Shown one piece after another: positions 1-64,000 of a stretch of DNA of 64,000 bases (within the stretch, counting starts at the first letter, position 1; each line of letters begins with the position of its first letter). The stretch comes from Prostheceraeus crozeri (Eukaryota; Platyhelminthes; Polycladida; Euryleptidae): the NCBI GenBank assembly GCA_907163375.1, contig CAJQUW010007109.1:62001-126000 (forward strand), written 5' to 3'. Below the pieces are notes generated by a model. The model saw only the letters and a list, made by a program, of their open reading frames with translations. It did not search any database and had not been told where the DNA came from. The translations under genes and the position numbers were made by a program.

Positions 1-1040
1 GAAAAAGCATAAACTAGCCCTATTGTTACCTTATCTTCAGTAGCAGGTCATAGGTCTACTTTTTTCAAGGACCATTGTAATCAAAACTATGTAAATTTTG
101 CTAGTTAGGTAAATTCACGCCTAATTGTTTCATCTATTGCTGTTTAATTAAAAATCATAAGTAAAACAAGCGAAGTCTGTTACCCTCCCGGGACGAACAC
201 ACCAGATGCTTTTGTTAAATATTTGGCAAATACTTGACAACATTTTAGTAAACTTCTACTAAAATTTTATCAAATATTTATCTAACATAGCTGATGATTT
301 GCCAATTTTTAGCAAATAGCAAATTATTTGGTAAATTCTAATAAAATGTCTCAAATTTCTCTCTGATATTATCTTATACAACTCTTACGTGAATTCCCAA
401 CAAAAAACATTCTAAAACTGTTCAGAAAATGTCGTGAATTTGCTATAAAAACATTCCAAAAAATGTTATATATTCAAATGACAATACATGAGAATATTAT
501 GAAAATGTTATCTTAAAACATTTTTAGAATGTTTTCTAGACATGCCCCAATATTTTGCCACAACATATATCGTAGATGAACTGTAGTTTTATCAATAAAA
601 TGTGAGCATCCTGCGAATCCACTTAATGAGTCAAGATGAAACTAAGTTTAACGATGTGTAAATGGGTAAATCCAATTTAATCCACTACATTTGACAAAAA
701 TGTGTCTTTGATTTGTAAAATCCATATTTCTGAACCGATTTCAATAGTTTTTTCTTAATCGAACCGTAAAGATCTCATCTATTATGGCATGGTTTTTAAA
801 AAGTCACAAAGCCAAGACCTTCTTCACAAGTTGCCGTTTTTTGCCGAAAAAAGACCAAAAAAGGATGTCCAACTCTCAGTTCAACACGGATTTTCGATTA
901 GATACATTCAAATACACCCACTAATATTTATATCATCTGAAAGAAGAAGATCAGCTCTTTAAGACAGTCTAATTTTAAATATTGTAATCAATATTAATCA
1001 TTGAATTTTCACTGGGTTTCCATTGTCCAATGAAAAAAAT

Positions 1041-1662
1041 GTCCTCTGACCGAGACGTTTTCTGTCCTCTGACCGAGGTACCTTTTCTCAAAGAATATTG
1101 ATTCTTCCATTAAACGTTTTGCACCAAACGAATCCTCTAGTGTGCTAGTTTATAAATCCGTAAAGAAAATTCAGTTTGATGCCGTTACAAGTGTGCAATA
1201 TTGATTTAAAAATATTTTTATCCATTTTTTCGACCAGAGAATTTGAATATTCCCAAAAATTTCATATGGATGCTGAAACCAGAAATTTTGTCAGGAATCG
1301 ATGAAATTTCACAGCATAGGAGGGATCCATGCTCTTAACATCTATGCAAAAGAAATTTTTCATTTATATCAATTAACCCTCTCAAAATCTCCAAAAGCCA
1401 CGAAAATGTCCTCTGACCGAGACCCTAAAAAATCTCGGTCAGAGGACAACGTTGAAATTGAAGATCTCGGTCAGAGTACAAGGGTCTCGGTCTAAAGACA
1501 TGATAATGTATGCAATTACATTTAGATCACTTCGTTTTACGCGTTCAAGTATTCGTCCAAAGTTCCAGCAGTCTCATGAACCGAAATGCACAACCCGAAG
1601 AGTTTCCTGTTCGACATCAATTTGTCCTATGACCGAGACCTTAAAAATCTCGGTCAGAGGAC
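1041..1662. repeat. cluster of direct and inverted GTCCTCTGACCGAGA copies
   Basis: The 15-mer GTCCTCTGACCGAGA, or its reverse complement, recurs at 1041-1055, 1064-1078 (last base changed), 1408-1422, 1433-1447 (inverted), 1464-1478 (inverted, partial), 1484-1498 (inverted, partial), 1624-1638 (one change) and 1648-1662 (inverted). The pairs 1408/1447 and 1624/1662 form 15-bp hairpins with short A-rich loops. The surrounding 1-4600 is AT-rich with no convincing open frame. The two short open frames here (1301-1495 and 1452-1757) are made of these repeats and are not believed to be genes. The cluster may be the inside of a non-autonomous DNA transposon. Confidence 0.6.
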
Positions 1663-2473
1663 AAGGTGGGTCACGGTCAATGGACATCACCCGAGAAAAA
1701 AAACTTATCAACTTTACCAAATATTTGGTATTTACTTGGAAAATTTATAAGATTTGAATAGTTTAACAAACGTTTTGGAAATTTAACAAATTTAGGAAAT
1801 GTGTAACAATTGCCTAACAAATATTTACTACATTTTGTATGTAAGTCGATATTAACGAATTTTGCGAAATTTAGAAAACGTTTATCAAATGCCTGTAATA
1901 TTTGTTTGGTTATCCAAACAAATGATTTTTTGCATTTACTAAGTTAGATGAAAGAAAAATCTTGCAATAGGTAGGATCCGCTTATGAGTAACTGTCGTAA
2001 AAGGCGGTTTTAATTGCATGGTGATTTCAATGTGCGGTAACTTCACCCGTACAATTTTTTTGAACTCATGCATATCACAAGGGTGATCATCAGCTCTCAT
2101 AAACTCTGATTACAATCATCTCTCAATAAAATAGAAATGCAACGTCACAGCAATGCAACCCAATAATAAAGTCTGTACTATATCACAGTTTTGCGTCGTT
2201 GATAACTGGCTGATTTTTTTGCCATCAAACTTAATTAAATGATTGAATAATGGAATAATTGTCAGGAAACTGTTGATATTTTTCTATGATAGCACCAACA
2301 ATTTCTTTCAAATCTTAAAGAGAGTGCATTATGTCATTTCCATGGATATCGACATATGAAACATGTGGGCCTGAAGTGTGCATGTCTACTATTATTTCGA
2401 GTATTTTATATATGCCTATTTATATTTCATGAAATGGTGTGTATAAAATAAATATTCAGGTGACTTCATCACT

Positions 2474-2508
2474 ACTCTCTCTCTCTCTCTTTCTCACTCA
2501 CTCACTCG
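2474..2508. repeat. CT-rich microsatellite
   Basis: A run of CT dinucleotides followed by CTCACTCACTCACT. It lies in non-coding sequence upstream of a more CpG-rich stretch (about 2860-3060). Confidence 0.7.
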
Positions 2509-3085
2509 TTCCCCTTTTCTTCTTCTACTCATTTTTCATCATCTTTCACATTCACTACATGTACACTGTAGCTACAATAGCAACAACATCAGTCATATAT
2601 TTTCATTATTAAGGGAGCCTAAGCAGTTCTATCGGCACACATTTTGCTTCTCAAATTAAAGCATTTATTGAAGTTTCTAAGTTCCATACCATGCCCATCA
2701 GCAAGTCGACTTTGATCAGTTTGCTCGTGTGTTCGCTAAATTACTTAGCTAGTGATATTAAATCAGTATGCAACTGAACAACCAAACAATTACATAAGCA
2801 TCTCGCTCAGTCTGCGTAATCATATCTCGCTTCTATAACTTTCCGTCACTATATTAAGGAAATTCGCCACGCGCACGCAGCTGAGGAAGTTCGTTCACAT
2901 TGTTGGCAGCCTGGTCGTGGCCGCATTCGGGAGCCATGAGCGGTCAATAATATTCTCTAGCTGCGCTGTGACTCAGCGTCCCTGCTTAATAATTATTATC
3001 CGCACATCACGTGGAACAGAAAGCTGCGCAAGGCGCAATAGCTTGTGCACTCTTCACTCTCGTGTCGAACGCGTGTTTACGTTAA

Positions 3086-3338
3086 TTGCTTAATATTACA
3101 AAAGTCAGCGCATCAAGAGGATATTTCTACTTACACACCTTTATTTATTCATCGTCGGTTTCTGATCGTCTACGTTTTTTCATCATCTTGCTTAGCTATC
3201 ATGCACAACATGGAGCACAATTCGAAAATGAACACTCGCATGTAGTCAGTGAGGTCTTCCAGTCAATGAAGCCATCAAGTCCCTTTGATTTTTGCATCAG
3301 AATTAAAAATGCAGCTCTTGGATCAAACTACAGAAAAA
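3086..3338 (+). other. possible host first exon
   Basis: An open frame of about 84 codons ends in a good splice donor (AATG followed by GTAAGC at about 3339). It lies just downstream of the only CpG-rich stretch in the first 4 kb (about 2860-3060), as expected for a promoter-proximal exon. The peptide has no family I recognise and two frames overlap here, so coding status is uncertain. No partner exon was identified. From about 3350 to 4690 I see no other gene, only AT-rich sequence and the palindrome at 3654-3779. Confidence 0.2.
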
Positions 3339-3653
3339 TGGTAAGCTTCTAAATGTTTCTGAATTTATTTTGTCAACTTAGTTTCAGCATTTAACTGCAA
3401 GTCTAGGTACATGTATTTGGAAATCCCGAAAACAAAATCAAAGGAGAGATTTGGTCATGGATTTGGGTTTATTGACCATGAACACGTAGAGACATTTCTA
3501 TTACTGACTACTGCTATATCTGCTCTTAATTTTACAAATACTAAAGAGCTACTAGCGTCATACTTAATTTACTGATAACAAAATATCTCAATTCCTCTTA
3601 GTTCCTCATAGCAGACATATCACATTTTAGGAGTCCTACCAATACTTTGAATT

Positions 3654-3779
3654 CATTTGTGTAATCAAAAACCCAAGTAAAGCGATGTGTTTCTTGATAG
3701 CTATAATATTTATTTATATATAAATATTATAGCTATCAAGAAACACATCGTTTTACTTGGGTTTTCCATCACACAAATG
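3654..3779. repeat. 126-bp near-perfect palindrome
   Basis: Two arms of about 60 bp meet at an AT-rich centre near 3716 (TTTATTTATATATAAATA). The outer ends read CATTTGTGT and ACACAAATG. The arms differ only by a few substitutions or indels. This is the shape of a foldback MITE or a recent inverted duplication. No coding content. Confidence 0.8.
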
Positions 3780-4699
3780 ATGTCACATACCCAAGGCTTA
3801 TTCACTTTGAATTTAATATGAGAATGTGCATGTATATCAGTTTTCACGACGACGTTTCTCGTTGAAAAATCGACCAAAAGTTGATTGTGTCGTCAAAAGA
3901 ATCATAATCAAATTGGAATATGTTGAAATGGTAATATATTGTTTTCAAATTCGTAGTTTCTGATTGCTTACATTGAAAATAGCACAAACATCTGGTTATG
4001 TTGAGACAAAATAGTTGCATGCTAAAAACCTTAGAAACTATGAGCACGAAAGAACTTAATTAGCGCATTAAAACCATTTTAATTTAGCACTTCAATATTT
4101 AGATATGTAGTATACTTGTGCAATAGTATCAATATTTGGATGACAAATAATTGAAAAAATTTTTGAAACAGTCAAACATGCTATAAGTCATAAAGTTCTA
4201 TTTCAGGACTGCAAAAATTTTAGATGGAGAATGTTTTTATCAATGCGGACAAACTATTGAGTTATTCGATATCTGCTTAAGTTATGCAATTTAATCTATT
4301 TTCTGAAAGATGGATCCATCAAGGAAGCTTGTTTAAATAGGTCACTATTTCCATTTTATATATGTTGAATTGAAAACCTGTAGCTACCGCCTATGATATT
4401 CAATTAATTTTTTCAGAACTGCCACATTTTAGAAAATGGTATCAATTTGACATTTCGAGTAGTTTAAGAAAAATGATAAGCACACAAAAGGCATAGATGC
4501 TACACGACGGACTGCACGTTGTAGGCTACATGCACACTGTAAAAGATCAGTCATGCGTTGCAGTCCAACAATAGGTTTAGTTTTGCAAAATCAATAATTT
4601 TTCATGCTTTACGATAAATATAAAACAATCAAATTACAAACTCATTGCTACTCTTTTATTCAATTTGTGTTTACTTATTACAAAAGTAGTAAGTAAAAC

Positions 4700-4893
4700 T
4701 CCATTTCTGGATAGCGCAAGATGGCCGCCGTCCCTGACGTCCCCCCCTCCTGTCCGCCGAGTCGGTCGTGGTGTGCCGCCGTGTTGCTTCGAGTCTGACG
4801 TCCCCACCCCCTCTGACCGGCCGTCGTAGCGCGAGGTGATGTGCTCTCCAGGTTGGCGTGGTGTGCCGGCCAGGTTGGGAGGGTGGACTGTCG
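4700..4893. other. short GC-rich segment at the left edge of element 1
   Basis: A roughly 190-bp GC-rich block in an AT-rich region, containing partial internal repeats of the type GGCGTGGTGTGCCGGC and GTCGTGGTGTGCCGCC. Open frames on the minus strand here are short, proline/arginine-rich and unlike any family, so I do not call a gene. It abuts the start of the 290-bp tandem repeats. Confidence 0.5.
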
Positions 4894-4894
4894 T

Positions 4895-5600
4895 AGCTCA
4901 CCTGAAAAAATCCTAAGTGTCAGAGTGGCTTTGTATGGGTAAAATTTTGAAAATTTTCCAAAGTGTGGCATTTCGACCTGGGACCTTCACCAAAACATTT
5001 TTCATCAAATTTCACTGACCCCCCCCCCCCCCGACAGCGATCTTCTAACTTTGGTTCTAGTGGACGGATTTTGTCTTACAGGTACTCGTTTGAAAGAGGA
5101 GAAAAAACTGCTCGGTGACATTTTTTGTTGCGAGTCAATCGGACCAGCCGTTCAAAAGTTAGAGCTGTTACAAGATTTTAGGTCGGAGCTCACCTGAAAA
5201 AATCCTAAGTGTCAGAGTGGCTTTGTATGGTCAAAATTTTGAAAATTTTCTAAAGTGTGGCATTTCGACCTGGGACCTTTACCAAAACATTTTTCATCAA
5301 ATTTCACCGACCCCCCCCCCGACAGCGATCTTCTAACTTTGGTTCTGGTGGACGGATTTTGTCTTACAGCTACTCGTTTGAAAGAGGAGAAAAACCTGCT
5401 TGACGACATTTTTGCCGCGAGTCAATCGGACCAGCCGTTCAAAAGTTAGAGCTGTTACAAGATTTTAGGTCGGAGCTCACCTGAAAAAATCCTAAGTGTC
5501 AGAGTGACTTTGTATGGACAAAATTTTGAAAATTTTCCAAGGTGTGGCATTTCGACCGGGGACCTTCACCAAAACATTTTTCATCAAATTTCTCCGAACG
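4895..5600. repeat. 290-bp tandem repeat, 2.4 copies
   Basis: Units start with AGCTCACCTGAAAAAATCC at 4895, 5187 and 5474, giving periods of 292 and 287 bp; the third copy is partial. Each full unit contains a long C homopolymer (14 C at 5019-5032, 10 C at 5311-5320). The copies are nearly identical. They lie at the left edge of the Polinton-like element 1. Terminal and subterminal repeats of this kind occur in Polintons, so this may be what remains of its left terminus, but no matching copy was found near 30 kb. Confidence 0.75.
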
Positions 5601-5735
5601 AGGGGTCAGTGAAATTTGATGAAAAATGTTTTGGTAAAGGTCCCAGGTCGAAATTCGGAAGTTTTAAATTTTTCAAAATTTTCACCACACTGGAGCTCTC
5701 ACACTTAGGAATTTTTTCACTTGTGGCATGTTACA
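5474..5735. repeat. inverted repeat closing the tandem array
   Basis: After the third tandem copy the sequence turns back on itself. The segment around 5604-5735 is the reverse complement of 5474-5597 with some divergence, for example GAAATTTGATGAAAAATG mirrors CATTTTTCATCAAATTTC. The junction is the short spacer TCCGAACGAGGGGTCAGT. This makes a foldback of about 120 bp per arm. Confidence 0.7.
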
Positions 5736-5891
5736 TGGACATGTGCTGACGGACCAACTTCCCGTGGTCATATGAGAATGGTTGAGGTGTCATATGATAG
5801 AGAATGATGAGACGAATCGTTTGCAACAAACCGCATGTCGCTACGATGAATACTTTCGGAGATAGAGCCATTTTAAGTTTTCTTCCGAGCA

Positions 5892-5898
5892 TATATAA
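5892..5898 (+). promoter_or_regulatory. TATA box of the first element-1 gene
   Basis: TATATAA is followed about 30 bp later by a likely start region and then a strong splice donor (GAG|GTAAGC at 5941). It is the first of a series of TATA boxes, each in front of a small gene (7937, 8461, 9134). Confidence 0.5.
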
Positions 5899-5940
5899 AC
5901 CCCCGACAACGTAAGTCTGATCACTTCATCGAAAGACGAG

Positions 5941-6503
5941 GTAAGCGACGGTCGTCGCTCTGAGCTCCCGATATCGGGTGTTTCAAAGGACTCTATCTTT
6001 TGAAGTAGGCAAGCTATCTTCTTACTTCAAAGTTTGTGTGATAGAGTTTGATAGTGTCTTTACTACTGATAACATTTATTAAAAGTAGTATGAGTAGTAA
6101 AATGCGGAATTTTTTTTAAATTCTTAATTTTCAGTTTTTTCAAAGTTTTAACATGTGGACTAAGGTTTTCAAGTATGCTGAGTTCAAATCTGCTATCAGA
6201 TTTGAAATTTAACTAAGTCTAAGGCAGCTTTGAGGGGTTAGATCCCAGCTACTGATCACTACCTTTGACTCGGCGTTTCTGTTACCACTTCGGGGCAGTG
6301 ACAATGATGTCTTCAGCTGTAAATAGCGGGTATCGGGGAAGATCTCTCACTTCCCTAGTGATCAGTACAAGGCCTTCGGGCTGTCGACGGGATCGAGTGC
6401 CACTCACTACACTCAAATCTATCATTCCTCACTAAGTGTAATGCTTTAGGAATATGACTGTACTACATGATTCCAAACTTATACAAATTTCATTATCTTA
6501 CAG
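5941..6503 (+). other. structured leader intron with many hairpins
   Basis: It is bounded by GTAAGC at 5941 and TTATCTTACAG ending at 6503, so probably a 5'-UTR intron of the gene starting at 6523. Another possible acceptor ends at 6520. The interval folds extensively: palindrome CCCGATATCGGG; GCGAC/GTCGC; nested ACTCTATC/GATAGAGT enclosing TTGAAGTA/TACTTCAA; and a perfect 10-bp stem at 6183-6206 with loop CTAT. GCC-TTCG-GGC also occurs near 6370-6385. The CTG-CTAT-CAG core of the 6183-6206 hairpin recurs in each 141-bp repeat downstream. No open frame of note. It could instead hide a structured non-coding RNA. Confidence 0.45.
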
Positions 6504-6522
6504 TTAACAAGAAATCTCAGGC

Positions 6523-7679
6523 ATGGCAAACGATAAGAATCGTAAATTTCATATCAAAATGTGTGTGTGCGGTCGAATAAATCGCAGTGCGGACGCCAAG
6601 GCGAATGTGAAGAAGGCGGGCACTGACCACATGATTGTCCTGAATAGGGTTGCGTGTGTAAAGTGTAGAGTGTTGAAGGGTGATGAGGGTGAGGCGCGTT
6701 TTTACAGAGTGCATGCTGACTGTAGTGGAGGTTTGGTGAATGACTTGCGATTCACGCAGTTGATTGTTGAAGAGAGGGAGCGAATGTTGGCGATAGAGCG
6801 AGACGGCAAGGTGGAGAATGTTGTTGAGAATGATGAGTTGGCGAGAGCAGTTGCTTCGTTGGAGGCTGAGATTGTGCGAAAGAGAGTGCTTGAGAGTGAT
6901 GATGAGGATGATGTGAATTTAGATAGGGAGCGTGTGAGGAAGTTGAGCTCTTCGTCGTCGGAGGTGTCAAACATTGTCATCACCGACCCCCGCAGAGCTC
7001 ATCTTCCCCAAAAGTGAAGAGTGGTGGGATTCGTAAGCAGTCAGCGAGGTGGTTGAAGGATGAAGAGAAGAAGCATGTATCGCAGCAGATGGCGCATGAT
7101 TTGTTGGTGAATAAGTATGAGAGTTTGAAGAAGGTGAAAGTTGAAGTCGTGAAGGAGTTGGATGAGTTGAAAAAGAAGGAACTGAAGTCGAAGGAGGTAG
7201 CGGATGAGAATATTCGAATGAGGCGTAGTGTGACTGATTTGAAGAATAAGACGCGAGAGTTGGAAGAGAAGAATGATAACTGTGAGAAGAGGGCGAGTGC
7301 TGCGGAGAGAAGAATGAGAGATGCAGAAACGAAGTTTGAGGAGATGATGAAGGAGATGAGTGTGTTGAGAGCGAGGAATGTTGAGTTGGAGAGCACTGTG
7401 GCTCGGCGGGGTGATGAGAGGCCGGCGTTTGAGAAGTTGGAGCGCATGAGGGATGAGTGGAATCGTGTGAATGAGGATAGGTTGTTTGAGTTTCACATCC
7501 CTATTCGGGATAATCATTTGGACGGTGAAGTACTACTCGTCAACCAAAGTCTGAACGAGTCAATAATTTGTTATAATGGCCATGCAACCAAAAAATGTCT
7601 CCATGCCACCCTGAGAATGCGCGGCCATCTGCACAAATTCTCTGTCAGAAAGCGCGCGAGACTACCTAACGATGGCTAA
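6523..7679 (+). pseudogene. Cys-motif plus coiled-coil protein, split by a frameshift
   Basis: Two overlapping frames appear to be one gene. The first (6523-7017, 164 aa) has N-terminal CVCG and CVKC pairs that could bind zinc, then a charged segment and a Ser-rich stretch. The second (to 7679) continues in the -1 frame with a long Lys/Glu-rich coiled coil (about residues 20-140) and a basic tail; it has no ATG at its beginning. The switch lies within about 6960-7017, near a CCCCC run and CCCCAAAAG. A one-base indel explains it better than programmed frameshifting, because the P-site codon would not re-pair. No family recognised. It sits behind a TATA box and leader intron and is followed by a histone-type 3' element. 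Confidence 0.5.
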
Positions 7680-7683
7680 CTTG

Positions 7684-7743
7684 GTAAGTGAAAAGTAAAT
7701 AAGATAGTATATCCTATTCTAATACATATCATTTTCATTGCAG
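7684..7743 (+). other. 60-bp mini-intron after the stop codon
   Basis: TTG|GTAAGTG at 7684 and TTTTCATTGCAG ending at 7743 are strong splice signals. The intron starts 4 nt after the TAA of the upstream gene, so it would be a 3'-UTR intron. Alternatively it could join an ATG at about 7670 to the following sequence. Similar mini-introns (67 and 59 bp) are seen in the polymerase gene of this element. Confidence 0.45.
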
Positions 7744-7778
7744 ATCTTTGCCCGCCTTCACCACCCCATCACGACACT

Positions 7779-7919
7779 CCCGAGAACGAACCATCGGCTC
7801 TCTTAAGGGCCACCTAGGGGCAAGACATGATAGAACCTCCACGCGGTTTGCCCTGGGCAGTCTTCGGACTGGCGAATACTATCATTAAGTTGAATCTGCT
7901 ATCAGTCAACTTGAACGTT
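7779..7919 (+). repeat. 141-bp repeat A with histone-type 3' stem-loop
   Basis: First of three copies of the same length (141 bp each). At 7796-7811 it contains GGCTCT-CTTA-AGGGCC: a 6-bp stem with a 4-nt loop, followed by ACC and, 6-7 nt later, CAAGACATGA. This matches the layout of animal replication-dependent histone mRNA ends (6-bp stem, 4-nt loop, ACCA, then a CAAGAAAGA-like downstream element). Two more hairpins follow: CAGTC-TTCG-GACTG, and AAGTTGA/TCAACTT enclosing CTG-CTAT-CAG. It lies after the gene ending at 7679 and just before the TATA box at 7937. Confidence 0.65.
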
Positions 7920-7936
7920 GCGTCGCGTTAGAGGGG

Positions 7937-7943
7937 TATATAA
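7937..7943 (+). promoter_or_regulatory. TATA box of small gene 2
   Basis: TATATAA lies 18 bp after the end of repeat A and 33 bp before the ATG at 7976, leaving room for only a very short leader. Confidence 0.55.
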
Positions 7944-7975
7944 ACCACTGCCTCTCATTTCATTTCATTTCAATC

Positions 7976-8182
7976 ATGCAGACGCCGAACAGTCAAGTCA
8001 GCTCTCCTCGCGGACCGCAGTTAAGGCCGCGAAATTTATTTGAGGAATTTGTCAGGCTAGAGGAGCAAGACAGAGTCCACAATAATCTTGCTCGGATTGG
8101 CAATCCGATGACAGCAACTGTTGTCAATCCAACGGAATGGCGCTACATTCCACTTTTTAGCCACGTGCCAATTAGCGTGTAA
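7976..8182 (+). CDS. small protein of element 1 (68 aa)
   Basis: A 68-aa frame with its own TATA box 33 bp upstream and a 141-bp histone-type 3' repeat 72 bp downstream of the stop, so the unit looks complete. The N-terminal half is Pro/Arg-rich, the middle charged, and the end reads WRYIPLFSHVPI. The last part resembles the end of the next small gene (WYRVYENLTVIPI), suggesting diverged duplicates. No known family recognised. Confidence 0.5.
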   Translation: MQTPNSQVSSPRGPQLRPRNLFEEFVRLEEQDRVHNNLARIGNPMTATVVNPTEWRYIPLFSHVPISV

Positions 8183-8254
8183 GTCGACACTTCCACCAAA
8201 GAGAGAGTCTTTGACTCTCTCAGCAGAATTGGTAGGGTGTAAGATGACGTTACT

Positions 8255-8395
8255 CCCGAGAACGAACCACCGGCTCTCTTAAGGGCCACCATGGGGCAAG
8301 ATTTGATAGAACCTCCTCGCGGTTTGCCCTGGGCAGTCTTCAGACTGGCGAATACTATCATTAAGTTGAATCTGCTATCAGTCAACTTGAACGTT
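8255..8395 (+). repeat. 141-bp repeat B with histone-type 3' stem-loop
   Basis: Second copy, same length as A. The stem-loop GGCTCTCTTAAGGGCC is at 8272-8287, followed by ACC. This copy has CAAGATTTGA downstream, where A and C have CAAGACATGA. The second hairpin keeps its CAGTC/GACTG stem while the loop changes from TTCG to TTCA; the stem is preserved while the loop drifts. Confidence 0.65.
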
Positions 8396-8398
8396 ATG

Positions 8399-8467
8399 CA
8401 GTCGATTGCCATCCCTGAAGCATTCTGATTCGCTGTTGAGCAATTCATTGTTGAAAACTCTATATAA
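8399..8467 (+). promoter_or_regulatory. upstream element and TATA box of small gene 3
   Basis: TATATAA at 8461-8467 lies 42 bp before the ATG at 8509. Near 8399 is the motif CAGTCGATTGCCATCCCTG, which recurs with one or two changes in both 206-bp repeats (about 9299 and 9506). It may be a shared promoter element. Confidence 0.4.
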
Positions 8468-8508
8468 GCCAGAAGATTGTAGCGCTTCTCATTCAATTTT
8501 AAGTCACG

Positions 8509-8766
8509 ATGGAAGCAACGTCTCCTGCCAACAGCATTCCCGTCTTCATCGATGAAGACAACGCCATTCCCGAGTTCATCATCCTCGACGAGTGGGATGA
8601 AGAGGATGAGAAGAAGGGGATGATTAAGAAGATCATTTGGACGGATGAGGTATGGACTCCGAATACCACCCGCATCCGAAAGGTGCCAGATGCACCAGCA
8701 CGACCTAGGTGGTATAGGGTCTATGAGAACCTAACCGTCATACCCATTGACTATTCCAGCCAATAG
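8509..8766 (+). CDS. small acidic protein of element 1 (85 aa)
   Basis: An 85-aa frame, strongly acidic in residues 15-38 (many Asp/Glu), then a Lys patch, a WTDEVWTP segment and a C-terminus WYRVYENLTVIPIDY. TATA box 42 bp upstream; histone-type 3' repeat C starts 17 bp after the stop. Its C-terminus resembles that of the 68-aa protein before it. No known family recognised. Confidence 0.55.
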   Translation: MEATSPANSIPVFIDEDNAIPEFIILDEWDEEDEKKGMIKKIIWTDEVWTPNTTRIRKVPDAPARPRWYRVYENLTVIPIDYSSQ

Positions 8767-8783
8767 TCAACTTAAATTCACAC

Positions 8784-8924
8784 CCCGAGAACGAACCATC
8801 GGCTCTCTTAAGGGCCACCATGGGGCAAGACATGATAGAACCTCCACGCGGTTTGCCCTGGGCAGTCTTCGGACTGGCGAATACTATCATTAAGTTGAAT
8901 CTGCTATCAGTCAACTTGAACGTT
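8784..8924 (+). repeat. 141-bp repeat C with histone-type 3' stem-loop
   Basis: Third copy, same length. The stem-loop is at 8801-8816, followed by ACCA and GGGGCAAGACATGA. It is nearly identical to copy A. It ends the transcription unit of the 85-aa gene. Confidence 0.65.
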
Positions 8925-9133
8925 GCAAATGAAGTTCGGTGTAATACTTCCTTTCGACGGGCGTTCCTGTAAAGGGCGGCGGTGAAACCCGTAGCTATGT
9001 ATACCGCAAGGGACATTCGGCAATGGTCAATCTTGTTAAACCTCTCTGCGTCATGTTTGCAAGTGATTGCTTCTGTCTCAACGTAGTATGCATTCGCGCC
9101 AGGGCGACATTTAGCCAACTGTCGAAGGTTGCC

Positions 9134-9194
9134 TTATAAACTATCCATTGCATACGTTATGAGAACCATGAGTTCTACCTGTCTCTATCAATGA
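9134..9194 (+). other. fourth cassette remnant: TATA box with no lasting ORF
   Basis: TTATAAA at 9134-9140, then ATGs at 9159 and 9168 in a frame that stops at 9194. It is positioned like the starts of the two small genes but has no long frame. Between 8925 and 9265 I see no other gene. Confidence 0.3.
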
Positions 9195-9265
9195 GACGAA
9201 TTGATGAATGGAATGAAATGGGAGGACACTCACGCGCCACACGCAACATAACACACTTCTCTCTT

Positions 9266-9678
9266 CCGTAGTCTAACAAGCTCTTTACACATGGATCGCA
9301 GTCGATTGCTATCCCTGTATCAGAAGTTTAAGCTATCTTAATTTTATTTGACACTATTTCACCTATCATCATCGCCCATATGAAATGTTTTAAGATTTAC
9401 AAGTTAGACTAAGCGTGCTACTATTTCCAAATGAAAAAGTATACATGGTTAAATCATCCACTTAAGCCCATCCGTAGTCTAACAAGCTCTTTACACATGG
9501 ATCGCCGTCGATTGCTATCCCTGTATCAGAATCATGTAAGCTATCTTAATTTTATTTAACACTATTTCATCTACCATCATCGCCCATATGAAATGTTATA
9601 AGATTTACAAGTTAGACTAAGCGTGCTACTATTTCCAAATGAAAAAGTATACATGGTTAAATCATCCACTGAAGCCCC
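9266..9678. repeat. 206-bp direct tandem duplication
   Basis: Copies at 9266-9471 and 9472-9678 start with CCGTAGTCTAACAAGCTC and are almost identical. Each contains CGATTGCTATCCCTG (shared with the promoter region at 8399) and TACAAGTTAGACTAAGCG. No coding content. Confidence 0.8.
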
Positions 9679-9727
9679 ATTCAAGTAAGTCAGTATGAAA
9701 GCAAAGATAATACGAAATAAAAATTTA

Positions 9728-10174
9728 TTATGGCATGTATTTCAAAAGGTCTTCATCGTCAATATCGTCCCAGAGTCTGGCTTCACATAGATAACAAAAA
9801 CAGTTCACTTGCTTTAATCGTTCTTCCACTGCGAGCCTCACTTTGTCGATATACTCCCACTCCGCCATAGTTCGTGGCTGGGAGTTAGGGGTGTACCACT
9901 CCCATAATTGGTGGAGGAATTTGGTGCTGGTGATCTCCATCACATCGTCAGTATCGTACTGGAGATACTTCCACCTCACGCCTGTTAAGTCGGGACACTC
10001 CTTCTCACATACACTCTCTTCGTCGTCCGCTGGTAATGACAACTTTCTGATATTGTCCAGTCGGTACACCTTCTCTACCTTCCCCTTCGTTGGAGCGTTT
10101 GGTGCAACGAGCGCCTTTGGTGTTGAGCATGGAGAAGAGAAGTTTGTGTTTGGTGTTGTCGGAGGGCTTGTCAT
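9728..10174 (-). CDS. unknown 148-aa protein of element 1
   Basis: An intact frame of 148 aa: Thr/Pro/Ser-rich N-terminus (1-30), a basic segment, an acidic middle and a C-terminus with CFCYLC and a DDIDDEDLL tail. The CxCxxC cluster could bind metal. It is divergently arranged with the polymerase gene. The interval 10175-10270 between them contains ATTGG (CCAAT-type) motifs and a TATATATA core that could serve both. No family recognised. Confidence 0.55.
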   Translation of the reverse strand: MTSPPTTPNTNFSSPCSTPKALVAPNAPTKGKVEKVYRLDNIRKLSLPADDEESVCEKECPDLTGVRWKYLQYDTDDVMEITSTKFLHQLWEWYTPNSQPRTMAEWEYIDKVRLAVEERLKQVNCFCYLCEARLWDDIDDEDLLKYMP

Positions 10175-10270
10175 GTTGACTGTGAATAATAACTTTGAAA
10201 TGTTTTCTAATTCTTAAGTATCAACAAGCAACCAATCAGAATGAACAGCCAATGAATGATGAATATGAAA

Positions 10271-10279
10271 GTATATATG
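10271..10279 (+). promoter_or_regulatory. TATA box of the polymerase gene
   Basis: GTATATATG lies about 170 bp before the ATG at 10449, leaving a leader that contains repeated GTGAATTC-type words. The core is palindromic and may also serve the divergent gene ending at 10174. Confidence 0.4.
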
Positions 10280-10448
10280 TAAAGTGACATTCGTGTCAAT
10301 TCACTCTGTCTTTGTGACATATAAGTGAAGTGTTCTCTGGCGAATTCTATATTTGAGGCGTACAAGTGAACTGCTCTCTCGTGAATTCCAAATTTGAGTG
10401 AAGTCTCTATCTTGTTGAAGTATCAACCTTAAACTTGATTTCGTTGAA

Positions 10449-13400
10449 ATGGTAAGTTGAACATTTCTTCACTCATCTCCCTCAAACGTGTGGCTAATAG
10501 CATCTTCCTCAATTTCAGGCATCAACTTCATCACCAACGACCTCCCTTCTCGAGGAAAGTTTAGAGTTGTTGAGTCAAAGTAGGTTGCAACAATACACTG
10601 ACACTTGAACAGAGATGATGGAATGATTTCTCTTTCAGGTGATGTGAGTTCCAGCTCAGGACTCTCGCGACAAGGCAACGAGTGGGAATGTGCCGACTGC
10701 GGACATATGTTTACAAGGAAGCACAGTCTCCTTCGACACATCAAACAACGTGTGTGTCAACGCAAAGCGGCGTCAATCTCCGGAGGTGAAGTTGATTCTG
10801 ACGATGACCTCTCCTTTCCTTGCGATTTTTTCCCTCTTTCTTTTGATAGTCACCTTCAGCGATCTTCGCACAAACTTCAACACACGCATGCAAATGATCA
10901 CTACACCAACGGTACCTCTACCATCTCTCTCATTAATGTTTCACATAATAATTTAGTACGCGACTACTGCATGGAGTCCAATACTCAAATAGTAGATTTT
11001 CCTGAGTGGCTCCTTCAAAATTCTAACATTATCGAAGCGCTCTTCAACAATTTAGACAATTTTAGAATGAAGGCGCTCATCTACCTTAAACTAAAATATA
11101 GTAAGATAGATTTTCAAACGGGTCAAGTGACGGAGAGAATACAGTTTCATGTTCCTTCCTCTTCCGCAACCGAAGTTGTAGACTGCGAGTCTTGGCTAAA
11201 TTTTCACATTCAATGTTTAAAATCAAATGTAGATAAATTCGATCAACGCGACAGCGCTCTCATTTTTGATGGTGTGGACTCAGCCATATTCAAAATTTCC
11301 CTATTAGAAAGTCATGCAGCTCGAGGCACATTTAAACTACCAAAAACGTTGTATACTAAGAAAGCTGTCATCAATGTCGATTGTAAATCACAGTGTTTCA
11401 AATATGCAGTCCTATCCATCCTTCACTATAATGATATCAACGCGAATCGAAATCATACCTATAGCTATAGACAGTGGGAGGATGAACTAGACTTTGAAGG
11501 TTGTGATAGTAACAACATGAAAATCAAAGATGTAGAAACGATCGAAAAACATAATAAGATTAAAATTGTCGTTCACGTGTGGGAGAAGGGGTTGAAGGGT
11601 GCCCGCTATAATTCACGTTCAACTTGTTATGAACGTGTAGTCAACCTGTTATTAGTAAAACAAGATAATAGCGAGGAATGGCACTACTGTGATATTCCCA
11701 AAATCTCTCGCTTCTACACTCACTTGGGGCACTTTAAAAGAGGTGAACATTTTGTATGCGACCGCTGCATCCGCTCCTTTTGGAGTAAAGATAAATTTGA
11801 AACTCACTATGAATGGTGCAAGCGAGGTAAATTACAAATGGAACGCATGCCCAAAGATAAAATATTTTCACATAGGGATAATGGTGACGAATTAAGTCCC
11901 CTGCGTGTCATTTACGCAGACATAGAATGCTACATTGATGATATCATCCACAAGCCAGCAGCCATATCCTGCTATGAAGTATGGCATGACCACTTTAGGA
12001 ATAGACAAAACAGAATGCATACTTGGCAAGGTGAAGATTGCATTTCAAAATTTCTAGAATTTCTCGATAAAGCTGCTAAATTTCAACAATCATATGATTC
12101 CCAATTGCAGCGTAAGTCACTACATATGTCAGATGAAGACAAACAAAAATTTGAAAGTTGCACATCGTGCCCTAAATGTCATAAAACGTTTGATGACGAT
12201 AAAATTAAGAAAGTGCGTGATCATGATCACATCACTGGTAAATTTAGAAACGCACTCTGCTCCAAATGTAACTTTTCACTTAGGTTGAGACGTCGTGTAC
12301 TACCCGTCATTTTTCATAACTTTAAGGGCTATGACAGTCATATGCTCATAAAAGGAGGTTTGAGCCAGATGAAATCGTGGCAGTTTAATGTAATAGCGCA
12401 AACGAGAGAAAAATTCATGGCAATGACAGCAAAAGTACCAGTAGATAAAACTAAAGAAAATAAGACAGTCTTCTTCGAAATAAAATTTTTATATTCATTC
12501 CAATTCATGTCAGCGTCACTAGCTTCTCTCGTTCGTAATCTCAAGTTTCTTCCCCATAGTCAAACTTTGAAGAAACACTATCCAAACTTAACGGATGAAA
12601 TAATCACTCGCAAAGGAGTCTTTCCCTATGCGTATTTTAGCTCAATGTCTAAACTAAATGAAACAACCCTTCTTTCCATTGACAAATTCCAAAACGATTT
12701 GACGGGTCAAGATTGTCCAGTAGAGGACTATGAACATGCTCAAGAGGCATGGTTAAAATTTGATTGTAAAACGTTTGGCGATTATATGATCGCTTACTTA
12801 GAATTAGATGTCATTTTGCTGGCTGATGTCTTTCAGGAATTTCGACGAGTGGCATTAGAAGAAGACAAATTAGATCCTGTCCACTTTGTCAGTCTACCAG
12901 CCATGTCCTTTAAATCAGCCTTTAAAATAACTGGTGAGACCATTCATCTCTTACAAGACCCCGAGATGTATAACATATTTGAGCGCGGTGGTCTCACATT
13001 TGTAAATAAACATCATATAAAATCTAAAACAGTAGATGATGGTCATATCCACCTAAAGTACTATGACCAAAATAATTTATATGGCAGTTCACTGTCTAAA
13101 CCACTACCTCATTCCGAGTTTAGTTGGTTAAATCAAGATGAGCTTGAGTATTACTCCAACCCTTCAAACATACTGAAGATTCCAGATGAAGGTGATTGGG
13201 GATATTATTTTGAAGTGGATTTCATTTATCCAAATAGTATTAAAAATAAAACTGCTGATTTCCCACTCGCACCTGAATATGGTGAAGTGACTGAAGATAT
13301 GTTTTCACCATTCATGTCACAATTTCATAATAACTTAACAGAGTGTGGACAGCCAAGGTACAAACCATGCCGCAAACTTTTACTCACCCAATATGATAAG

Positions 13401-14414
13401 AAAAATTATCTCGTACACTTCTGCATACTAAAATTCTATTTAGAAATGGGCATGCTTCTAAAGTCAGTTCACCGCATTATCAAATTTAGACAGAAAGCCT
13501 TCCTCAAACCCTACATAGATAGTAACAGTCAAAAACGTGCACTCGCCCAAAATAATTTTGAAAAGGATTTTTATAAATATAAGAATAACAGTCTTTTCGG
13601 AAAGACCATGGAGGATGTTAGAAAACGTATGAACTACAAACTAGTCGTTGATGAACAAAAATATCACAAATTGACCTCATCACCTCTTTTCATTGATAGA
13701 GACATAATCGATGAGGATCTTGTAGGCGTTAAAATGATAAAATCAGAAGTTGAGTTGTGCAAACCCATCTATATTGGGCAAGCCGTTTTAGATTATTCCA
13801 AGCTTGAAATGTATCAACTCTTCTACAAAATATTAAAACCATGCCCTCTCGTAAAAGAGGTTCGCTTGCTGGGTGGTGATACAGATAGTTTCTTTTTAGG
13901 AATTACCACTCAAAAAGATTTAAATTTTAATGAAGTAGGCAAGTCATTAGAAAAATATTTCGACACATCTAACTACAATCCCACTCATCCACTCTATTCC
14001 ATGCAGAATAAAGCCAAACTTGGTTGTTTTAAGGATGAAACAGCAGGAAAGGAAATAGATGAAATGATTCTCCTCCGTCCTAAAATGTATTCCATAAAAT
14101 TAAAAGAATGTGCAGATAGTATTAAGCGTGCTAAAGGTATATCAAAATCCATTGTTCACAAAATGAAACATCGGTCCTATAAGAAGGCCTATAAAAATAA
14201 AACTATAACGTTTGTCAATATGACAATCTTAAAATCTCAAGTTCATACTGTGAAAACGCACACGTTCAAGAAACGAGCGCTTTCAACATGGGAGGATAAG
14301 AGGTGTTGGATAGGACATAACACATCTCTTCCACATGGACATCCTGACACAAACATACCTCCACCCAAAAGAATAAAACTCACACTACCACATTCAGGAG
14401 ATGTATTGACATAA
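10449..14414 (+). CDS. polB: protein-primed DNA polymerase B of element 1, with two mini-introns
   Basis: Replicates the element genome. The long frame has no upstream ATG before 10623. A three-exon model solves this: exon 1 ends with the ATG (10449-10451), intron 10452-10518 (GTAAGT...TTTCAG), exon 10519-10579, intron 10580-10638 (GTAGGT...TTTCAG), then exon to 14414, giving about 1279 aa in one frame. C2H2-type fingers lie near the N-terminus and again near residue 385. Exonuclease motifs: ADIEC, HNFKGYDSH, LELDVILLADVF. A CPKC...DHDH...CSKCN endonuclease-VII-like zinc site lies between exo I and II. Polymerase motifs: YYDQNNLYG (A), NNSLFGKTMEDV (B), GGDTDSFF (C). All catalytic motifs are present and I see no disabling mutation. 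Confidence 0.9.
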
Positions 14415-14593
14415 TCAACTTTAACTCAGTATTTTGATGTTGCTTTTTGTAGATATACATGGTTGTTTTATGTATCGCATGAGATCGTTTCTTCCTTGTG
14501 AATATATGCCTACAGTAAGCCCATTCCCCCTTTATCTGTGAAAAGACTTTTTCATACACATATTTTTATTTCAATAAACATATCACAATGACT

Positions 14594-16076
14594 TCACTTT
14601 GTTTTCCGAAACACTAAAGTTACGAGGGATTTAGTATCTTTCACATGGATGCACTCTTGTAAACCATTGGTAATTTTGATAGCAATAGAGGGTATAGTTT
14701 GTTTGACGACGGGATGATAGAAAATAGATTCAAACATCTTCTCGACTATTCCATATGAAGCGTCTTTATCATGAATGAAATCACGTAAAATGTATTCTTT
14801 TTCTCACCAACAGAAATAGGTAGAATCAAATCACTTTGAATGTAAAGGTGCTGTTCATGTTTATCAAGTGTCATTGGTGTTTCTATACCAATTGTATGCG
14901 CAGCAGTAAACACAGTTTGTAGTATTGAAAAACCAAAGAGTTTTTTCAAATTTTTACTCATTGACATTGAATGTCATCACCCAGTTTCAGAACAACGCGT
15001 TGATTTTCAATTGAAAGCGAAATGTGGTGTGTCTTTACATCATATTTACTTTTCATCACATGCTTCAACTTCTGTTATATATAAGGATTTACTACATGAA
15101 TGAAGCTTTCAACTGTATGATATAGACGCGGCATTATATTGATAGCAACTTTAGATTCTTCATAAGACTGGTAAATTTTCTTGATGCGATCGCCATAGAT
15201 GTCCACCCACCATTCATCATTAACTGAATCAGCTTTAGTGTGATATTCATGAGAAGCATACACCACACCGCTTCCAATAATAGGTGTATAATGTCTTACA
15301 AAATGACGCAAGGTTGGAGAGAAATAAACTGTAAGTTTGTCATTATATTTCTGAATAACCAACTTATTTTTGTCCGCCATAATTTTCTCTCCATACTTCT
15401 TACCCACAGTCTCATTCCATCGTTTTACTAACTCAATAAGTGATAAAGGTTGAACACCACGCTTTTTCAAAATGATGCGTTCTTCGCATTCTACAACATC
15501 TTCATCAAATATTTTAAATTTATAATGAAATTTGTTGATTCGATTTGAATAAATTTTTTTAACATTTCCAGTAGCAATTGACGTTAGATGTAGTCCATGA
15601 CCAAAACCGAGATGTGGATAGAATTCATTATCCAGCCTCAGTGTAAGACCTTTAGTAAAAGAATGAAAGCGAAGGAATTGTCTCCCACTCCAATGATAGA
15701 TAGTAAACTCATAAGCTTTCTGATCCTTATTCTTCATGATGGAAGTATTACCACTGTTGAATGCCTTAATAATTTTCTCATTCCCAAATGGACCATAATA
15801 ATCTGATTTTATCTGAATCCATTCATAGTTCCACTTTCCATCTGACGTTAAATTGTATGGGAACTGGAATGCATTATTCATCGTTATTCCATCATGGGTG
15901 CGAGGAGTCAATATCATTTCTTCCAAATCATTCACATTCTGAATATTGCTATCATAGCAAATACTAGAAACGCCAACCTCCCATTCACCTTCTAAATGTA
16001 GTGGGCGATTTAATTCTACTCGATAGTCTGATGGTTTATTTTTGGGAAATTTATTCATAGAAGCATTACTGGGCAA
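14594..16076 (-). pseudogene. WEVG-family structural-type protein, copy 1, broken
   Basis: The main open part is 15075-16076 (333 aa). The N-terminal PSNASMNKFPKNKPSDY...GEWEVGV is a signature of a protein found repeatedly in Polinton-class elements, probably a virion component (penton or fibre role not settled). An in-frame TAA at 15075-15077 ends it, but the same frame continues beyond. After one frame change near 14970 and another near 14745 the rest of the domain follows to a stop at 14594. These downstream parts align by eye with the end of the neighbouring paralogue (16152-17556). No ATG precedes the N-terminal motif in frame, so the start is also lost or lies in another exon. Confidence 0.65.
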
Positions 16077-16151
16077 GTAGATTAGAAACGAGTCCTTATT
16101 TTAACTTTCCATATTATTCACATTGGAAAAATATATTAGCATACTTTTGCA

Positions 16152-17556
16152 TTAACTCTTCATTCGGAAATGGAGTGTGATACTTGTCACAGCATCTTTA
16201 TGAAAAGGAATCAACGCACCAGCATCGTCATAAATTGCAATATTAATTTGTGGGATGTAGTTTGATTTCAGCTTTGTATAATGCACTTTCTTGAAAGTAT
16301 GCTCAGATAAAATACTGCAGCTTCTTGGCTGGTATGGTATCATTGCTAGCAATGGAGCTTCAACATCTCCCACACGTACATCTTCACCAATATTGGAATA
16401 TATCTGAAAATAGTTAATACGACGCGATAGTGACATGTCTGCGCTAGCCTTGGTTACAGTACCACTTTTAAAGATATTTTGATCAAAACCCAAAATGTCC
16501 ATTAGAGTTTTATCCATAATTAGTTCAATACCTTTTCCACTTATAGTGAGAGACAAAGTACCTTCTTTTTCAGAAAATGAAATATGTTGCTCATTAATCA
16601 CTTCATTTAAATAATCTACAACCAATTTAACTGAAGTAATAATGCGACGCATCAACACTCTTGTTTCATGTAAGATACCACCTAAAGGCTCTACACACTT
16701 TCTGTATAAAGATACGGTCCATTCTGTATCAAATTGATTTGACCTTTCACATGGTAAATGTTGCATATCAAATTTTCCATGAACAGCTGCAGAATGATGT
16801 CGTAAGAACTGATGAAAATCTTTTGAACAAACTAATACTAGATCATCATCATTTAATTTACTTATTGCAATATGATTAGATGATTTGATATAAGTCAATG
16901 TTGCCACTTGTTTACCATCAACTCGAAGGAGATAATTAAATTTCTTCAATAATGTTTCAGGAGTCATGTTTGTCTTTCTTGGCTTGATCACAATCTTCTT
17001 CACCAACGTCTTCTCATTTTTTGGAATAAGATCTACATAATAAGCTTCCTCTCGATATATTAACTGTTTATGACCACTTGGGTGGTAATTAACGTTATAA
17101 TTATCATAGCTTGTTAAGGCGCTAGCGAGGTAACCTAAATCATTTCTTAAACTTGGAATTAAACCAACAATCCAATCTTTCTCAACTACATGATGTACAT
17201 AATTATGATCATCATTGTGCGGAGTAAATTGGGCAATACGTTTACACGCTTTATTCAAGAAATCATATATAAACTTTTTACATGACAAGAGATCTTTCTT
17301 TGGCCACTGTGGAATGTATACTCGGCAGCCCTTTTCACATTGGTAAGCAGCTGTGCGTCTCATATTAATAGTCATCACCTCATGATCAAAAGTATAGACA
17401 CAGTTGCTATAAACAAGTTGAGTGACACCCACTTCCCACTTCCCACTTTCCATTTAGCTGTTGTGCATGATCAATGGGAGTAGAAAAGAGTGCAGCTCGA
17501 TTACTAGCAAATCTATTTGCAGCCACATTGCTAAGCAAAATATGATAAAACGACAT
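16152..17556 (-). pseudogene. WEVG-family structural-type protein, copy 2, one frameshift
   Basis: Paralogue of the gene at 14594-16076. The 433-aa open part (16152-17453) begins inside the conserved GKWEVGV motif. The natural N-terminus lies just upstream in another frame, from an ATG at 17554-17556, and carries the LLSNVAANRF...LNGKWEVG pattern of the family. The frame is lost at three tandem copies of a 7-bp unit (CCCACTT on the plus strand at 17428-17448); two copies would be in frame, so a slipped-strand gain of one unit is the simplest explanation. The rest of the frame is open to the end. The ATG lies only 35 bp from that of the divergent PC4-like gene. Confidence 0.65.
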
Positions 17557-17591
17557 TTTGATATTGCTGATCTGCGGCTTTGCATAACATC

Positions 17592-17948
17592 ATGAAGACT
17601 TGGATTTTGGACTCTCTACAATATATCAGAGTTGATCGTAATGGAAACGTACATTTCAAAAATTCTCATGGTCATACATCAAGAGGTATTACATTAACAT
17701 GGCGACAATTTGTCAACCTCAATGATATCATGAGGGATTTGGAATATTTTGAAACATTAAGATTCATCTCCTTGGGTGATCAAGTTTGGCTTCAACATTA
17801 CAGAAATGAAATTCAAATCTGCCATTCTCATTCCGCAAACTGTTTCTCATTTCGCAAATACAATTGGGAGAAGTATAGAAGATACATACATCGCTCCATC
17901 ATGACATTTATTCGTCGTGAGTTCATCGCCCTACTATGCAAATCTTAA
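17592..17948 (+). CDS. PC4-like ssDNA-binding or transcription cofactor, copy 1
   Basis: A frame from ATG 17592 (118 aa) with two similar halves. Each has a short beta-rich segment followed by an aromatic-Tyr/Phe helix (RGITLTWRQFVNLNDIM; then SFRKYNWEKYRRYIHRSI). The first half resembles the core of the p15/PC4 transcription coactivator (GI-LT-xxQF-xxL). PC4-type proteins bind single-stranded DNA and help transcription. The neighbouring gene 17971-18621 is a clear paralogue. It shares a 35-bp divergent start region with the minus-strand gene. The PC4 assignment is by pattern only. Confidence 0.45.
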   Translation: MKTWILDSLQYIRVDRNGNVHFKNSHGHTSRGITLTWRQFVNLNDIMRDLEYFETLRFISLGDQVWLQHYRNEIQICHSHSANCFSFRKYNWEKYRRYIHRSIMTFIRREFIALLCKS

Positions 17949-17970
17949 TCAGACATGACTACCACGCACT

Positions 17971-18621
17971 ATGAGTTGGAAATTAGATTCCCTACAACGT
18001 ATTGAAACGGATCATGACCGAAACGTCTATTTCAAAGATTCAACTGGAAATGTGAGAAGAGAGTTTGCTTTATCTTATCGTCATTTTCAATCTCTACATC
18101 ATATCATGAAGGATCTGAAATACTTCTATATGAAAAGACATTCACGTATTGGAAATCGCATACGGCTGCGCGTCAACAAACGGCGAATTCAACTCTATCA
18201 TTCCCAACTCCATACTAACTTCACATTTCATCAAGGTAGTTGGGAAAAGTATAAAAGGAAGGTACATCGCTCAATTTACTCATTTTTTCATCATGAAGCG
18301 CCATCGCTACACCATCGTCAACATTCTCCGTCGCTTCAGACTCTACACCAAAATCGATCTCACAACATTACACCAACAGCTTCCAAACAGCAAGTATTAC
18401 CCGGGCCGACCTCAAATGTTAGTGGTGAAGATGAACAATTCACGGAATCTTCAATTCTTCCCAAATGGGACTGTACAGATTCTCGGCGCCCTTTCTCATT
18501 CATCGGCGCAGTCAATGCGCTTAGAGCTACAGAGACTACTACGTCGGATATGGAAGAGGGAGAGGTGTGTGATGTCGAATCTGACTGTGGACAATATGGT
18601 GATCTCTACTCAATTGAGTGA
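17971..18621 (+). CDS. PC4-like protein, copy 2, with long tail overlapping the TBP-like frame
   Basis: Residues 1-110 align throughout with copy 1 (KLDSLQRIE...NVYFKDS; FALSYRHFQSLHHIMKDL; FHQGSWEKYKRKVHRSI). After residue 110 the frame continues for about 105 codons, ending in an acidic EEGEVCDVES tail. From 18293 onward this tail overlaps, in a different frame, the TBP-like gene. Copy 1 stops where the overlap begins here, so the tail may be a run-on after loss of the stop rather than real protein. True overlapping genes cannot be excluded. Confidence 0.5.
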   Translation: MSWKLDSLQRIETDHDRNVYFKDSTGNVRREFALSYRHFQSLHHIMKDLKYFYMKRHSRIGNRIRLRVNKRRIQLYHSQLHTNFTFHQGSWEKYKRKVHRSIYSFFHHEAPSLHHRQHSPSLQTLHQNRSHNITPTASKQQVLPGPTSNVSGEDEQFTESSILPKWDCTDSRRPFSFIGAVNALRATETTTSDMEEGEVCDVESDCGQYGDLYSIE

Positions 18622-18837
18622 AAGTGTATCATTTTTGAAGATTCGTACCAGCAGTTACAATTTGTGTTATGAATCCGAACTTTTCCTGCAGCTCTCATTA
18701 GTTGTTGGTTACCTGTGCATGTTGCAATCTTTCATAATAGTAAAGTGATCATTACTGGACTAAAATCTCATGTAAAAGCAAATGTGATCCTAGACTATCT
18801 CATCGAGTATGTACGTACCCAGCGGATTGTAAAATAA
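18293..18837 (+). pseudogene. TATA-binding-protein-like gene, one frameshift
   Basis: Starting at ATG 18293 the frame encodes a two-repeat TBP-like core. In the first repeat: YTIVNILRRFRL, a KIDL helix start, a YYPGR turn, a beta strand, then LQFFPNGTVQILGA and an A-rich helix, matching the order of TBP repeat 1 (IVA, L-DL, Y-P-RF, IF-SGK, TGA). The second repeat starts LTVDNMV and reaches CYESELF, equal to TBP YEPELFP. There the frame is lost at a T run (18681-18684). In the adjacent frame the rest of the repeat continues (HNSKVIITGLKSH) to a TAA at 18835-18837. TBP bends TATA DNA and starts transcription. An element-borne copy would suit the element's own TATA boxes. It lies head-on to the protease gene. 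Confidence 0.7.
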
Positions 18838-18863
18838 AAAACAATTTTTCCAACATGATGTTT

Positions 18864-19325
18864 TTATTTCAAATCATGATAGAACTTACAAATCATTTTT
18901 TCATTAGAGGATGGATTACATGAAAAGTTTTGAATAACAGATACAAATCGAGATACATGTAAACGTTTTAAGATGAAGTACAGTACAAAAGCACCACACG
19001 TTGATGAAAGTGGATGTTGTAGTATGCGTTCATTTCGCTGATATTGACGCGTATGTTTTCTCAACCACTGCTGTGTTGGTATATTTGGAGGTTGAGCAAG
19101 AGAGTCAAATAGTTCACCACGTCGGTCTTCTCCAATAAAGATCGCTTTCCAATGCTCACCGCCTAAATTCTGCGAATGAGTGTTTAGCACAATAAAGATG
19201 GGATAGTGATTTACTGCAGGTGGTAAGGTATCGGGCGAATAGACATTATCGAAAGCTTTCAACGTCGCTTCGTCTGCATTACGCTGTACTTTAGTTTTAA
19301 TATCGTCAGCAGTCAACCAACTCAT
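18864..19325 (-). CDS. adenain-like cysteine protease of element 1
   Basis: An intact 153-aa frame of the Ulp1/adenovirus-protease clan, which matures capsid proteins. Catalytic His is in GGEHWKAIF, Asp in GELFDSLA, and Cys in SSTCGAFVLYF, in the right order and spacing. The length is close to the shorter members of the Polinton family. Its stop lies 27 bp from the end of the convergent TBP-like gene. No defect seen. Confidence 0.9.
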   Translation of the reverse strand: MSWLTADDIKTKVQRNADEATLKAFDNVYSPDTLPPAVNHYPIFIVLNTHSQNLGGEHWKAIFIGEDRRGELFDSLAQPPNIPTQQWLRKHTRQYQRNERILQHPLSSTCGAFVLYFILKRLHVSRFVSVIQNFSCNPSSNEKMICKFYHDLK

Positions 19326-19336
19326 TAACGATTATA

Positions 19337-20517
19337 CTAAAGAATCACGTCACGATACTTTGTAATTTCAATATTTGAATCGAAGACTGCATAAATTAAT
19401 ACATTGATCGTCTCAGGTAGTGTTCTTTTGAACGTCAAATCCAAACGAATATTATGAGGCACGTTCGCTTGACGATAGGGTGAACTAATATCGCTGTCAG
19501 CAGTCAAATCAAATGCATAAATAGTATATCCACTCTTAAACTCTTTCATAGTCAGTCCGTTGGTGTCATCCGTATTGTAAAAGCCAAAGACATCCATACA
19601 GTCAACATAACTGCGCATAAATTGATCCGAAGCAAAATCTGGTTTGTAGGGTGGACCAGGATGACTCACACCATTTACACGTAAAGCAATTTCACTTAAC
19701 TGATTGTGTTTAAAATTGAAAGGATTCTTCTTTATATTACCATTAAATGCATCATTTTCAACCATTGCCACCATGAGGAGCTTCGGTGCTTCCGATGGAA
19801 AGAAGCCATCTTTCATGAAACTCTTTTGATCTTTCGGAATTGTAAAGGTGAGAAGCTTTGTATGCTGAATGGGGTAAATGGCATTTTGGCGGTTAAGACC
19901 TTCAGCATGCCCTCTAATGACACTTGGATTCGGTACTACTTGACGAATGTAAAGTGCAATATCTTCCACATGAATTCTAAAATTGTCAACTTTAACAAAT
20001 GCATTCAGCGCAAATTCAGGCTTATTCAATGTCAGCTTGAGTCGCATGCTGGTATTACAGAGTAAAAACTTTGACTGTCTAAAGAAGTCTAAATTCAGCG
20101 GACCATATAGCTGACATACTTTACTATCTTTAATCAAAGCAGATCGCTTTACAAAGCCACTGTTTGTTTCAACATCAAATATGATTTATAGGGATAATGG
20201 CTTTGACCACCTTCCACATGCTGCTCTCCAATCGTTAGAGAAACATCGCGAAGTAATGTAGTCAATGGTAAATTGTTCAGTCTAACTTTATGTGCATCGT
20301 CAATAGCAGTTCCATCTGCTTGCTGAATTCTAAACCTCAAATCAACCATCGCATAACTCAAATCTATGTAGTCATCACTACCACCAGGAATAACAAATTC
20401 AATGGGGCCAGCATTCTCAGCTGTTCGAGGATGATAATCTACAATACTTGAACTAAGAATATCTGTCTGTATGGCTTGTTGATCAAACAAACAAAACCCG
20501 GAAGTTTTGCACTCCAT
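19337..20517 (-). pseudogene. major capsid protein of element 1, internal deletion and frameshift
   Basis: Two adjacent frames are the N-terminal and C-terminal parts of the Polinton double-jelly-roll capsid protein. The first (20149-20517) ends shortly after YPYKSYL and includes IEFVIPGGSDDYIDL. The second (19337-20137) includes NAFNGNIKKNPFNFKH, an RSYVDCM segment and ETINVLIYAVFDSNIEI. Both match the known order in this family. At the join, family members carry an additional several tens of residues that are missing here, and the frame changes within about 20138-20160. The gene is therefore broken, by a deletion with frameshift. Confidence 0.8.
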
Positions 20518-20519
20518 AA

Positions 20520-20974
20520 TTAGAAGTTATGGCAGCGTCGTCGTTTAGCGCCTGATGAATGATTAGAGCCTCTGCGACGTTTGCGTGAATGCCTTTTGAC
20601 TGAAGATCGCACCTTACCAGCTCCGCGATGTTTCCTCCTTCCTTTATTCATTCGTTTAGGTGATTTCTTTCCTTGAGTAACACCAGCAAAGGTCTGCTTC
20701 AATGTTTTTAAACCGCGTTCCTTCCCACGATTCAACAAACTGCTCTTAAAACTTCTACCTCTGGAAAGATCACTAGCAACATCACCAGCAAAGCCAACGG
20801 CATTACTTAAAACATTTCGTTTTAAAGATCTACCGACATTGGATATGAGAGGTGCTACAACAGATTTCAGTGCACCAAGTATGCTACCTCCACGTTGGCG
20901 GCGAGCGCCGATGTAAATTTGTCCTCACCACTTACATAGGAGGGTCGTGAATAAAATGAGGCAGTTGGATTCAT
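20520..20974 (-). pseudogene. basic minor-capsid/core-like protein, frameshifted
   Basis: The open C-terminal part (20520-20738) is very basic and ends KRRRGSNHSSGAKRRRC. Upstream in another frame lie RRQRGGSILGALKSVVAPL and a serine/arginine segment, and upstream again an ATG at 20972-20974 with a short SFYSRPSYVSG start. The order (Tyr-Gly start, RQRGG, hydrophobic amphipathic helix, basic tail) is typical of the small Polinton capsid protein compared with adenovirus pVI/pX. The reading frame breaks once near 20920. The interval 20975-21015 is a short spacer. Confidence 0.6.
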
Positions 20975-21015
20975 AGCTCAAACCCTAAACATTGTTAGTT
21001 ACAACTTTGCATGAA

Positions 21016-22281
21016 TCACTGTCGATCACTTAGATGAAAGATGTCGGCACGACGCATCCAAGAGTTCATACTTGAAGGATAACCAGTCCATTTAACAAGA
21101 TACCATTGTTCACCTTGGCGTTTTTTACATCGAATGATTTTCTCTACCAAATATGTTTCACTTTCAGTGACTACCTCAATCTCATCGCGGTAAAAGCTAC
21201 CCTCAATTTCTTCATTATCGTAATCTTTCAACTTGTAGGTGGTGGGAGAGTCTTTTTGATTAATCCTTGATACTGTAAATACCTCCTCTGTCCCATTCGG
21301 AAGGTACCCTTTAGCAAAAACACTCTTCACTTTTGAGATACGAACTTTATCACCAATTTTCACATCACTTTTCACATGAGTGCGTTTACGTTGGAATGAT
21401 TCGCGCACTTTATCTACATTGTCAGCATTTACATCTACTGGTCTGAGTCCAATAGAACGATGGAGAGAGTGATTGTAGGCATGGTGTGTATCTTGTAGAA
21501 CCTTTGTCCAATTTTGTGTCAAGTTGGCAGTAAAATGTCGCCACAAGCGATTTTTTAATGTGCGATTAAAACGTTCAACGAGTGCAGCTTTATAAGCACT
21601 CTTTACACTAACCAACTCAATGTCATGCCTCTCAAATAATCTTCTCACAAGCTGATTTTCAAACTCTTTTCCTTGATCACTCTGAATTCTTTTTGGAATG
21701 CGACCTTCTCGAAAAATTGTTTGGAATGCTTTTGCTACTCCTTTCCCTTCTTTAGTTTTTAAAGGTTGATCCCACGCATAACGCGAGAAAATATCAATGA
21801 CGGTTAAAATAAAATTATTGCCCGAGTTATGTTTTGAAATGGAGGCAACATCACACAAATCTGCTTGCCGCTGTTCATCGATGTCATGAACAATATAATG
21901 GCGGGTGCGGTACTTCTTTTTCGCTTGTTTGTGGAGTGTATAGGTAGCCTGACCCTTTAACCATCGTTTCACTTGTGATTGTGGAAGACCACTCGCTTTT
22001 GATAATTTCTTGATAGATGCAAATCCTGCCGGATGTTTTACATCATAATAGATTGACTTCAAACGTTCAGTCGATGACGACTGACTCTTTTTCCTCCTTC
22101 TCATCTTTTTGTTTTCTTGCCTTTCTACATTTACAACAACTGCAGCATTTAGCTTTAGCGGTTTTGCGATCGTGTTCACATTGCTTAGGGGTTTCATTGT
22201 GAGAGCTGCGCAGCAAGTGCAAGTGACAACGACATTCACCTCTGGCGGCTCATTACATGGTAAGCAACACATCTGCATCAT
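21016..22281 (-). CDS. int: retrovirus-type integrase with chromodomain (element 1)
   Basis: A 421-aa intact frame. The N-terminus is Cys-rich (CCLPC, CTCC), possibly zinc-binding. The catalytic core carries the DDE triad: Asp in QRQADLCDV, Asp in IQSDQGKEF, Glu in ALVERFNRT. A DKVRISK SH3-like region follows, then a C-terminal chromodomain (YLVEKIIRC...YLVKWTGYPSSMNSW). This enzyme inserts Polintons into DNA; the chromodomain may direct insertion to chromatin. The other Polinton in this window has a different integrase layout. Confidence 0.9.
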   Translation of the reverse strand: MMQMCCLPCNEPPEVNVVVTCTCCAALTMKPLSNVNTIAKPLKLNAAVVVNVERQENKKMRRRKKSQSSSTERLKSIYYDVKHPAGFASIKKLSKASGLPQSQVKRWLKGQATYTLHKQAKKKYRTRHYIVHDIDEQRQADLCDVASISKHNSGNNFILTVIDIFSRYAWDQPLKTKEGKGVAKAFQTIFREGRIPKRIQSDQGKEFENQLVRRLFERHDIELVSVKSAYKAALVERFNRTLKNRLWRHFTANLTQNWTKVLQDTHHAYNHSLHRSIGLRPVDVNADNVDKVRESFQRKRTHVKSDVKIGDKVRISKVKSVFAKGYLPNGTEEVFTVSRINQKDSPTTYKLKDYDNEEIEGSFYRDEIEVVTESETYLVEKIIRCKKRQGEQWYLVKWTGYPSSMNSWMRRADIFHLSDRQ

Positions 22282-22333
22282 ATTAATAGTCTGAGAACAT
22301 GTATTTCCTAGGAGGAGCTGTTTTACGTTTTCC

Positions 22334-22973
22334 TTATACTAGTTTTAGTGGTGATGTAGATCTACGTGGAGTTCTTCCTCTTGTTTGCTTAGTGAGTGTG
22401 GGAGGGGATGTAGCAGGTGACGTCTTAAACCAATTTGTTGGCATTTTCATCGTCTGAAGCATTGGAGCAGTAGCCACTGTTGAATCAAGTTCTTTCAATG
22501 TCTCATTATTCAAAGCAAATTTTGCCACATTATGCTTTTTCAATAGTTTAAGAAAGTATGACCAACCAGGTGGAACATAGCCCTGACGGCGCTTTCTACG
22601 TGTCGCATACTGAATCAAGTCTTCATAACGTGAAGCATCAATCACTTTATTTTCATCTGTAATGATTTCTCCTCTATCATTTACATTGAGATGGGGTTCA
22701 ATACTGTTGAAAAGAGATATGGCATGTGCGCGATATGCATGTGATAGCAGTCGATACAGAGTCACGCAGCTTATTCTTCAAGTTTTTCAATTGCTCAACA
22801 GTTTCCGATTGTAATAATACAGCACGATGTGAATCTTTGATGTGAACATTTTGCTGATAATCTATTTCTTTCCTATACATTTGATTTGCAAGAGGTTGCT
22901 TTACTTGCAGCATGGCAGTCAATTGTACATATTCATTCTGAGGAATAACAATCATGCGAGAATAAGAACTCAT
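22334..22973 (-). pseudogene. Polinton-associated protein of unknown function, frameshifted
   Basis: Two overlapping frames (22698-22973 and 22334-22765) are the halves of one protein type common in metazoan Polintons. The first starts MSSYSRMIVIPQNEY and ends in SETVEQLKNLKNKLRDS. The second carries NDRGEI, a basic RRKRRQG patch and GWSYFLKLLKKHNV. The frame is lost by one base near 22740-22760, and the second half begins with GTG rather than ATG. Start and stop of the combined gene overlap the ATPase gene by 4 bp. Confidence 0.6.
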
Positions 22974-23629
22974 AGTTTGTAGATAATCATGGGAGTTTTC
23001 AAAATATCACTTCGAAATCTAAATTCTTCCGGACACTCTTGCGTAAAGTCAATGAATAAGTAACCGTATGGTTTTTCAGTAGCTGCTTGAAAAATTTCAA
23101 TTAAGGCTTTTGATCCTCTGGGTGCAACTTGTCGCACTAAAATTTCAAATTGATCTCGCGGATTCTTGAAAATAGCATAATAGTGTGTATTCAGGTTTCG
23201 TGTACGAGCTTCTTTTCCATCAGGAAACAAATTTTGTGTGATATAGATGATAAAGCACCTTTTATGATGTGCTGCGCGAGTGAACATATCTGTAACATCT
23301 TTTGAATTCTTACTTTCTTTTAATAAATCATCCAATACAACAACATCATTAGACTGATGTTTATCCACTGCAATAATTCCTTCATGTCGAATAAAGTTGC
23401 GACTTTGCAATTCCTGAAACAGCGACGGTTGATAAATATCATAACACCAAATCACTCGATTGATAGGTTCCTTAAACAACTCCCTTCTTTTATCCAATAA
23501 ATTCAGCGTGAAAACAGTTTTACCTGCATGAGATGGACCTGATACAGTCAGAACTTTATCACATTGAAGTCTGAAATCCATTTTAATACTTTGAGATTCA
23601 ACATTTGCATAATTAACGCTCAGAGCCAA
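22970..23629 (-). CDS. FtsK/A32-like genome-packaging ATPase (element 1)
   Basis: An intact 219-aa frame. Walker A is GPSHAGKT (about residue 31) and Walker B is VVVLDD (about residue 97). A sensor-like IYITQN segment follows. Length and layout fit the packaging ATPase of Polintons and adintoviruses, which pumps DNA into the capsid. It overlaps the preceding gene by 17 bp and the following by 4 bp, so it sits in a compact minus-strand gene group. Confidence 0.9.
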   Translation of the reverse strand: MALSVNYANVESQSIKMDFRLQCDKVLTVSGPSHAGKTVFTLNLLDKRRELFKEPINRVIWCYDIYQPSLFQELQSRNFIRHEGIIAVDKHQSNDVVVLDDLLKESKNSKDVTDMFTRAAHHKRCFIIYITQNLFPDGKEARTRNLNTHYYAIFKNPRDQFEILVRQVAPRGSKALIEIFQAATEKPYGYLFIDFTQECPEEFRFRSDILKTPMIIYKL

Positions 23630-23978
23630 AGATATTACCCAATAGGTTACCCACGACAGGAGCTAACATTGGAAGTATTGCTGAAAGGAAACCGCCCTTT
23701 TGTGTTACAGTTTTCCTCTTTCTTTGAAGGGTGACTTTAGGATTGGAGATGAAACGCAATTTTGTGGCATATCGCTTAAGTAACTTTCGTTGTTTTGGCG
23801 CTAATTTCTTCGTCCTCAACTTCCTCACATGAGAAATAATTTCACGAATGAATTTATCGTTAGCATGTCGTATAGCATTGTATCGCTGATTTGCTTTCAT
23901 TCGTCGGAGAGCTTGAATGGCTGAAGAAAACTTTGAAGACTTTTGACTTTTACGTTTCGTCATTTTACGTTTCGCCAT
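23613..23978 (-). CDS. small basic protein with Gly-hydrophobic tail
   Basis: A 121-aa intact frame, Lys/Arg-rich throughout residues 1-95, ending KGGFLSAILPMLAPVVGNLLG. This layout (basic body, GG, amphipathic or membrane-active end) is shared by small capsid-associated proteins of Polintons and adintoviruses, compared with adenovirus pX or pVI. It is directly upstream of the ATPase gene. Confidence 0.6.
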   Translation of the reverse strand: MAKRKMTKRKSQKSSKFSSAIQALRRMKANQRYNAIRHANDKFIREIISHVRKLRTKKLAPKQRKLLKRYATKLRFISNPKVTLQRKRKTVTQKGGFLSAILPMLAPVVGNLLGNIFGSER

Positions 23979-24034
23979 TTTCCGTGTTAGTCTTTGCTAA
24001 AACCTATCTTTACCACATTTGCATAGGTACTAAC

Positions 24035-24201
24035 TGTAGAAGAATGATGTATATTGCTTAGTTGTTTATCTGTACCACTGATAGTGGATTGCAGAATTGT
24101 TCGTATATTGGTCTATTTGATTTGTCGATAGAGACACTATCGTTCTCGCCACGCACGCTGGTTTTCCCTTGCCGACTCAGGGGCTATAAGATATTACTAC
24201 A
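24035..24201 (+). repeat. gypsy 5' LTR
   Basis: 167 bp, TG...CA ended, matching 29261-29427 except for one base. Confidence 0.95.
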
Positions 24202-24236
24202 TGGTGGCAGCGGTAAACGTGGACGTGAACTGAACA

Positions 24237-25682
24237 ATGACCGAAGATAAACCTGCGGGAACTTTCGGAAACCCATCTGGAATTCCATTGCCTGATCCAT
24301 TGCCCCAATCCACTATTACACAAGCTGAAGTATGGCCAACATGGCGCAGACGGTTTGAAAGGTATAGAATTGCTTCTCAACTGAACCTAAAACCGGAAAA
24401 TGAACAAGTGAGCACACTATTGTACGCCGTAGGCAATTCTGCTGACGATATTCTGTCTACTCTCAATGTCGATGAGACTGTCGCAACATTCGAGGACATG
24501 ATAGATGCCTTCGACTCGTATTTTGAAGCGCGGAAAAACACAATAGTTCTTAGAGCAAAGTTCAATAAACGCAGCCAGAGAGATGGGGAAACAATTGATG
24601 ATTTTATACAAGATTTATTCAAATTAGCTGCAGAGTGTAAATATGGTGCACTACGAGAAGGGTTGATACGCGACAGGATCGTTGTCGGGGTAAATGACGA
24701 GGGTTTGTCTGATCGGCTCCAAGGAAAAGCTCATTTGACTCTCGAAGAAGCAGTTACCTTAAGCCGCCAACATGAATCGAGGAAACTAAATCGCGAAGTA
24801 GTTCGGGGTAATAAAGAATCTGTTGATTTTGTCAAACAAAGCAAGCAAACTGTAAACCAAAGTTTCGCAAACAGACGCCTTACCAACAGTTTACTATCGA
24901 ACAGAGGTCCTACAACCAGTGGTAGCACTAGCTATACAAAATTATGCCGCTTTTGTGCTATGAAGTATCATGAACGAGAAAATTGTCCTGCTAAGAACGC
25001 TATTTGTCATCACTGCTCAAACCGGGGACATTTTGTAAAAGCCTGCAGATTGCGAATGAGATCCCCAAATCTGGCTTCTAAAGTTAATGAGTTAAACATA
25101 GCTGAGGGAACGGAAAGGAACAATGAGTGGTATGACGAAAGTACATTTTTGGGCGAAACAGTGGACTGCATTTCCAATAGCTTTTGGACCGCAAACGTTC
25201 AGGTCAATGGTCGAAAAACGGCATTCAAGTTAGACACAGGTGCGGCGGTCTCCATATTGAGTGATACAGTCCCTTGGCTCGACGTAGAATCATTGACACA
25301 CATCGATAAATGTCTCCAAGGACCCGGTGGTACAGAATTGAGACCGATCGGAGTTATAGAAGCGACCCTGACCATCGGAGGTAACAGCTGTTCCGAGGTT
25401 TTGTACGTTCTCAGAAATCAGAGATACTCTCTCCTGAGTAAGGTGGCCTGCGAAAAACTGAATCTAGTTACTCGGACTGCAATTAATGAAGTTGTCGGAA
25501 GTTCTTTAAAAGATTTCAAAGTGAGATACCCTAATTTATTCAACGGATTAGGAAAGCTGAATACAGAATATCATATCACATTGAGACCCGAATCTAAGCC
25601 AATACAAATATTCACACCCAGAAGAATAGCCCACCCACTTTTGCCCGAAGTTAAGATGGAAATACAAAGAATGATGGAACTT
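24237..25682 (+). CDS. gypsy Gag and protease, 5' part of gag-pol
   Basis: Starts at ATG 24237. Residues 1-200 are a capsid-type region with no strong motif. Two zinc knuckles follow (CRFCAMKYHERENC and CHHCSNRGHFVKAC, about residues 240-275). An aspartic protease site lies in FKLDTGAAVSIL (about residue 330). The frame should run on into reverse transcriptase but is cut at 25682 by an inserted 771-bp transposon; the stop at 25740-25742 is inside that insertion. Confidence 0.9.
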
Positions 25683-26453
25683 CCCTGTGGGAACGAATCT
25701 TGCGAAAAACTGGCGAATGTCAGCTGCAGAATATCATGCTAAAGTTCAGTCATATTTGCGGGATATTCGCTGGCGAAGTTCGCCGGCGACAATTCGCGCT
25801 CTGCTACCTTTTACTTTTGACTCTCTCTCTTATTTTCTTTAGTAATCCGCCTCTACAGCCGAGGCTCTATTGTCTCCCTCACCTCCTCACTATCCGCCAC
25901 ATATGGCTAATCTATCTAAGAAATAAGTGCAGACTATCATTCTTTGATAATGATAAGAATATAGAGAATCCGCTTATATCAATTTTCATAACATCTCTTG
26001 ACATTCAATAATTTACAACAATGACAAATATTTGAATAATATCATAGTATTTACTGCGACATTTATGGAAGATAAATACTCTTTTTAGTTTAAGCCTTCG
26101 TGAATTAAAAAAGATCCCTTTTTATCACATCAGACTGAGTATAAAATATATTTTCATGTGAAGGTAATATACGAACATTACTACTTACCACTAATTAGTT
26201 GCTACAATATCCACGATTTCGCCGGTTGGCGAAAAATCAGCTCGCATTAGTAAACAAATATCTACCAACTAATTATAGCAACTTTTTCGCCACCTGTCGT
26301 TTTTTAATTTTACACATGTTTTTGGATAAATGATGACCATTTTCACATGCGGAGATAGTTTTTACTCGAAAATGAACCTTTAAAAAAATTATCCACAAAA
26401 TCGCTACCTCGCCAGATAATCTGTTGATATTAGCAAGATGCGTTCCCACAGGG
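25683..26453. mobile_element. 771-bp inverted-repeat DNA transposon inside gypsy
   Basis: Ends are inverted: CCCTGTGGGAACGAATCTTG at 25683 and the reverse complement of CCCTGTGGGAACGCATCTTG ending at 26453. It is flanked by a 2-bp duplication TT (25681-25682 and 26454-26455). Joining the flanks with one TT restores an uninterrupted gypsy frame, confirming both ends. It encodes nothing, so it is non-autonomous. It contains further hairpin-prone GGCGAA/TTCGCC words. Superfamily not assigned. Confidence 0.85.
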
Positions 26454-26455
26454 TT

Positions 26456-28624
26456 GGAGTCATATCGCCGGTCACGGAGCCAACTGAATGGTGTTCTGGA
26501 CTCGTATGCGTACCGAAAGCCAATAAGAAAGTAAGAATTTGTGTTGATTTGACGAATTTGAACAGATCAGTAGAACGTGAAATTCACCCGATGGCTTCCG
26601 TGGATGCCAGCTTAGCAAAACTGGGGAGAAGTACTGTATTTAGCAAACTTGATGCCAACAGTGGATTCTGGCAAATACCTCTTGATGAGGAATCGAAGAA
26701 TTTAACTACATTTTTGACACCGTTCGGAAGGTATAGATATAACCGCCTGCCATTCGGTATTTCGTCGGCGCCAGAAATCTTTCAACGTACCATGTCAGGG
26801 ATCTTAGAAGGTCTCGAGGGAGTTATTTGTCACATGGACGATATCTTGGTCCACGGTGCCAATCGCAACGAACACGATTCGCGACTACATCAAGTTTTAA
26901 GTAGATTGCAAGAATCCGGTCTAACGCTGAAGTGTGACAAATGTGAATTTTCCAAAAATTCCATAAAGTTTTTAGGAAATATCATCGACCAGCAAGGAAT
27001 TAGTATTGACCCACAAAAGACTGATGCCATTCGAAATTTTCCCCCGCCCAGAAATATAAAGGAACTTCAGAGATTCATGGGAATGGTAAACCATCTTGGA
27101 AAATTTATCCCTCGACTGTCTCAGATCAATGAACCACTGCGCCAGCTATTGAAAGACGATAATGAATGGACATGGAGCTTCGGCCAAGAGCGACCATTCG
27201 AACAGATAAAAAGAATGTTGACTTCGTCGGAAACATTGGCCTCTTATGACCCACGTAGAGAAACTATTATCTCAGCGGAGGCCTCATCAACTGGAATCGG
27301 AGCCGTTCTTCTACAGTTACACGATGGAGCAAGACGACCGGTATGTTTTGCCTCGAGATCCTTAACAGACACGGAACAGAGGTATGCAGTTATTGAAAAA
27401 GAAGCCCTGGCGTCCTGTTGGGCATGTGAAAGATTTAGTGAATACGTCCTTGGTTTGAACTTCCATCTGGAAACCGATCACAAACCGCTCGTTCCTTTAC
27501 TCAGTACTACAGATTTATCGAAAATTCCCGCTAGAATACAGAGATTCCGACTTAGGATGATGAGGTATTCGCCATATGTCAGATATGTACCAGGAAGCTT
27601 TCAATACACTGCTGATGCGTTATCACGAGTGTCACAAGAAAACCCGACAGTGTCAGAAATTGAATTTATCTCGGAAATTCAGCACTTTGCAAGGCACACA
27701 GTTTCGAAACTTCCGGCATCACCTCAGAAACTATCCGAAATTATAACAGCACAGCACAACGACGAGGACATCCAGGAAATCAAGACATACGTTACAGGCG
27801 GTTGGCCGAAGTATAGACCAAGAGAACCCCACTTGAATCAGCTCTGGGATGATCGATCACATTTTACAATTATCGACAATATCCTTCTCTACAATGAACG
27901 TATTGTTATTCCAAAATGTCTAAGGGATGATGTACTCTCAAGACTGCATGATGGCCATTTAGGGATATCTAAATGTCGTGCCAAAGCAAAAGACGCTGTT
28001 TGGTGGCCTAAAATTTCAAAACATATTGCGAACTTTGTTTCAAATTGCGCTGTTTGTTTGAAAAACAGGTCTGAAAGGAAGGAGCCTCTAATTCCTACTG
28101 AATTTCCTTCCAATGCATGGCAGAAAGTTGGATCCGACATTTTTGAGCACGCTAGCCGAACTTATGCTCTTGTTGTTGATTACTATTCCCGTTGGATCGA
28201 AATCAGAGAAATGAAAGGTTATACGACAGAGCATCTAGTCAACTGTTTGAAAAGCATTTTTGCCTGCCAAGGAATACCAGAAACTGTTATTTCTGATAAT
28301 GGGCCTCAATACAATTCTGAAGAATTCAGGAAATTCGCTCAGATATACTCCTTCAAGCATGAAACCAGTTCCCCAAGGTTCCCTCAAGCTAACGGTGAAG
28401 CAGAAAGAGCAGTTAGAACAGTAAAGAACTTACTGAGAAAAAATCCAGACCCTTACATGGCATTATTGGCATACCGAACTGCTCCTCTGATCAACGGCAA
28501 AGCTCCCCGTCAATTATTGATGAATAGAATGCTTCAAACCAGAATACCTGTGATACCTTCCAAGCTGAAACCGGAAATTGAAATGAGGATAATTTACGCA
28601 AGAAGGAAGAATCCTACCGCATGA
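26456..28624 (+). CDS. gypsy Pol: reverse transcriptase, RNase H, integrase
   Basis: Continues the gag-pro frame after the transposon. Reverse transcriptase with LDANSGFWQIPL and the catalytic box HMDDIL (YMDD type); RNase H with SAEASSTGIGAVL; integrase zinc domain (HDGHLGISKC...CAVC) and DDE core (GSDIF, ISDNGPQYNS, ANGEAERAVR). It ends at 28622-28624 where the frame is lost; the continuation starts in the neighbouring frame at 28621. Confidence 0.9.
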   Translation, partial: GVISPVTEPTEWCSGLVCVPKANKKVRICVDLTNLNRSVEREIHPMASVDASLAKLGRSTVFSKLDANSGFWQIPLDEESKNLTTFLTPFGRYRYNRLPFGISSAPEIFQRTMSGILEGLEGVICHMDDILVHGANRNEHDSRLHQVLSRLQESGLTLKCDKCEFSKNSIKFLGNIIDQQGISIDPQKTDAIRNFPPPRNIKELQRFMGMVNHLGKFIPRLSQINEPLRQLLKDDNEWTWSFGQERPFEQIKRMLTSSETLASYDPRRETIISAEASSTGIGAVLLQLHDGARRPVCFASRSLTDTEQRYAVIEKEALASCWACERFSEYVLGLNFHLETDHKPLVPLLSTTDLSKIPARIQRFRLRMMRYSPYVRYVPGSFQYTADALSRVSQENPTVSEIEFISEIQHFARHTVSKLPASPQKLSEIITAQHNDEDIQEIKTYVTGGWPKYRPREPHLNQLWDDRSHFTIIDNILLYNERIVIPKCLRDDVLSRLHDGHLGISKCRAKAKDAVWWPKISKHIANFVSNCAVCLKNRSERKEPLIPTEFPSNAWQKVGSDIFEHASRTYALVVDYYSRWIEIREMKGYTTEHLVNCLKSIFACQGIPETVISDNGPQYNSEEFRKFAQIYSFKHETSSPRFPQANGEAERAVRTVKNLLRKNPDPYMALLAYRTAPLINGKAPRQLLMNRMLQTRIPVIPSKLKPEIEMRIIYARRKNPTA

Positions 28625-29130
28625 AACAAAAAAGAAATTTTGACAAACGCTATCGAACTAGCGAACTACCGGAGTTGGGAATTAATGATTTGGTTTGGAT
28701 TAGAGACTTGAAACGAATGGGACATATTATTGCTCGGGCGGAGCAACCCCGATCTTTTATTGTAGCTTCTGGTAGCAGCCGGATACGTCGAAATCGTTTG
28801 GCACTGGTATTGATGACGAAGTCGATGTCAGCGTGTTCTTCGAGAGAAGGAGACGAGTTCAGCGATTCATTCGACCAAGGGCGAAACTCGTGGACGCTTC
28901 ACGGAGAGTATTCTTCATCATCATCTCCGGTTCGGTCGGGGGAGGAAGAGAAGACGAGAGAAGATTCATCTGCAATTATCTCGAGAATACCAGACCCTCT
29001 CCAGGATGCAGCATCTCAATCGAATGTGGTGTCAGCAACAGATGACTATTCGCCTCAGACGAACTGTTACGTGACACGATCAGGTCGACCAGTTATTCCG
29101 CCTAATCGTTACATCTTTAATAGTGATTAG
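28621..29130 (+). CDS. gypsy Pol C-terminal part, shifted frame
   Basis: Begins MKQKRNFDKRYRTSELPEL, the usual post-integrase region of gypsy Pol (KxxFDxRxR...L..GDxVWIRD). It therefore belongs to the same polyprotein as the upstream frame, displaced by a one-base indel near 28605. The last 90 residues are Ser-rich and end with a TRSGRPVIPPNRY motif typical of these elements. Confidence 0.8.
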   Translation: MKQKRNFDKRYRTSELPELGINDLVWIRDLKRMGHIIARAEQPRSFIVASGSSRIRRNRLALVLMTKSMSACSSREGDEFSDSFDQGRNSWTLHGEYSSSSSPVRSGEEEKTREDSSAIISRIPDPLQDAASQSNVVSATDDYSPQTNCYVTRSGRPVIPPNRYIFNSD

Positions 29131-29260
29131 TGCTTCCTCTGAATTGCATGCCTTGAATTGATTTGCAGTTTAATGTATCATCATGTGATCCGAACTGTTC
29201 ACACACACCGATGACTGTATACGCCTACGGTGAAATGACAATGTTTGTTAAAAGGGGAGA

Positions 29261-29427
29261 TGTAGAAGAGTGATGTATATTGCTTAGTTGTTTATCTGTA
29301 CCACTGATAGTGGATTGCAGAATTGTTCGTATATTGGTCTATTTGATTTGTCGATAGAGACACTATCGTTCTCGCCACGCACGCTGGTTTTCCCTTGCCG
29401 ACTCAGGGGCTATAAGATATTACTACA
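29261..29427 (+). repeat. gypsy 3' LTR
   Basis: 167 bp, preceded by the purine tract at about 29250-29260. One base differs from the 5' LTR. Confidence 0.95.
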
Positions 29428-29757
29428 CTAACTATTGCGGCATAAGTGACACTCGAAATGAGCAATATCACAGTGGTTACATTTGCAAAGTTGAATGCAA
29501 TTACGTATGAAACAGCGTTGACAAAAAGCGTGCTTACATCTCTTGAAGATGCGCTTTTCATTTCCATCCTTTCGCTTACATACATCACAGCACATAGTTT
29601 CACCGTTACTGATGTCTATAGCAAGTCTTTTTGAAGATATGAATTTGCTAGCCTTTTCTAAATAATAGACGCATGTACAGAAGGAATATACTTCGAGAGT
29701 GAGCAGACATAGCTCGAAAACCAGTTGTGCTACAATCAAGTACCACTGCATTTTCAA
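29428..29757 (-). CDS. RING-like zinc protein of element 1
   Basis: A 109-aa frame. A hydrophobic N-terminal half is followed by a Cys/His cluster (CCDVCKRK...FKRCKHAFCQRCF...CKCNHC...CHLC) in RING-finger order, as in E3 ubiquitin ligases. The stop codon TAG lies inside the 5-bp target duplication of the gypsy insertion, so the coding sequence is unharmed. Before that insertion the gene lay directly next to the basic-protein gene at 23613-23978. It overlaps the next gene by 4 bp. Confidence 0.55.
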   Translation of the reverse strand: MKMQWYLIVAQLVFELCLLTLEVYSFCTCVYYLEKASKFISSKRLAIDISNGETMCCDVCKRKDGNEKRIFKRCKHAFCQRCFIRNCIQLCKCNHCDIAHFECHLCRNS

Positions 29758-30008
29758 TTTTTCTTTATGGAAAGTTGAATGTGAATATCTGAAATCGCTT
29801 CAATCACTAGACTGCTACCATGATGGTTAAATGCGTTAAGACGTTCAGCAATTTTTATCATATGTCTTTTAAAAAATTCTTTGGGGTGATCTACCACTTC
29901 CATTGAATAAGAAGCAAAATGGAAAGAGCGTCTTTCCACCCAAAGATAATGTATATTATAAAGATGGAAAACTCCCCATTGAACGCATGTTAAAAAAATG
30001 GAAATCAT
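29754..30008 (-). CDS. unknown 84-aa protein of element 1
   Basis: Intact frame, overlapping the RING-like gene by 4 bp (ATGA-type). Residues about 45-75 (EFFKRHMIKIAERLNAFNHHGSS) form a likely helix. It could be the first half of a larger protein split by a frameshift from the RING part, since the following frame opens at once. It is the last gene of element 1. From 30009 to 30334 I see nothing coding and no inverted copy of the left-end repeats. Confidence 0.4.
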   Translation of the reverse strand: MISIFLTCVQWGVFHLYNIHYLWVERRSFHFASYSMEVVDHPKEFFKRHMIKIAERLNAFNHHGSSLVIEAISDIHIQLSIKKN

Positions 30009-30334
30009 TTTTGTTAGAGTGTATCAAAAAAATACGGTCAGCCATCTTCGATGAGTAGTAACCTTCTTTTTAAATTTGCGGAATAATTAGAATCACGTGT
30101 GTTATCCCTTCGGTCGCAGTGTTGCAGTCTTTGGCAGCCAATTAACGATTATTTTTAGTTAGTCACACCTCAAAAGCTTAGAGTCATTTGACAATATAAT
30201 AGGACAGATATTTAATGATACAAAGTATAAAATTATAAAATATATTAATAAATACTGTTTTCAAAGCCATATTAGCGAAGTTTTCCGAAATGACTATTGA
30301 ATTTTTTTATTCTTAAGGCAATTATAAGTATCAC

Positions 30335-30580
30335 TTGATAAATATCAATTACTTGCAAGTTGTTTGTATTTTAGGTTTTGCTAAGAAACGCTTGGTCTTA
30401 GATAGTCTCTTCAAACCAGTTGACTGTCATCGTTCAAAAGCATGCCCTACTGTGCCGCAGCGCAGTAAATTGCACGAATACACATCGGAGCAAGCCGCGT
30501 CAAGGGGAAAGTTGAGTTTCGATAAATTCCCTGACATAGCGAATTTTGCTGTTGGATTCAATGAAACTAACTACTTATAG
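30335..30580 (+). other. open frame of unknown nature, possible exon
   Basis: An 81-codon frame that may begin at an acceptor TGTATTTTAG near 30375. It has no recognisable domain. It ends (TAG) inside the 65-bp duplicated target of the R2-like element, so the insertion happened at the end of this frame. It could be a host or transposon exon. Confidence 0.25.
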
Positions 30581-30633
30581 GTACCAGGTGTTCATGCATT
30601 TTTTGTCGATTTGAATGATTCACTGACGAGGAA
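30569..30633. repeat. 65-bp target-site duplication, left copy
   Basis: Identical to 32837-32901; begins AACTACTTATAGGTACC and ends CACTGACGAGGAA. Confidence 0.9.
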
Positions 30634-32836
30634 AAAATATTCGAAACATTCCAAAGGAATGCTACCAACAACGTCGTCAGCCGAGGACCACCCACGAGTT
30701 TCAACCCCTTTCCTCGGAACTCGCTTGCCTGGGTGGCGGGGTCCACTAAGGATGATCAGTCCTTAGCCGTTGTTGGGAGAAAGCCTCGAACGGCTCCATA
30801 TCCACGCAGATCCTCTCCTTGCTGTTTCACTCAAGTCCTTCTCTGTTCTCATCGCCTCTTTTCCTAATCCCAGCGTCTTCAAAAATCGGATCATTGAAAG
30901 TCCCACGAATCCGCGGCACCCGACTTCAACCGGCAAAGTGTTGACCCTCCAGTCCCTGAATCTACACTCTTCTGTCACTTCTATGTATCTGTCCATCTTC
31001 CTCTCGTACGCTTCCTCCATCCGATCCTCCCAAGGCACCGTTAGCTCGACTAACATGCACGCCCTCTGCGATATTGACCAGATAACTAAATCTGGGCGCA
31101 ATTGGGTCACCACCCCTATCTCCGGTGGGAACTTGAAACCCCCGTTTACGTCACACGACACCTGCCAGTCTTTCGCGATACTCAAATGAGTCCAACCTTC
31201 CCCATCTTTCCGGCGAACTTTCGGCACAGATTGTCCCTCTCTCACAAACTGGATCACTTTAGTACCCTCCTGTTCCCTGTTTCTCTCTATCGCTTTCACA
31301 ACTGCTTGGTGCAATACCTTCAGTACCTCATTATGCCGCCACGTGTACATCCCACCACTGAGTCTGTTAGGACACGCACACAGGATATGATGTAAGGTCC
31401 CTCTCTGCCCACATTCACATCGGTCGCACTCCTTCACTTTCCACTTCTTCAGATTTGCTGGAGTAGGTAGCAAATCATAGGTCGCCCGAATCAAGAACCT
31501 CAGCTCCCCGCGAGACTGCCCCAATAAATCCTTCCATGACATACGCTGGCATGTGGCTTCTTCCCATCTCATCCACGCTCCCTGTTGTGGTTGACTACTG
31601 GCTGCCACCTTCCATGACTCCTCTTCCGCACGCCTTACCTCTGTTGTTACCAGCTCTCTTTTATCCTTGCCTGTAGCCTTTGACCACCATTTCTTTCTTT
31701 GCCAGCCTAAGCCTCGTCTGTCACACTGGACCATACCAACAACCTCGTCATGTCGTAGCCTTGACTCAGCGCTCCTGTAGCATTCTTCTGCTGACCATTT
31801 CCGCCCCGTCTCCACCAAACAGTTGACATCCCTCACTGCCTCATCCGGCGAAGATTTTAGCATTTCCAACACTCTGACCTTGTTGACCTTGAACTCCGTT
31901 ACTAGCGATTCCGTTGGCAATGACAATTTGCATTCATTGCTGAAGAGTGCCGCTTGAGATAGAGTCCTTGGAACACCCAGCCATTTCCTAATCCATACTG
32001 CCATTTTCCTTTGCATCGTTTCCACTGTCGTCATAGCCACGTCGTACATAGTCAAAGGCCAAAGTATTCGAGGTACCACCAAGTGATGCAAACCCCACAC
32101 CTTCTGTACCCCACGTAGTCCCGAGACATGCAGTGCACTCAAGTACTTTTGAAATGTGTCACGAATCTCATGCATCCTTCTTCTATCACTCATGGAGGCA
32201 TCAAACCATCGTCCAAGGCTTTTAACCGGCTTCTCAGACACTGATGGAATCACCTGCCCGTCGATCGAAAACTTTACCCTGCTTGATATTCTACCGAATC
32301 GAATCATCATACCGCGAGATTTCACCGGTTTCACTCTCATTCTTGCCCAATTAATCGCCTTCTCAAGTTTCTCCAATACAGCCCGTGTTGCAGCCGCTGA
32401 CCTACAAACCACTGTCATGTCATCCATGAACGCCTTAACTGGAGGTAATTTCCTTCCATTGAGCTCGACTCCTTCAGTGTGTTGCACCGTCGATAAAACT
32501 ACATTCATCGCCATAACGAAAAGGATAGGCGAAATGGTGCACCCCATTGGTATCCCCTTCTCCAACTTGATCCATTTCGTATCCCACCTCTCAGTCCGAA
32601 ACTTCATGATGAAGTCCTCGTAATAGGCTTTTATCAGCATTTTCACCTTCTCTGGAACATGGTGGAAGTCCAATGCATACATGACCAGTCCATGAGGGAC
32701 CGCGCCATAGGCATTCTCCAGATCCAACCAAACGACACCAAGATCTTTCTTCATTCTCTTCGCTTCTTTGACTGCCGTCCATAGCATGAAATTGTGTTCA
32801 ATGCAACCAGCGATACCAGGTACCCCTCCTTTCTGC
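30634..32836 (-). mobile_element. 5'-truncated R2/NeSL-type non-LTR retrotransposon
   Basis: 2,203 bp between two identical 65-bp direct repeats. The coding sequence starts directly at the 5' end inside reverse transcriptase, so the copy is 5'-truncated. Its 3' end is a short T/A run. The domain order (reverse transcriptase, then zinc motif, then restriction-like endonuclease) defines the single-ORF clades such as R2, NeSL and Hero. The 65-bp target duplication is unusually long and suggests widely staggered cuts. Confidence 0.85.
30763..32836 (-). CDS. R2/NeSL-type reverse transcriptase with restriction-like endonuclease
   Basis: A 691-aa open frame, N-terminally truncated. Reverse transcriptase motifs: LDLENAYGAVPHGL, GIPMGCTISPILF, AFMDDMTV (DD catalytic pair). 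Near residue 490 is a zinc motif CDRCECGQRGTLHHILCACP. Near residue 590 is a PD-ExK-type endonuclease (PDLVIWS...VELTVPWED). The frame is fully open, so this is a recent or conserved fragment. The first Met is not a real start. Confidence 0.9.
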
Positions 32837-32901
32837 AACTACTTATAGGTACCAGGTGTTCATGCATTTTTTGTCGATTTGAATGATTCACTGACGAGGA
32901 A
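32837..32901. repeat. 65-bp target-site duplication, right copy
   Basis: Identical to 30569-30633. From 32902 to about 35300 I find no convincing gene; short frames there look random. Confidence 0.9.
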
Positions 32902-35299
32902 CATGATTTAGGCTTGCATTTTGACACCACTTCAGCACTGTAGGCATTGTTGTCTTTGAAATTCTATTCATGTTGCATTTTTTTATATGTTGTGTATTTT
33001 CAAATGATTGTAATATGAAGGGTGCTTTTCAACCCCCATGTCGGTGTCCATTGCTTGGGAAACGATTGTCAAATCACGTTTTAATTCTATATACCACGTA
33101 AGGCAGAGGTTGAGGTTAGTAAATTCAAATTGTAATTCGAGCTGGAATTTTGTACATGGGATGCTATTGAGAAGTGAGAGACAGGCGTCAGATGGCCATC
33201 CTCAACGAACTGGCAATCTTGTTTAGAAATTCTTATAGTAGATCTACGTATGTACTGCAGGCGCGTTGTCAACCTCGAATCTATCACGCCTTGTCCTGAC
33301 TTCGGCGCTCGTTTTCAGGAATTATAAAAAGAGATGCGAAGAATCTGAAAATAGAAAATGCTCTATGTAGAGAGTCGAGTTGGTGTACCGGTATCAATGT
33401 GAGGGCTGTCAGGCTAGGTCTGGTAGCCTTTTCAATGTCAGTGTTCAGCTTGGAATTCGTCTGTTGCATGTTGTTTGTGTGTGTTCTAACTGCTATTAAG
33501 CATGTCTGAAGGTTTCCTCTTGATTTTTGGTTGGAAAAGTATCTCTGACGGATGCGTGATACCGTGACAGCAGTAACGCAAATGGTCGTGAAACTGTAAA
33601 AAGAAACCCGCAAAAATGAGCTTCGAACTGCAATTGAATTTCTTTGATATTGTTTTTTCAAGAATTAATTATTGAAATGTATGCTTCATTCATGATTACT
33701 GGTATTCTGTGTCATGATCTCTTTATTGGCGTGGTGTTATCATGACTTTGACATCAAATTAGACGTTTGACACGGTTCAGCATCCTGCTGATATTACAGT
33801 GCAACGTCACCCACATCGTCCGCTTTACCACAGCACACGTGTCATGAATAGGCCTAAATTAGCAAGACCATCAGAAATTTCTAAATATCACTGCTAACTC
33901 CTCAGTGTACTCAGCTGTGTAATGACAACCAACTACAGACATATAGAAAGAATTTATCGTCTTTTTTTATGTTGATATAACTATATTTTGTTGCAGTTTT
34001 TATTGTCAAACAATATATGTAGCAACTAATTTTTAATTGTGTTATTAAGCAAAGAAATCGAATTATCATTCAAGGACGAGACCAGATACGCCACATCTAA
34101 TAAATATTCAGCTGATGGCCACAGACTAGCATTGCTACGAAATCGTTTAAATTCATGAAATTTCTTTTGCTATGGTTTTGCTTTATAGAATAACAGCGCG
34201 CGTTTAAATTTGCGCAATTTTTATTAAAACCTACTGAAAAGCCAGTTAAAAAAGTGATATTTTCTTTTCGCTTTATTTTACAGAACTACTAATGTCGATT
34301 TGAAACTCCGAAGTGATAAATAATTATTTGGAAATGTCTTTCTTTAATTTGTTTGTAAATGAACGGTGTTCGAAATATTTCTGAAAATAAATTCCTCGAT
34401 TATAACTCTCATGTTCTTTTATTGATCAACCGCGTGAAGGTGTAATAAGCTACTGATATAGCATAATGTTTAATTGATAAATAATCGCCTTTAACATGAT
34501 TGAAACGGGATAACCAATGGCAGAGTAAACAGTGGGAATGGCATAGAGGTATAAGATGAGATTTATTTTTCTACCAATAGCAGATAATCGATCGATATAC
34601 AGTTGTAATAAATATGTAAACCATATAGGTGGAAACTTCTTGTCAGTGTTTTAAGCATTTGAGATATCTCCTTTCCCGGGTGTTTGCAGGGATCATGCTA
34701 TCACCAGCAGGATTTAGGCGAGGTTTATTGTCATCAATTCCGTTTTCGTTAACATATTAATAGAATGATAGAAGTATGTCGTTCTTAACCTTTCTGAATC
34801 CCTTCAGTTAAGTTCTATATTCTTCATCATTTCTCCAATTCCATTCACATTTTTTCTAATTTACATTTTGTGGTCACTTTGTCATCTTGGATGTGGGCAA
34901 TAAATGGGTCATACTTGGATATACCCATATGGTGTAGTCCATATGCTGCCCAGATTCGCCCAGATTAATACTACATGTGTTTATTTACAAGTATGCTTTC
35001 AATTTAAGTATGAATAAATCATCAGCTGACAACAATCCAAAGACAGAGAATCAATATTGTCCAAGAGTTCATCACAAAATTGGCGTGGCAATCGAGATGG
35101 ACAATACATGGGATACTCGTGGGGTAGCCCGGCAAAATCGTATTCACATTTTTTGTAAACTAGGATATATTATAAATAAAATCCATAAGAAATTAGTGCT
35201 TATTGAACATTTTTTAACATCGAAATCCCACTATTAAGCGATAAATTTGTGACATTGGATATCACAAAATGCTCCCCACATAGAACCCATTAGCCCATA

Positions 35300-35319
35300 T
35301 GGGTCCCATATGGGACCCA
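35300..35319. repeat. 20-bp perfect palindrome
   Basis: TGGGTCCCATATGGGACCCA, next to further CCCATATGGG words at 35293 and a related word near 34925. It may be a foldback remnant. Confidence 0.7.
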
Positions 35320-35330
35320 CCAATCTCTTA

Positions 35331-35714
35331 CCAGTGGGCGACTGCGGAACATTACATTTTCATAGGCAAAGTTTAAAAGGAGCTGTTCAAGATTATGTGA
35401 TAAATTTTCATAAAGATGAGACCGACATCGAAGCAGTGGTCGATGATGCTAGCACTCTATTTCTAGAGTTACTGAATACATTCTCTGATAGCATTATCAT
35501 GGCGCGATTAGTTGCGAAAATTAAGTTTAGTCATTTAGGAAAGGAAGAGGTGGAAACAAAGACAATGGATCAAACGCACCAAGGAGTCAAGTTTATGATT
35601 AAAACAGACGAATGTGAAGCTAATTCTCAAAAATTGATGATACTAGCGATATGTAGGCCGGACCATATGCCACGATCAATTTTAACGATCGATTCCGTAT
35701 TGAAACCTCAATGA
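35331..35714 (+). other. candidate coding exon, unknown protein
   Basis: A 128-codon open stretch follows a good acceptor (TCTCTTACCAG ending near 35330) and ends at a stop at 35714. Composition is protein-like (acidic helix around DETDIEAVVDDASTLFLELL). No recognised domain. It may belong to the CACTA-like unit or to a host gene. Confidence 0.35.
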
Positions 35715-35944
35715 TGTGCATGCGTCATATAAAAATATATAGAATTATAGAATATATAAATTTATATAAATATATAAAAATATTACTAGAATCACTACAC
35801 ATTGCTATATATCAATACACCCTAGAGTAAAGAATACATGCACATGTATTGTACATGTACATGTGCATGTTAAAATGTTGTTTGAATGTCATCAATCTTA
35901 AGTGCATTTGAAATTACCTATCGCCGTTTTCATCATATCTTCTT

Positions 35945-36020
35945 ATGTCTCGGCGAGCTGTTAACAAGCGAGCAAGGATACAATTACTCAACGATCTCTC
36001 TGTATTGTCTGCTGAAAGAG
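35945..36020 (+). other. candidate first exon, possible CACTA transposase start
   Basis: ATG at 35945 opens a 25-codon basic frame (MSRRAVNKRARIQLLNDLSV) ending at GAAAGAG|GTGAGT, a near-consensus donor at 36021. It lies upstream of the CACTA-like transposase segment at 38042, on the same strand. Linking the two is inference. Confidence 0.3.
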
Positions 36021-36966
36021 GTGAGTTTATTATAAGTATCATTTATTAAACGAGTAATTGTATAGTGGTGTTAAGTCATACATGACTTCTAAGCCATTGA
36101 CTCTTGATAGTCATCTTGTGAAGTTTCCTCCCTTAGGAAGAGTAAAGGTCGAAACGTTTGGGTGTTCTGTTTTTGTATTTTATTCGTTGATTTTGTTACT
36201 TTGTTTTCGGTCATTAAGCTTATCGAAAAGGAAGTGTTCTTATCAGTATTACAATACACTGAAAAGTGATAAATTTGTGATTTGTCATACTTCAAAACAT
36301 CAAATTAATCATTTAACATAAAAAATAATGCAACTTTCATAGAAATCAGATATAATTATGATAATATATGGCTATTATAATAACATCTGATTTCTGACGT
36401 AACGATATATTTCTCGGCATTTTGTTTTATGTCTCTGTTAAAGATTACATCGACATTGTCATGGAAACTACAATTCTTCAATATTCTAGTATGATCAGCT
36501 GTCAAGAACTTCTGAGTCTCAAAATGTTTTTATGTGAATCTGATAGTCAGAATGCTAACAGAAAGAAATATACTAGTAAAAAATGGCCTTACCATATGGA
36601 TATAGTTGTTTTAGAATATTTTGTGTTATTGTATATAATTTTTGTATAAGTAGCATTGTGATTAATTTAATGAGTTTTAAAAAAAATATATATATATAAC
36701 CATGGACTATATAGTCCATGATATAACTATTACATCTGTCAGCATTTTTTGAGCTAAAGAAGATATTCACGCAAATCGATAGCGGTAATAAGCGAGTCAT
36801 TGCGAAATCAAAACCGTTCGGTTGCGTGCCGCAGCCTCTACATTACGATTATACAATTTTGTATATTAAATACATGTAAAGGAAATCAATGAAGGATTAT
36901 TTTGCTCTTGTTAATTATTTACTACCAAATTACAACCATCTTCAAGTAGCCTAATGATTTCATTAT

Positions 36967-37170
36967 GTCCAACTTAAACATAAATTCTCCGCTGTCTCGA
37001 TAGACAGGACAGCAGATAGGCTAATATCATGCATGTCCAACTTAAACATTAATTCTCCGTTTGGGTTACTGCCTCGATAGACAGGACAGCAGATAGGCTA
37101 ATATCATGTATGTCCAACATAAACATTAATTCTCCGTTTGGGTTCCAGTCTCTATAAACAGGACATTGGA
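36967..37170. repeat. three tandem copies of a 70-80-bp unit
   Basis: Units begin ATGTCCAACTTAAACAT (36967, 37034, 37109 approximately) and contain TCGATAGACAGGACAGCAG. The third copy is more diverged. No coding content. The rest of 36021-38041 has no gene I can support; a GGACTCCGACTCC repeat lies near 37565-37610. Confidence 0.7.
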
Positions 37171-38041
37171 TATTGTTGGATGTTAGAAACGGTGATGGCA
37201 AGTTCGAGCGCACATTACCAGTTAAGTGTAATAGCGCAACCTGATTGATTGATACTCTCCGGCAATCATTTTACTAGTCAATTGACCTCTAGTTTCATGA
37301 TAATGTAGGAGATCTTTCTTGTAGTAATGAATAGACGTTTTTTAGCCTCATTTGAAATACATCCAGCCATTAGTAGCTTAGACCCTACAATGTGATAGAA
37401 CACAGTTCGCGCGTATTTCAATAGTTGTTCGCAGCAGTGTATCTACTTTTGTTTGACGGAGAAAGTTGACATCAAGACAGTGACAGCTATGCACAAGGAC
37501 AAATAATTTTTTATTATTCTATTTCGGATCTAGTTATAGGCCGGATTCTAGAGTCTTATCATTTGATAGGACTCCGACTCCAGCAAAAATGATAGGACTC
37601 CGGGACTCCGACTCCGCATCCCTGGTTAGAAGTGTCACCAATTTAGTAATATACACGACTTACGTACACAATGCGAAAAATTCCAAAAGTAAAGATTACA
37701 CTATAGAAAGCTGAAACATACACACGACTGTGTGATCTTTATTCATACGAGCTGTGGTAAGTGAAGAAATCGCTTCGAAATTCTGTCTGATCTTTATTGC
37801 TTTCTTGAAGATCGCAGCGAAAGCAGTATCTGTATGGATTGGCCCTAATAACAGGAATCAAGCACGTTAGATAAGTTCTATTCATCTCAGCAGACATCCA
37901 TTAAAAGTATCTTAAAAGGAAGTTTACAGTTTTTAGTAACCATCTTCCTCATAGCATACAATTTTAGGGGTAGGAGGCGAATGTGCAACTGTAAACAAAT
38001 TTAAATGTTCAAGTTAACGTAAAATAACATATCGTCCCTTA

Positions 38042-38499
38042 TTGTATTCCGAAGCAGAAGGGTGTATTGAAGGATTCAGTGAATCGGCAGAGACATTATT
38101 CTGTAGGCGACTACAAACCTATAATACTCATATCATACGGCATCTGCCGGAGTTCATGAAAATGTATGGTTGCCTTGATCTTTGGTCATCATTTGTATAT
38201 GAAAACTATCTCGGTCTCTTGAAACGGCGATTGAAGTGCACTAGTGGAATGATGAAGCAAACTATTAATAATCTCAATATTATGACTCGTATTTTTTCTG
38301 AAGGGCAAAGTTTTAAATTTACGTACACATGCGACTTTCCTAATAACTGTGCTATATTGGAAGATCAAACCATTATCATCATCACAAGTGTAGCAGAAAA
38401 TGGTTTCGTGGATTTAAATTGTGCTTCTCTCACGATCTATATGACTATCCTTATCCTTCAGTCAATTTGATTATTGGATTTTATCGACAAACGAACAGT
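38042..38499 (+). pseudogene. CACTA/EnSpm-type transposase C-terminal part, cut by Polinton 2
   Basis: The frame carries THIIRHLPEFMKMYGCLDLW, then SSFVYENYLGLLKRR and a helix KQTINNLN. This is the pattern of the DUF4218-like region of CACTA/EnSpm transposases (HxxxHLxxxxxxxGxLxxxSxFxFENxLxxLKR). After about 38390 the sense frame changes by one step (indel or intron), and that new frame runs open to 38505, through the target duplication, and resumes at 60466 beyond the Polinton. The insertion therefore hit coding DNA. Confidence 0.6.
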
Positions 38500-38505
38500 C
38501 AAATA
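38500..38505. repeat. Polinton 2 target duplication, left
   Basis: CAAATA, matching 60460-60465. A 6-bp duplication is the Polinton rule. Confidence 0.9.
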
Positions 38506-39073
38506 AGTAATGGGCAAAAGACCGTTCCAGGACACCATAAAATTCAAAAAAATGGTATCTTTAAAAACGACATAAATTCATGAATTTAGACCCTTTTCAG
38601 GTTTTTCAGACCTAAATTCATGAATTTAGTCGTTTTTAAAGATACCGATTTTTCAAAAAATGGCATTTTTAAAAACGACATAAATTCATGAATTTTGGTC
38701 ATTTTTCAGGTTATGAAGACCTAAATTCATAAATTTGGGCGTTTTTAAAAATACCCAATTTTCAAATTTTTCAAAATCTCAAATTTGAGAATTACAATTT
38801 TCACCCGCCCTTAAAATCATGACCGTTCCAGGACACCGTAAAATCAGAAAAGTTAAGAATCTCAAAATTTGAGAATTACAATTTTCACCGCTAAAATCAT
38901 GACCGTTCCAGGACACCGTAAAATCAGAAAAGAAAAGTTAAGAATCTCAAAATTTGTGATTGTGACATTTTACTTTGAAAATTATGACCGTTCCAGGACA
39001 CCGAAAATCATAAAAGTTAGTATTTTTAAAAATGACTAAATTCATGAGTTTAGACGTTTTTCAGGTTTTTAAA
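38506..39073. repeat. Polinton 2 left terminal inverted repeat
   Basis: Pairs with 59991-60459. It holds internal repeats: four copies of GACCGTTCCAGGACACC (38520, 38821, 38901, 38986) and nested AAATTCATGAATTT palindromes next to AAAAACGAC. The left copy has one extra internal unit, so it is longer than the right. Confidence 0.9.
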
Positions 39074-40321
39074 GTATATCATGTGTCTAAAAATATTTGA
39101 AGGAATTGACATATTCTTAACAATAAGTTTAGGTACTTTTACAATTGTCATTCAATTGTAGAGAACATCTGCTTCTTGCATTTATGAATAAAAAGCATTT
39201 CAGTGTAAAGAGCTGTGATCTCCAACTCAAACATTTGAAAGGAAACAATGTATGAAAGAACAAACAGCTGCTACACCCACTTAGACATTTGTAAGACGTG
39301 GAATATATATCCAGCAAATCCTACTCCAGCTACAGTGCCGTGAAACAATACACAACAATAATAATCGATATGGCTATTTCAAACAATTGTGCTGAAGACT
39401 TATTTAATTAAATAGTGTTTCTTGTCAGTGAAGGTTGTGTCAAAACGCTCTCGTCATATATTTCTCAAAATGAGATAAGATTAATTTGAAGATAGAAGAA
39501 AACAATCGTTGCCAGGGAGGACGAGAAAATTACGAGAGGAATTGAAGAGGAATATATTTTGAGAGGCATGAAATCACAGATTCTTTGTGTGATTTCATAG
39601 AGCCAAAATGGAGAAGATAATACAATTGTAAACTACGCAAATTCTCGTTGCATGAAAAAAGAAACAATTCACTCAGTGTTATGTGTAAAATTTTTATCGG
39701 TAAGCACATCAACTATCTTCTATCTCTTTGTGATAATGACAAGACATATTTTTATAGTGATCAATTACCGAAGTTTCATTTGTTATGAAATTAGGTAAAT
39801 TAGCAGACAAATTTCCTACGCTTTGTTGGGTGTCTGTTTCTCTTGTACTTTAAAAGTCACGACCTAACGTTATCGGAAGATTGACTTCATTGTGTTTAAG
39901 CAATTATGTGTCATTCCAAATGATTCCATTCTTCTCCCAAACAATGGTGCGTCATTTAGCGATAATACCGCGCTGACATATTCAATGGAATTTGGATGTT
40001 AAACTCCGCTATTGTTATTGCGATACGGCCGCACGACACTTTATTTTCAATGTTAGACCTATGCTATTTCATTATATTCTCTTGAATAATGGTGCGCCAT
40101 TCAGCTAAAATACTGCGCCATTCAACTAATCAAATCAACGCGTTAACATTAGACGCGCTGTGAAGAAAATTTATCATTCTTGAAACCCCTCTGTTTTATA
40201 TGCAATGTTATTTCCTCTTGCACATGTAAATACAATAGAGTGTTTCAACCAATGAAACCTTGTCCACGCGTGGACAAATTTACATGTATTTCAATGTATT
40301 CAAATTGAATGTATGCAAAGT
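39074..40321. other. segment of foreign composition inside Polinton 2
   Basis: About 1.25 kb between the left terminal repeat and the LINE, without credible genes. It looks less AT-rich than Polinton 2 genes and contains a GAAATCACA/TGTGATTTC hairpin (about 39569-39599) and the palindrome TTGTCCACGCGTGGACAA (about 40258-40275), itself flanked by inverted ACATGTAAAT/ATTTACATGT. It may be another non-autonomous insertion. Confidence 0.4.
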
Positions 40322-40482
40322 GGATAATAATAATAATAATAATATGCGTTTTTATTTCCAGTAATTAAAAATCGTAGTGTACAAGCAATACAAGGTAATT
40401 AAGGTAATGAAATTAACATCGTATGGAAGACATAAAGATCGTTCATAGGCAATCACAGTATATGGAAAGTTAAGGAAGAACG

Positions 40483-43132
40483 TCAAAGACGACGAATGTG
40501 GCGTTCATTCTCCCATTTTGAGGTTTTAATAATGAATGTGTTGCTGCGTCTTGTGGTTTTCACTGTAGGCATAGTGATCCTTCCGGAAGAAGAGACAGGA
40601 GGCACCAGAGGGTTCAAAATGTGTGATGGGGACTTGGCATGTGAAAGGAGTTTCAAAGAAGCGCACTTTCTTCTACTAGAGATAGGTTCGAAGTGATGAC
40701 TTGAGCACTCTTTGTAATCCCTGCCGCACAAGATTCGATGAAAACGATTTTGAATTCTTTCCAGCTTAAGTGAATTTTCTGTCGACAGTCCAGCTAGTAA
40801 TGGTGAGCAATACTCCAAAATCGATCGCACAATTGCGATGAAAGCGTTGATTAATGATGCCTCACAAACGTCATTTTGTTTAAGCACACGGATGATAAAT
40901 AATCTTCTTGCTGCGGTTCTTACAGTAGCATTGATGTGGGTATTCCAATTATTGTTCGGGTCAAAAATCACACCAAGGATTTTCAGCTCTTCCACCAGGG
41001 GAATGTTCGACAGACGTATAGGAGTAAAGCTTGGAGAACGTGCAATTGCCAACATTTTGCACTTATTCATATTGAGAGGTAAGTCAACGCTCACAGACCA
41101 TTCCAATAGCGAATGATGGACTTCTTCCACGTGAGCATTTGCTGAATCTATAAAGATTGGAAGGCAGGTAGTAAAGTCATCAGCGTATTTCACAATTTTA
41201 CACGGTTTGCCGGATATATCAAAGCTGCCAGTCACAATGGAGAACAGGTAAGGACCAAGTATTGAGCCTTGAGGGACACCTGAACTCACTCTGACGTAGT
41301 CACTTTTCACCATTCCGATGCGCACACATTGCCATCGTCCCGTTTAGTAACTGCTAATCCACTGAATGAAATACGAAGGTAAGTTGCACTCGATTAGTCT
41401 GTTAATGATTATATTGAATTTTAATTTATCAAATGCCTTGATGAAGTCGTAGGCAACGATTTGGATGCCAGATACACCATGATCGTCCAAACATTTGGTA
41501 TAATAATCATGAAGAGCTATCGTGGCGCATGCTGTAGACGACGCGGGTCGGAATCCATATTGATCTCTTCCGTACCCAAGAAGAAGTTTATCTCTCACGT
41601 CATGCAAAATTAGGCGCTCTAATACTTTCAATGGCACAGAAATCACAGTAATTTGGCGAAGTTCATCCACTGATGCCTTTGAGGATTTGGGAACAGGTGT
41701 TGTAATCGAACACTTCCACCGTGTAGGGACAATACCACTTCTCAAAGATAAATTATAAATTTCAGCCAGAGGTTCCGCTATGAAAATTGCAGCCGATTTG
41801 TATAGTATTGCTGGAATATCTGGAGAAGACTTTTTAGTTTTAATTTGACACAAAGCTTCGTAAACATCATGAGTTTCCAATTGTGGTAAGTACTGAGGTA
41901 GAAAAGACAACTCATAATTGTCACTCTCCTGAAAATTATTAGCAAAATTACAGTTAATGACGTTCACAGCGGCTTCAAGAGATCCTATTTGCTCGCAGAT
42001 GGCGTCAATTACATTTTGTCTATTTTTGCCCGATACACAATTGATCGCATGCCATACATTGTTGCCCCTTATCCTTTTATTCCAATTGCGCTTTGCCTTC
42101 TCGATTTCATACTTTACTTTTTCCCTAAAATGGGCATATTTCGAATAATCTCTTTCGCGGTACGCCTTCCACCGACTATTAATCAACTGCTTTATAACAG
42201 GAGTCATCCAAGGCTTGTCGTTCTTCGTGAAGGTGACGTCATTCACAGGAATACAGGATTCGAAGGCCGAATCAAGGTTATCGTGAAAGTAATGGCATTT
42301 GCTCTCTATATCGTAACGATTGTCATATACAGGACTCCAGTCCATATTCATTAGACACTGCACAAATTGATCTACATTTGACTCACGGAGATCGTAAACT
42401 GGCTTTTTGATATACAAACTTTCGTTTTTGATAGGCACAAATGGGGTTGCCAGCATGCACATATGAGGAATTTTCGAGGTGTCAATAGGTAGCTCAGTTT
42501 TTACTGTGTACATATTCACAATTCCCTCAGACATCAAAATATAGTCCAGCTGAGAGTTTCCGTAGGTAGGTCCGACATATGTATTGACCAGATTAAGGTT
42601 AGAGCAGACCTCGGCAGTAGGAAATCTATTCAGGTCACCGCATAAGACTATGTCATGATTTGGATAGTTCGCTAAAATATCATCCATGGTGTCAATTAGA
42701 AAGTTTGTTATCACTGACTTACATGATACAGACATAACAGGAGGAATGTAGATGCCAATCATGCATAAATCTGGAGATCCCTTAATAGCCACAGTCTCAA
42801 TACCAGTTGGTACATTTCTCAACTGTATAACATGAGCTTGCAAATGATGTTTTGCCCAAATGGCAACTCCACCACCCATTCGTCCTTCTCGATCATTTCG
42901 AAAAACCCTGAAGCCAGCTATTGAAAAAAATCATCACTGTGTAAGTATGAGAACCACGTCTCAGTAGCGCAGTAGCGACAAAAATATCAACGTTCATTCT
43001 GGTTAAAATTGATGAAATAATTTCGATTTTCCGCACTGCTGATCGTGTATTTGCTAACAAAATTTTTGGCTTTTCTTTTTGATTTCTTGACTTGCTTCTA
43101 TCACGCATATTACTGTTAAAATACACATTCAA
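40483..43132 (-). pseudogene. LINE ORF2: endonuclease and reverse transcriptase, two breaks
   Basis: Three open parts in order: 42893-43132 (start of the APE-type endonuclease), 41344-42879 (rest of endonuclease with LCGDLNRFP and LDYILMSEG, then reverse transcriptase to IQWISSY) and 40483-41325 (SSGVPQGSILGPYLF, KYADDFTTC catalytic box, then the C-terminus). The first two are in different frames (shift near 42885). The last two are in the same frame separated by a single TAA at 41344-41346. ORF2 opens 4 bp inside the end of ORF1. Confidence 0.85.
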
Positions 43133-43875
43133 AAATCCTCCTTATCTTGTCTTTTGATGATTTGCCCACGATGAATAATCACATCGTGTCCTTCGGCTCG
43201 CAGATTTTTCAGTCTTTCTCTGAGTAGCTTTTGGGCTTCTTGTTCACATCGAGTATAATCAGGATTGATGAAAACATTCTTAAAAGAGTCATCAGAGCGT
43301 AAATGCCTAGCCAATCCAAGAATTCGTTTCTTCGCCTCAAGATTCTTGCACTGAACTCTTACGAGTCGGATTTTACCGATACTTTGTTTACCGATCCTGT
43401 TTATCGAAATTACAGAATCTTCCTCTACATTCAGCTTCCGCAAAACACGCTTTACTTTCCCATCATCCTTAGATTTCCTTTCGTTTAAATTACCATCCAC
43501 TTCCTCCTCAAAACCAGAGAAAACAAGGTTATTTTCCTTCTGCCTGCGTAATTCACCTTCTCTCAGGATGAAGTTAAGCTTATCCTCCATACCACTCATA
43601 GAGTTAGTATTAATACTACTCTGAAGGTTGTCATATTTCCGTTTTAATTCAACTACTTCAGAAGTAAGAGTATGTAGCCGGTTGACCATATGATCAAGCT
43701 GTTCTTTGATCTTCGACTCAATCACGGATGATATCTGATTGACTACGTCAGACTGGTCATTTTGAACTTGAGCACGCATTTGGATGATGGTAAGAATAAG
43801 GTCCTGTTTGTTCAAGGAGGTTTTGCGCTCCAAGAGTTCACGGTCCGTCAATATTGTTATATCATTAACTCCCAT
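43129..43875 (-). CDS. LINE ORF1 coiled-coil nucleic-acid-binding protein
   Basis: Intact, 248 aa. Residues about 35-85 are a coiled coil. Then ENNLVFSGFEEE, an RRM-like region (SINRIGKQ...RLVRVQCKN..AKKRILGLARHLR), and VFINPDYTRCEQEAQKLLRERL with HDVIIHRGQIIKR. This is the standard ORF1p layout of CR1/L2-related elements. Confidence 0.85.
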   Translation of the reverse strand: MGVNDITILTDRELLERKTSLNKQDLILTIIQMRAQVQNDQSDVVNQISSVIESKIKEQLDHMVNRLHTLTSEVVELKRKYDNLQSSINTNSMSGMEDKLNFILREGELRRQKENNLVFSGFEEEVDGNLNERKSKDDGKVKRVLRKLNVEEDSVISINRIGKQSIGKIRLVRVQCKNLEAKKRILGLARHLRSDDSFKNVFINPDYTRCEQEAQKLLRERLKNLRAEGHDVIIHRGQIIKRQDKEDF

Positions 43876-43962
43876 TGCAATTTTGAATACGGATGATATT
43901 GGATCAAGTCGGAGTCAAAAATTGACTGTCACAAGTGATCAATAGAAAATAAGCAAAATGTA

Positions 43963-44032
43963 GTCTGGAAGGCCTCGAACCCGGTGTCTTTAGTTTCAAA
44001 TCCAACACAGTAACCAACAGACCACGTAGACA
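43963..44032 (-). other. tRNA-like segment in the LINE leader
   Basis: On the minus strand a GGTTCGAGGCC B box is preceded about 45 nt upstream by a TGGTCTGTTGG A-box-like sequence, with GTCT/AGAC pairing at the ends and an anticodon-loop-like TTTGAAACT between. The cloverleaf is imperfect. It lies in the 5' leader of the LINE, about 90 nt before ORF1. Confidence 0.45.
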
Positions 44033-44448
44033 AAGTTCAGGGGCTTATTGAAGCAACTGATGATCGGATACTCATTATAGATATCGAATGCGTGGACACC
44101 AATTCTATCCAGACCAGATGACCAAATTTACAACTTGTCGAAAGAGACCGATGAACAAAACTCATCGATTTGATGAAACTAGGATTTAGGAAGCTGATCG
44201 TAGGCAATCCACACTGAATATAGGAACACTGATAAGGCAACGATGATAACACTACCACAGCTTGAGACACACGAAAACGCGACGAAAAACGACGTCGGGA
44301 AAGTGGAGAACGGCGTTATGCTTCCAAATCGCTTTCAGCACCAGCTCTGACAGACGACAGATGGATGTAACCAAATTGAAATATCCATGTGTTGTTTTTA
44401 ATTTCTCATTTACGGGAATATAATACAAACATTTTATCTTCTATAAAA

Positions 44449-44620
44449 ATGAGAAACATTAGAGACTTCCAAAAAATATACGGCAAACAAAACCACGTCA
44501 AATTTCGATTTAAATGAGATTGCTAAGCAATTGGGAATAAAGAATTTTCACATATTGATGAGTAATGAATTTCTATTGATAAAAGATGTACGAAACACTA
44601 ACTCTACTAATAAAATGTAA
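44449..44620 (+). pseudogene. fragment duplicate of the protease gene 5' end
   Basis: The sequence repeats the start of the neighbouring protease gene: MRNIRDFQKIYG against MSNINEFLKLYG, and LGIKNFH shared by both. A one-base shift after about 14 codons and a stop at 44618-44620 make it non-functional. It stands between the LINE and the intact protease. Confidence 0.75.
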
Positions 44621-44667
44621 CAATGTAACGTTTTACTTTAGATTAAATTAAATCATTTCAAAATTGA

Positions 44668-44845
44668 ATAAGTAGTAAGGAAAGTCATCATTGTGGAACA
44701 GTTTTAAATCAATACCCCCCTTCTGACTAAGTATTAAGGAAAGTCATCATTATGAAACAGTTTTAAATCAATACCCCCCAAGTAGTAAGGAAAGACATCA
44801 TTAGAGAACAGTTTTAAATCAATACCCCCTCCCTTCTGACTGCTA
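44668..44845. repeat. three direct repeats ahead of the protease gene
   Basis: AGTARTAAGGAAAGTCATCA followed by ACAGTTTTAAATCAATACCCCC occurs three times, the units separated by TTCTGACT-type spacers in two cases. They fill the space between the pseudogene copy and the real protease start, so may be promoter duplicates. Confidence 0.75.
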
Positions 44846-44876
44846 GGAGTACCTTAAGAAATTTTTTTATTTTAAA

Positions 44877-45368
44877 ATGAGCAACATAAATGAGTTTTTG
44901 AAATTATATGGAACACAAACAACAACGAATTTCGACCTAAAAAAAATCGCTAATCCATTAGGAATAAAGAATTTTCATGTTCCAATCAGAGACGAATTAC
45001 AATTCCTAAAAAATAAGCCAACAGGAACCTTCAGTTCCCGGAACAAAGTTCCATCAATAACTATAAATTTCATAACAAATCTTCATACGTCAGATGAAAA
45101 AGGTGTACATTGGTCAGCAGGACAAAGAAATATAAACTGTTCTAATTATTATTTTGACCGCCCGGAGGCTGAGAACTATTGGTTCGACTCATACGGACTT
45201 CCACCTACGAATGAAGTAAGAGAAATACTTGACAATGGAATTTATAATACATTTCAAATTCAAAAGCCAGGAACTACATATTGCGGTCAATTATGTCTTT
45301 ATGTTTTATTTAAATTACAGGAAGGAGTACCATTTCTAGATATTATGTTAGAATTGAACGAACCGTAG
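44877..45368 (+). CDS. adenain-like cysteine protease of Polinton 2
   Basis: 163 aa, intact. Catalytic His in EKGVHWSAG, Asp in NYWFDSYGLP, Cys in TTYCGQLCLYVLF. It processes virion proteins in Polintons. A double-hairpin element (45024-45052) is embedded in frame, encoding about residues 50-59. The stop codon itself lies in another such element (45360-45385), so the C-terminus may have been shortened by that insertion. Confidence 0.9.
   Translation: MSNINEFLKLYGTQTTTNFDLKKIANPLGIKNFHVPIRDELQFLKNKPTGTFSSRNKVPSITINFITNLHTSDEKGVHWSAGQRNINCSNYYFDRPEAENYWFDSYGLPPTNEVREILDNGIYNTFQIQKPGTTYCGQLCLYVLFKLQEGVPFLDIMLELNEP
45024..45052. repeat. double-hairpin element in the protease gene
   Basis: GGAAC-cttca-GTTCC, one base, GGAAC-aaa-GTTCC. 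Both stems are perfect 5 bp. Confidence 0.7.
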
Positions 45369-45385
45369 GTTCTATGGCTACGTCT
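45360..45385. repeat. double-hairpin element at the protease stop
   Basis: GAACC-gta-GGTTC, TA, then TGGC-tac-GTCT (second stem imperfect). It supplies the TAG stop of the protease frame. Confidence 0.65.
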
Positions 45386-45402
45386 AATGAAAGTAATGAT
45401 AA

Positions 45403-46730
45403 TTAAAAATCAGTTCGTTGTAATTCATTTTGATAAAATCGGCCTCTGATATTTTCATCATCTAAATCTTTGATTTCGTAAGTAATCGGATAAGTTTGAT
45501 TTATTTTGCAAACTTCAAATATTTCTTTAGTCCAATAGCCAACAAAGCCTTTTTCAAATTTATTCTTATACTTAAATATTCTAACTCTATCTCCAATTTT
45601 AAATTTCGGCTTAAGTTTCTGCAAATTCGGATTACTCTCATTCAAATTATTATTCTCGAATATTTTTTTTCTTATCAAATCAGGGTCGTCAGAAGCATTC
45701 TTTGGAGTTTCTTCAATACCAGAATGAACTTTATTATTGTACTCTTCTACAATTCCTGGTAATATCTTCAACCATTTCTGATTTCTTTGCTCAGTAAATT
45801 TCTTGAATAATTTATTTTTTAACGTCCGATTGAATCTTTCTATCACTACGGCCTTCCTGCATTTTCAGTTGAATAAACAGTTTCAAATAGTGGCTGAACG
45901 TTTCGGTTATAAACTTCCGACCCTTTATCAACAAACAATTTTTTTGGCTTTCTCTTACTTTCTTTAAAGATTTCTTCAAACGCATATTTAACTGATAGAC
46001 CACTTTTATTTTTTAAAGGCTTTACCCAAGCGTATCGTGTATATAAATCTATAACGGTCAATGCGTATTTGTAGTCCCTTTCATTCGGCATATGAATAAG
46101 ATCAGCACTCCAAATATCATCTTTATTAAATACTTTTACTTTCAATAAATATTTCGGCTTTCTGTATTCCCTATGAATTTCAGACGCGTAGGTTCGAGAG
46201 TTGCTCTCAGACAGCTTAGCTGTCGTTTCATTTAAACCCTGGCCGAATAATATTTTAGCTTGTAAAGCTTTCTTAACAAACATTCTTTCAATTTTTTCTC
46301 TAAATGTAGGATTTTGAATATTATCTAATTCTTGTATCATCTTCTTATCAGCTGCATGTCGAGAACTTAGATCATGATTTCGATAAGCTAAATCATGTCT
46401 ATAAGCTGCGGCATCTACTCTATTTATTGGTTCTTCACCTGGTTTCGGATTATTATTCTCATCTAGTCTTGTATCTAATCGAGTTCCTGGACCGGTATAT
46501 GAATGACCAGGAAGATGTTTTTCTTTCGAATATTTACTCCAAATAAATCCAGGAAAGTTTTCTAATGTTTTTTGTATGTCACCACCGTAGGTATTAGCCA
46601 AACTTTGTTTGTCGTCGTTACCTTCATAAATTTTACAATTTGAGTTTTTATGTACTTTTAAGAGATAATTCAATAAATCTAAATTAGAAATTTTTAATTT
46701 AATTAAATTTTCGGAATTTTTAGAATTCAT
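45403..46730 (-). pseudogene. phospholipase A2-integrase fusion of Polinton 2, frameshifted
   Basis: One frame (45846-46730, 294 aa) holds two domains. Residues about 70-160 match the parvovirus VP1-type phospholipase A2: Ca-binding YTGPGT, then DAAAYRHDLAYRNH with the catalytic HD pair. Residues about 195-290 are a retroviral-type integrase core with Asp in WSADLIHM and Asp in LFVDKGSEV. The third catalytic residue, Glu in VIERFNRT, lies in the next frame (45403-45846, 147 aa), which continues to the C-terminal SH3-like region (GDRVRIFKYK). The frame is lost by one base near 45850-45870. Domain fusion itself is unaffected, being inside one open frame. A double hairpin sits in the linker. Confidence 0.8.
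46196..46224. repeat. double-hairpin element between PLA2 and integrase
   Basis: GAGAG-ttg-CTCTC, one base, GACAGC-tta-GCTGTC. Stems are perfect (5 and 6 bp) with triloops. It lies in the linker between the two domains and keeps the frame. Confidence 0.75.
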
Positions 46731-46769
46731 TTTAAAAGATAAAAAAAATTTAAAAGATAAAATAAATGT

Positions 46770-47252
46770 TTACCTTATCATACTAGGACTTAGATATATT
46801 CCAGAACCATCTTTAGTTTCTTTAATTTCAATAAAATCATCAACATTGTGGAGAATATTTTTAAGAACTCGTTTTCCTTCATCAACTAATTTTAATTTAC
46901 TAATAAAATTATCTACTATTCCGTCACCCCTAGCAACTTTCTCTAACTCTCTATTATGACGTTTTTGTTCTTCTAATGCTGCCTTCTCTGATTTATTTTT
47001 ATTTACTGCTTGGACAACACCAGCTGTCCCGCCTGCAACACTTCCTGCAGCTGCTATGCCACCTATTATTAGTGGAATTAATGGGAGAATTCCACCATTC
47101 TTTTCTTCTTGTAATTGAATATTCTCTATCATTGGTTTACTTATGTAATACTTTTTTTTATTAATCGTAATAGTTTTAGGGGTATTTTTGTCAACAATAT
47201 TACGTAATTTTAATTCAACAGTTTTATTATTATTACTTTTTGCTTGCGACAT
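46770..47252 (-). CDS. Gly-rich hydrophobic minor-capsid-like protein
   Basis: 160 aa, intact. Basic N-terminus, then NGGILPLIPLIIGG and a long Gly/Ala segment (about residues 53-82), a coiled-coil region and an acidic end. The GG-hydrophobic motif recalls adenain-cleaved pX/pVI-like proteins of adintoviruses. Confidence 0.55.
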   Translation of the reverse strand: MSQAKSNNNKTVELKLRNIVDKNTPKTITINKKKYYISKPMIENIQLQEEKNGGILPLIPLIIGGIAAAGSVAGGTAGVVQAVNKNKSEKAALEEQKRHNRELEKVARGDGIVDNFISKLKLVDEGKRVLKNILHNVDDFIEIKETKDGSGIYLSPSMIR

Positions 47253-47269
47253 TTTTAATAAAAAAATTT

Positions 47270-47450
47270 TAAGTTACGAAAAATTTTAATCTATTCTAGT
47301 TACGAAAAATTTTTAAGTTAAGAATTTTTAATCTATTCTAGTTATGAAAAAATTTTAATCTATTGTAGTTATTAAAAAATTTCAAGTTACCAAAAAATTT
47401 TAAGTTACCAAAAAATTTTAATCTATTCTAGTTATGAAAAAAATTAATTA
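47270..47450. repeat. AT-rich intergenic tandem repeats
   Basis: About five imperfect copies of TTTTAATCTATTCTAGTTACGAAAAA fill the gap between two minus-strand genes. They may act as promoter or 3'-end sequence. Confidence 0.65.
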
Positions 47451-47469
47451 ACCGACGAAGTCTTGGGCT

Positions 47470-48804
47470 TTAACCGATCCTAGCCATCTTTCCATTAAGA
47501 ATTTCAATAGAATATTTTACATCTTCTAGCAATAAACCATAAGCCATCAATGAAGTTGTGGAATCTTTCTTTTCGATATTAATTGTTACATCACAACCAG
47601 TCTTGATAATATCTTCAGATTGTGCACTTAAATCGAAACAGAAAACAGGATATAAATGTCTCCAATCTCCAGGAGTTAATTGTGGTTCAACTCCAAATTC
47701 TATACAAAGATTTCGATAAGAATCATATCCTTCCATAAATTGATTATTGGTATCATCGAATCTTAATGGATCAATTGGATATCGGGTTTGATTTAATGAA
47801 ACTTGTAAACTTCGAATTGTATTAATATGGAAGAGATTATTGTTCTTATCAAAACTTGGAGAATTATTTCTTTGAAAAGTTAGTAATAAATATCTTGGTG
47901 TATTCGCAGTTCTAGTAAAATGCCAGTTAAATCTTTGTTCGGAAAAAGTTACTGAACTAGCAGTTCTCTTTAGAAAATTAACTGGAATTGGTTTGTTAGT
48001 ATTTAATCTTTTTGCAATAGCTGTTTCAATCTCTAAACTAGGAGTAATATGCTTAATCCACCATTCAAGTCTATCAATTTTTAAATATGCTTTTTTTCCA
48101 GTCTTACCAAAAAAGATTAATTCATTATTTGCTGTACGATGAATTATTAATTTAAATTTTAATTGATATGATATTTTATCATAATCTAAATATCCGAATA
48201 ATGGAGACAATGACCAATTTACTGTCTGTTTACTTTTCTTGTTTAATTCACGTCTTTCTTTATATGCATCATTATTTGTTTTATTTAAATGTTTTGCAAT
48301 ATTTTCTACATCTTTCGCAATTCCTGCGGCGTCTGTTCCAGCGTGAGTTAAATCATCTATAATTATACCATCATTAGTATCAGGAAACCAACCTTCGATT
48401 TCATACTTTTTATTATTTTCACCAATTGTTACAAATCTAAGCATTGTATCAATTACACCTGGAGAATCACTTATTGTTTCTATATTTTGAGTTGCAACAT
48501 CTAAACGCATTTGTGTAAATAATCTTGGAAAAAAATTATTCTCCAGTGCAATATTATCGGTTTCTGGTAATGGTGTTGTAAAATTGGCATCACTATACAA
48601 AGAATATTCACAGTGTAAAAATGAATCAGGTAGATATATATAACTCTGCTGATTATCAACTTCAAAAATTAAATCACCTCCAGTATTTACTCTACTGGAA
48701 GATCCGGGATTCATAGCAATTCTTATATAGTCATTCCTTTTTTGATTGCAACTGACGAACGGAGGATCGTCTAATCTAAATTTATTTTCGATAAGCGAAG
48801 ACAT
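47470..48804 (-). CDS. putative major capsid protein of Polinton 2
   Basis: 444 aa, intact. It has segments typical of the capsid-type protein in this class of AT-rich Polintons: SYIYLPDSFLHCEY, NNFFPRLFTQMRL, WSLSPLFGYLDYD, YPVFCFDLSAQ and a C-terminal LMAYGLLLEDVKYSI. Beta-rich and of a length expected for a double jelly-roll. It differs strongly from the capsid protein of element 1. Assignment is from family recall, not from structure. Confidence 0.6.
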   Translation of the reverse strand: MSSLIENKFRLDDPPFVSCNQKRNDYIRIAMNPGSSSRVNTGGDLIFEVDNQQSYIYLPDSFLHCEYSLYSDANFTTPLPETDNIALENNFFPRLFTQMRLDVATQNIETISDSPGVIDTMLRFVTIGENNKKYEIEGWFPDTNDGIIIDDLTHAGTDAAGIAKDVENIAKHLNKTNNDAYKERRELNKKSKQTVNWSLSPLFGYLDYDKISYQLKFKLIIHRTANNELIFFGKTGKKAYLKIDRLEWWIKHITPSLEIETAIAKRLNTNKPIPVNFLKRTASSVTFSEQRFNWHFTRTANTPRYLLLTFQRNNSPSFDKNNNLFHINTIRSLQVSLNQTRYPIDPLRFDDTNNQFMEGYDSYRNLCIEFGVEPQLTPGDWRHLYPVFCFDLSAQSEDIIKTGCDVTINIEKKDSTTSLMAYGLLLEDVKYSIEILNGKMARIG

Positions 48805-48946
48805 TTTTATAAAAAATAATTTGACTTTTTGTTTTTCTCACACACAGAAAAAATTTTACTAAAATAATTTTACTAAAATAATTTTCCTAAAAAAATTTTC
48901 CTAAAAAAAATTTTACTAAAAAAAAATTTTCCTAAAAAACATGATT

Positions 48947-49477
48947 TTAGAATTTTGCTAGACCAGCTCCGCTACAGCTTTGCTGGTTAAACCGAAGGTT
49001 GCTGCTCACGCCATTTCCTCTTATTTCTTCAATTGAACGTTTTATGGCTACGCCTGATTTCTTCTTATGTTTACTATCAGACGGAGCTCCGCTCCTCAAG
49101 GTTTCCCCAACAGCTATGTTAGCAATTTTATTTTTTGTTTCCTCTGAAAGTTTTTTTAAATTTTTTAGTTCTTCAGAATCATTCCTAAGTTTACGAATAG
49201 CTTCTAGTTGTTTTAATTCGTTTTGAGACTTGACAGCATTTGATATTGCACTAGCTGTACTACCTATAGCAGCTGCTCCTTTTGCAGCAGATGTAATCAA
49301 ATCTTTATTATTTTTAATTAAGTTAACGATACTTCCAATACCAGAGAAGATGCCAGCTCCTTCCGTGTGAACTGTTTCTCTATTATCATAATGATAAACA
49401 GGATTCATACCTGGTTCATGAGCAATTCTTTGATTTGAAGCAAATTGTTTAAGATTGTGTTTATAAATTATAGGCAT
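48947..49477 (-). CDS. amphipathic minor-capsid-like protein
   Basis: 176 aa. GAGIFSGIGSIVNLIKNNKDL and an Ala-rich stretch (about residues 40-85) are followed by a coiled coil and a basic KHKKKSG segment. It resembles protein-VI-like minor capsid proteins. Its last residues are encoded by a double-hairpin element (48975-49000), and a further hairpin (49083-49095) is inside it. Confidence 0.5.
   Translation of the reverse strand: MPIIYKHNLKQFASNQRIAHEPGMNPVYHYDNRETVHTEGAGIFSGIGSIVNLIKNNKDLITSAAKGAAAIGSTASAISNAVKSQNELKQLEAIRKLRNDSEELKNLKKLSEETKNKIANIAVGETLRSGAPSDSKHKKKSGVAIKRSIEEIRGNGVSSNLRFNQQSCSGAGLAKF
48975..49000. repeat. double-hairpin element at the end of the minor-capsid gene
   Basis: CAGC-ttt-GCTG, short spacer, AACC-gaa-GGTT. 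A single AGC-tcc-GCT hairpin precedes it, and GGAGC-tcc-GCTCC occurs at 49083-49095 in the same gene. Confidence 0.65.
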
Positions 49478-49518
49478 TTTTTAGGATTAAATTTGACTTT
49501 TGGGAAAAAATATTTAAG

Positions 49519-50308
49519 TTAATATTTACGTTTGTGAATGGACAACAACTTCGAGATAACTTTATTAATTGAGTGTTGCACTTTATCTATTGCGTCAAGC
49601 AGCGTGTGATGTACTTTAATTTTTTTTCTATTAACTTGCATTTTCTGCTGATTAATCTTCAATGCCGTTTTAAGTGCATTTAACTTAATTTTAAGAACAT
49701 CTAATTGTCTTTTAACAGCATCTAACAGCATCTACTTCATTTATTATTCTATTCATCTTTTTCATTTGTTGAGTAATTTTGGAACTTAATTCATCAACAC
49801 TTTTTTGGAATGTAGTTTGTAACTGCTTTAAATTTTTTTAAATTCTTTCAGGTAGTTTTTCTATTTCATCTTCTAATTGTTCTTTCAATAGTTGTATCTG
49901 ATGTTTATTTTTAATGACTGCAGATTTTAACTTTATAGAAAGTAATATTAAAATTTTTGATTGTTCAGAAATCTTTTTAAAAAGTTTTGCTATATCTGCT
50001 TCTAGCTCTCTATCCTTTTTATCAAGTTTTAATAATTTTTCGTTTAATGATTTGTCATTAAGTTTAAGCAACTTTAATTCGTTCATCAGTGGAACCAAAA
50101 CATCGTTTATATATTTTTCTTTTAAGTCATTGATTTGTGTATCAACATATTGTTTATTTGTTAACTCTGTATTTTGTTGCGGAAGAATAGAAAGATGCAA
50201 TGGACCAGATAAAACGTCTCCAGTTTTCAAGATATAATTTTCTATTTCTATTTCTAATTCACGATTATTCGGGATATATGCACCTTCACCAACATTTGGT
50301 AGCATCAT
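49519..50308 (-). pseudogene. fibre-like coiled-coil protein, two frameshifts
   Basis: The first open part (49838-50308, 156 aa) starts with YILKTGDVLSGPLHLSILP and TNKQYVDTQI, the pattern of phage tail-fibre repeats (LxKxGxxMxGxLxL...ATKxYVD), followed by a long heptad coiled coil. The coil continues in a second frame and then in a third (49519-49731), so the gene is one protein broken twice. The second break is a 10-bp tandem duplication (TAACAGCATC twice, about 49720-49739). Trimeric fibre is the likely role. Confidence 0.65.
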
Positions 50309-50354
50309 TTTTTAACAATAAAAAAATAAAATTTTTTCTAATAAAAATAAAAAA

Positions 50355-51716
50355 ATGGATAAAGCAAATTTAAAAAAATTATATTCGTCCGCATCATCCT
50401 GTTCTTCTTATTCGACGAGATCAACGGGATTTGAAAATGAATGTTTTGATAATAATAATAATAATTCATGTATAGATGTTAATATTTTATTTCAATTACA
50501 AGCCGAAATATTTAGAGAACAGACTAAAGGTTTACCTTCTATAGAAACTAATTATTGTTTATTTCCAGGAGATCCATTTATTAAATTTATGGATATAGTA
50601 AGTAAATATAATGATGTAGCTTATGTGGAATTAAATAAAGAAAATATGGTTATTATTGGTCATAATAATGTTTATGGTTTTATTAGAGCAGTATTACCAA
50701 TTAGTAATACTGATTGGATAGAAACTAAAATTATTAATTATATCAATATTAAAGAATTAGTTAAAAAATTAAAATCTTTTTCGAAAGAAAAAATTAGATT
50801 ATTTGTTGATGAACAAAATCAATATAACATTCACATAGAGAGTAAAAAACATAATGAAGAATTATTATGTCAAGTTTATTATAGAGACACAATTTATAAA
50901 CAAGAAACATTAGAAATGCCGCAAAAATATGATGATGATACATATATAGGATTGTATTCCAATTTAAATATTAATTTATTAAAATCTTACATAAATGGCT
51001 TAACTCAACAAGAAAAAATTTATATGTGGACAACACCTTATACTATTAACAATGTCCATAGTCATAATCATAATAAACGAACCGAAGGTTCTAGGGCTTT
51101 GCCCGATCTTAAAGAATCTTATAATAATAATAATGATGATTCTGAAACATCTGAAAATGGTGTAAATGGTAAAAAAGATTACAAAAATATTAGTAATTAT
51201 AAAAATTTAAGTGAAGAAAAATTTATATCTCATACTGATGTACATGATATTAATACTACATATAATCAAAATTTATCTAAATTTCATTTTCTTACAATTG
51301 AAAATAATAATGATGGTATAGTTGAAGATACTGTTAGACAACTATGTGTCGGGTCTACAAAATTTAAATTAGGATTTACATCTAATCAATTTAAAATTTT
51401 ATCATCTTTAATAAAAACTAAAAGTTATTCAGATTATGGTGGTGTTATTAAATTTTCCAAAAGAGATCAAAGACCAATATTTTTCTCTATTATATTATTA
51501 TCAGATAAAAGATGTAATTTAGAATTAGATATTCCAATAAGAGAATGGTATCCTATCAGGGAATGGCATCCTATACCAAAAAGTGTAATTTATTATGTTG
51601 AAGAAACAATTGATGATGATGATGAAGAATCAATTGATGATGATGATGAAGAATCAATAGTTAGTGAAAATAAATTTAAATTATCTTTTGATAAAACGTT
51701 ATATGATAAAACTTAA
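50355..51716 (+). CDS. unknown 453-aa protein, possibly clamp-like
   Basis: Intact. Residues 1-35 are Ser/Asn-rich. Residues about 70-170 (FMDIVSKYNDVAYVELN..., KELVKKLKSFS) have the alternating pattern of sliding-clamp (PCNA-like) folds, but no signature makes this secure. A double-hairpin element adds RTEGSRALP at about residue 242. The C-terminus has duplicated REWYP/REWHP and a doubled IDDDDEES acidic repeat. It is upstream of the polymerase on the same strand. Confidence 0.4.
   Translation: MDKANLKKLYSSASSCSSYSTRSTGFENECFDNNNNNSCIDVNILFQLQAEIFREQTKGLPSIETNYCLFPGDPFIKFMDIVSKYNDVAYVELNKENMVIIGHNNVYGFIRAVLPISNTDWIETKIINYINIKELVKKLKSFSKEKIRLFVDEQNQYNIHIESKKHNEELLCQVYYRDTIYKQETLEMPQKYDDDTYIGLYSNLNINLLKSYINGLTQQEKIYMWTTPYTINNVHSHNHNKRTEGSRALPDLKESYNNNNDDSETSENGVNGKKDYKNISNYKNLSEEKFISHTDVHDINTTYNQNLSKFHFLTIENNNDGIVEDTVRQLCVGSTKFKLGFTSNQFKILSSLIKTKSYSDYGGVIKFSKRDQRPIFFSIILLSDKRCNLELDIPIREWYPIREWHPIPKSVIYYVEETIDDDDEESIDDDDEESIVSENKFKLSFDKTLYDKT
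51079..51104. repeat. double-hairpin element, in frame
   Basis: GAACC-gaa-GGTTC, TA, GGGC-ttt-GCCC. It is translated as RTEGSRALP inside the 453-aa protein. Confidence 0.85.
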
Positions 51717-51775
51717 TATGATAAAACTTAATATGATAAAACTTAATATGATAAAACGTAATATGATAAAGAAAA
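51714..51775. repeat. TATGATAAAACTTAA tandem repeats
   Basis: About four to five 15-bp copies after the stop codon, with a last copy reading ACGTAA. Likely 3'-end or promoter spacer. Confidence 0.7.
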
Positions 51776-52212
51776 TAAAATAACTTAGGAACGTGAAATA
51801 TATAATAATATAAAATAACTCTCAAGACCTTGTTATTAGAATGTTTATATCTAAAATTAAAACACAATTTTTTCCTTAAAAAATAAAAAAATGGAAAATA
51901 CCAAGTTTTATTGTAACTTATGTAAAAAAAAGTTGCAAACAAAAAGAAGTTATCAATCTCATTTAAATAGTAAATTGCATTTACAAAATGTAGATCGAGT
52001 TGATGAAGGAAATATATTAAAATTAAATAATTATATAAACTATCTAGAAACATTGCCTACTGATATAAAAGTTAAAAAAATGTTTGATGATTATTCACAT
52101 TCGGAATATAAAAAAGTTTTTAATAGTGAAGATGAACATGAACCAGATGGAAGATATTTATTTAGCGATACTGATGAATTTGATGAAGCTGAACGAACCG
52201 ATGAAGCGGAAC

Positions 52213-52237
52213 GAACCGAAGGTTCTAGGGCTTCGCC
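52213..52237. repeat. double-hairpin element, in frame
   Basis: GAACC-gaa-GGTTC, TA, GGGC-ttc-GCC. Translated RTEGSRASP in the polymerase N-terminal part. A partial copy of its left flank (CTGAACGAACCGATGAAG) stands just before. Confidence 0.85.
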
Positions 52238-52275
52238 ATTAACAGATATAAAATATTTATTTAATCAGTCTGTAC

Positions 52276-52301
52276 GAACCGAAGGTTCCAGGGCTTCGCC
52301 C
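52276..52301. repeat. double-hairpin element, in frame
   Basis: GAACC-gaa-GGTTC, CA, GGGC-ttc-GCCC, again translated RTEGSRASP. Confidence 0.85.
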
Positions 52302-53832
52302 GTTGAACATAATGAAACCGATGAAACTTTTTATAATGTATTAACAAACTTTTATAATATATTTAAGAAATCTTTCAAATGTTATATGAATGTAGAAGTA
52401 CTTTATACAAAAAATGGACCTGATGGAATTCCTGAAGAAATAATACAAGGACATTTTACAAATTCACAAGAAATTCATAATGTAAATGATATACAACCCA
52501 TATTTGAACAAATGATACTTAAATTAGAAAATTGTATAATTGAAGCCCAGTTACGTGAATCTGGTTGGAGATTTGTTAAAATACTATCTAAGAAAATAGT
52601 AATTGATAAATATAGAAATAATACTGGTGGTAGTTATGTTCCTTTGCCTTTCAGTTCACCACAAATAATCAACATAAAAAATGAAGATGATTAATGTCTT
52701 CTGTGGAGTATTATAGCACATTTACATCCTGCAGAATATCATAAAGAAAGACTAAGCCATTACAATAAAGAAGAATACATAAATGAATTTGATCTCTCTG
52801 ATGACTTACATGAATTTCCATATGATTATAATAGGTTAAAAAAGTTTCATAAAAAGAATAAAAATTTAATAGAAGTAAATGTTTTTGAATTAAATGTGAA
52901 TTATGTTTCTAATGGTAAAATTACTCCACTTTACTCAGATTCAAAAAAATTTTATTTGAATAATAAAAATTTATGTCAATCAGAAATAGTATATAATGAT
53001 AGGGGAAATTACATGCATCATAATATTTTTTACCAAGGAAATATAATATGTACTGAAAAATTTGAAATTATAAAAACACTATCACCAATAATGATTAATC
53101 ATAATAATTATAAAGGACGTAATTATAATTATGATTATGATACCGATTATTTATCTTTATCTTTAGAACATCAACAAAAATTACAAAATTTAAATGAAAT
53201 TTTACAAAAATGTAAAACAGATTATCAACAACAAACAAAAATATTAGTACAAGAATATGGCCATAAATATCAAAATAAGATAGAAACGATTCAAAAATTA
53301 AATGAAGACAATAAAGAATTAAATAATGAAGAAAATGAAACCAATCAAAAAATAAATGAATCTTTAAGAAAATGTCTACAACAATATAAAGAACAATATG
53401 ATAAAGAATATAGTTATCAGTTACAAATATTAAATCAAAATTTTCATCGAAGTACATTTAATCTTACAAAAGAAATTGATGAAACACATGAAATATATCA
53501 AGATAAATTTGAAAAACTAGAACAGACAAAACAGCCAGCACAAGCGAATATATTATATTATCAGGGTCATTTTATATTGTGTAAAGATGTTTCTATATTT
53601 ACAAAAACTTCAGATAATGCTAATTTTCCCTGTGTCCAATGTATGACGAGCTTTAGAACTAAAGAAGAAATGAATAGACATTTGGAGAATTGCCAACAAA
53701 ATGAAGCAGTCAGAAACACATTTCCAAAAGATGATTATTTAGAATACAATAAATGGTATTTTAAAAATAAAGTACCCTTTACTATTTATTGTGATTTTGA
53801 AGCATATAATGTTAATATGACACAAAAGCACG

Positions 53833-53864
53833 GGACATCGGAGATGTCTTCCAGGGCTTCACCC
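53833..53864. repeat. double-hairpin element, variant stem, in frame
   Basis: GACATC-gga-GATGTC, spacer, GGG-cttca-CCC. The first stem has a different sequence from the other copies but stays perfectly paired; the second half keeps the SSRASP frame. Confidence 0.75.
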
Positions 53865-53881
53865 GATTCTGATAATTGTAC

Positions 53882-53908
53882 GGGCCAAGCCCTAGAACCT
53901 TCGGTTTA
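53882..53908. repeat. double-hairpin element, inverted orientation, in frame
   Basis: GGGC-caa-GCCC, TA, GAACC-ttc-GGTTT: the reverse complement of the common copy, 18 bp from the previous one. Confidence 0.8.
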
Positions 53909-54613
53909 TAAATATGAAAAAAGTGCATCTGAACAAAGTAAAGAAAAATATTTATTTGAACAAAAACCATTATGTTGGGGAATGTACATTCATTCAAATT
54001 ATCCTGAATTATTTGAATCAGAATATTTTCAATACTATGGTGAAGATAGTTCAGAAATGCTTACAAAGAAAGTAGAAGAATTACAATGTCGCTTTTCACA
54101 ATTGCTTGAAACAAATATACCGATGATGCCATTAACAGAAAAAGAAAAATTAAATTTTATTAATGAAACAAAATGTTATTACTGTGGAAAAGAATTTACA
54201 AAAAATTATAAAAATGGCAGAGGTAGATATCTTGACGAAGTAAAAGATCATGATCATCTAAATGGATTATATAGAGGTGCAGCACATAATTCTTGTAATC
54301 TTAATGCTAATAAATTTAAATATAACTTTGTTGCTCTTTATTTCTATAATGGCTCTAAATATGATTTCCATCTAGTAATGAAAGATTTATTTTCATCTGA
54401 AAAATTACAACAACAACAAATAAATGTACTATGTAAAACAGAAGAAGAATATTTTTCAATGCAATTAGGTTGTATTAGAATTTTAGATGCATTTAGATTT
54501 TTTACTCCTTATTCATTAGATGTTATGGGAAAAACTTTGAAATCTGAACAATGTAAAATATTAAATAAATATAATTTAAAACCTTTAAAAGGACTATTTC
54601 CGTATGAGTATAT

Positions 54614-54680
54614 AGCCTGCGGCTCACAGTCGAAGACTGATATAACTGGAGATAAAACCTGTGGTTCACAGGCGAAGACT
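54614..54680. repeat. two related double-hairpin elements, in frame
   Basis: 54614-54638: AGCC-tgc-GGCT, CAC, AGTC-gaa-GACT. 54656-54680: AACC-tgt-GGTT, CAC, AGGC-gaa-GACT (one mismatch). The first stem changes on both sides between copies (GC/GC to AC/GT), so pairing is kept. Both lie in the polymerase between exo II and exo III and encode CGSQSKTD and CGSQAKTD. Confidence 0.75.
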
Positions 54681-56543
54681 GATTTTAATTCTGTGAATAA
54701 AATTATGGAAGAAAAACAACTTCCTCCAATAAATAAATTTAAATCAACATTAAAACAATCACAATTATCTGACGAAGACTATGCAGAAGCTGAAAAAAAT
54801 TGGAGAGAGTTAAATTGTAAAACAATGTATGATTATACAATGAAATATCTACAGATAGATGTATTAATACTAGCTGATCTTTTCGAAAACTTTCGTGATA
54901 TGTGTTTAGAATATTACGGAATTGATCCATGTTATTGTTATTCTACACCAGGTTTAACATGGTTAGCAGGATTAAAACATACAAATGTTAAACTTAAACA
55001 TTATAAAGAAAATACATATGAAAAATTATTATTTTTTGAATCTGGAATTATAGGTGGAGTTTCATCAGTTTTAGGTAATCGTTATGTACAGTGTTACAAT
55101 AAAAAAGTAAATCCTGATGATTATGGAATAATGAAACCTTTATCTCCAGAAGAAAGTGATCAGTTTATAAAATTGTTTAATCAAAATATAGAAGGACTTA
55201 TATCAAATGAAGATAGTCAAGCAGCAGTTGATGAAATCATGAGAGAAAACTATTTGTTATATTATGATTTTAATAGCTTATATTCTTCTTGCATGATACA
55301 AGAATTACCAACAGGTGAGATGGATTGGTGTAATATTCTAGATTATCAAAAAACATATGATGGAAATTATAATCATGGTTATATATATGAAGTTGATTTA
55401 GTATACCCTGATGAAATAAAAGATAAAACAAAATATTTTCCTTTCTGTCCCGAAAACAAAATTCCCAATATAGAAGATTTTTCAGATTATCAAAAATCTA
55501 TAATTCCTAAGAAATACAGACCAACAAAAAAACTTATGTTAACACAAAGTAATAAAGGAAAGTATGTTGTTGAAGGAAGAATACTAGATTGGTATTTAGA
55601 TCATGGAATGATTCTCACAAAAATACATCGAAAACTATTTTATCAAAAATCTAGGTGGTTAAAAAATTATATAGAGTTCAATATTGAAAAACGTAAAATA
55701 GCTAAAAGAAATAAAGATGATTTTGGAAACGTGTTCTTCAAATTAATGAATAATGCATTTTATGGGAAGACTTTAGAAAATGTGCGTAATAGACAAAATA
55801 TTGAAATAGTTTATGATAAAGATAGGTTTCAAAATTTAACAAGGAAACCTACATATAAAAGAACTACTAGATTTAGTGATGAACTATGTGCTGTACATTT
55901 ACGTCGAATTAGCTTAAAACATGATAAGTTTAATTTCATTGGTTTCACTATATTAGAATTAGCTAAACTATTTATGTATAGATTTATATATGATTATTTA
56001 GCACCTGCTTATGGCAAAAACTATAAATTACACTTTACAGATACCGATTCTGTTTTCTTAGAATTAACAATACCGTATAATTCTACACTTGTTAAAGAAA
56101 TAGATAAAATAAAAGATATCATTCATCCTTCTGATTTATGTAAAGTAAAAGATGAATTAGAAGGAAATGAAGATTTCATAACAGAAGCTATATTTTTAAA
56201 ATCTAAATGTTACTGTTATGATACAACTAATAATATTAAAACACATAAAACATTAAAAGGAATATCAAAGGCATCAGTGGCTAATCAAATAACATTTCAA
56301 GATTATAAAAATGCATTATTTAATAATGAAATAAAAACAGCGTGTAATTATAGACTTAATTCAAAGAAACATAAAATGTATTTAAAAGAAGAACATAAAT
56401 TAGCATTAGATCAATTTGATGATAAAAGAAAAATTTTACCTGATGGAATAACTACTTCACCTTTTTAATTTTCTAATTTCTAAGATAGACAAAGTTGATA
56501 TATACATAAAAAAATATTATAACACTATATTTGTATATTTTTA

Positions 56544-57310
56544 TCACTCCGCGAAAATATTTTCTATAACTCTTTCATGAATTTTTTTATCAATATTAAT
56601 TGTGATAAATCCATAATCTTTTGACCAAGCATTGTTACACGATTGTTTAAATTCATCTTTATTTCTTACGCATAAATCTCTTAACAAATCACTTAAGTTT
56701 CTTGCATTTATTTCAAATAGTATAAATATATTTGCATTCTTTCTAATAACACTTCCGTCTAATGAATACATACTTTGTGTTAAATAAAAAACACTACAGT
56801 TATTATGTCTACCTCTTGTGAAATAATTTCTCTGAACTGACTGATTTCTATCATTAACACAATCATCAAAAATTACACAATGTTTCATTGTTTTATCTAG
56901 TTTACTAGGATCTTGCATATTACCACTATCATCTATTAATTGTATCTTTATATGCTTATTTTTATTGGTTTCAACTAACTGATTATTTTTTGCTGCTTCT
57001 TCACACCACGAACTTATTTCTTCTTCATCTTCAGATTTTTCATATTCTTTGAATAATGAAGCAATTGCTGTTTTTTTAAGATTATTTTCAAATCCATATT
57101 TTAAAAATTGATAGACGGGTTGTTCTGCTGTTGTTGTATAAATTATATGATTGTTGTAATAAAAATAATTTGGAGTCGTTAAAATTTTAAATAATAGATA
57201 TGTTTTTCCGCATCCTGATCTTCCACAAATAACTGACAAAACTTTATTAGATAAATTTGGATGATGATTAAATTTAAGTTTTTTTTATTAAATGGAGGTA
57301 GTTCACTCAT
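56544..57310 (-). pseudogene. packaging ATPase of Polinton 2, N-terminal frameshift
   Basis: The open part (56544-57239, 231 aa) starts just before Walker A GRSGCGKT; Walker B is CVIFDDC; a YLTQSMY sensor segment follows. The ATG at 57308-57310 (MSELPPFN) is in another frame; the frames meet at an 8-base homopolymer (57279-57286). A one-base length error there, biological or from sequencing, would separate them. Otherwise the ATPase domain is complete. Confidence 0.8.
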
Positions 57311-57400
57311 TTTTTAATAAAAAATTTATTTTTATTTTATTAATTTTTTGTTTCTAAAGAAGAAGAAGAAAATTAAACTTCTCTAGCTTCGCGTAGGAGT

Positions 57401-58188
57401 TTATACCTCCCGAACCAAAAGATCTATCATAATCTCTTCACCTCCAAAATTTATTTCTTGTCCTTTTTCATCAGTGATTCTAATGTTAATGTTGTTAATA
57501 GTTTTTCTTGTAATAGGGAAATATATTAATGTTTGTGGAATTACATTTAATCTATAACCAATGGGTACAGTAAAAGCTGGAAAACTGAATATTAAATTTG
57601 ACAATTTACCATTTATATATCCTCCTTCAATAATGTCACAATGTACAACAATTGAATTTATTTCAGTTATTTTTGGAATCTTCTCACCTAAATGATAACC
57701 TTGACTATAGGTTTGTTTATTAAATCCTAATAGCTTTGACAATGATCTATCATGATTAAAATCAACTTGATGATTTCGTCTAAAGTAAGAGAAAATTTAT
57801 TGACTGCCGGTTCAACTGCGAAATGTAATTGTTTCTTATCTTTAAATGGTATACCTAAATGTCTCTTAATTTCATTTGATATTGATTCAACTTCGTAAGA
57901 ACCAGGAAGAAAAGTTAATATTTTCCATGTTTTGCCTTTATCAGTAGAATATCTAAATTAATCATTCATATCTTTGCTAACGTTTTGAATAGTGTTAAAT
58001 GTAGAGAAACTAGTCAATGCAATTTGATAATTTTTATTTTGTTCCAAATGTAGAATGGGTTCTAAATTACAAGTGTGTGATGAAGTAGTTGTTATAATTT
58101 TTAACGTTGTACTAAATTTTGATGAACCCAAAATCTCTGTTAGATTTTCTAAATGATTATTAATTTTGTCTAAATCTGCTGAACACAT
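57401..58188 (-). pseudogene. Polinton-associated structural-type protein, stop and frameshift
   Basis: Three pieces of one protein type commonly found in such elements (possibly penton-like). The start (57958-58188) ends at an in-frame TAA; the same frame continues (RYSTDKGKTWKILTFLPGSYE) to about 57780; then a frame change leads to the C-terminal part (57401-57742: LLGF, HLGEKIPKIT, VVHCDIIEGGYINGK, VPIGYRLN, LIYFPI, GGEEIMIDLL). The order matches the family. The nonsense codon and the shift make it non-functional unless corrected. Confidence 0.6.
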
Positions 58189-58198
58189 TTTTTAGTTA

Positions 58199-58318
58199 AA
58201 ATTTTAAATAAATATCATAGATAAAAATCGTAGATAAAAATCGTCGATAAAAATCATAGATAAAAATCATAGATAAAAATCATGAATAAAAATCATAGAT
58301 AAAAATCATAAATAAAAA
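58199..58318. repeat. GATAAAAATCATA tandem repeats
   Basis: About eight to nine imperfect 13-15-bp copies in the gap between two minus-strand genes. Confidence 0.75.
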
Positions 58319-59140
58319 TTAGAAACAACATATTTCAGCTACACTTTTATAATCCTCTTCATTTAGAATCTTCTTTTCTAACAGTCTTTTCAATATAGCA
58401 TGAATTTCATTGAAACTAGAATTATGTCCTTCTTTTATTGCAGATATTAAAATATTTAATCTATTTAGTAGTTCTTGTGGATCATCTGGTAAAAATATGG
58501 TTGTTTCTGTTTTTCAGATAAACCTTTCCCTACTTTAACTCCCGTTGATAATAAATTTTCTAATTGTTTATAACGTCTAAGAGATTTTACTGCACCAACT
58601 CTGTCTAACATAGCTTTATATTTTATGAGATCTTCTACAGCATAATTATTTAAATCTGCTCCTCTTAAAAGATTAACAAAATTTCTATCTAAATTAAAAG
58701 GAGATTTATCTGGTGATAAAAATTAAACCTCGAAAAGGTTGTGGAAATATTTCTTTTTGTCCGAGATAAAATCTAGGTATTGTTTTTCCATCTATAAATG
58801 AAATAGAATGTTCAAATTGCATAGATTTTGGTAATTTCTTATTAATGTTTGATTCTAGTAATCCATAGTCATCTAATATAGTTTTGTGCTCTGGATCTGT
58901 TATATCAATTTGTTTATCATTATTTGTAAGTTCCTTTTCAAGAGTTTTAAATGGTTTCATAGTTTTTTCAAAATCAGTTTTTACTTGCTCGGTTTGCTGT
59001 ATTTTTTCAAACATATCAGATTGAATACCAGCTTTTATCATTCTATGTTGAAGATGATTTTCTTTCATAATATTCCTTTGTTTTATTAACTCTTCTAATT
59101 GTTTTATTCTTTTAAAATTATCAGCTCTAATTTTATCCAT
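58319..59140 (-). pseudogene. Polinton-associated coiled-coil protein, frameshifted
   Basis: From ATG 59138-59140 (MDKIRADN) a coiled-coil frame runs to 58706 (FYLGQKEIF...RGLIFITR). In another frame the sense continues (SPFNLDRNFVNLLRGADLN, then VKVGKG), and after a further shift near 58510 a last piece ends at 58319. A glutamine/lysine-rich N-terminal coil followed by a conserved FYxGxxEI segment is found in a protein type common to these elements. Function unknown. Confidence 0.5.
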
Positions 59141-59261
59141 TTTTAAAATATAATATTTGAATTTTGTGGTAACATTGGAATACAGCAAAAACATTTTACT
59201 GTACAAATTATTTTTTTATTGCTTTGTTGTCTGACATCTTTTCGTTTAAAGTTTTCTCGTT

Positions 59262-59957
59262 TTAAGTTTTGTTTAATAAAGTTTTGTTTAATAAAGTTTT
59301 GCTTAAAGTTTTTAGCTCTTCTAAAAAAATTTTGTCATTTTCTTCATTAGAAATTTTACCATCACTAGAAATTTTGCCATCCTGTTTATTCTTATCATCA
59401 ACTTTTTCGGACTGTAATTGAAAGGTTTGATTTACTTCATTAGCTATTTGATCAAATTTTTCAATCTCATCTAACGTAATAACATTATCATCACATACTC
59501 TTTGAAAGTAGTAGTGTAATTTGTCATAAACTTCTTTAATATGTAAATGCTTAGTTTTTAATGATTTTCGTTTCTTAGTTATTAAAGATTTATCTAACAT
59601 TGTAACAAGTGAAGTTGCAAAAACACCCGTACCTGTTAAAGCTGTAGCAACTACTGGAATTACTAAAACACCTGAAGATATAACAATTGTTAAAGCACCT
59701 AAACTTATTGTTAAGAATATGCCAATTCCTTGTGTTACATTCTTAACTTTACTCCATCTCTTTCTTAATTTTTTATAATGCTCTAATCTTAATAATAATT
59801 GAGATTCCTTATCTTTCATATACCTAACTCTATCTTTGTGTTTTTCTTTATTCATTTTTTCAATGTCCATTAAAGTAGAACTACGTTCATATGATAACGA
59901 AGGATATATTCTTGCGGTTTCTTCCACTTTTGTTTCATCCACTTTTGTTTCTTCCAT
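59262..59957 (-). CDS. membrane protein of Polinton 2
   Basis: Starts at ATG 59955-59957 (MEETKVDETKVEE). The N-terminus is charged, a coiled coil follows, then two hydrophobic segments (GIGIFLTISLGALTIVISSG and VLVIPVVATALTGTGVFA), a basic patch (KKRKSLKTKH) and an acidic tail. The last residues are a short repeat (LLNKTLLNKT). The layout is that of a protein type common in Polinton or adintovirus genomes; role unknown. It is the outermost gene on the right. Confidence 0.6.
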   Translation of the reverse strand: MEETKVDETKVEETARIYPSLSYERSSTLMDIEKMNKEKHKDRVRYMKDKESQLLLRLEHYKKLRKRWSKVKNVTQGIGIFLTISLGALTIVISSGVLVIPVVATALTGTGVFATSLVTMLDKSLITKKRKSLKTKHLHIKEVYDKLHYYFQRVCDDNVITLDEIEKFDQIANEVNQTFQLQSEKVDDKNKQDGKISSDGKISNEENDKIFLEELKTLSKTLLNKTLLNKT

Positions 59958-59990
59958 TTTTAAAGAAATATTATTAGTCACATGTTATAT

Positions 59991-60459
59991 TTTAAAAACC
60001 TGAAAGATGGATAAAATTCATGAATTTGAAATTCTCAACTTTTGTGATTTTTGGTGTCCTGGAACGGTCATGATTTAAGCGAGAAAATTGTAATTCCCAA
60101 ATTTTGAGATTCTTAACTTTTATGATTTCCGGTGTCCTGGAACGGTCATGATTTTAGCGGTGAAAATTGTAATTCTCAGATTTTGAGATTTTGAAAAATT
60201 TGAAAATTGGGTATTTTTAAAAACGCCCAAATTTATGAATTTAGGTCTTCATAACCTGAAAAATGACCAACATTCATGAATTTATGTCGTTTTTAAAAAT
60301 GCCATTTTTTGAAAAATCGGTATCTTTAAAAACGACTAAATTCATGAATTTAGGTCTGAAAAACCTGAAAAGGGTCTAAATTCATGAATTTATGTCGTTT
60401 TTAAAGATACCATTTTTTTGAATTTTATGGTGTCCTGGAACGGTCTTTTGCCCATTACT
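59991..60459. repeat. Polinton 2 right terminal inverted repeat
   Basis: Reverse complement of the left repeat, ending GCCCATTACT. Contains three GGTGTCCTGGAACGGTC copies (60053, 60131, 60429). Confidence 0.9.
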
Positions 60460-60465
60460 CAAATA
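60460..60465. repeat. Polinton 2 target duplication, right
   Basis: CAAATA, identical to 38500-38505. Confidence 0.9.
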
Positions 60466-60588
60466 CGCGATGTAAATCCCCTTGGCAAATGCATTGTGAT
60501 ACCATATCCCAAGGATTTTTTTCTCGTTGTACCTTTGGTCAATTCTGAGTGTTACGTCAATAGTTATTTTTATAACGTAATAAGCTAA
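60466..60588 (+). pseudogene. CACTA-like transposase C-terminal end, continuing after Polinton 2
   Basis: Immediately after the target duplication a 40-codon frame ends at TAA 60586-60588. It reads with GKCIVIPYPKDFFLVVPLVN, matching the KCVxxPYxxxFVxxPLL end of CACTA transposases. It is in frame with the segment that stops being open at 38505 on the other side of the element. Confidence 0.6.
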
Positions 60589-60948
60589 CTCTCCTCTGTG
60601 ATGATTCAGGAATAGATTTTGGTCGGATTTGGAAAAAAATCTGGCTCCAGCCGGTTCTTGGGAAGGTGTCGAATCCGACCTGAATTCCGACCGGGTTTGA
60701 AATCCGGTGTACCCCTACTAATGATTCTGATTCTAAACAGCACAGTTCAAAAAGAAATATTGAGATCTGTGATACTCTTGGAAGCCGCAAACATGCTTCA
60801 TGATTAATGCCAATCATCAGTACGACAAACCCTATACTAATAATACTAGTAATGACTGCATTTTTTTGAGCTGAACAATATGTCATTTATTTTATGGAAA
60901 ATATGACTTTAGTGCCTTCATATAGTTTCGTACAATTTACTTTTCCAG

Positions 60949-61284
60949 ATGGTGAAATTTGAGGACATAGTTTCAGCCCTAATTTATTTTCTAAAGGAAA
61001 AATCCGTGGCAATTTACCCCACTGACGAGTTATCGGGATGGAACGCCAAGATTTTTGAGGAACACATGAATGGTTCGAGAAAGCAATTGTTAGTGGATGT
61101 TGAAGGTGAAATCACTAAAGTACTTTTGCTTCAAATAAGTACACAATCCTGGGATGATGTGCACGATGGAGATCAGCACGAGTTAGTCGATACAAGAACT
61201 TTCGTGTACGAAATGAAGCAACAAAAGATACATATGGAAGAAATCCGTCAACACATTCAGCCGCTTCGACCGAAATGCAGATAG
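60949..61284 (+). other. candidate exon of a CACTA companion or host gene
   Basis: A strong acceptor (ACTTTTCCAG) stands directly before ATG 60949. The 111-codon frame (VKFEDIVSALIYFLKEKSVAIYP, a coil-like end) resembles the N-terminal part of proteins that carry a C-terminal DUF4806-like domain. It ends at a stop at 61284. From 61285 to 62142 I see no coding sequence. Confidence 0.4.
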
Positions 61285-62142
61285 AAGTTACCATCTAAGA
61301 GGGTGAGAAAAATAGTGTAACAATCTCTAGACAAATTTCATAATGGTTCTAATGTACTTCGACCTATTGTAATTTTGGGTAATCGTGAATATCTTAGACA
61401 GGATAGGAGACTATCTCTGTCAATGTTTGTTCTAACATTATGGGCTATGCATGTATGATAAAGAAATTAAGTTGGATATCATAGTAGACTACATCAAACA
61501 TTCGAAGCGCGAGTGAATGTACCGGACTGGATTTCATGTAACATTGATTGGACCATTGTCAAACAACTTTTTTGACTGCAGATAGATCCTCTCACTTAGA
61601 TAAGTAGTCGCATTCAATCTACGCATAAATACCATGATAAACTTTAAGCAATTAATCTAGTGAAGCATATACTCGTACAGTAAGTGTTCAGGTTTATTAA
61701 CACGCCATCGAGCTGGCGAAAATGTTACTCAATCCAAGAAAAATCATGTAATCAATCTAGCATATCTTGATGAAATAGTAGTATATAAACGTAATCAAAG
61801 GCATGAATGTCACTAAAAGTCTTAAAAGATGGATGAGTGTGAGTATACAAGTAAGCTTACATGTAGTACTAGGCCTATAATGTAGTTGCTAGATAAACTC
61901 ATAATACATGGAATTTCGAACACACATTGTAGATCTTGACACGCTGAATCCAAATATCGATTTTTAAGTGGTATATTTTTACATTCGATTTAAATCGACG
62001 CAACTCCAAATATCTTAAACCTTTATGACGTATGTTTTTCGCTTTCAATCCATTGTTGCCTGAAATATTCAGATGACACTAAATATTTGGGTATTATGAT
62101 TTATATTTCCGTTGATGTAATGAGGATTTCATTATATTTCAG

Positions 62143-62697
62143 GTTTTCCTCCCACAATCTGAAGATAGTGTATATGAGACTGACACCCCGTCCGTCTTCG
62201 ATGCGGAATCTCGACCAATCTCCGATGGATCAAGATCGCCTATGAAGGAAGCTCCTCGACGTCCTTTACTAATGCCACCCCCTATACCAAAGGATAAATG
62301 GCAGCCAAAATATACATCTTCTCCAAAGATAATACGTTTGTCAGGTGCACAATTACTATCGACAGCATCACCAGTGTTTTCAGATGGAGACATATCCGAC
62401 ATCCAACTTCCCACCACCTCTGACCAACGGGGCTACAATCAACCTCCCAATGATGATGTGTCACTTCAGGTGCTGAGAAGGAAACTTAAGAAGTCTTTTG
62501 GACATTCCTTGGACAGTCCACAAGGTTCTGTTAACATGCAACTGCTAATTTATCGACAAAATGTCAAGATTTTGTCAGAGATGGCATACTTGAGACAAAA
62601 ATGCTCAATCACAACTACTGCAGTCAATCTACATCCTGAGGACATCTTAACACGGGAGGAACTTGGTCTTCTCCTCAACTGCGTCGATTCTTTCAGG
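62143..62697 (+). other. exon of DUF4806-like protein gene
   Basis: Bounded by an acceptor (ATTATATTTCAG) and a donor (TTTCAG|GTAAGA at 62698). The frame is open throughout, Ser/Pro-rich in the first half, and ends with the LHPEDILTREELGLLLNCVDSF start of a DUF4806-like domain. It joins in frame to the exon at 63526. Confidence 0.6.
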
Positions 62698-63525
62698 TAA
62701 GAAAGATATCTTATATGATACTAGCCTATTTTTCTAGCAATATATATCTATGTATGCAGGTGCAAGTGATCTCATGCAGTGTGGCTTTGGATTTTGAGTT
62801 GTAATTTTCTGTTATTTGTTTATCGAGGTTTTAATACGTCATGTACTTTGAATTGAAAGTCAATTCAGATCTGATGTATTTCTCTAGAACTAAACAATAC
62901 ATACAGGCCAAACCCGAAAATTTACCGTTAATAAAGTAGGACTAACGGCTACAGAAAACACTGTATTTATACCATTGCATCTTTCGAAAATTATCTATCA
63001 GGGTGTATGCGGCCAGATAAAAGTCAGTAAATTTTGTGAGTCAAAAAGGTTAGATAAATCGGGCAAAAATTATGAATAGTCTTGATAGGACGATCAGATA
63101 ATGGTCAGATAAATTGCATAACGAAAAATCGCAAACACCGTGCGTATGATTCAAATATCTCAAATTTTAACTCTTCCATTCAATTAAGAACTTGAGTAAT
63201 ATTATGTTGTTATAGCTCCATACTTATAATTGTTGTAGGTAAGCCTATAACTAACTACATGTATATGTCTGCTGTAATCTTTATTGCCACAATATTTGAT
63301 CAAACTGAATCTGGAATGCAAACACTTACAATCAGTGCCGGTCCCTCCCCTGAATTGATGCGGTTAGCATTATAAATGTTGCTCCTGAATGCTTTCCTGC
63401 ATTATTATTAGTCGTTATATATGTGAACGATACTATGCATAAAAATACTTTGATGATACTTGAAATACGTTTAGATAAGTTTTGTTAATGCTGCAAAGTT
63501 ACATGTTTCTAATTTACTTTCCAGA

Positions 63526-63774
63526 CATTTCTGCAAACGTGTGGCAGATCACTCGAATTTCAAAGATAAGTGCATCAAATGTTTTACGCGTTTGGATGGA
63601 AGAACAACAAAGGAAGCCGTCGGAAGATTTATAGACGAGCTGATGCCGGTTGAAATTCAACGGCAATTCAATAGACTAGGACTGAAAAACCGGCATCAAT
63701 TCAAGGACATTGAAGATATTCTGTTGAAGCCGGTTTTACTTGCATTTTCTGTCCACCAACCACAAAGACATTGA
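63526..63774 (+). other. next exon of the DUF4806-like protein gene
   Basis: An acceptor TTACTTTCCAG ends at 63525. The joined frame continues the domain (FKDKCIKCFTRLDGRTTKEAVGRFIDELM, then ILLKPVLLAF) and stops at 63774. In another frame the sense appears to continue to 63883 with a basic GGRKKR tail, so the stop may come from a frameshift. DUF4806-like proteins often accompany CACTA-like elements in invertebrate genomes. From 63884 to 64000 nothing further was seen. Confidence 0.55.
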
Positions 63775-64000
63775 AAATTGCATAGCAACTCATTTAACCA
63801 ATTCACGTGACCGAGCAGGTGGGCGGAAGAAAAGGACTTTGGCAAACAATAACGTAGAACCGTTGAGTGATGATGACAAATAATATGAACTTAAGTGAGT
63901 AATTTTAGTGTTTTTTACCAATCATAGATTCTAGTAAACTATCTGAAACGAAAGCAGTAGATCTACCTGCTATTATAGTCCAAATTTCCCACAATCCTTC

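Follow-up and report, generated by a model that had tools for sequence, protein, structure and literature searches.

Double hairpins in Polinton 2

The window, by which we mean the whole 64,000-nt stretch analysed here from a genome of 2.05 Gb, probably that of an animal, holds a Polinton (Polinton 2) bounded by terminal repeats at about 38.5-39.0 kb and 60.05-60.45 kb. Polinton 2 carries GC-rich double hairpins, which further Polinton copies in this genome reveal as insertions. The hairpin copies, the empty target sites and the ORF that hosts four of the copies are the following.

38520..39002, minus strand: left terminal inverted repeat region; empty 28-mer target sites at 38733, 38797 and 38881, filled in copies elsewhere
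45024..45052, plus strand: copy A, strict double hairpin GGAAC-CTTCA-GTTCC + GGAAC-AAA-GTTCC; protease-like ORF, peptide GTFSSRNKVP
45159..45186, minus strand: copy B, inverted and degenerate; protease-like ORF, peptide RPEAENYWFD
45359..45386, plus strand: copy C, hairpin at 45360-45372; the protease-like ORF stops within it (LELNEP, stop)
46072..46082, minus strand: empty target site in the integrase ORF, filled in 3/31 spanning loci
46196..46224, plus strand: copy D, strict double hairpin between PLA2-like and integrase domains
48964..49095, no strand assigned: looser hairpins in a cluster (stems at 48975 and 49083) where ORF 48947-49477 ends
51078..51105, plus strand: copy F, ORF 50355-51716, peptide RTEGSRALP; site filled in other copies too
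52212..52239, plus strand: copy G, ORF 51891-52694 (pPolB N-terminal part), peptide RTEGSRASP
52275..52302, plus strand: copy H, ORF 51891-52694, peptide RTEGSRASP
53013..56468, plus strand: main part of the pPolB ORF, host of copies I-L (PF03175, 41.2 bits)
53831..53867, plus strand: copy I, longer variant GACATC-GGA-GATGTC + GGGC-TTC-ACCC in pPolB (HGTSEMSSRASP)
53881..53908, minus strand: copy J, inverted, pPolB, peptide TGQALEPSVY
54612..54639, plus strand: copy K, pPolB, peptide ACGSQSKTD
54654..54681, plus strand: copy L, pPolB, peptide KTCGSQAKTD
60053..60445, plus strand: right terminal repeat region; empty sites at 60086, 60166 and 60228

The terminal repeats are marked by GACCGTTCCAGGACACC at 38520, 38821, 38901 and 38986 on the left, mirrored by GGTGTCCTGGAACGGTC at 60053, 60131 and 60429 on the right. 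The ORF of copy D has Pfam domains at 70-151 and 204-281.

The preliminary description had reported GC-rich double hairpins standing out in the AT-rich Polinton 2, and these proved real: between 44.5 and 60 kb, five strict double hairpins (two perfect stems) are present vs none in 60 shuffles. Shuffled AT-rich Polinton sequence, which the description had named as a control that might give as many, produced almost none. Elsewhere in the window there was no strict double hairpin in 5-20 kb and one in the remaining 33.5 kb, vs 0.18 when shuffled. A relaxed scan of 44.5-60 kb returned 5 vs a mean of 0.01, with 0/100 shuffles reaching 5, and vs 0.05 with codon-shuffled ORFs as the control; in the GC-richer 1-44.5 kb it returned 8 vs 4.45, a number reached by 2/20 shuffles and thus about chance. 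The pattern GAACCGAAGGTTC (≤2 mismatches) matched 10 times in the window vs 0.83 expected, two of the matches lying outside Polinton 2 (7788, 8793) and 45360 being counted on each strand, and none of 100 shuffles reached 10. For GGGCTTCGCCC (≤1 mismatch), 5 matches were found in the window vs 0.11 expected.

Of the 11 copies originally listed, those at 45024, 46196, 51079, 52276 and 54614 pass the strict definition. The copies at 52213 and 54656 are one mismatch short of it, yet are confirmed as insertions by 30 bp missing elsewhere; the forms at 45360, 53833 and 53882 are variants or degenerate, and 48975 is the looser hairpin cluster. The list had also missed the inverted, degenerate copy at 45159-45186. 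Covariation was measured among 11 distinct, hand-chosen 28-mers: cells changed on both sides numbered 12 vs 3.9 shuffled and 82.8% of cells were paired vs 74.6% (0/500 shuffles each), and pairs changed on both sides numbered 5 vs 2.6 (20/500); further pair types in this set showed no excess (8 vs 7.7 shuffled, 267/500).

Filled and empty sites

Filled and empty alleles were found at 20 scored sites, and the sites of the left and right terminal repeats mirror each other. Fractions of filled loci are biased upwards, because loci L003-L070 were chosen for hairpin presence and L101-L110 come from Polintons chosen in that way. Exactly 30 bp are missing from copy G in 9/23 spanning loci, from copy H in 8/23, from copy K in 3/9, from copy L in 5/9 and from copy B in 1/31, the last with a direct repeat GAC. 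Next to the stem at 48975, 24 bp around 49081 are missing in 2/9 loci. The right terminal-repeat sites 60086, 60166 and 60228 are filled in 9/37, 15/38 and 20/35 spanning loci, respectively, and exact junctions of the integrase-ORF site occur genome-wide in 272 filled and 2420 empty instances. At the place corresponding to copy I, L038 has a plain 28-mer with AT..AT flanks. Among the same-genome Polinton loci, no empty DNA site was seen for the copies at 45360, 46196, 48975, 51079 and 53882. The filled and empty sites show insertion at the DNA level in Polinton copies of the same genome and thereby support the mobile-element reading of the preliminary description.

The same description had proposed that its reading would fall if the residues were conserved in the proteins of relatives. 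This is not so. The pPolB relatives P0001 and P0002 lack the residues, as does P0005 where it reaches: those of copy J are missing from all three, those of K and L from P0001 and P0002, and those of G and H from P0005. Among the protease relatives, the residues of copy A (45024) are present in P0177 and P0179 and missing from P0178 and P0180-P0185, whereas those of copy B are present in P0177 and P0178 and missing from P0179-P0185. The ORF end at copy C is matched by P0180 only among 9 close relatives. A 4-mer signature in the relatives' insertions was weak (p 0.034 for protease, 0.041 for pPolB), and the pPolB matches resemble ordinary sequence. A hairpin test on back-translated peptides had no power, as the window's own positives failed, and PHROGs returned nothing informative for four ORFs.

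Copies as conserved parts of the proteins are rejected in view of the residues missing from pPolB and protease relatives. More broadly, a conserved role of the hairpins in Polinton genes, be it coding or regulatory, deserves practically no credence: nine coding sites share one orientation and frame (RTEGSRASP type), which would suit a useful peptide, but the residues are missing from close relatives and from other same-genome copies, and the terminal repeats hold sites too. A hairpin insert could nevertheless have a peptide role in one single gene.

The elements might instead be old, fixed in a Polinton ancestor, with the differences between copies due to precise losses and recombination. Polinton copies are numerous and similar, and their site combinations are mosaic, as recombination would give. 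A tree of 22 pPolB N-termini, which speaks for insertion and spread, requires at least 5, 7 and 5 changes at three sites; some of these may be recombination or precise loss, since the inner branches are weak (3/18 starred). Recombination can explain the mosaics but not new sites, and identical 28-mers with 2-bp duplications occur at unrelated sites. Moreover, the relatives' proteins are empty for I-L in P0001/P0002 and for G and H in P0005, and most close protease relatives are empty for A and B. Ancestral fixation is therefore improbable.

Unit length, target duplication and reading frame

The unit size, first given as about 25-32 nt, could be refined: typically it is 28 nt, to which 2 bp are added, and the copies number thousands across the genome. 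The typical unit consists of C, a 5-bp hairpin, a 2-nt spacer, a 4-bp hairpin and G, and its edges are mostly C at one end and G at the other. Together with a 2-bp target duplication this gives a gain of 30 bp, or ten codons, so that the reading frame survives. Exactly 30 nt was the length of 116/196 GC-rich indel events of 18-70 nt vs 9/141 AT-rich ones; events were counted per alignment and are non-independent, and hairpin content was verified for part of them. At least one 30-nt GC-rich event (L106, at 53927) has no hairpin and resembles a local repeat. Gains of 24, 33, 36, 37 and 39 bp also occur, the insert at 46176 is 33 bp with a 5-bp repeat, and the variants include the expanded form GGGCTTCGCGCTTCGCCC. 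The units follow a common plan, but comprise at least two high-copy sequence families as well as variants.

The target duplication is mostly AT. The second family is flanked by AT..AT in 32/32 counted instances, located in the terminal repeat, a pPolB linker, near 44.6 kb and at the MCP gene end. For the first family, identical flanking dinucleotides were found in 42/70 instances (chance 0.114), 31 of them supplied by the terminal-repeat site; counted per site, 6/9 have at least one such copy. Site F accounts for 20 of the 28 instances lacking them. The flanks are AC..AC in L018 and AT..AT in L056 at the integrase site, and TT..TT in L043 and L045 at copy H.

Nearly all coding inserts sampled preserve the frame. 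Hairpin inserts measuring 28-40 nt are open and multiples of 3, save one aligned as 28 nt, in four ORFs: the integrase, 48947-49477, the N-terminal part of pPolB and its main part. Three inserts carry in-frame stops; in two ORFs (46770-46777, 47473) they lie at the stop codon or no more than 3 codons from it.

Abundance and confinement to Polintons

One full double hairpin has 5,656 copies genome-wide and a second 28-mer with different stems has 2,366, with 0 for the reversed-pattern control in both cases. A host-genome-wide repeat family that merely happens to be seen in Polintons was considered, as the 14-mer has 7508 places and those sampled for the main family, 88 instances at 68 loci, all come from the first contigs. 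Yet all 88 main-hairpin instances lie in Polinton DNA with Polinton homology on both sides, and 12 further short loci have such homology on both sides in 7 and on one side in 5 (L113, L115, L116, L118, L121). In addition, beyond 44.5-60 kb the other 48.5 kb of the window, the left part of Polinton 2 among them, yield a single strict match, which is chance level. A genome-wide family is therefore highly improbable. In IMG/VR, no relatives were found via the hairpin pattern, pPolB (two queries), MCP or protease. Two exact pattern matches in a Treponema MAG (L001, L002), apparently in intergenic repeats, were rejected, as by our own estimate a pattern of 19 bases would occur about twice by chance in 257 Gb.

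Proposed mode of movement

We conclude with high confidence that the double hairpins are mobile elements, non-coding and very short, which insert and spread inside Polinton DNA. The scheme of movement favoured here, about as likely right as not, combines mobilisation in trans, a 2-nt staggered cut and a single-stranded stage. As the unit is too small for a gene, a nuclease or transposase cutting with a 2-nt stagger would act on it in trans. Movement would probably take place while Polinton DNA is single-stranded in protein-primed replication, with the hairpins folded. Selection may then purge insertions that break the frame or a conserved domain, and each inserted copy would be multiplied through Polinton amplification.

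In the scanned Polinton ORFs, Pfam showed no transposase-like domain besides the integrase. This, together with the tiny unit and hairpins variable enough to include the expanded form, would fit a host pathway that needs no enzyme of its own, with end joining capturing a folded single-stranded donor fragment at breaks. The recurrence of a 28-nt unit and the 2-bp duplication with its AT preference argue instead for a defined cutting enzyme, and the restriction of the 88 sampled instances to Polintons also speaks against end joining, which we regard as rather doubtful.

Regarding the source of a cutting enzyme, we tentatively suggest, as a possibility of appreciable but minor weight, that the unit is a Polinton-only hairpin parasite, a miniature satellite of a virus-like element that is moved by a Polinton-encoded activity, its 28+2 length being selected because ten codons keep dense viral genes readable. 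One candidate for this activity lies in pPolB, in the part resembling endonuclease VII; its match to PF02945 scores 21.5 bits, below the curated cut-off of 23.6, and its phage relatives cut 2 nt from a branch.

Comparison with known mobile hairpins

No description of mobile double hairpins for Polintons was found among the open-access literature matches listed. The closest known kinds are mitochondrial double-hairpin elements, yeast GC clusters and Rickettsia palindromic elements. With the first, the Polinton units share two adjacent hairpins with a short spacer and presence or absence at homologous sites; they differ in residence, all 88 sampled instances being in Polinton DNA. The yeast mitochondrial GC clusters (GC42) are 32-42 nt long and intergenic at 82/89 positions, whereas the Polinton units are nuclear, typically 28 nt, and in many copies in-frame within genes. 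Direct repeats are AG or ACT for GC42 and AT, AC, TA or TT for the Polinton units, in which a 2-bp repeat is usual, and by eye the sequences tabulated for GC42 look unrelated.

In the passages of PMC2800124 on such elements, the fungal double-hairpin elements of mitochondria (Paquin et al. 2000, as cited there) and the repetitive hairpin-forming elements of sponges have adjacent hairpins like the Polinton units, and some sponge copies likewise lie within protein genes without frameshift; Allomyces flanks are said there to be without duplications, whereas the Polinton units usually have one of 2 bp. The small inverted repeats of placozoan mtDNA, according to the relevant part of PMC7813641, are GC-rich hairpins that enter coding genes, one family having 3-nt loops, but are described as single palindromes and are mitochondrial. 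Rickettsia palindromic elements, in the portion of the review PMC10969869 that treats them, lie in-frame in many genes, like the Polinton units in the unrelated protease-like, integrase and pPolB ORFs, but they are about 150 bp long and belong to a bacterial chromosome, vs a typical 28 nt here. The Volvox organelle palindromes, as covered in sections of PMC2670323, are likewise short and selfish and have nuclear copies, thought to be inert transfers; they differ in residing in organelle DNA, mainly intergenic or intronic, and in averaging about 50 nt in the set reported.

Mitochondrial mobile hairpins have long been known, yet two papers on them, PMC7813641 being one, leave their mechanism open. 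Here the copies run to thousands, with both filled and empty sites, sharp boundaries, a unit of typical length and a duplication of 2 bp, all in a lineage whose gene set is compact, and the mobilising enzyme thereby becomes a tractable question. The insertions also show one way in which viral proteins acquire ten further residues.

In bacterial REPIN/RAYT systems, paired hairpins are mobilised in trans by a single-strand transposase; to our knowledge no 2-bp duplication is made, and the Pfam scan of Polinton ORFs showed no RAYT-like or Y1 transposase domain in those it covered. As for MITEs, the same scan showed no transposase-like domain besides the integrase that would mark an autonomous partner. 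A target duplication is usual in the Polinton units, and the unit ends share only C and G.

Double hairpins in Polinton 2

GC-rich double hairpins inside Polinton 2 had been put forward as mobile units in the preliminary description. The hairpins are real and occur well over chance. A strict scan detected five in 44.5-60 kb and none in 60 shuffles of the same interval. The strict scan of 5-20 kb (Polinton 1) gave no double hairpins, despite an endonuclease VII ORF there (10623-14414, 1263 aa; domain score 29.1 bits, over the curated cut-off). A 26-nt stretch repeated three times in that region (7834, 8310, and 8839) fits a relaxed double-hairpin scan. Among the Polinton 2 genes with Pfam matches, one codes for an integrase core and a phospholipase A2-like domain, and others for a double jelly-roll capsid protein and the polymerase pPolB.

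Features of the window
26438-28624: gypsy polymerase; best named relatives, among the best 120 of 3578, from starfish, sea urchin, and coral (58-61% identity), so that the host is probably an invertebrate animal
near 38.52-39.00 and 60.05-60.45 kb: inverted terminal repeats of Polinton 2
40483-42879: reverse-transcriptase ORFs between these repeats, probably part of a non-LTR element
44877-45368: ORF without Pfam match, which we take from the residues GVHW and CGQLC to be an adenain-type protease; copies A (45024), B (45159, minus strand), and C (45359)
51078: copy F
51891-52694: ORF covered by pPolB relatives (N-terminal part); copies G (52212) and H (52275)
53013-56468: second ORF covered by pPolB relatives; copies I (53831), J (53881, minus strand), K (54612), and L (54654)

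Sequence, length, and target duplication of the unit

The unit of the commonest family is C-GAACC-GAA-GGTTC-TA-GGGC-TTC-GCCC-G. That of the second family is CGGAGCGAAGCTCCTCTGGCTTTAGCCG, in which a 3-bp stem and a 4-nt loop make up the second hairpin. Other units have changes in one stem or in both, yet most of the pairing holds, as had been described: across 11 distinct 28-mers, 82.8% of cells are paired (hairpin 1, 92.7%; hairpin 2, 70.5%, lower partly because some families take another register). A form whose second hairpin is expanded by 7 nt (GGGCTTCGCGCTTCGCCC) occurs at more than one site (L003, L004, L019, L020, L046, L049, and L063-L065).

When indel events of 18-70 nt were tallied per alignment, 116 of 196 GC-rich events were exactly 30 nt long, compared with 9 of 141 AT-rich events; one 30-nt event (L106 at 53927) holds no hairpin. 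The unit is usually accompanied by a 2-bp target duplication. All 32 second-family instances with enough flank inside the locus are bordered by AT on both sides. Equal dinucleotides flank 42 of 70 first-family instances (chance 0.114), 31 of these 42 being at the terminal-repeat site; counted by site, six of nine show an equal pair in one or more copies. The other three are F, G, and a site in L025, where the flanks may have mutated.

Genomic distribution

In the 2.05-Gb assembly to which the window belongs, CGAACCGAAGGTTC occurs at 7508 places (reversed control, 4), the full double hairpin with perfect stems at 5656 (control, 0), and the exact second-family 28-mer at 2366 (control, 0). Within the sample the unit is confined to Polintons: Polinton sequence lies on both sides in 88 of 88 instances from L003-L070 (a few counted twice, as L005/L006 and L008/L009 overlap), and on at least one side in 12 of 12 further short loci (both sides in seven). 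Exact junctions of the integrase site are filled at 272 places and empty at 2420. These 2,692 junctions show Polintons to be hugely expanded in this genome, and the protease-like ORF gave 10,955 first-look candidates, of which 150 were scored.

Filled and empty sites

The Polinton was aligned with 97 and then 107 loci, and 20 sites were scored. A site counts as filled when it has an insertion of 24-70 nt (for B, 49081, G, H, K, and L, as empty when it has such a deletion); scores rest on indel size and place, the hairpin itself being read in part of the aligned sequences. Filled fractions are not population frequencies, because L003-L070 were selected by hairpin and L101-L110 come from hairpin-holding Polintons; L072-L100 were selected by protease similarity.

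Filled sites among loci spanning each site (because the terminal repeats are mutual copies, sites in them are interdependent, and a locus can count at both ends)
Left terminal repeat: 38733, 20/35; 38797, 14/38; 38881, 9/26
Copy B: 30/31
Integrase site 46077: 3/31
46176: 10/31
49081: 7/9
52136, 13/23; G, 14/23; H, 15/23
53315, 1/10; K, 6/9; L, 4/9
54983, 2/10; 55336, 4/10; 56236, 2/3
59975: 9/35
Right terminal repeat: 60086, 9/37; 60166, 15/38; 60228, 20/35

The unit is spread over many sites. Three of them require at least five, seven, and five changes on a tree built from 22 N-terminal pPolB sequences (columns 52170-52320 omitted). With gaps of at least 20 nt counted as empty there, 10 of the 22 tree rows lack H, versus 8 of 23 under the 24-nt limit. 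The window and L045 are 98% identical, yet unlike at G. Only 3 of 18 inner branches have good support, and recombination may therefore share in the turnover.

In some Polinton copies a longer GACATC-type unit (36-39 bp including the duplication) takes the position of the GAACC-type unit. This is seen at 55336, at 59975, and where copy I lies (alternation in window 53831-53867, L023, L101, and L107), and it suggests that one hairpin is exchanged between units. Tandem or nested double hairpins also occur as 59-63-nt inserts between genes or at gene ends (window 46770-46777 and 49521, in L080, L085, L103, and L102; also L116).

Protein relatives and reading frame

Comparison with related proteins agrees with insertion. 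The pPolB relatives P0001, P0002, and P0005 all lack the residues from I and J, and P0001 and P0002 also lack those from K and L (P0005 stops before them); in comparison with P0001, K and L each insert about 10 residues within PYEYI[..]TGD[..]F. G and H are absent from P0005. Among nine close relatives of the protease-like ORF (P0177-P0185), copy A is found only in P0177 and P0179, B only in P0177 and P0178, and the C-terminus formed by C only in P0180. The N-terminal SPRTFGL of P0178 is identical over seven residues to one of the reverse-strand frames of J.

The reading frame is preserved in nearly all sampled coding insertions, also by the longer GACATC-type units in pPolB; inserts located right where two ORFs end (46770-46777 and 47473) contain stops. 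At F, G, H, I, 46077, 52136, 54983, 55336, and 56236 the unit has a single orientation and phase, of the RTEGSRASP type, K and L share this register, and B, C, J, and 53315 have another orientation or phase; A, D, 46176, and 49366 stand outside this assignment. The shared orientation and phase are most simply read as selection for a harmless frame, and an insertion bias could also produce them.

Proposed mobilisation and possible occurrence elsewhere

The unit would be moved in trans, by way of a cut staggered by 2 nt. The pPolB ORF scores 21.5 bits for endonuclease VII, a weak match below the curated cut-off of 23.6, and this part is a candidate, judged from sequence, for the mobilising enzyme.

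Among the matches listed for the open-access literature (titles and abstract openings), no such units were found in Polintons or Mavericks; the single listed paper in which 'polinton' and 'double hairpin' both appear (PMC5799277) reportedly deals with giant-virus RNA hairpins. EPSV in P0208 and TEGS in P0196 lie in or at segments missing from relatives, so units may occur in other Polintons too. Polinton proteases from other sources differ by short in-frame inserts close to the two loops in which A and B lie in the window (differing pairs: P0192/P0199, P0196/P0198, P0201/P0202, and P0208/P0211). Repeats with several GAACC-NNN-GGTTC hairpins in a Treponema MAG (L001 and L002) are probably a convergent palindrome family.
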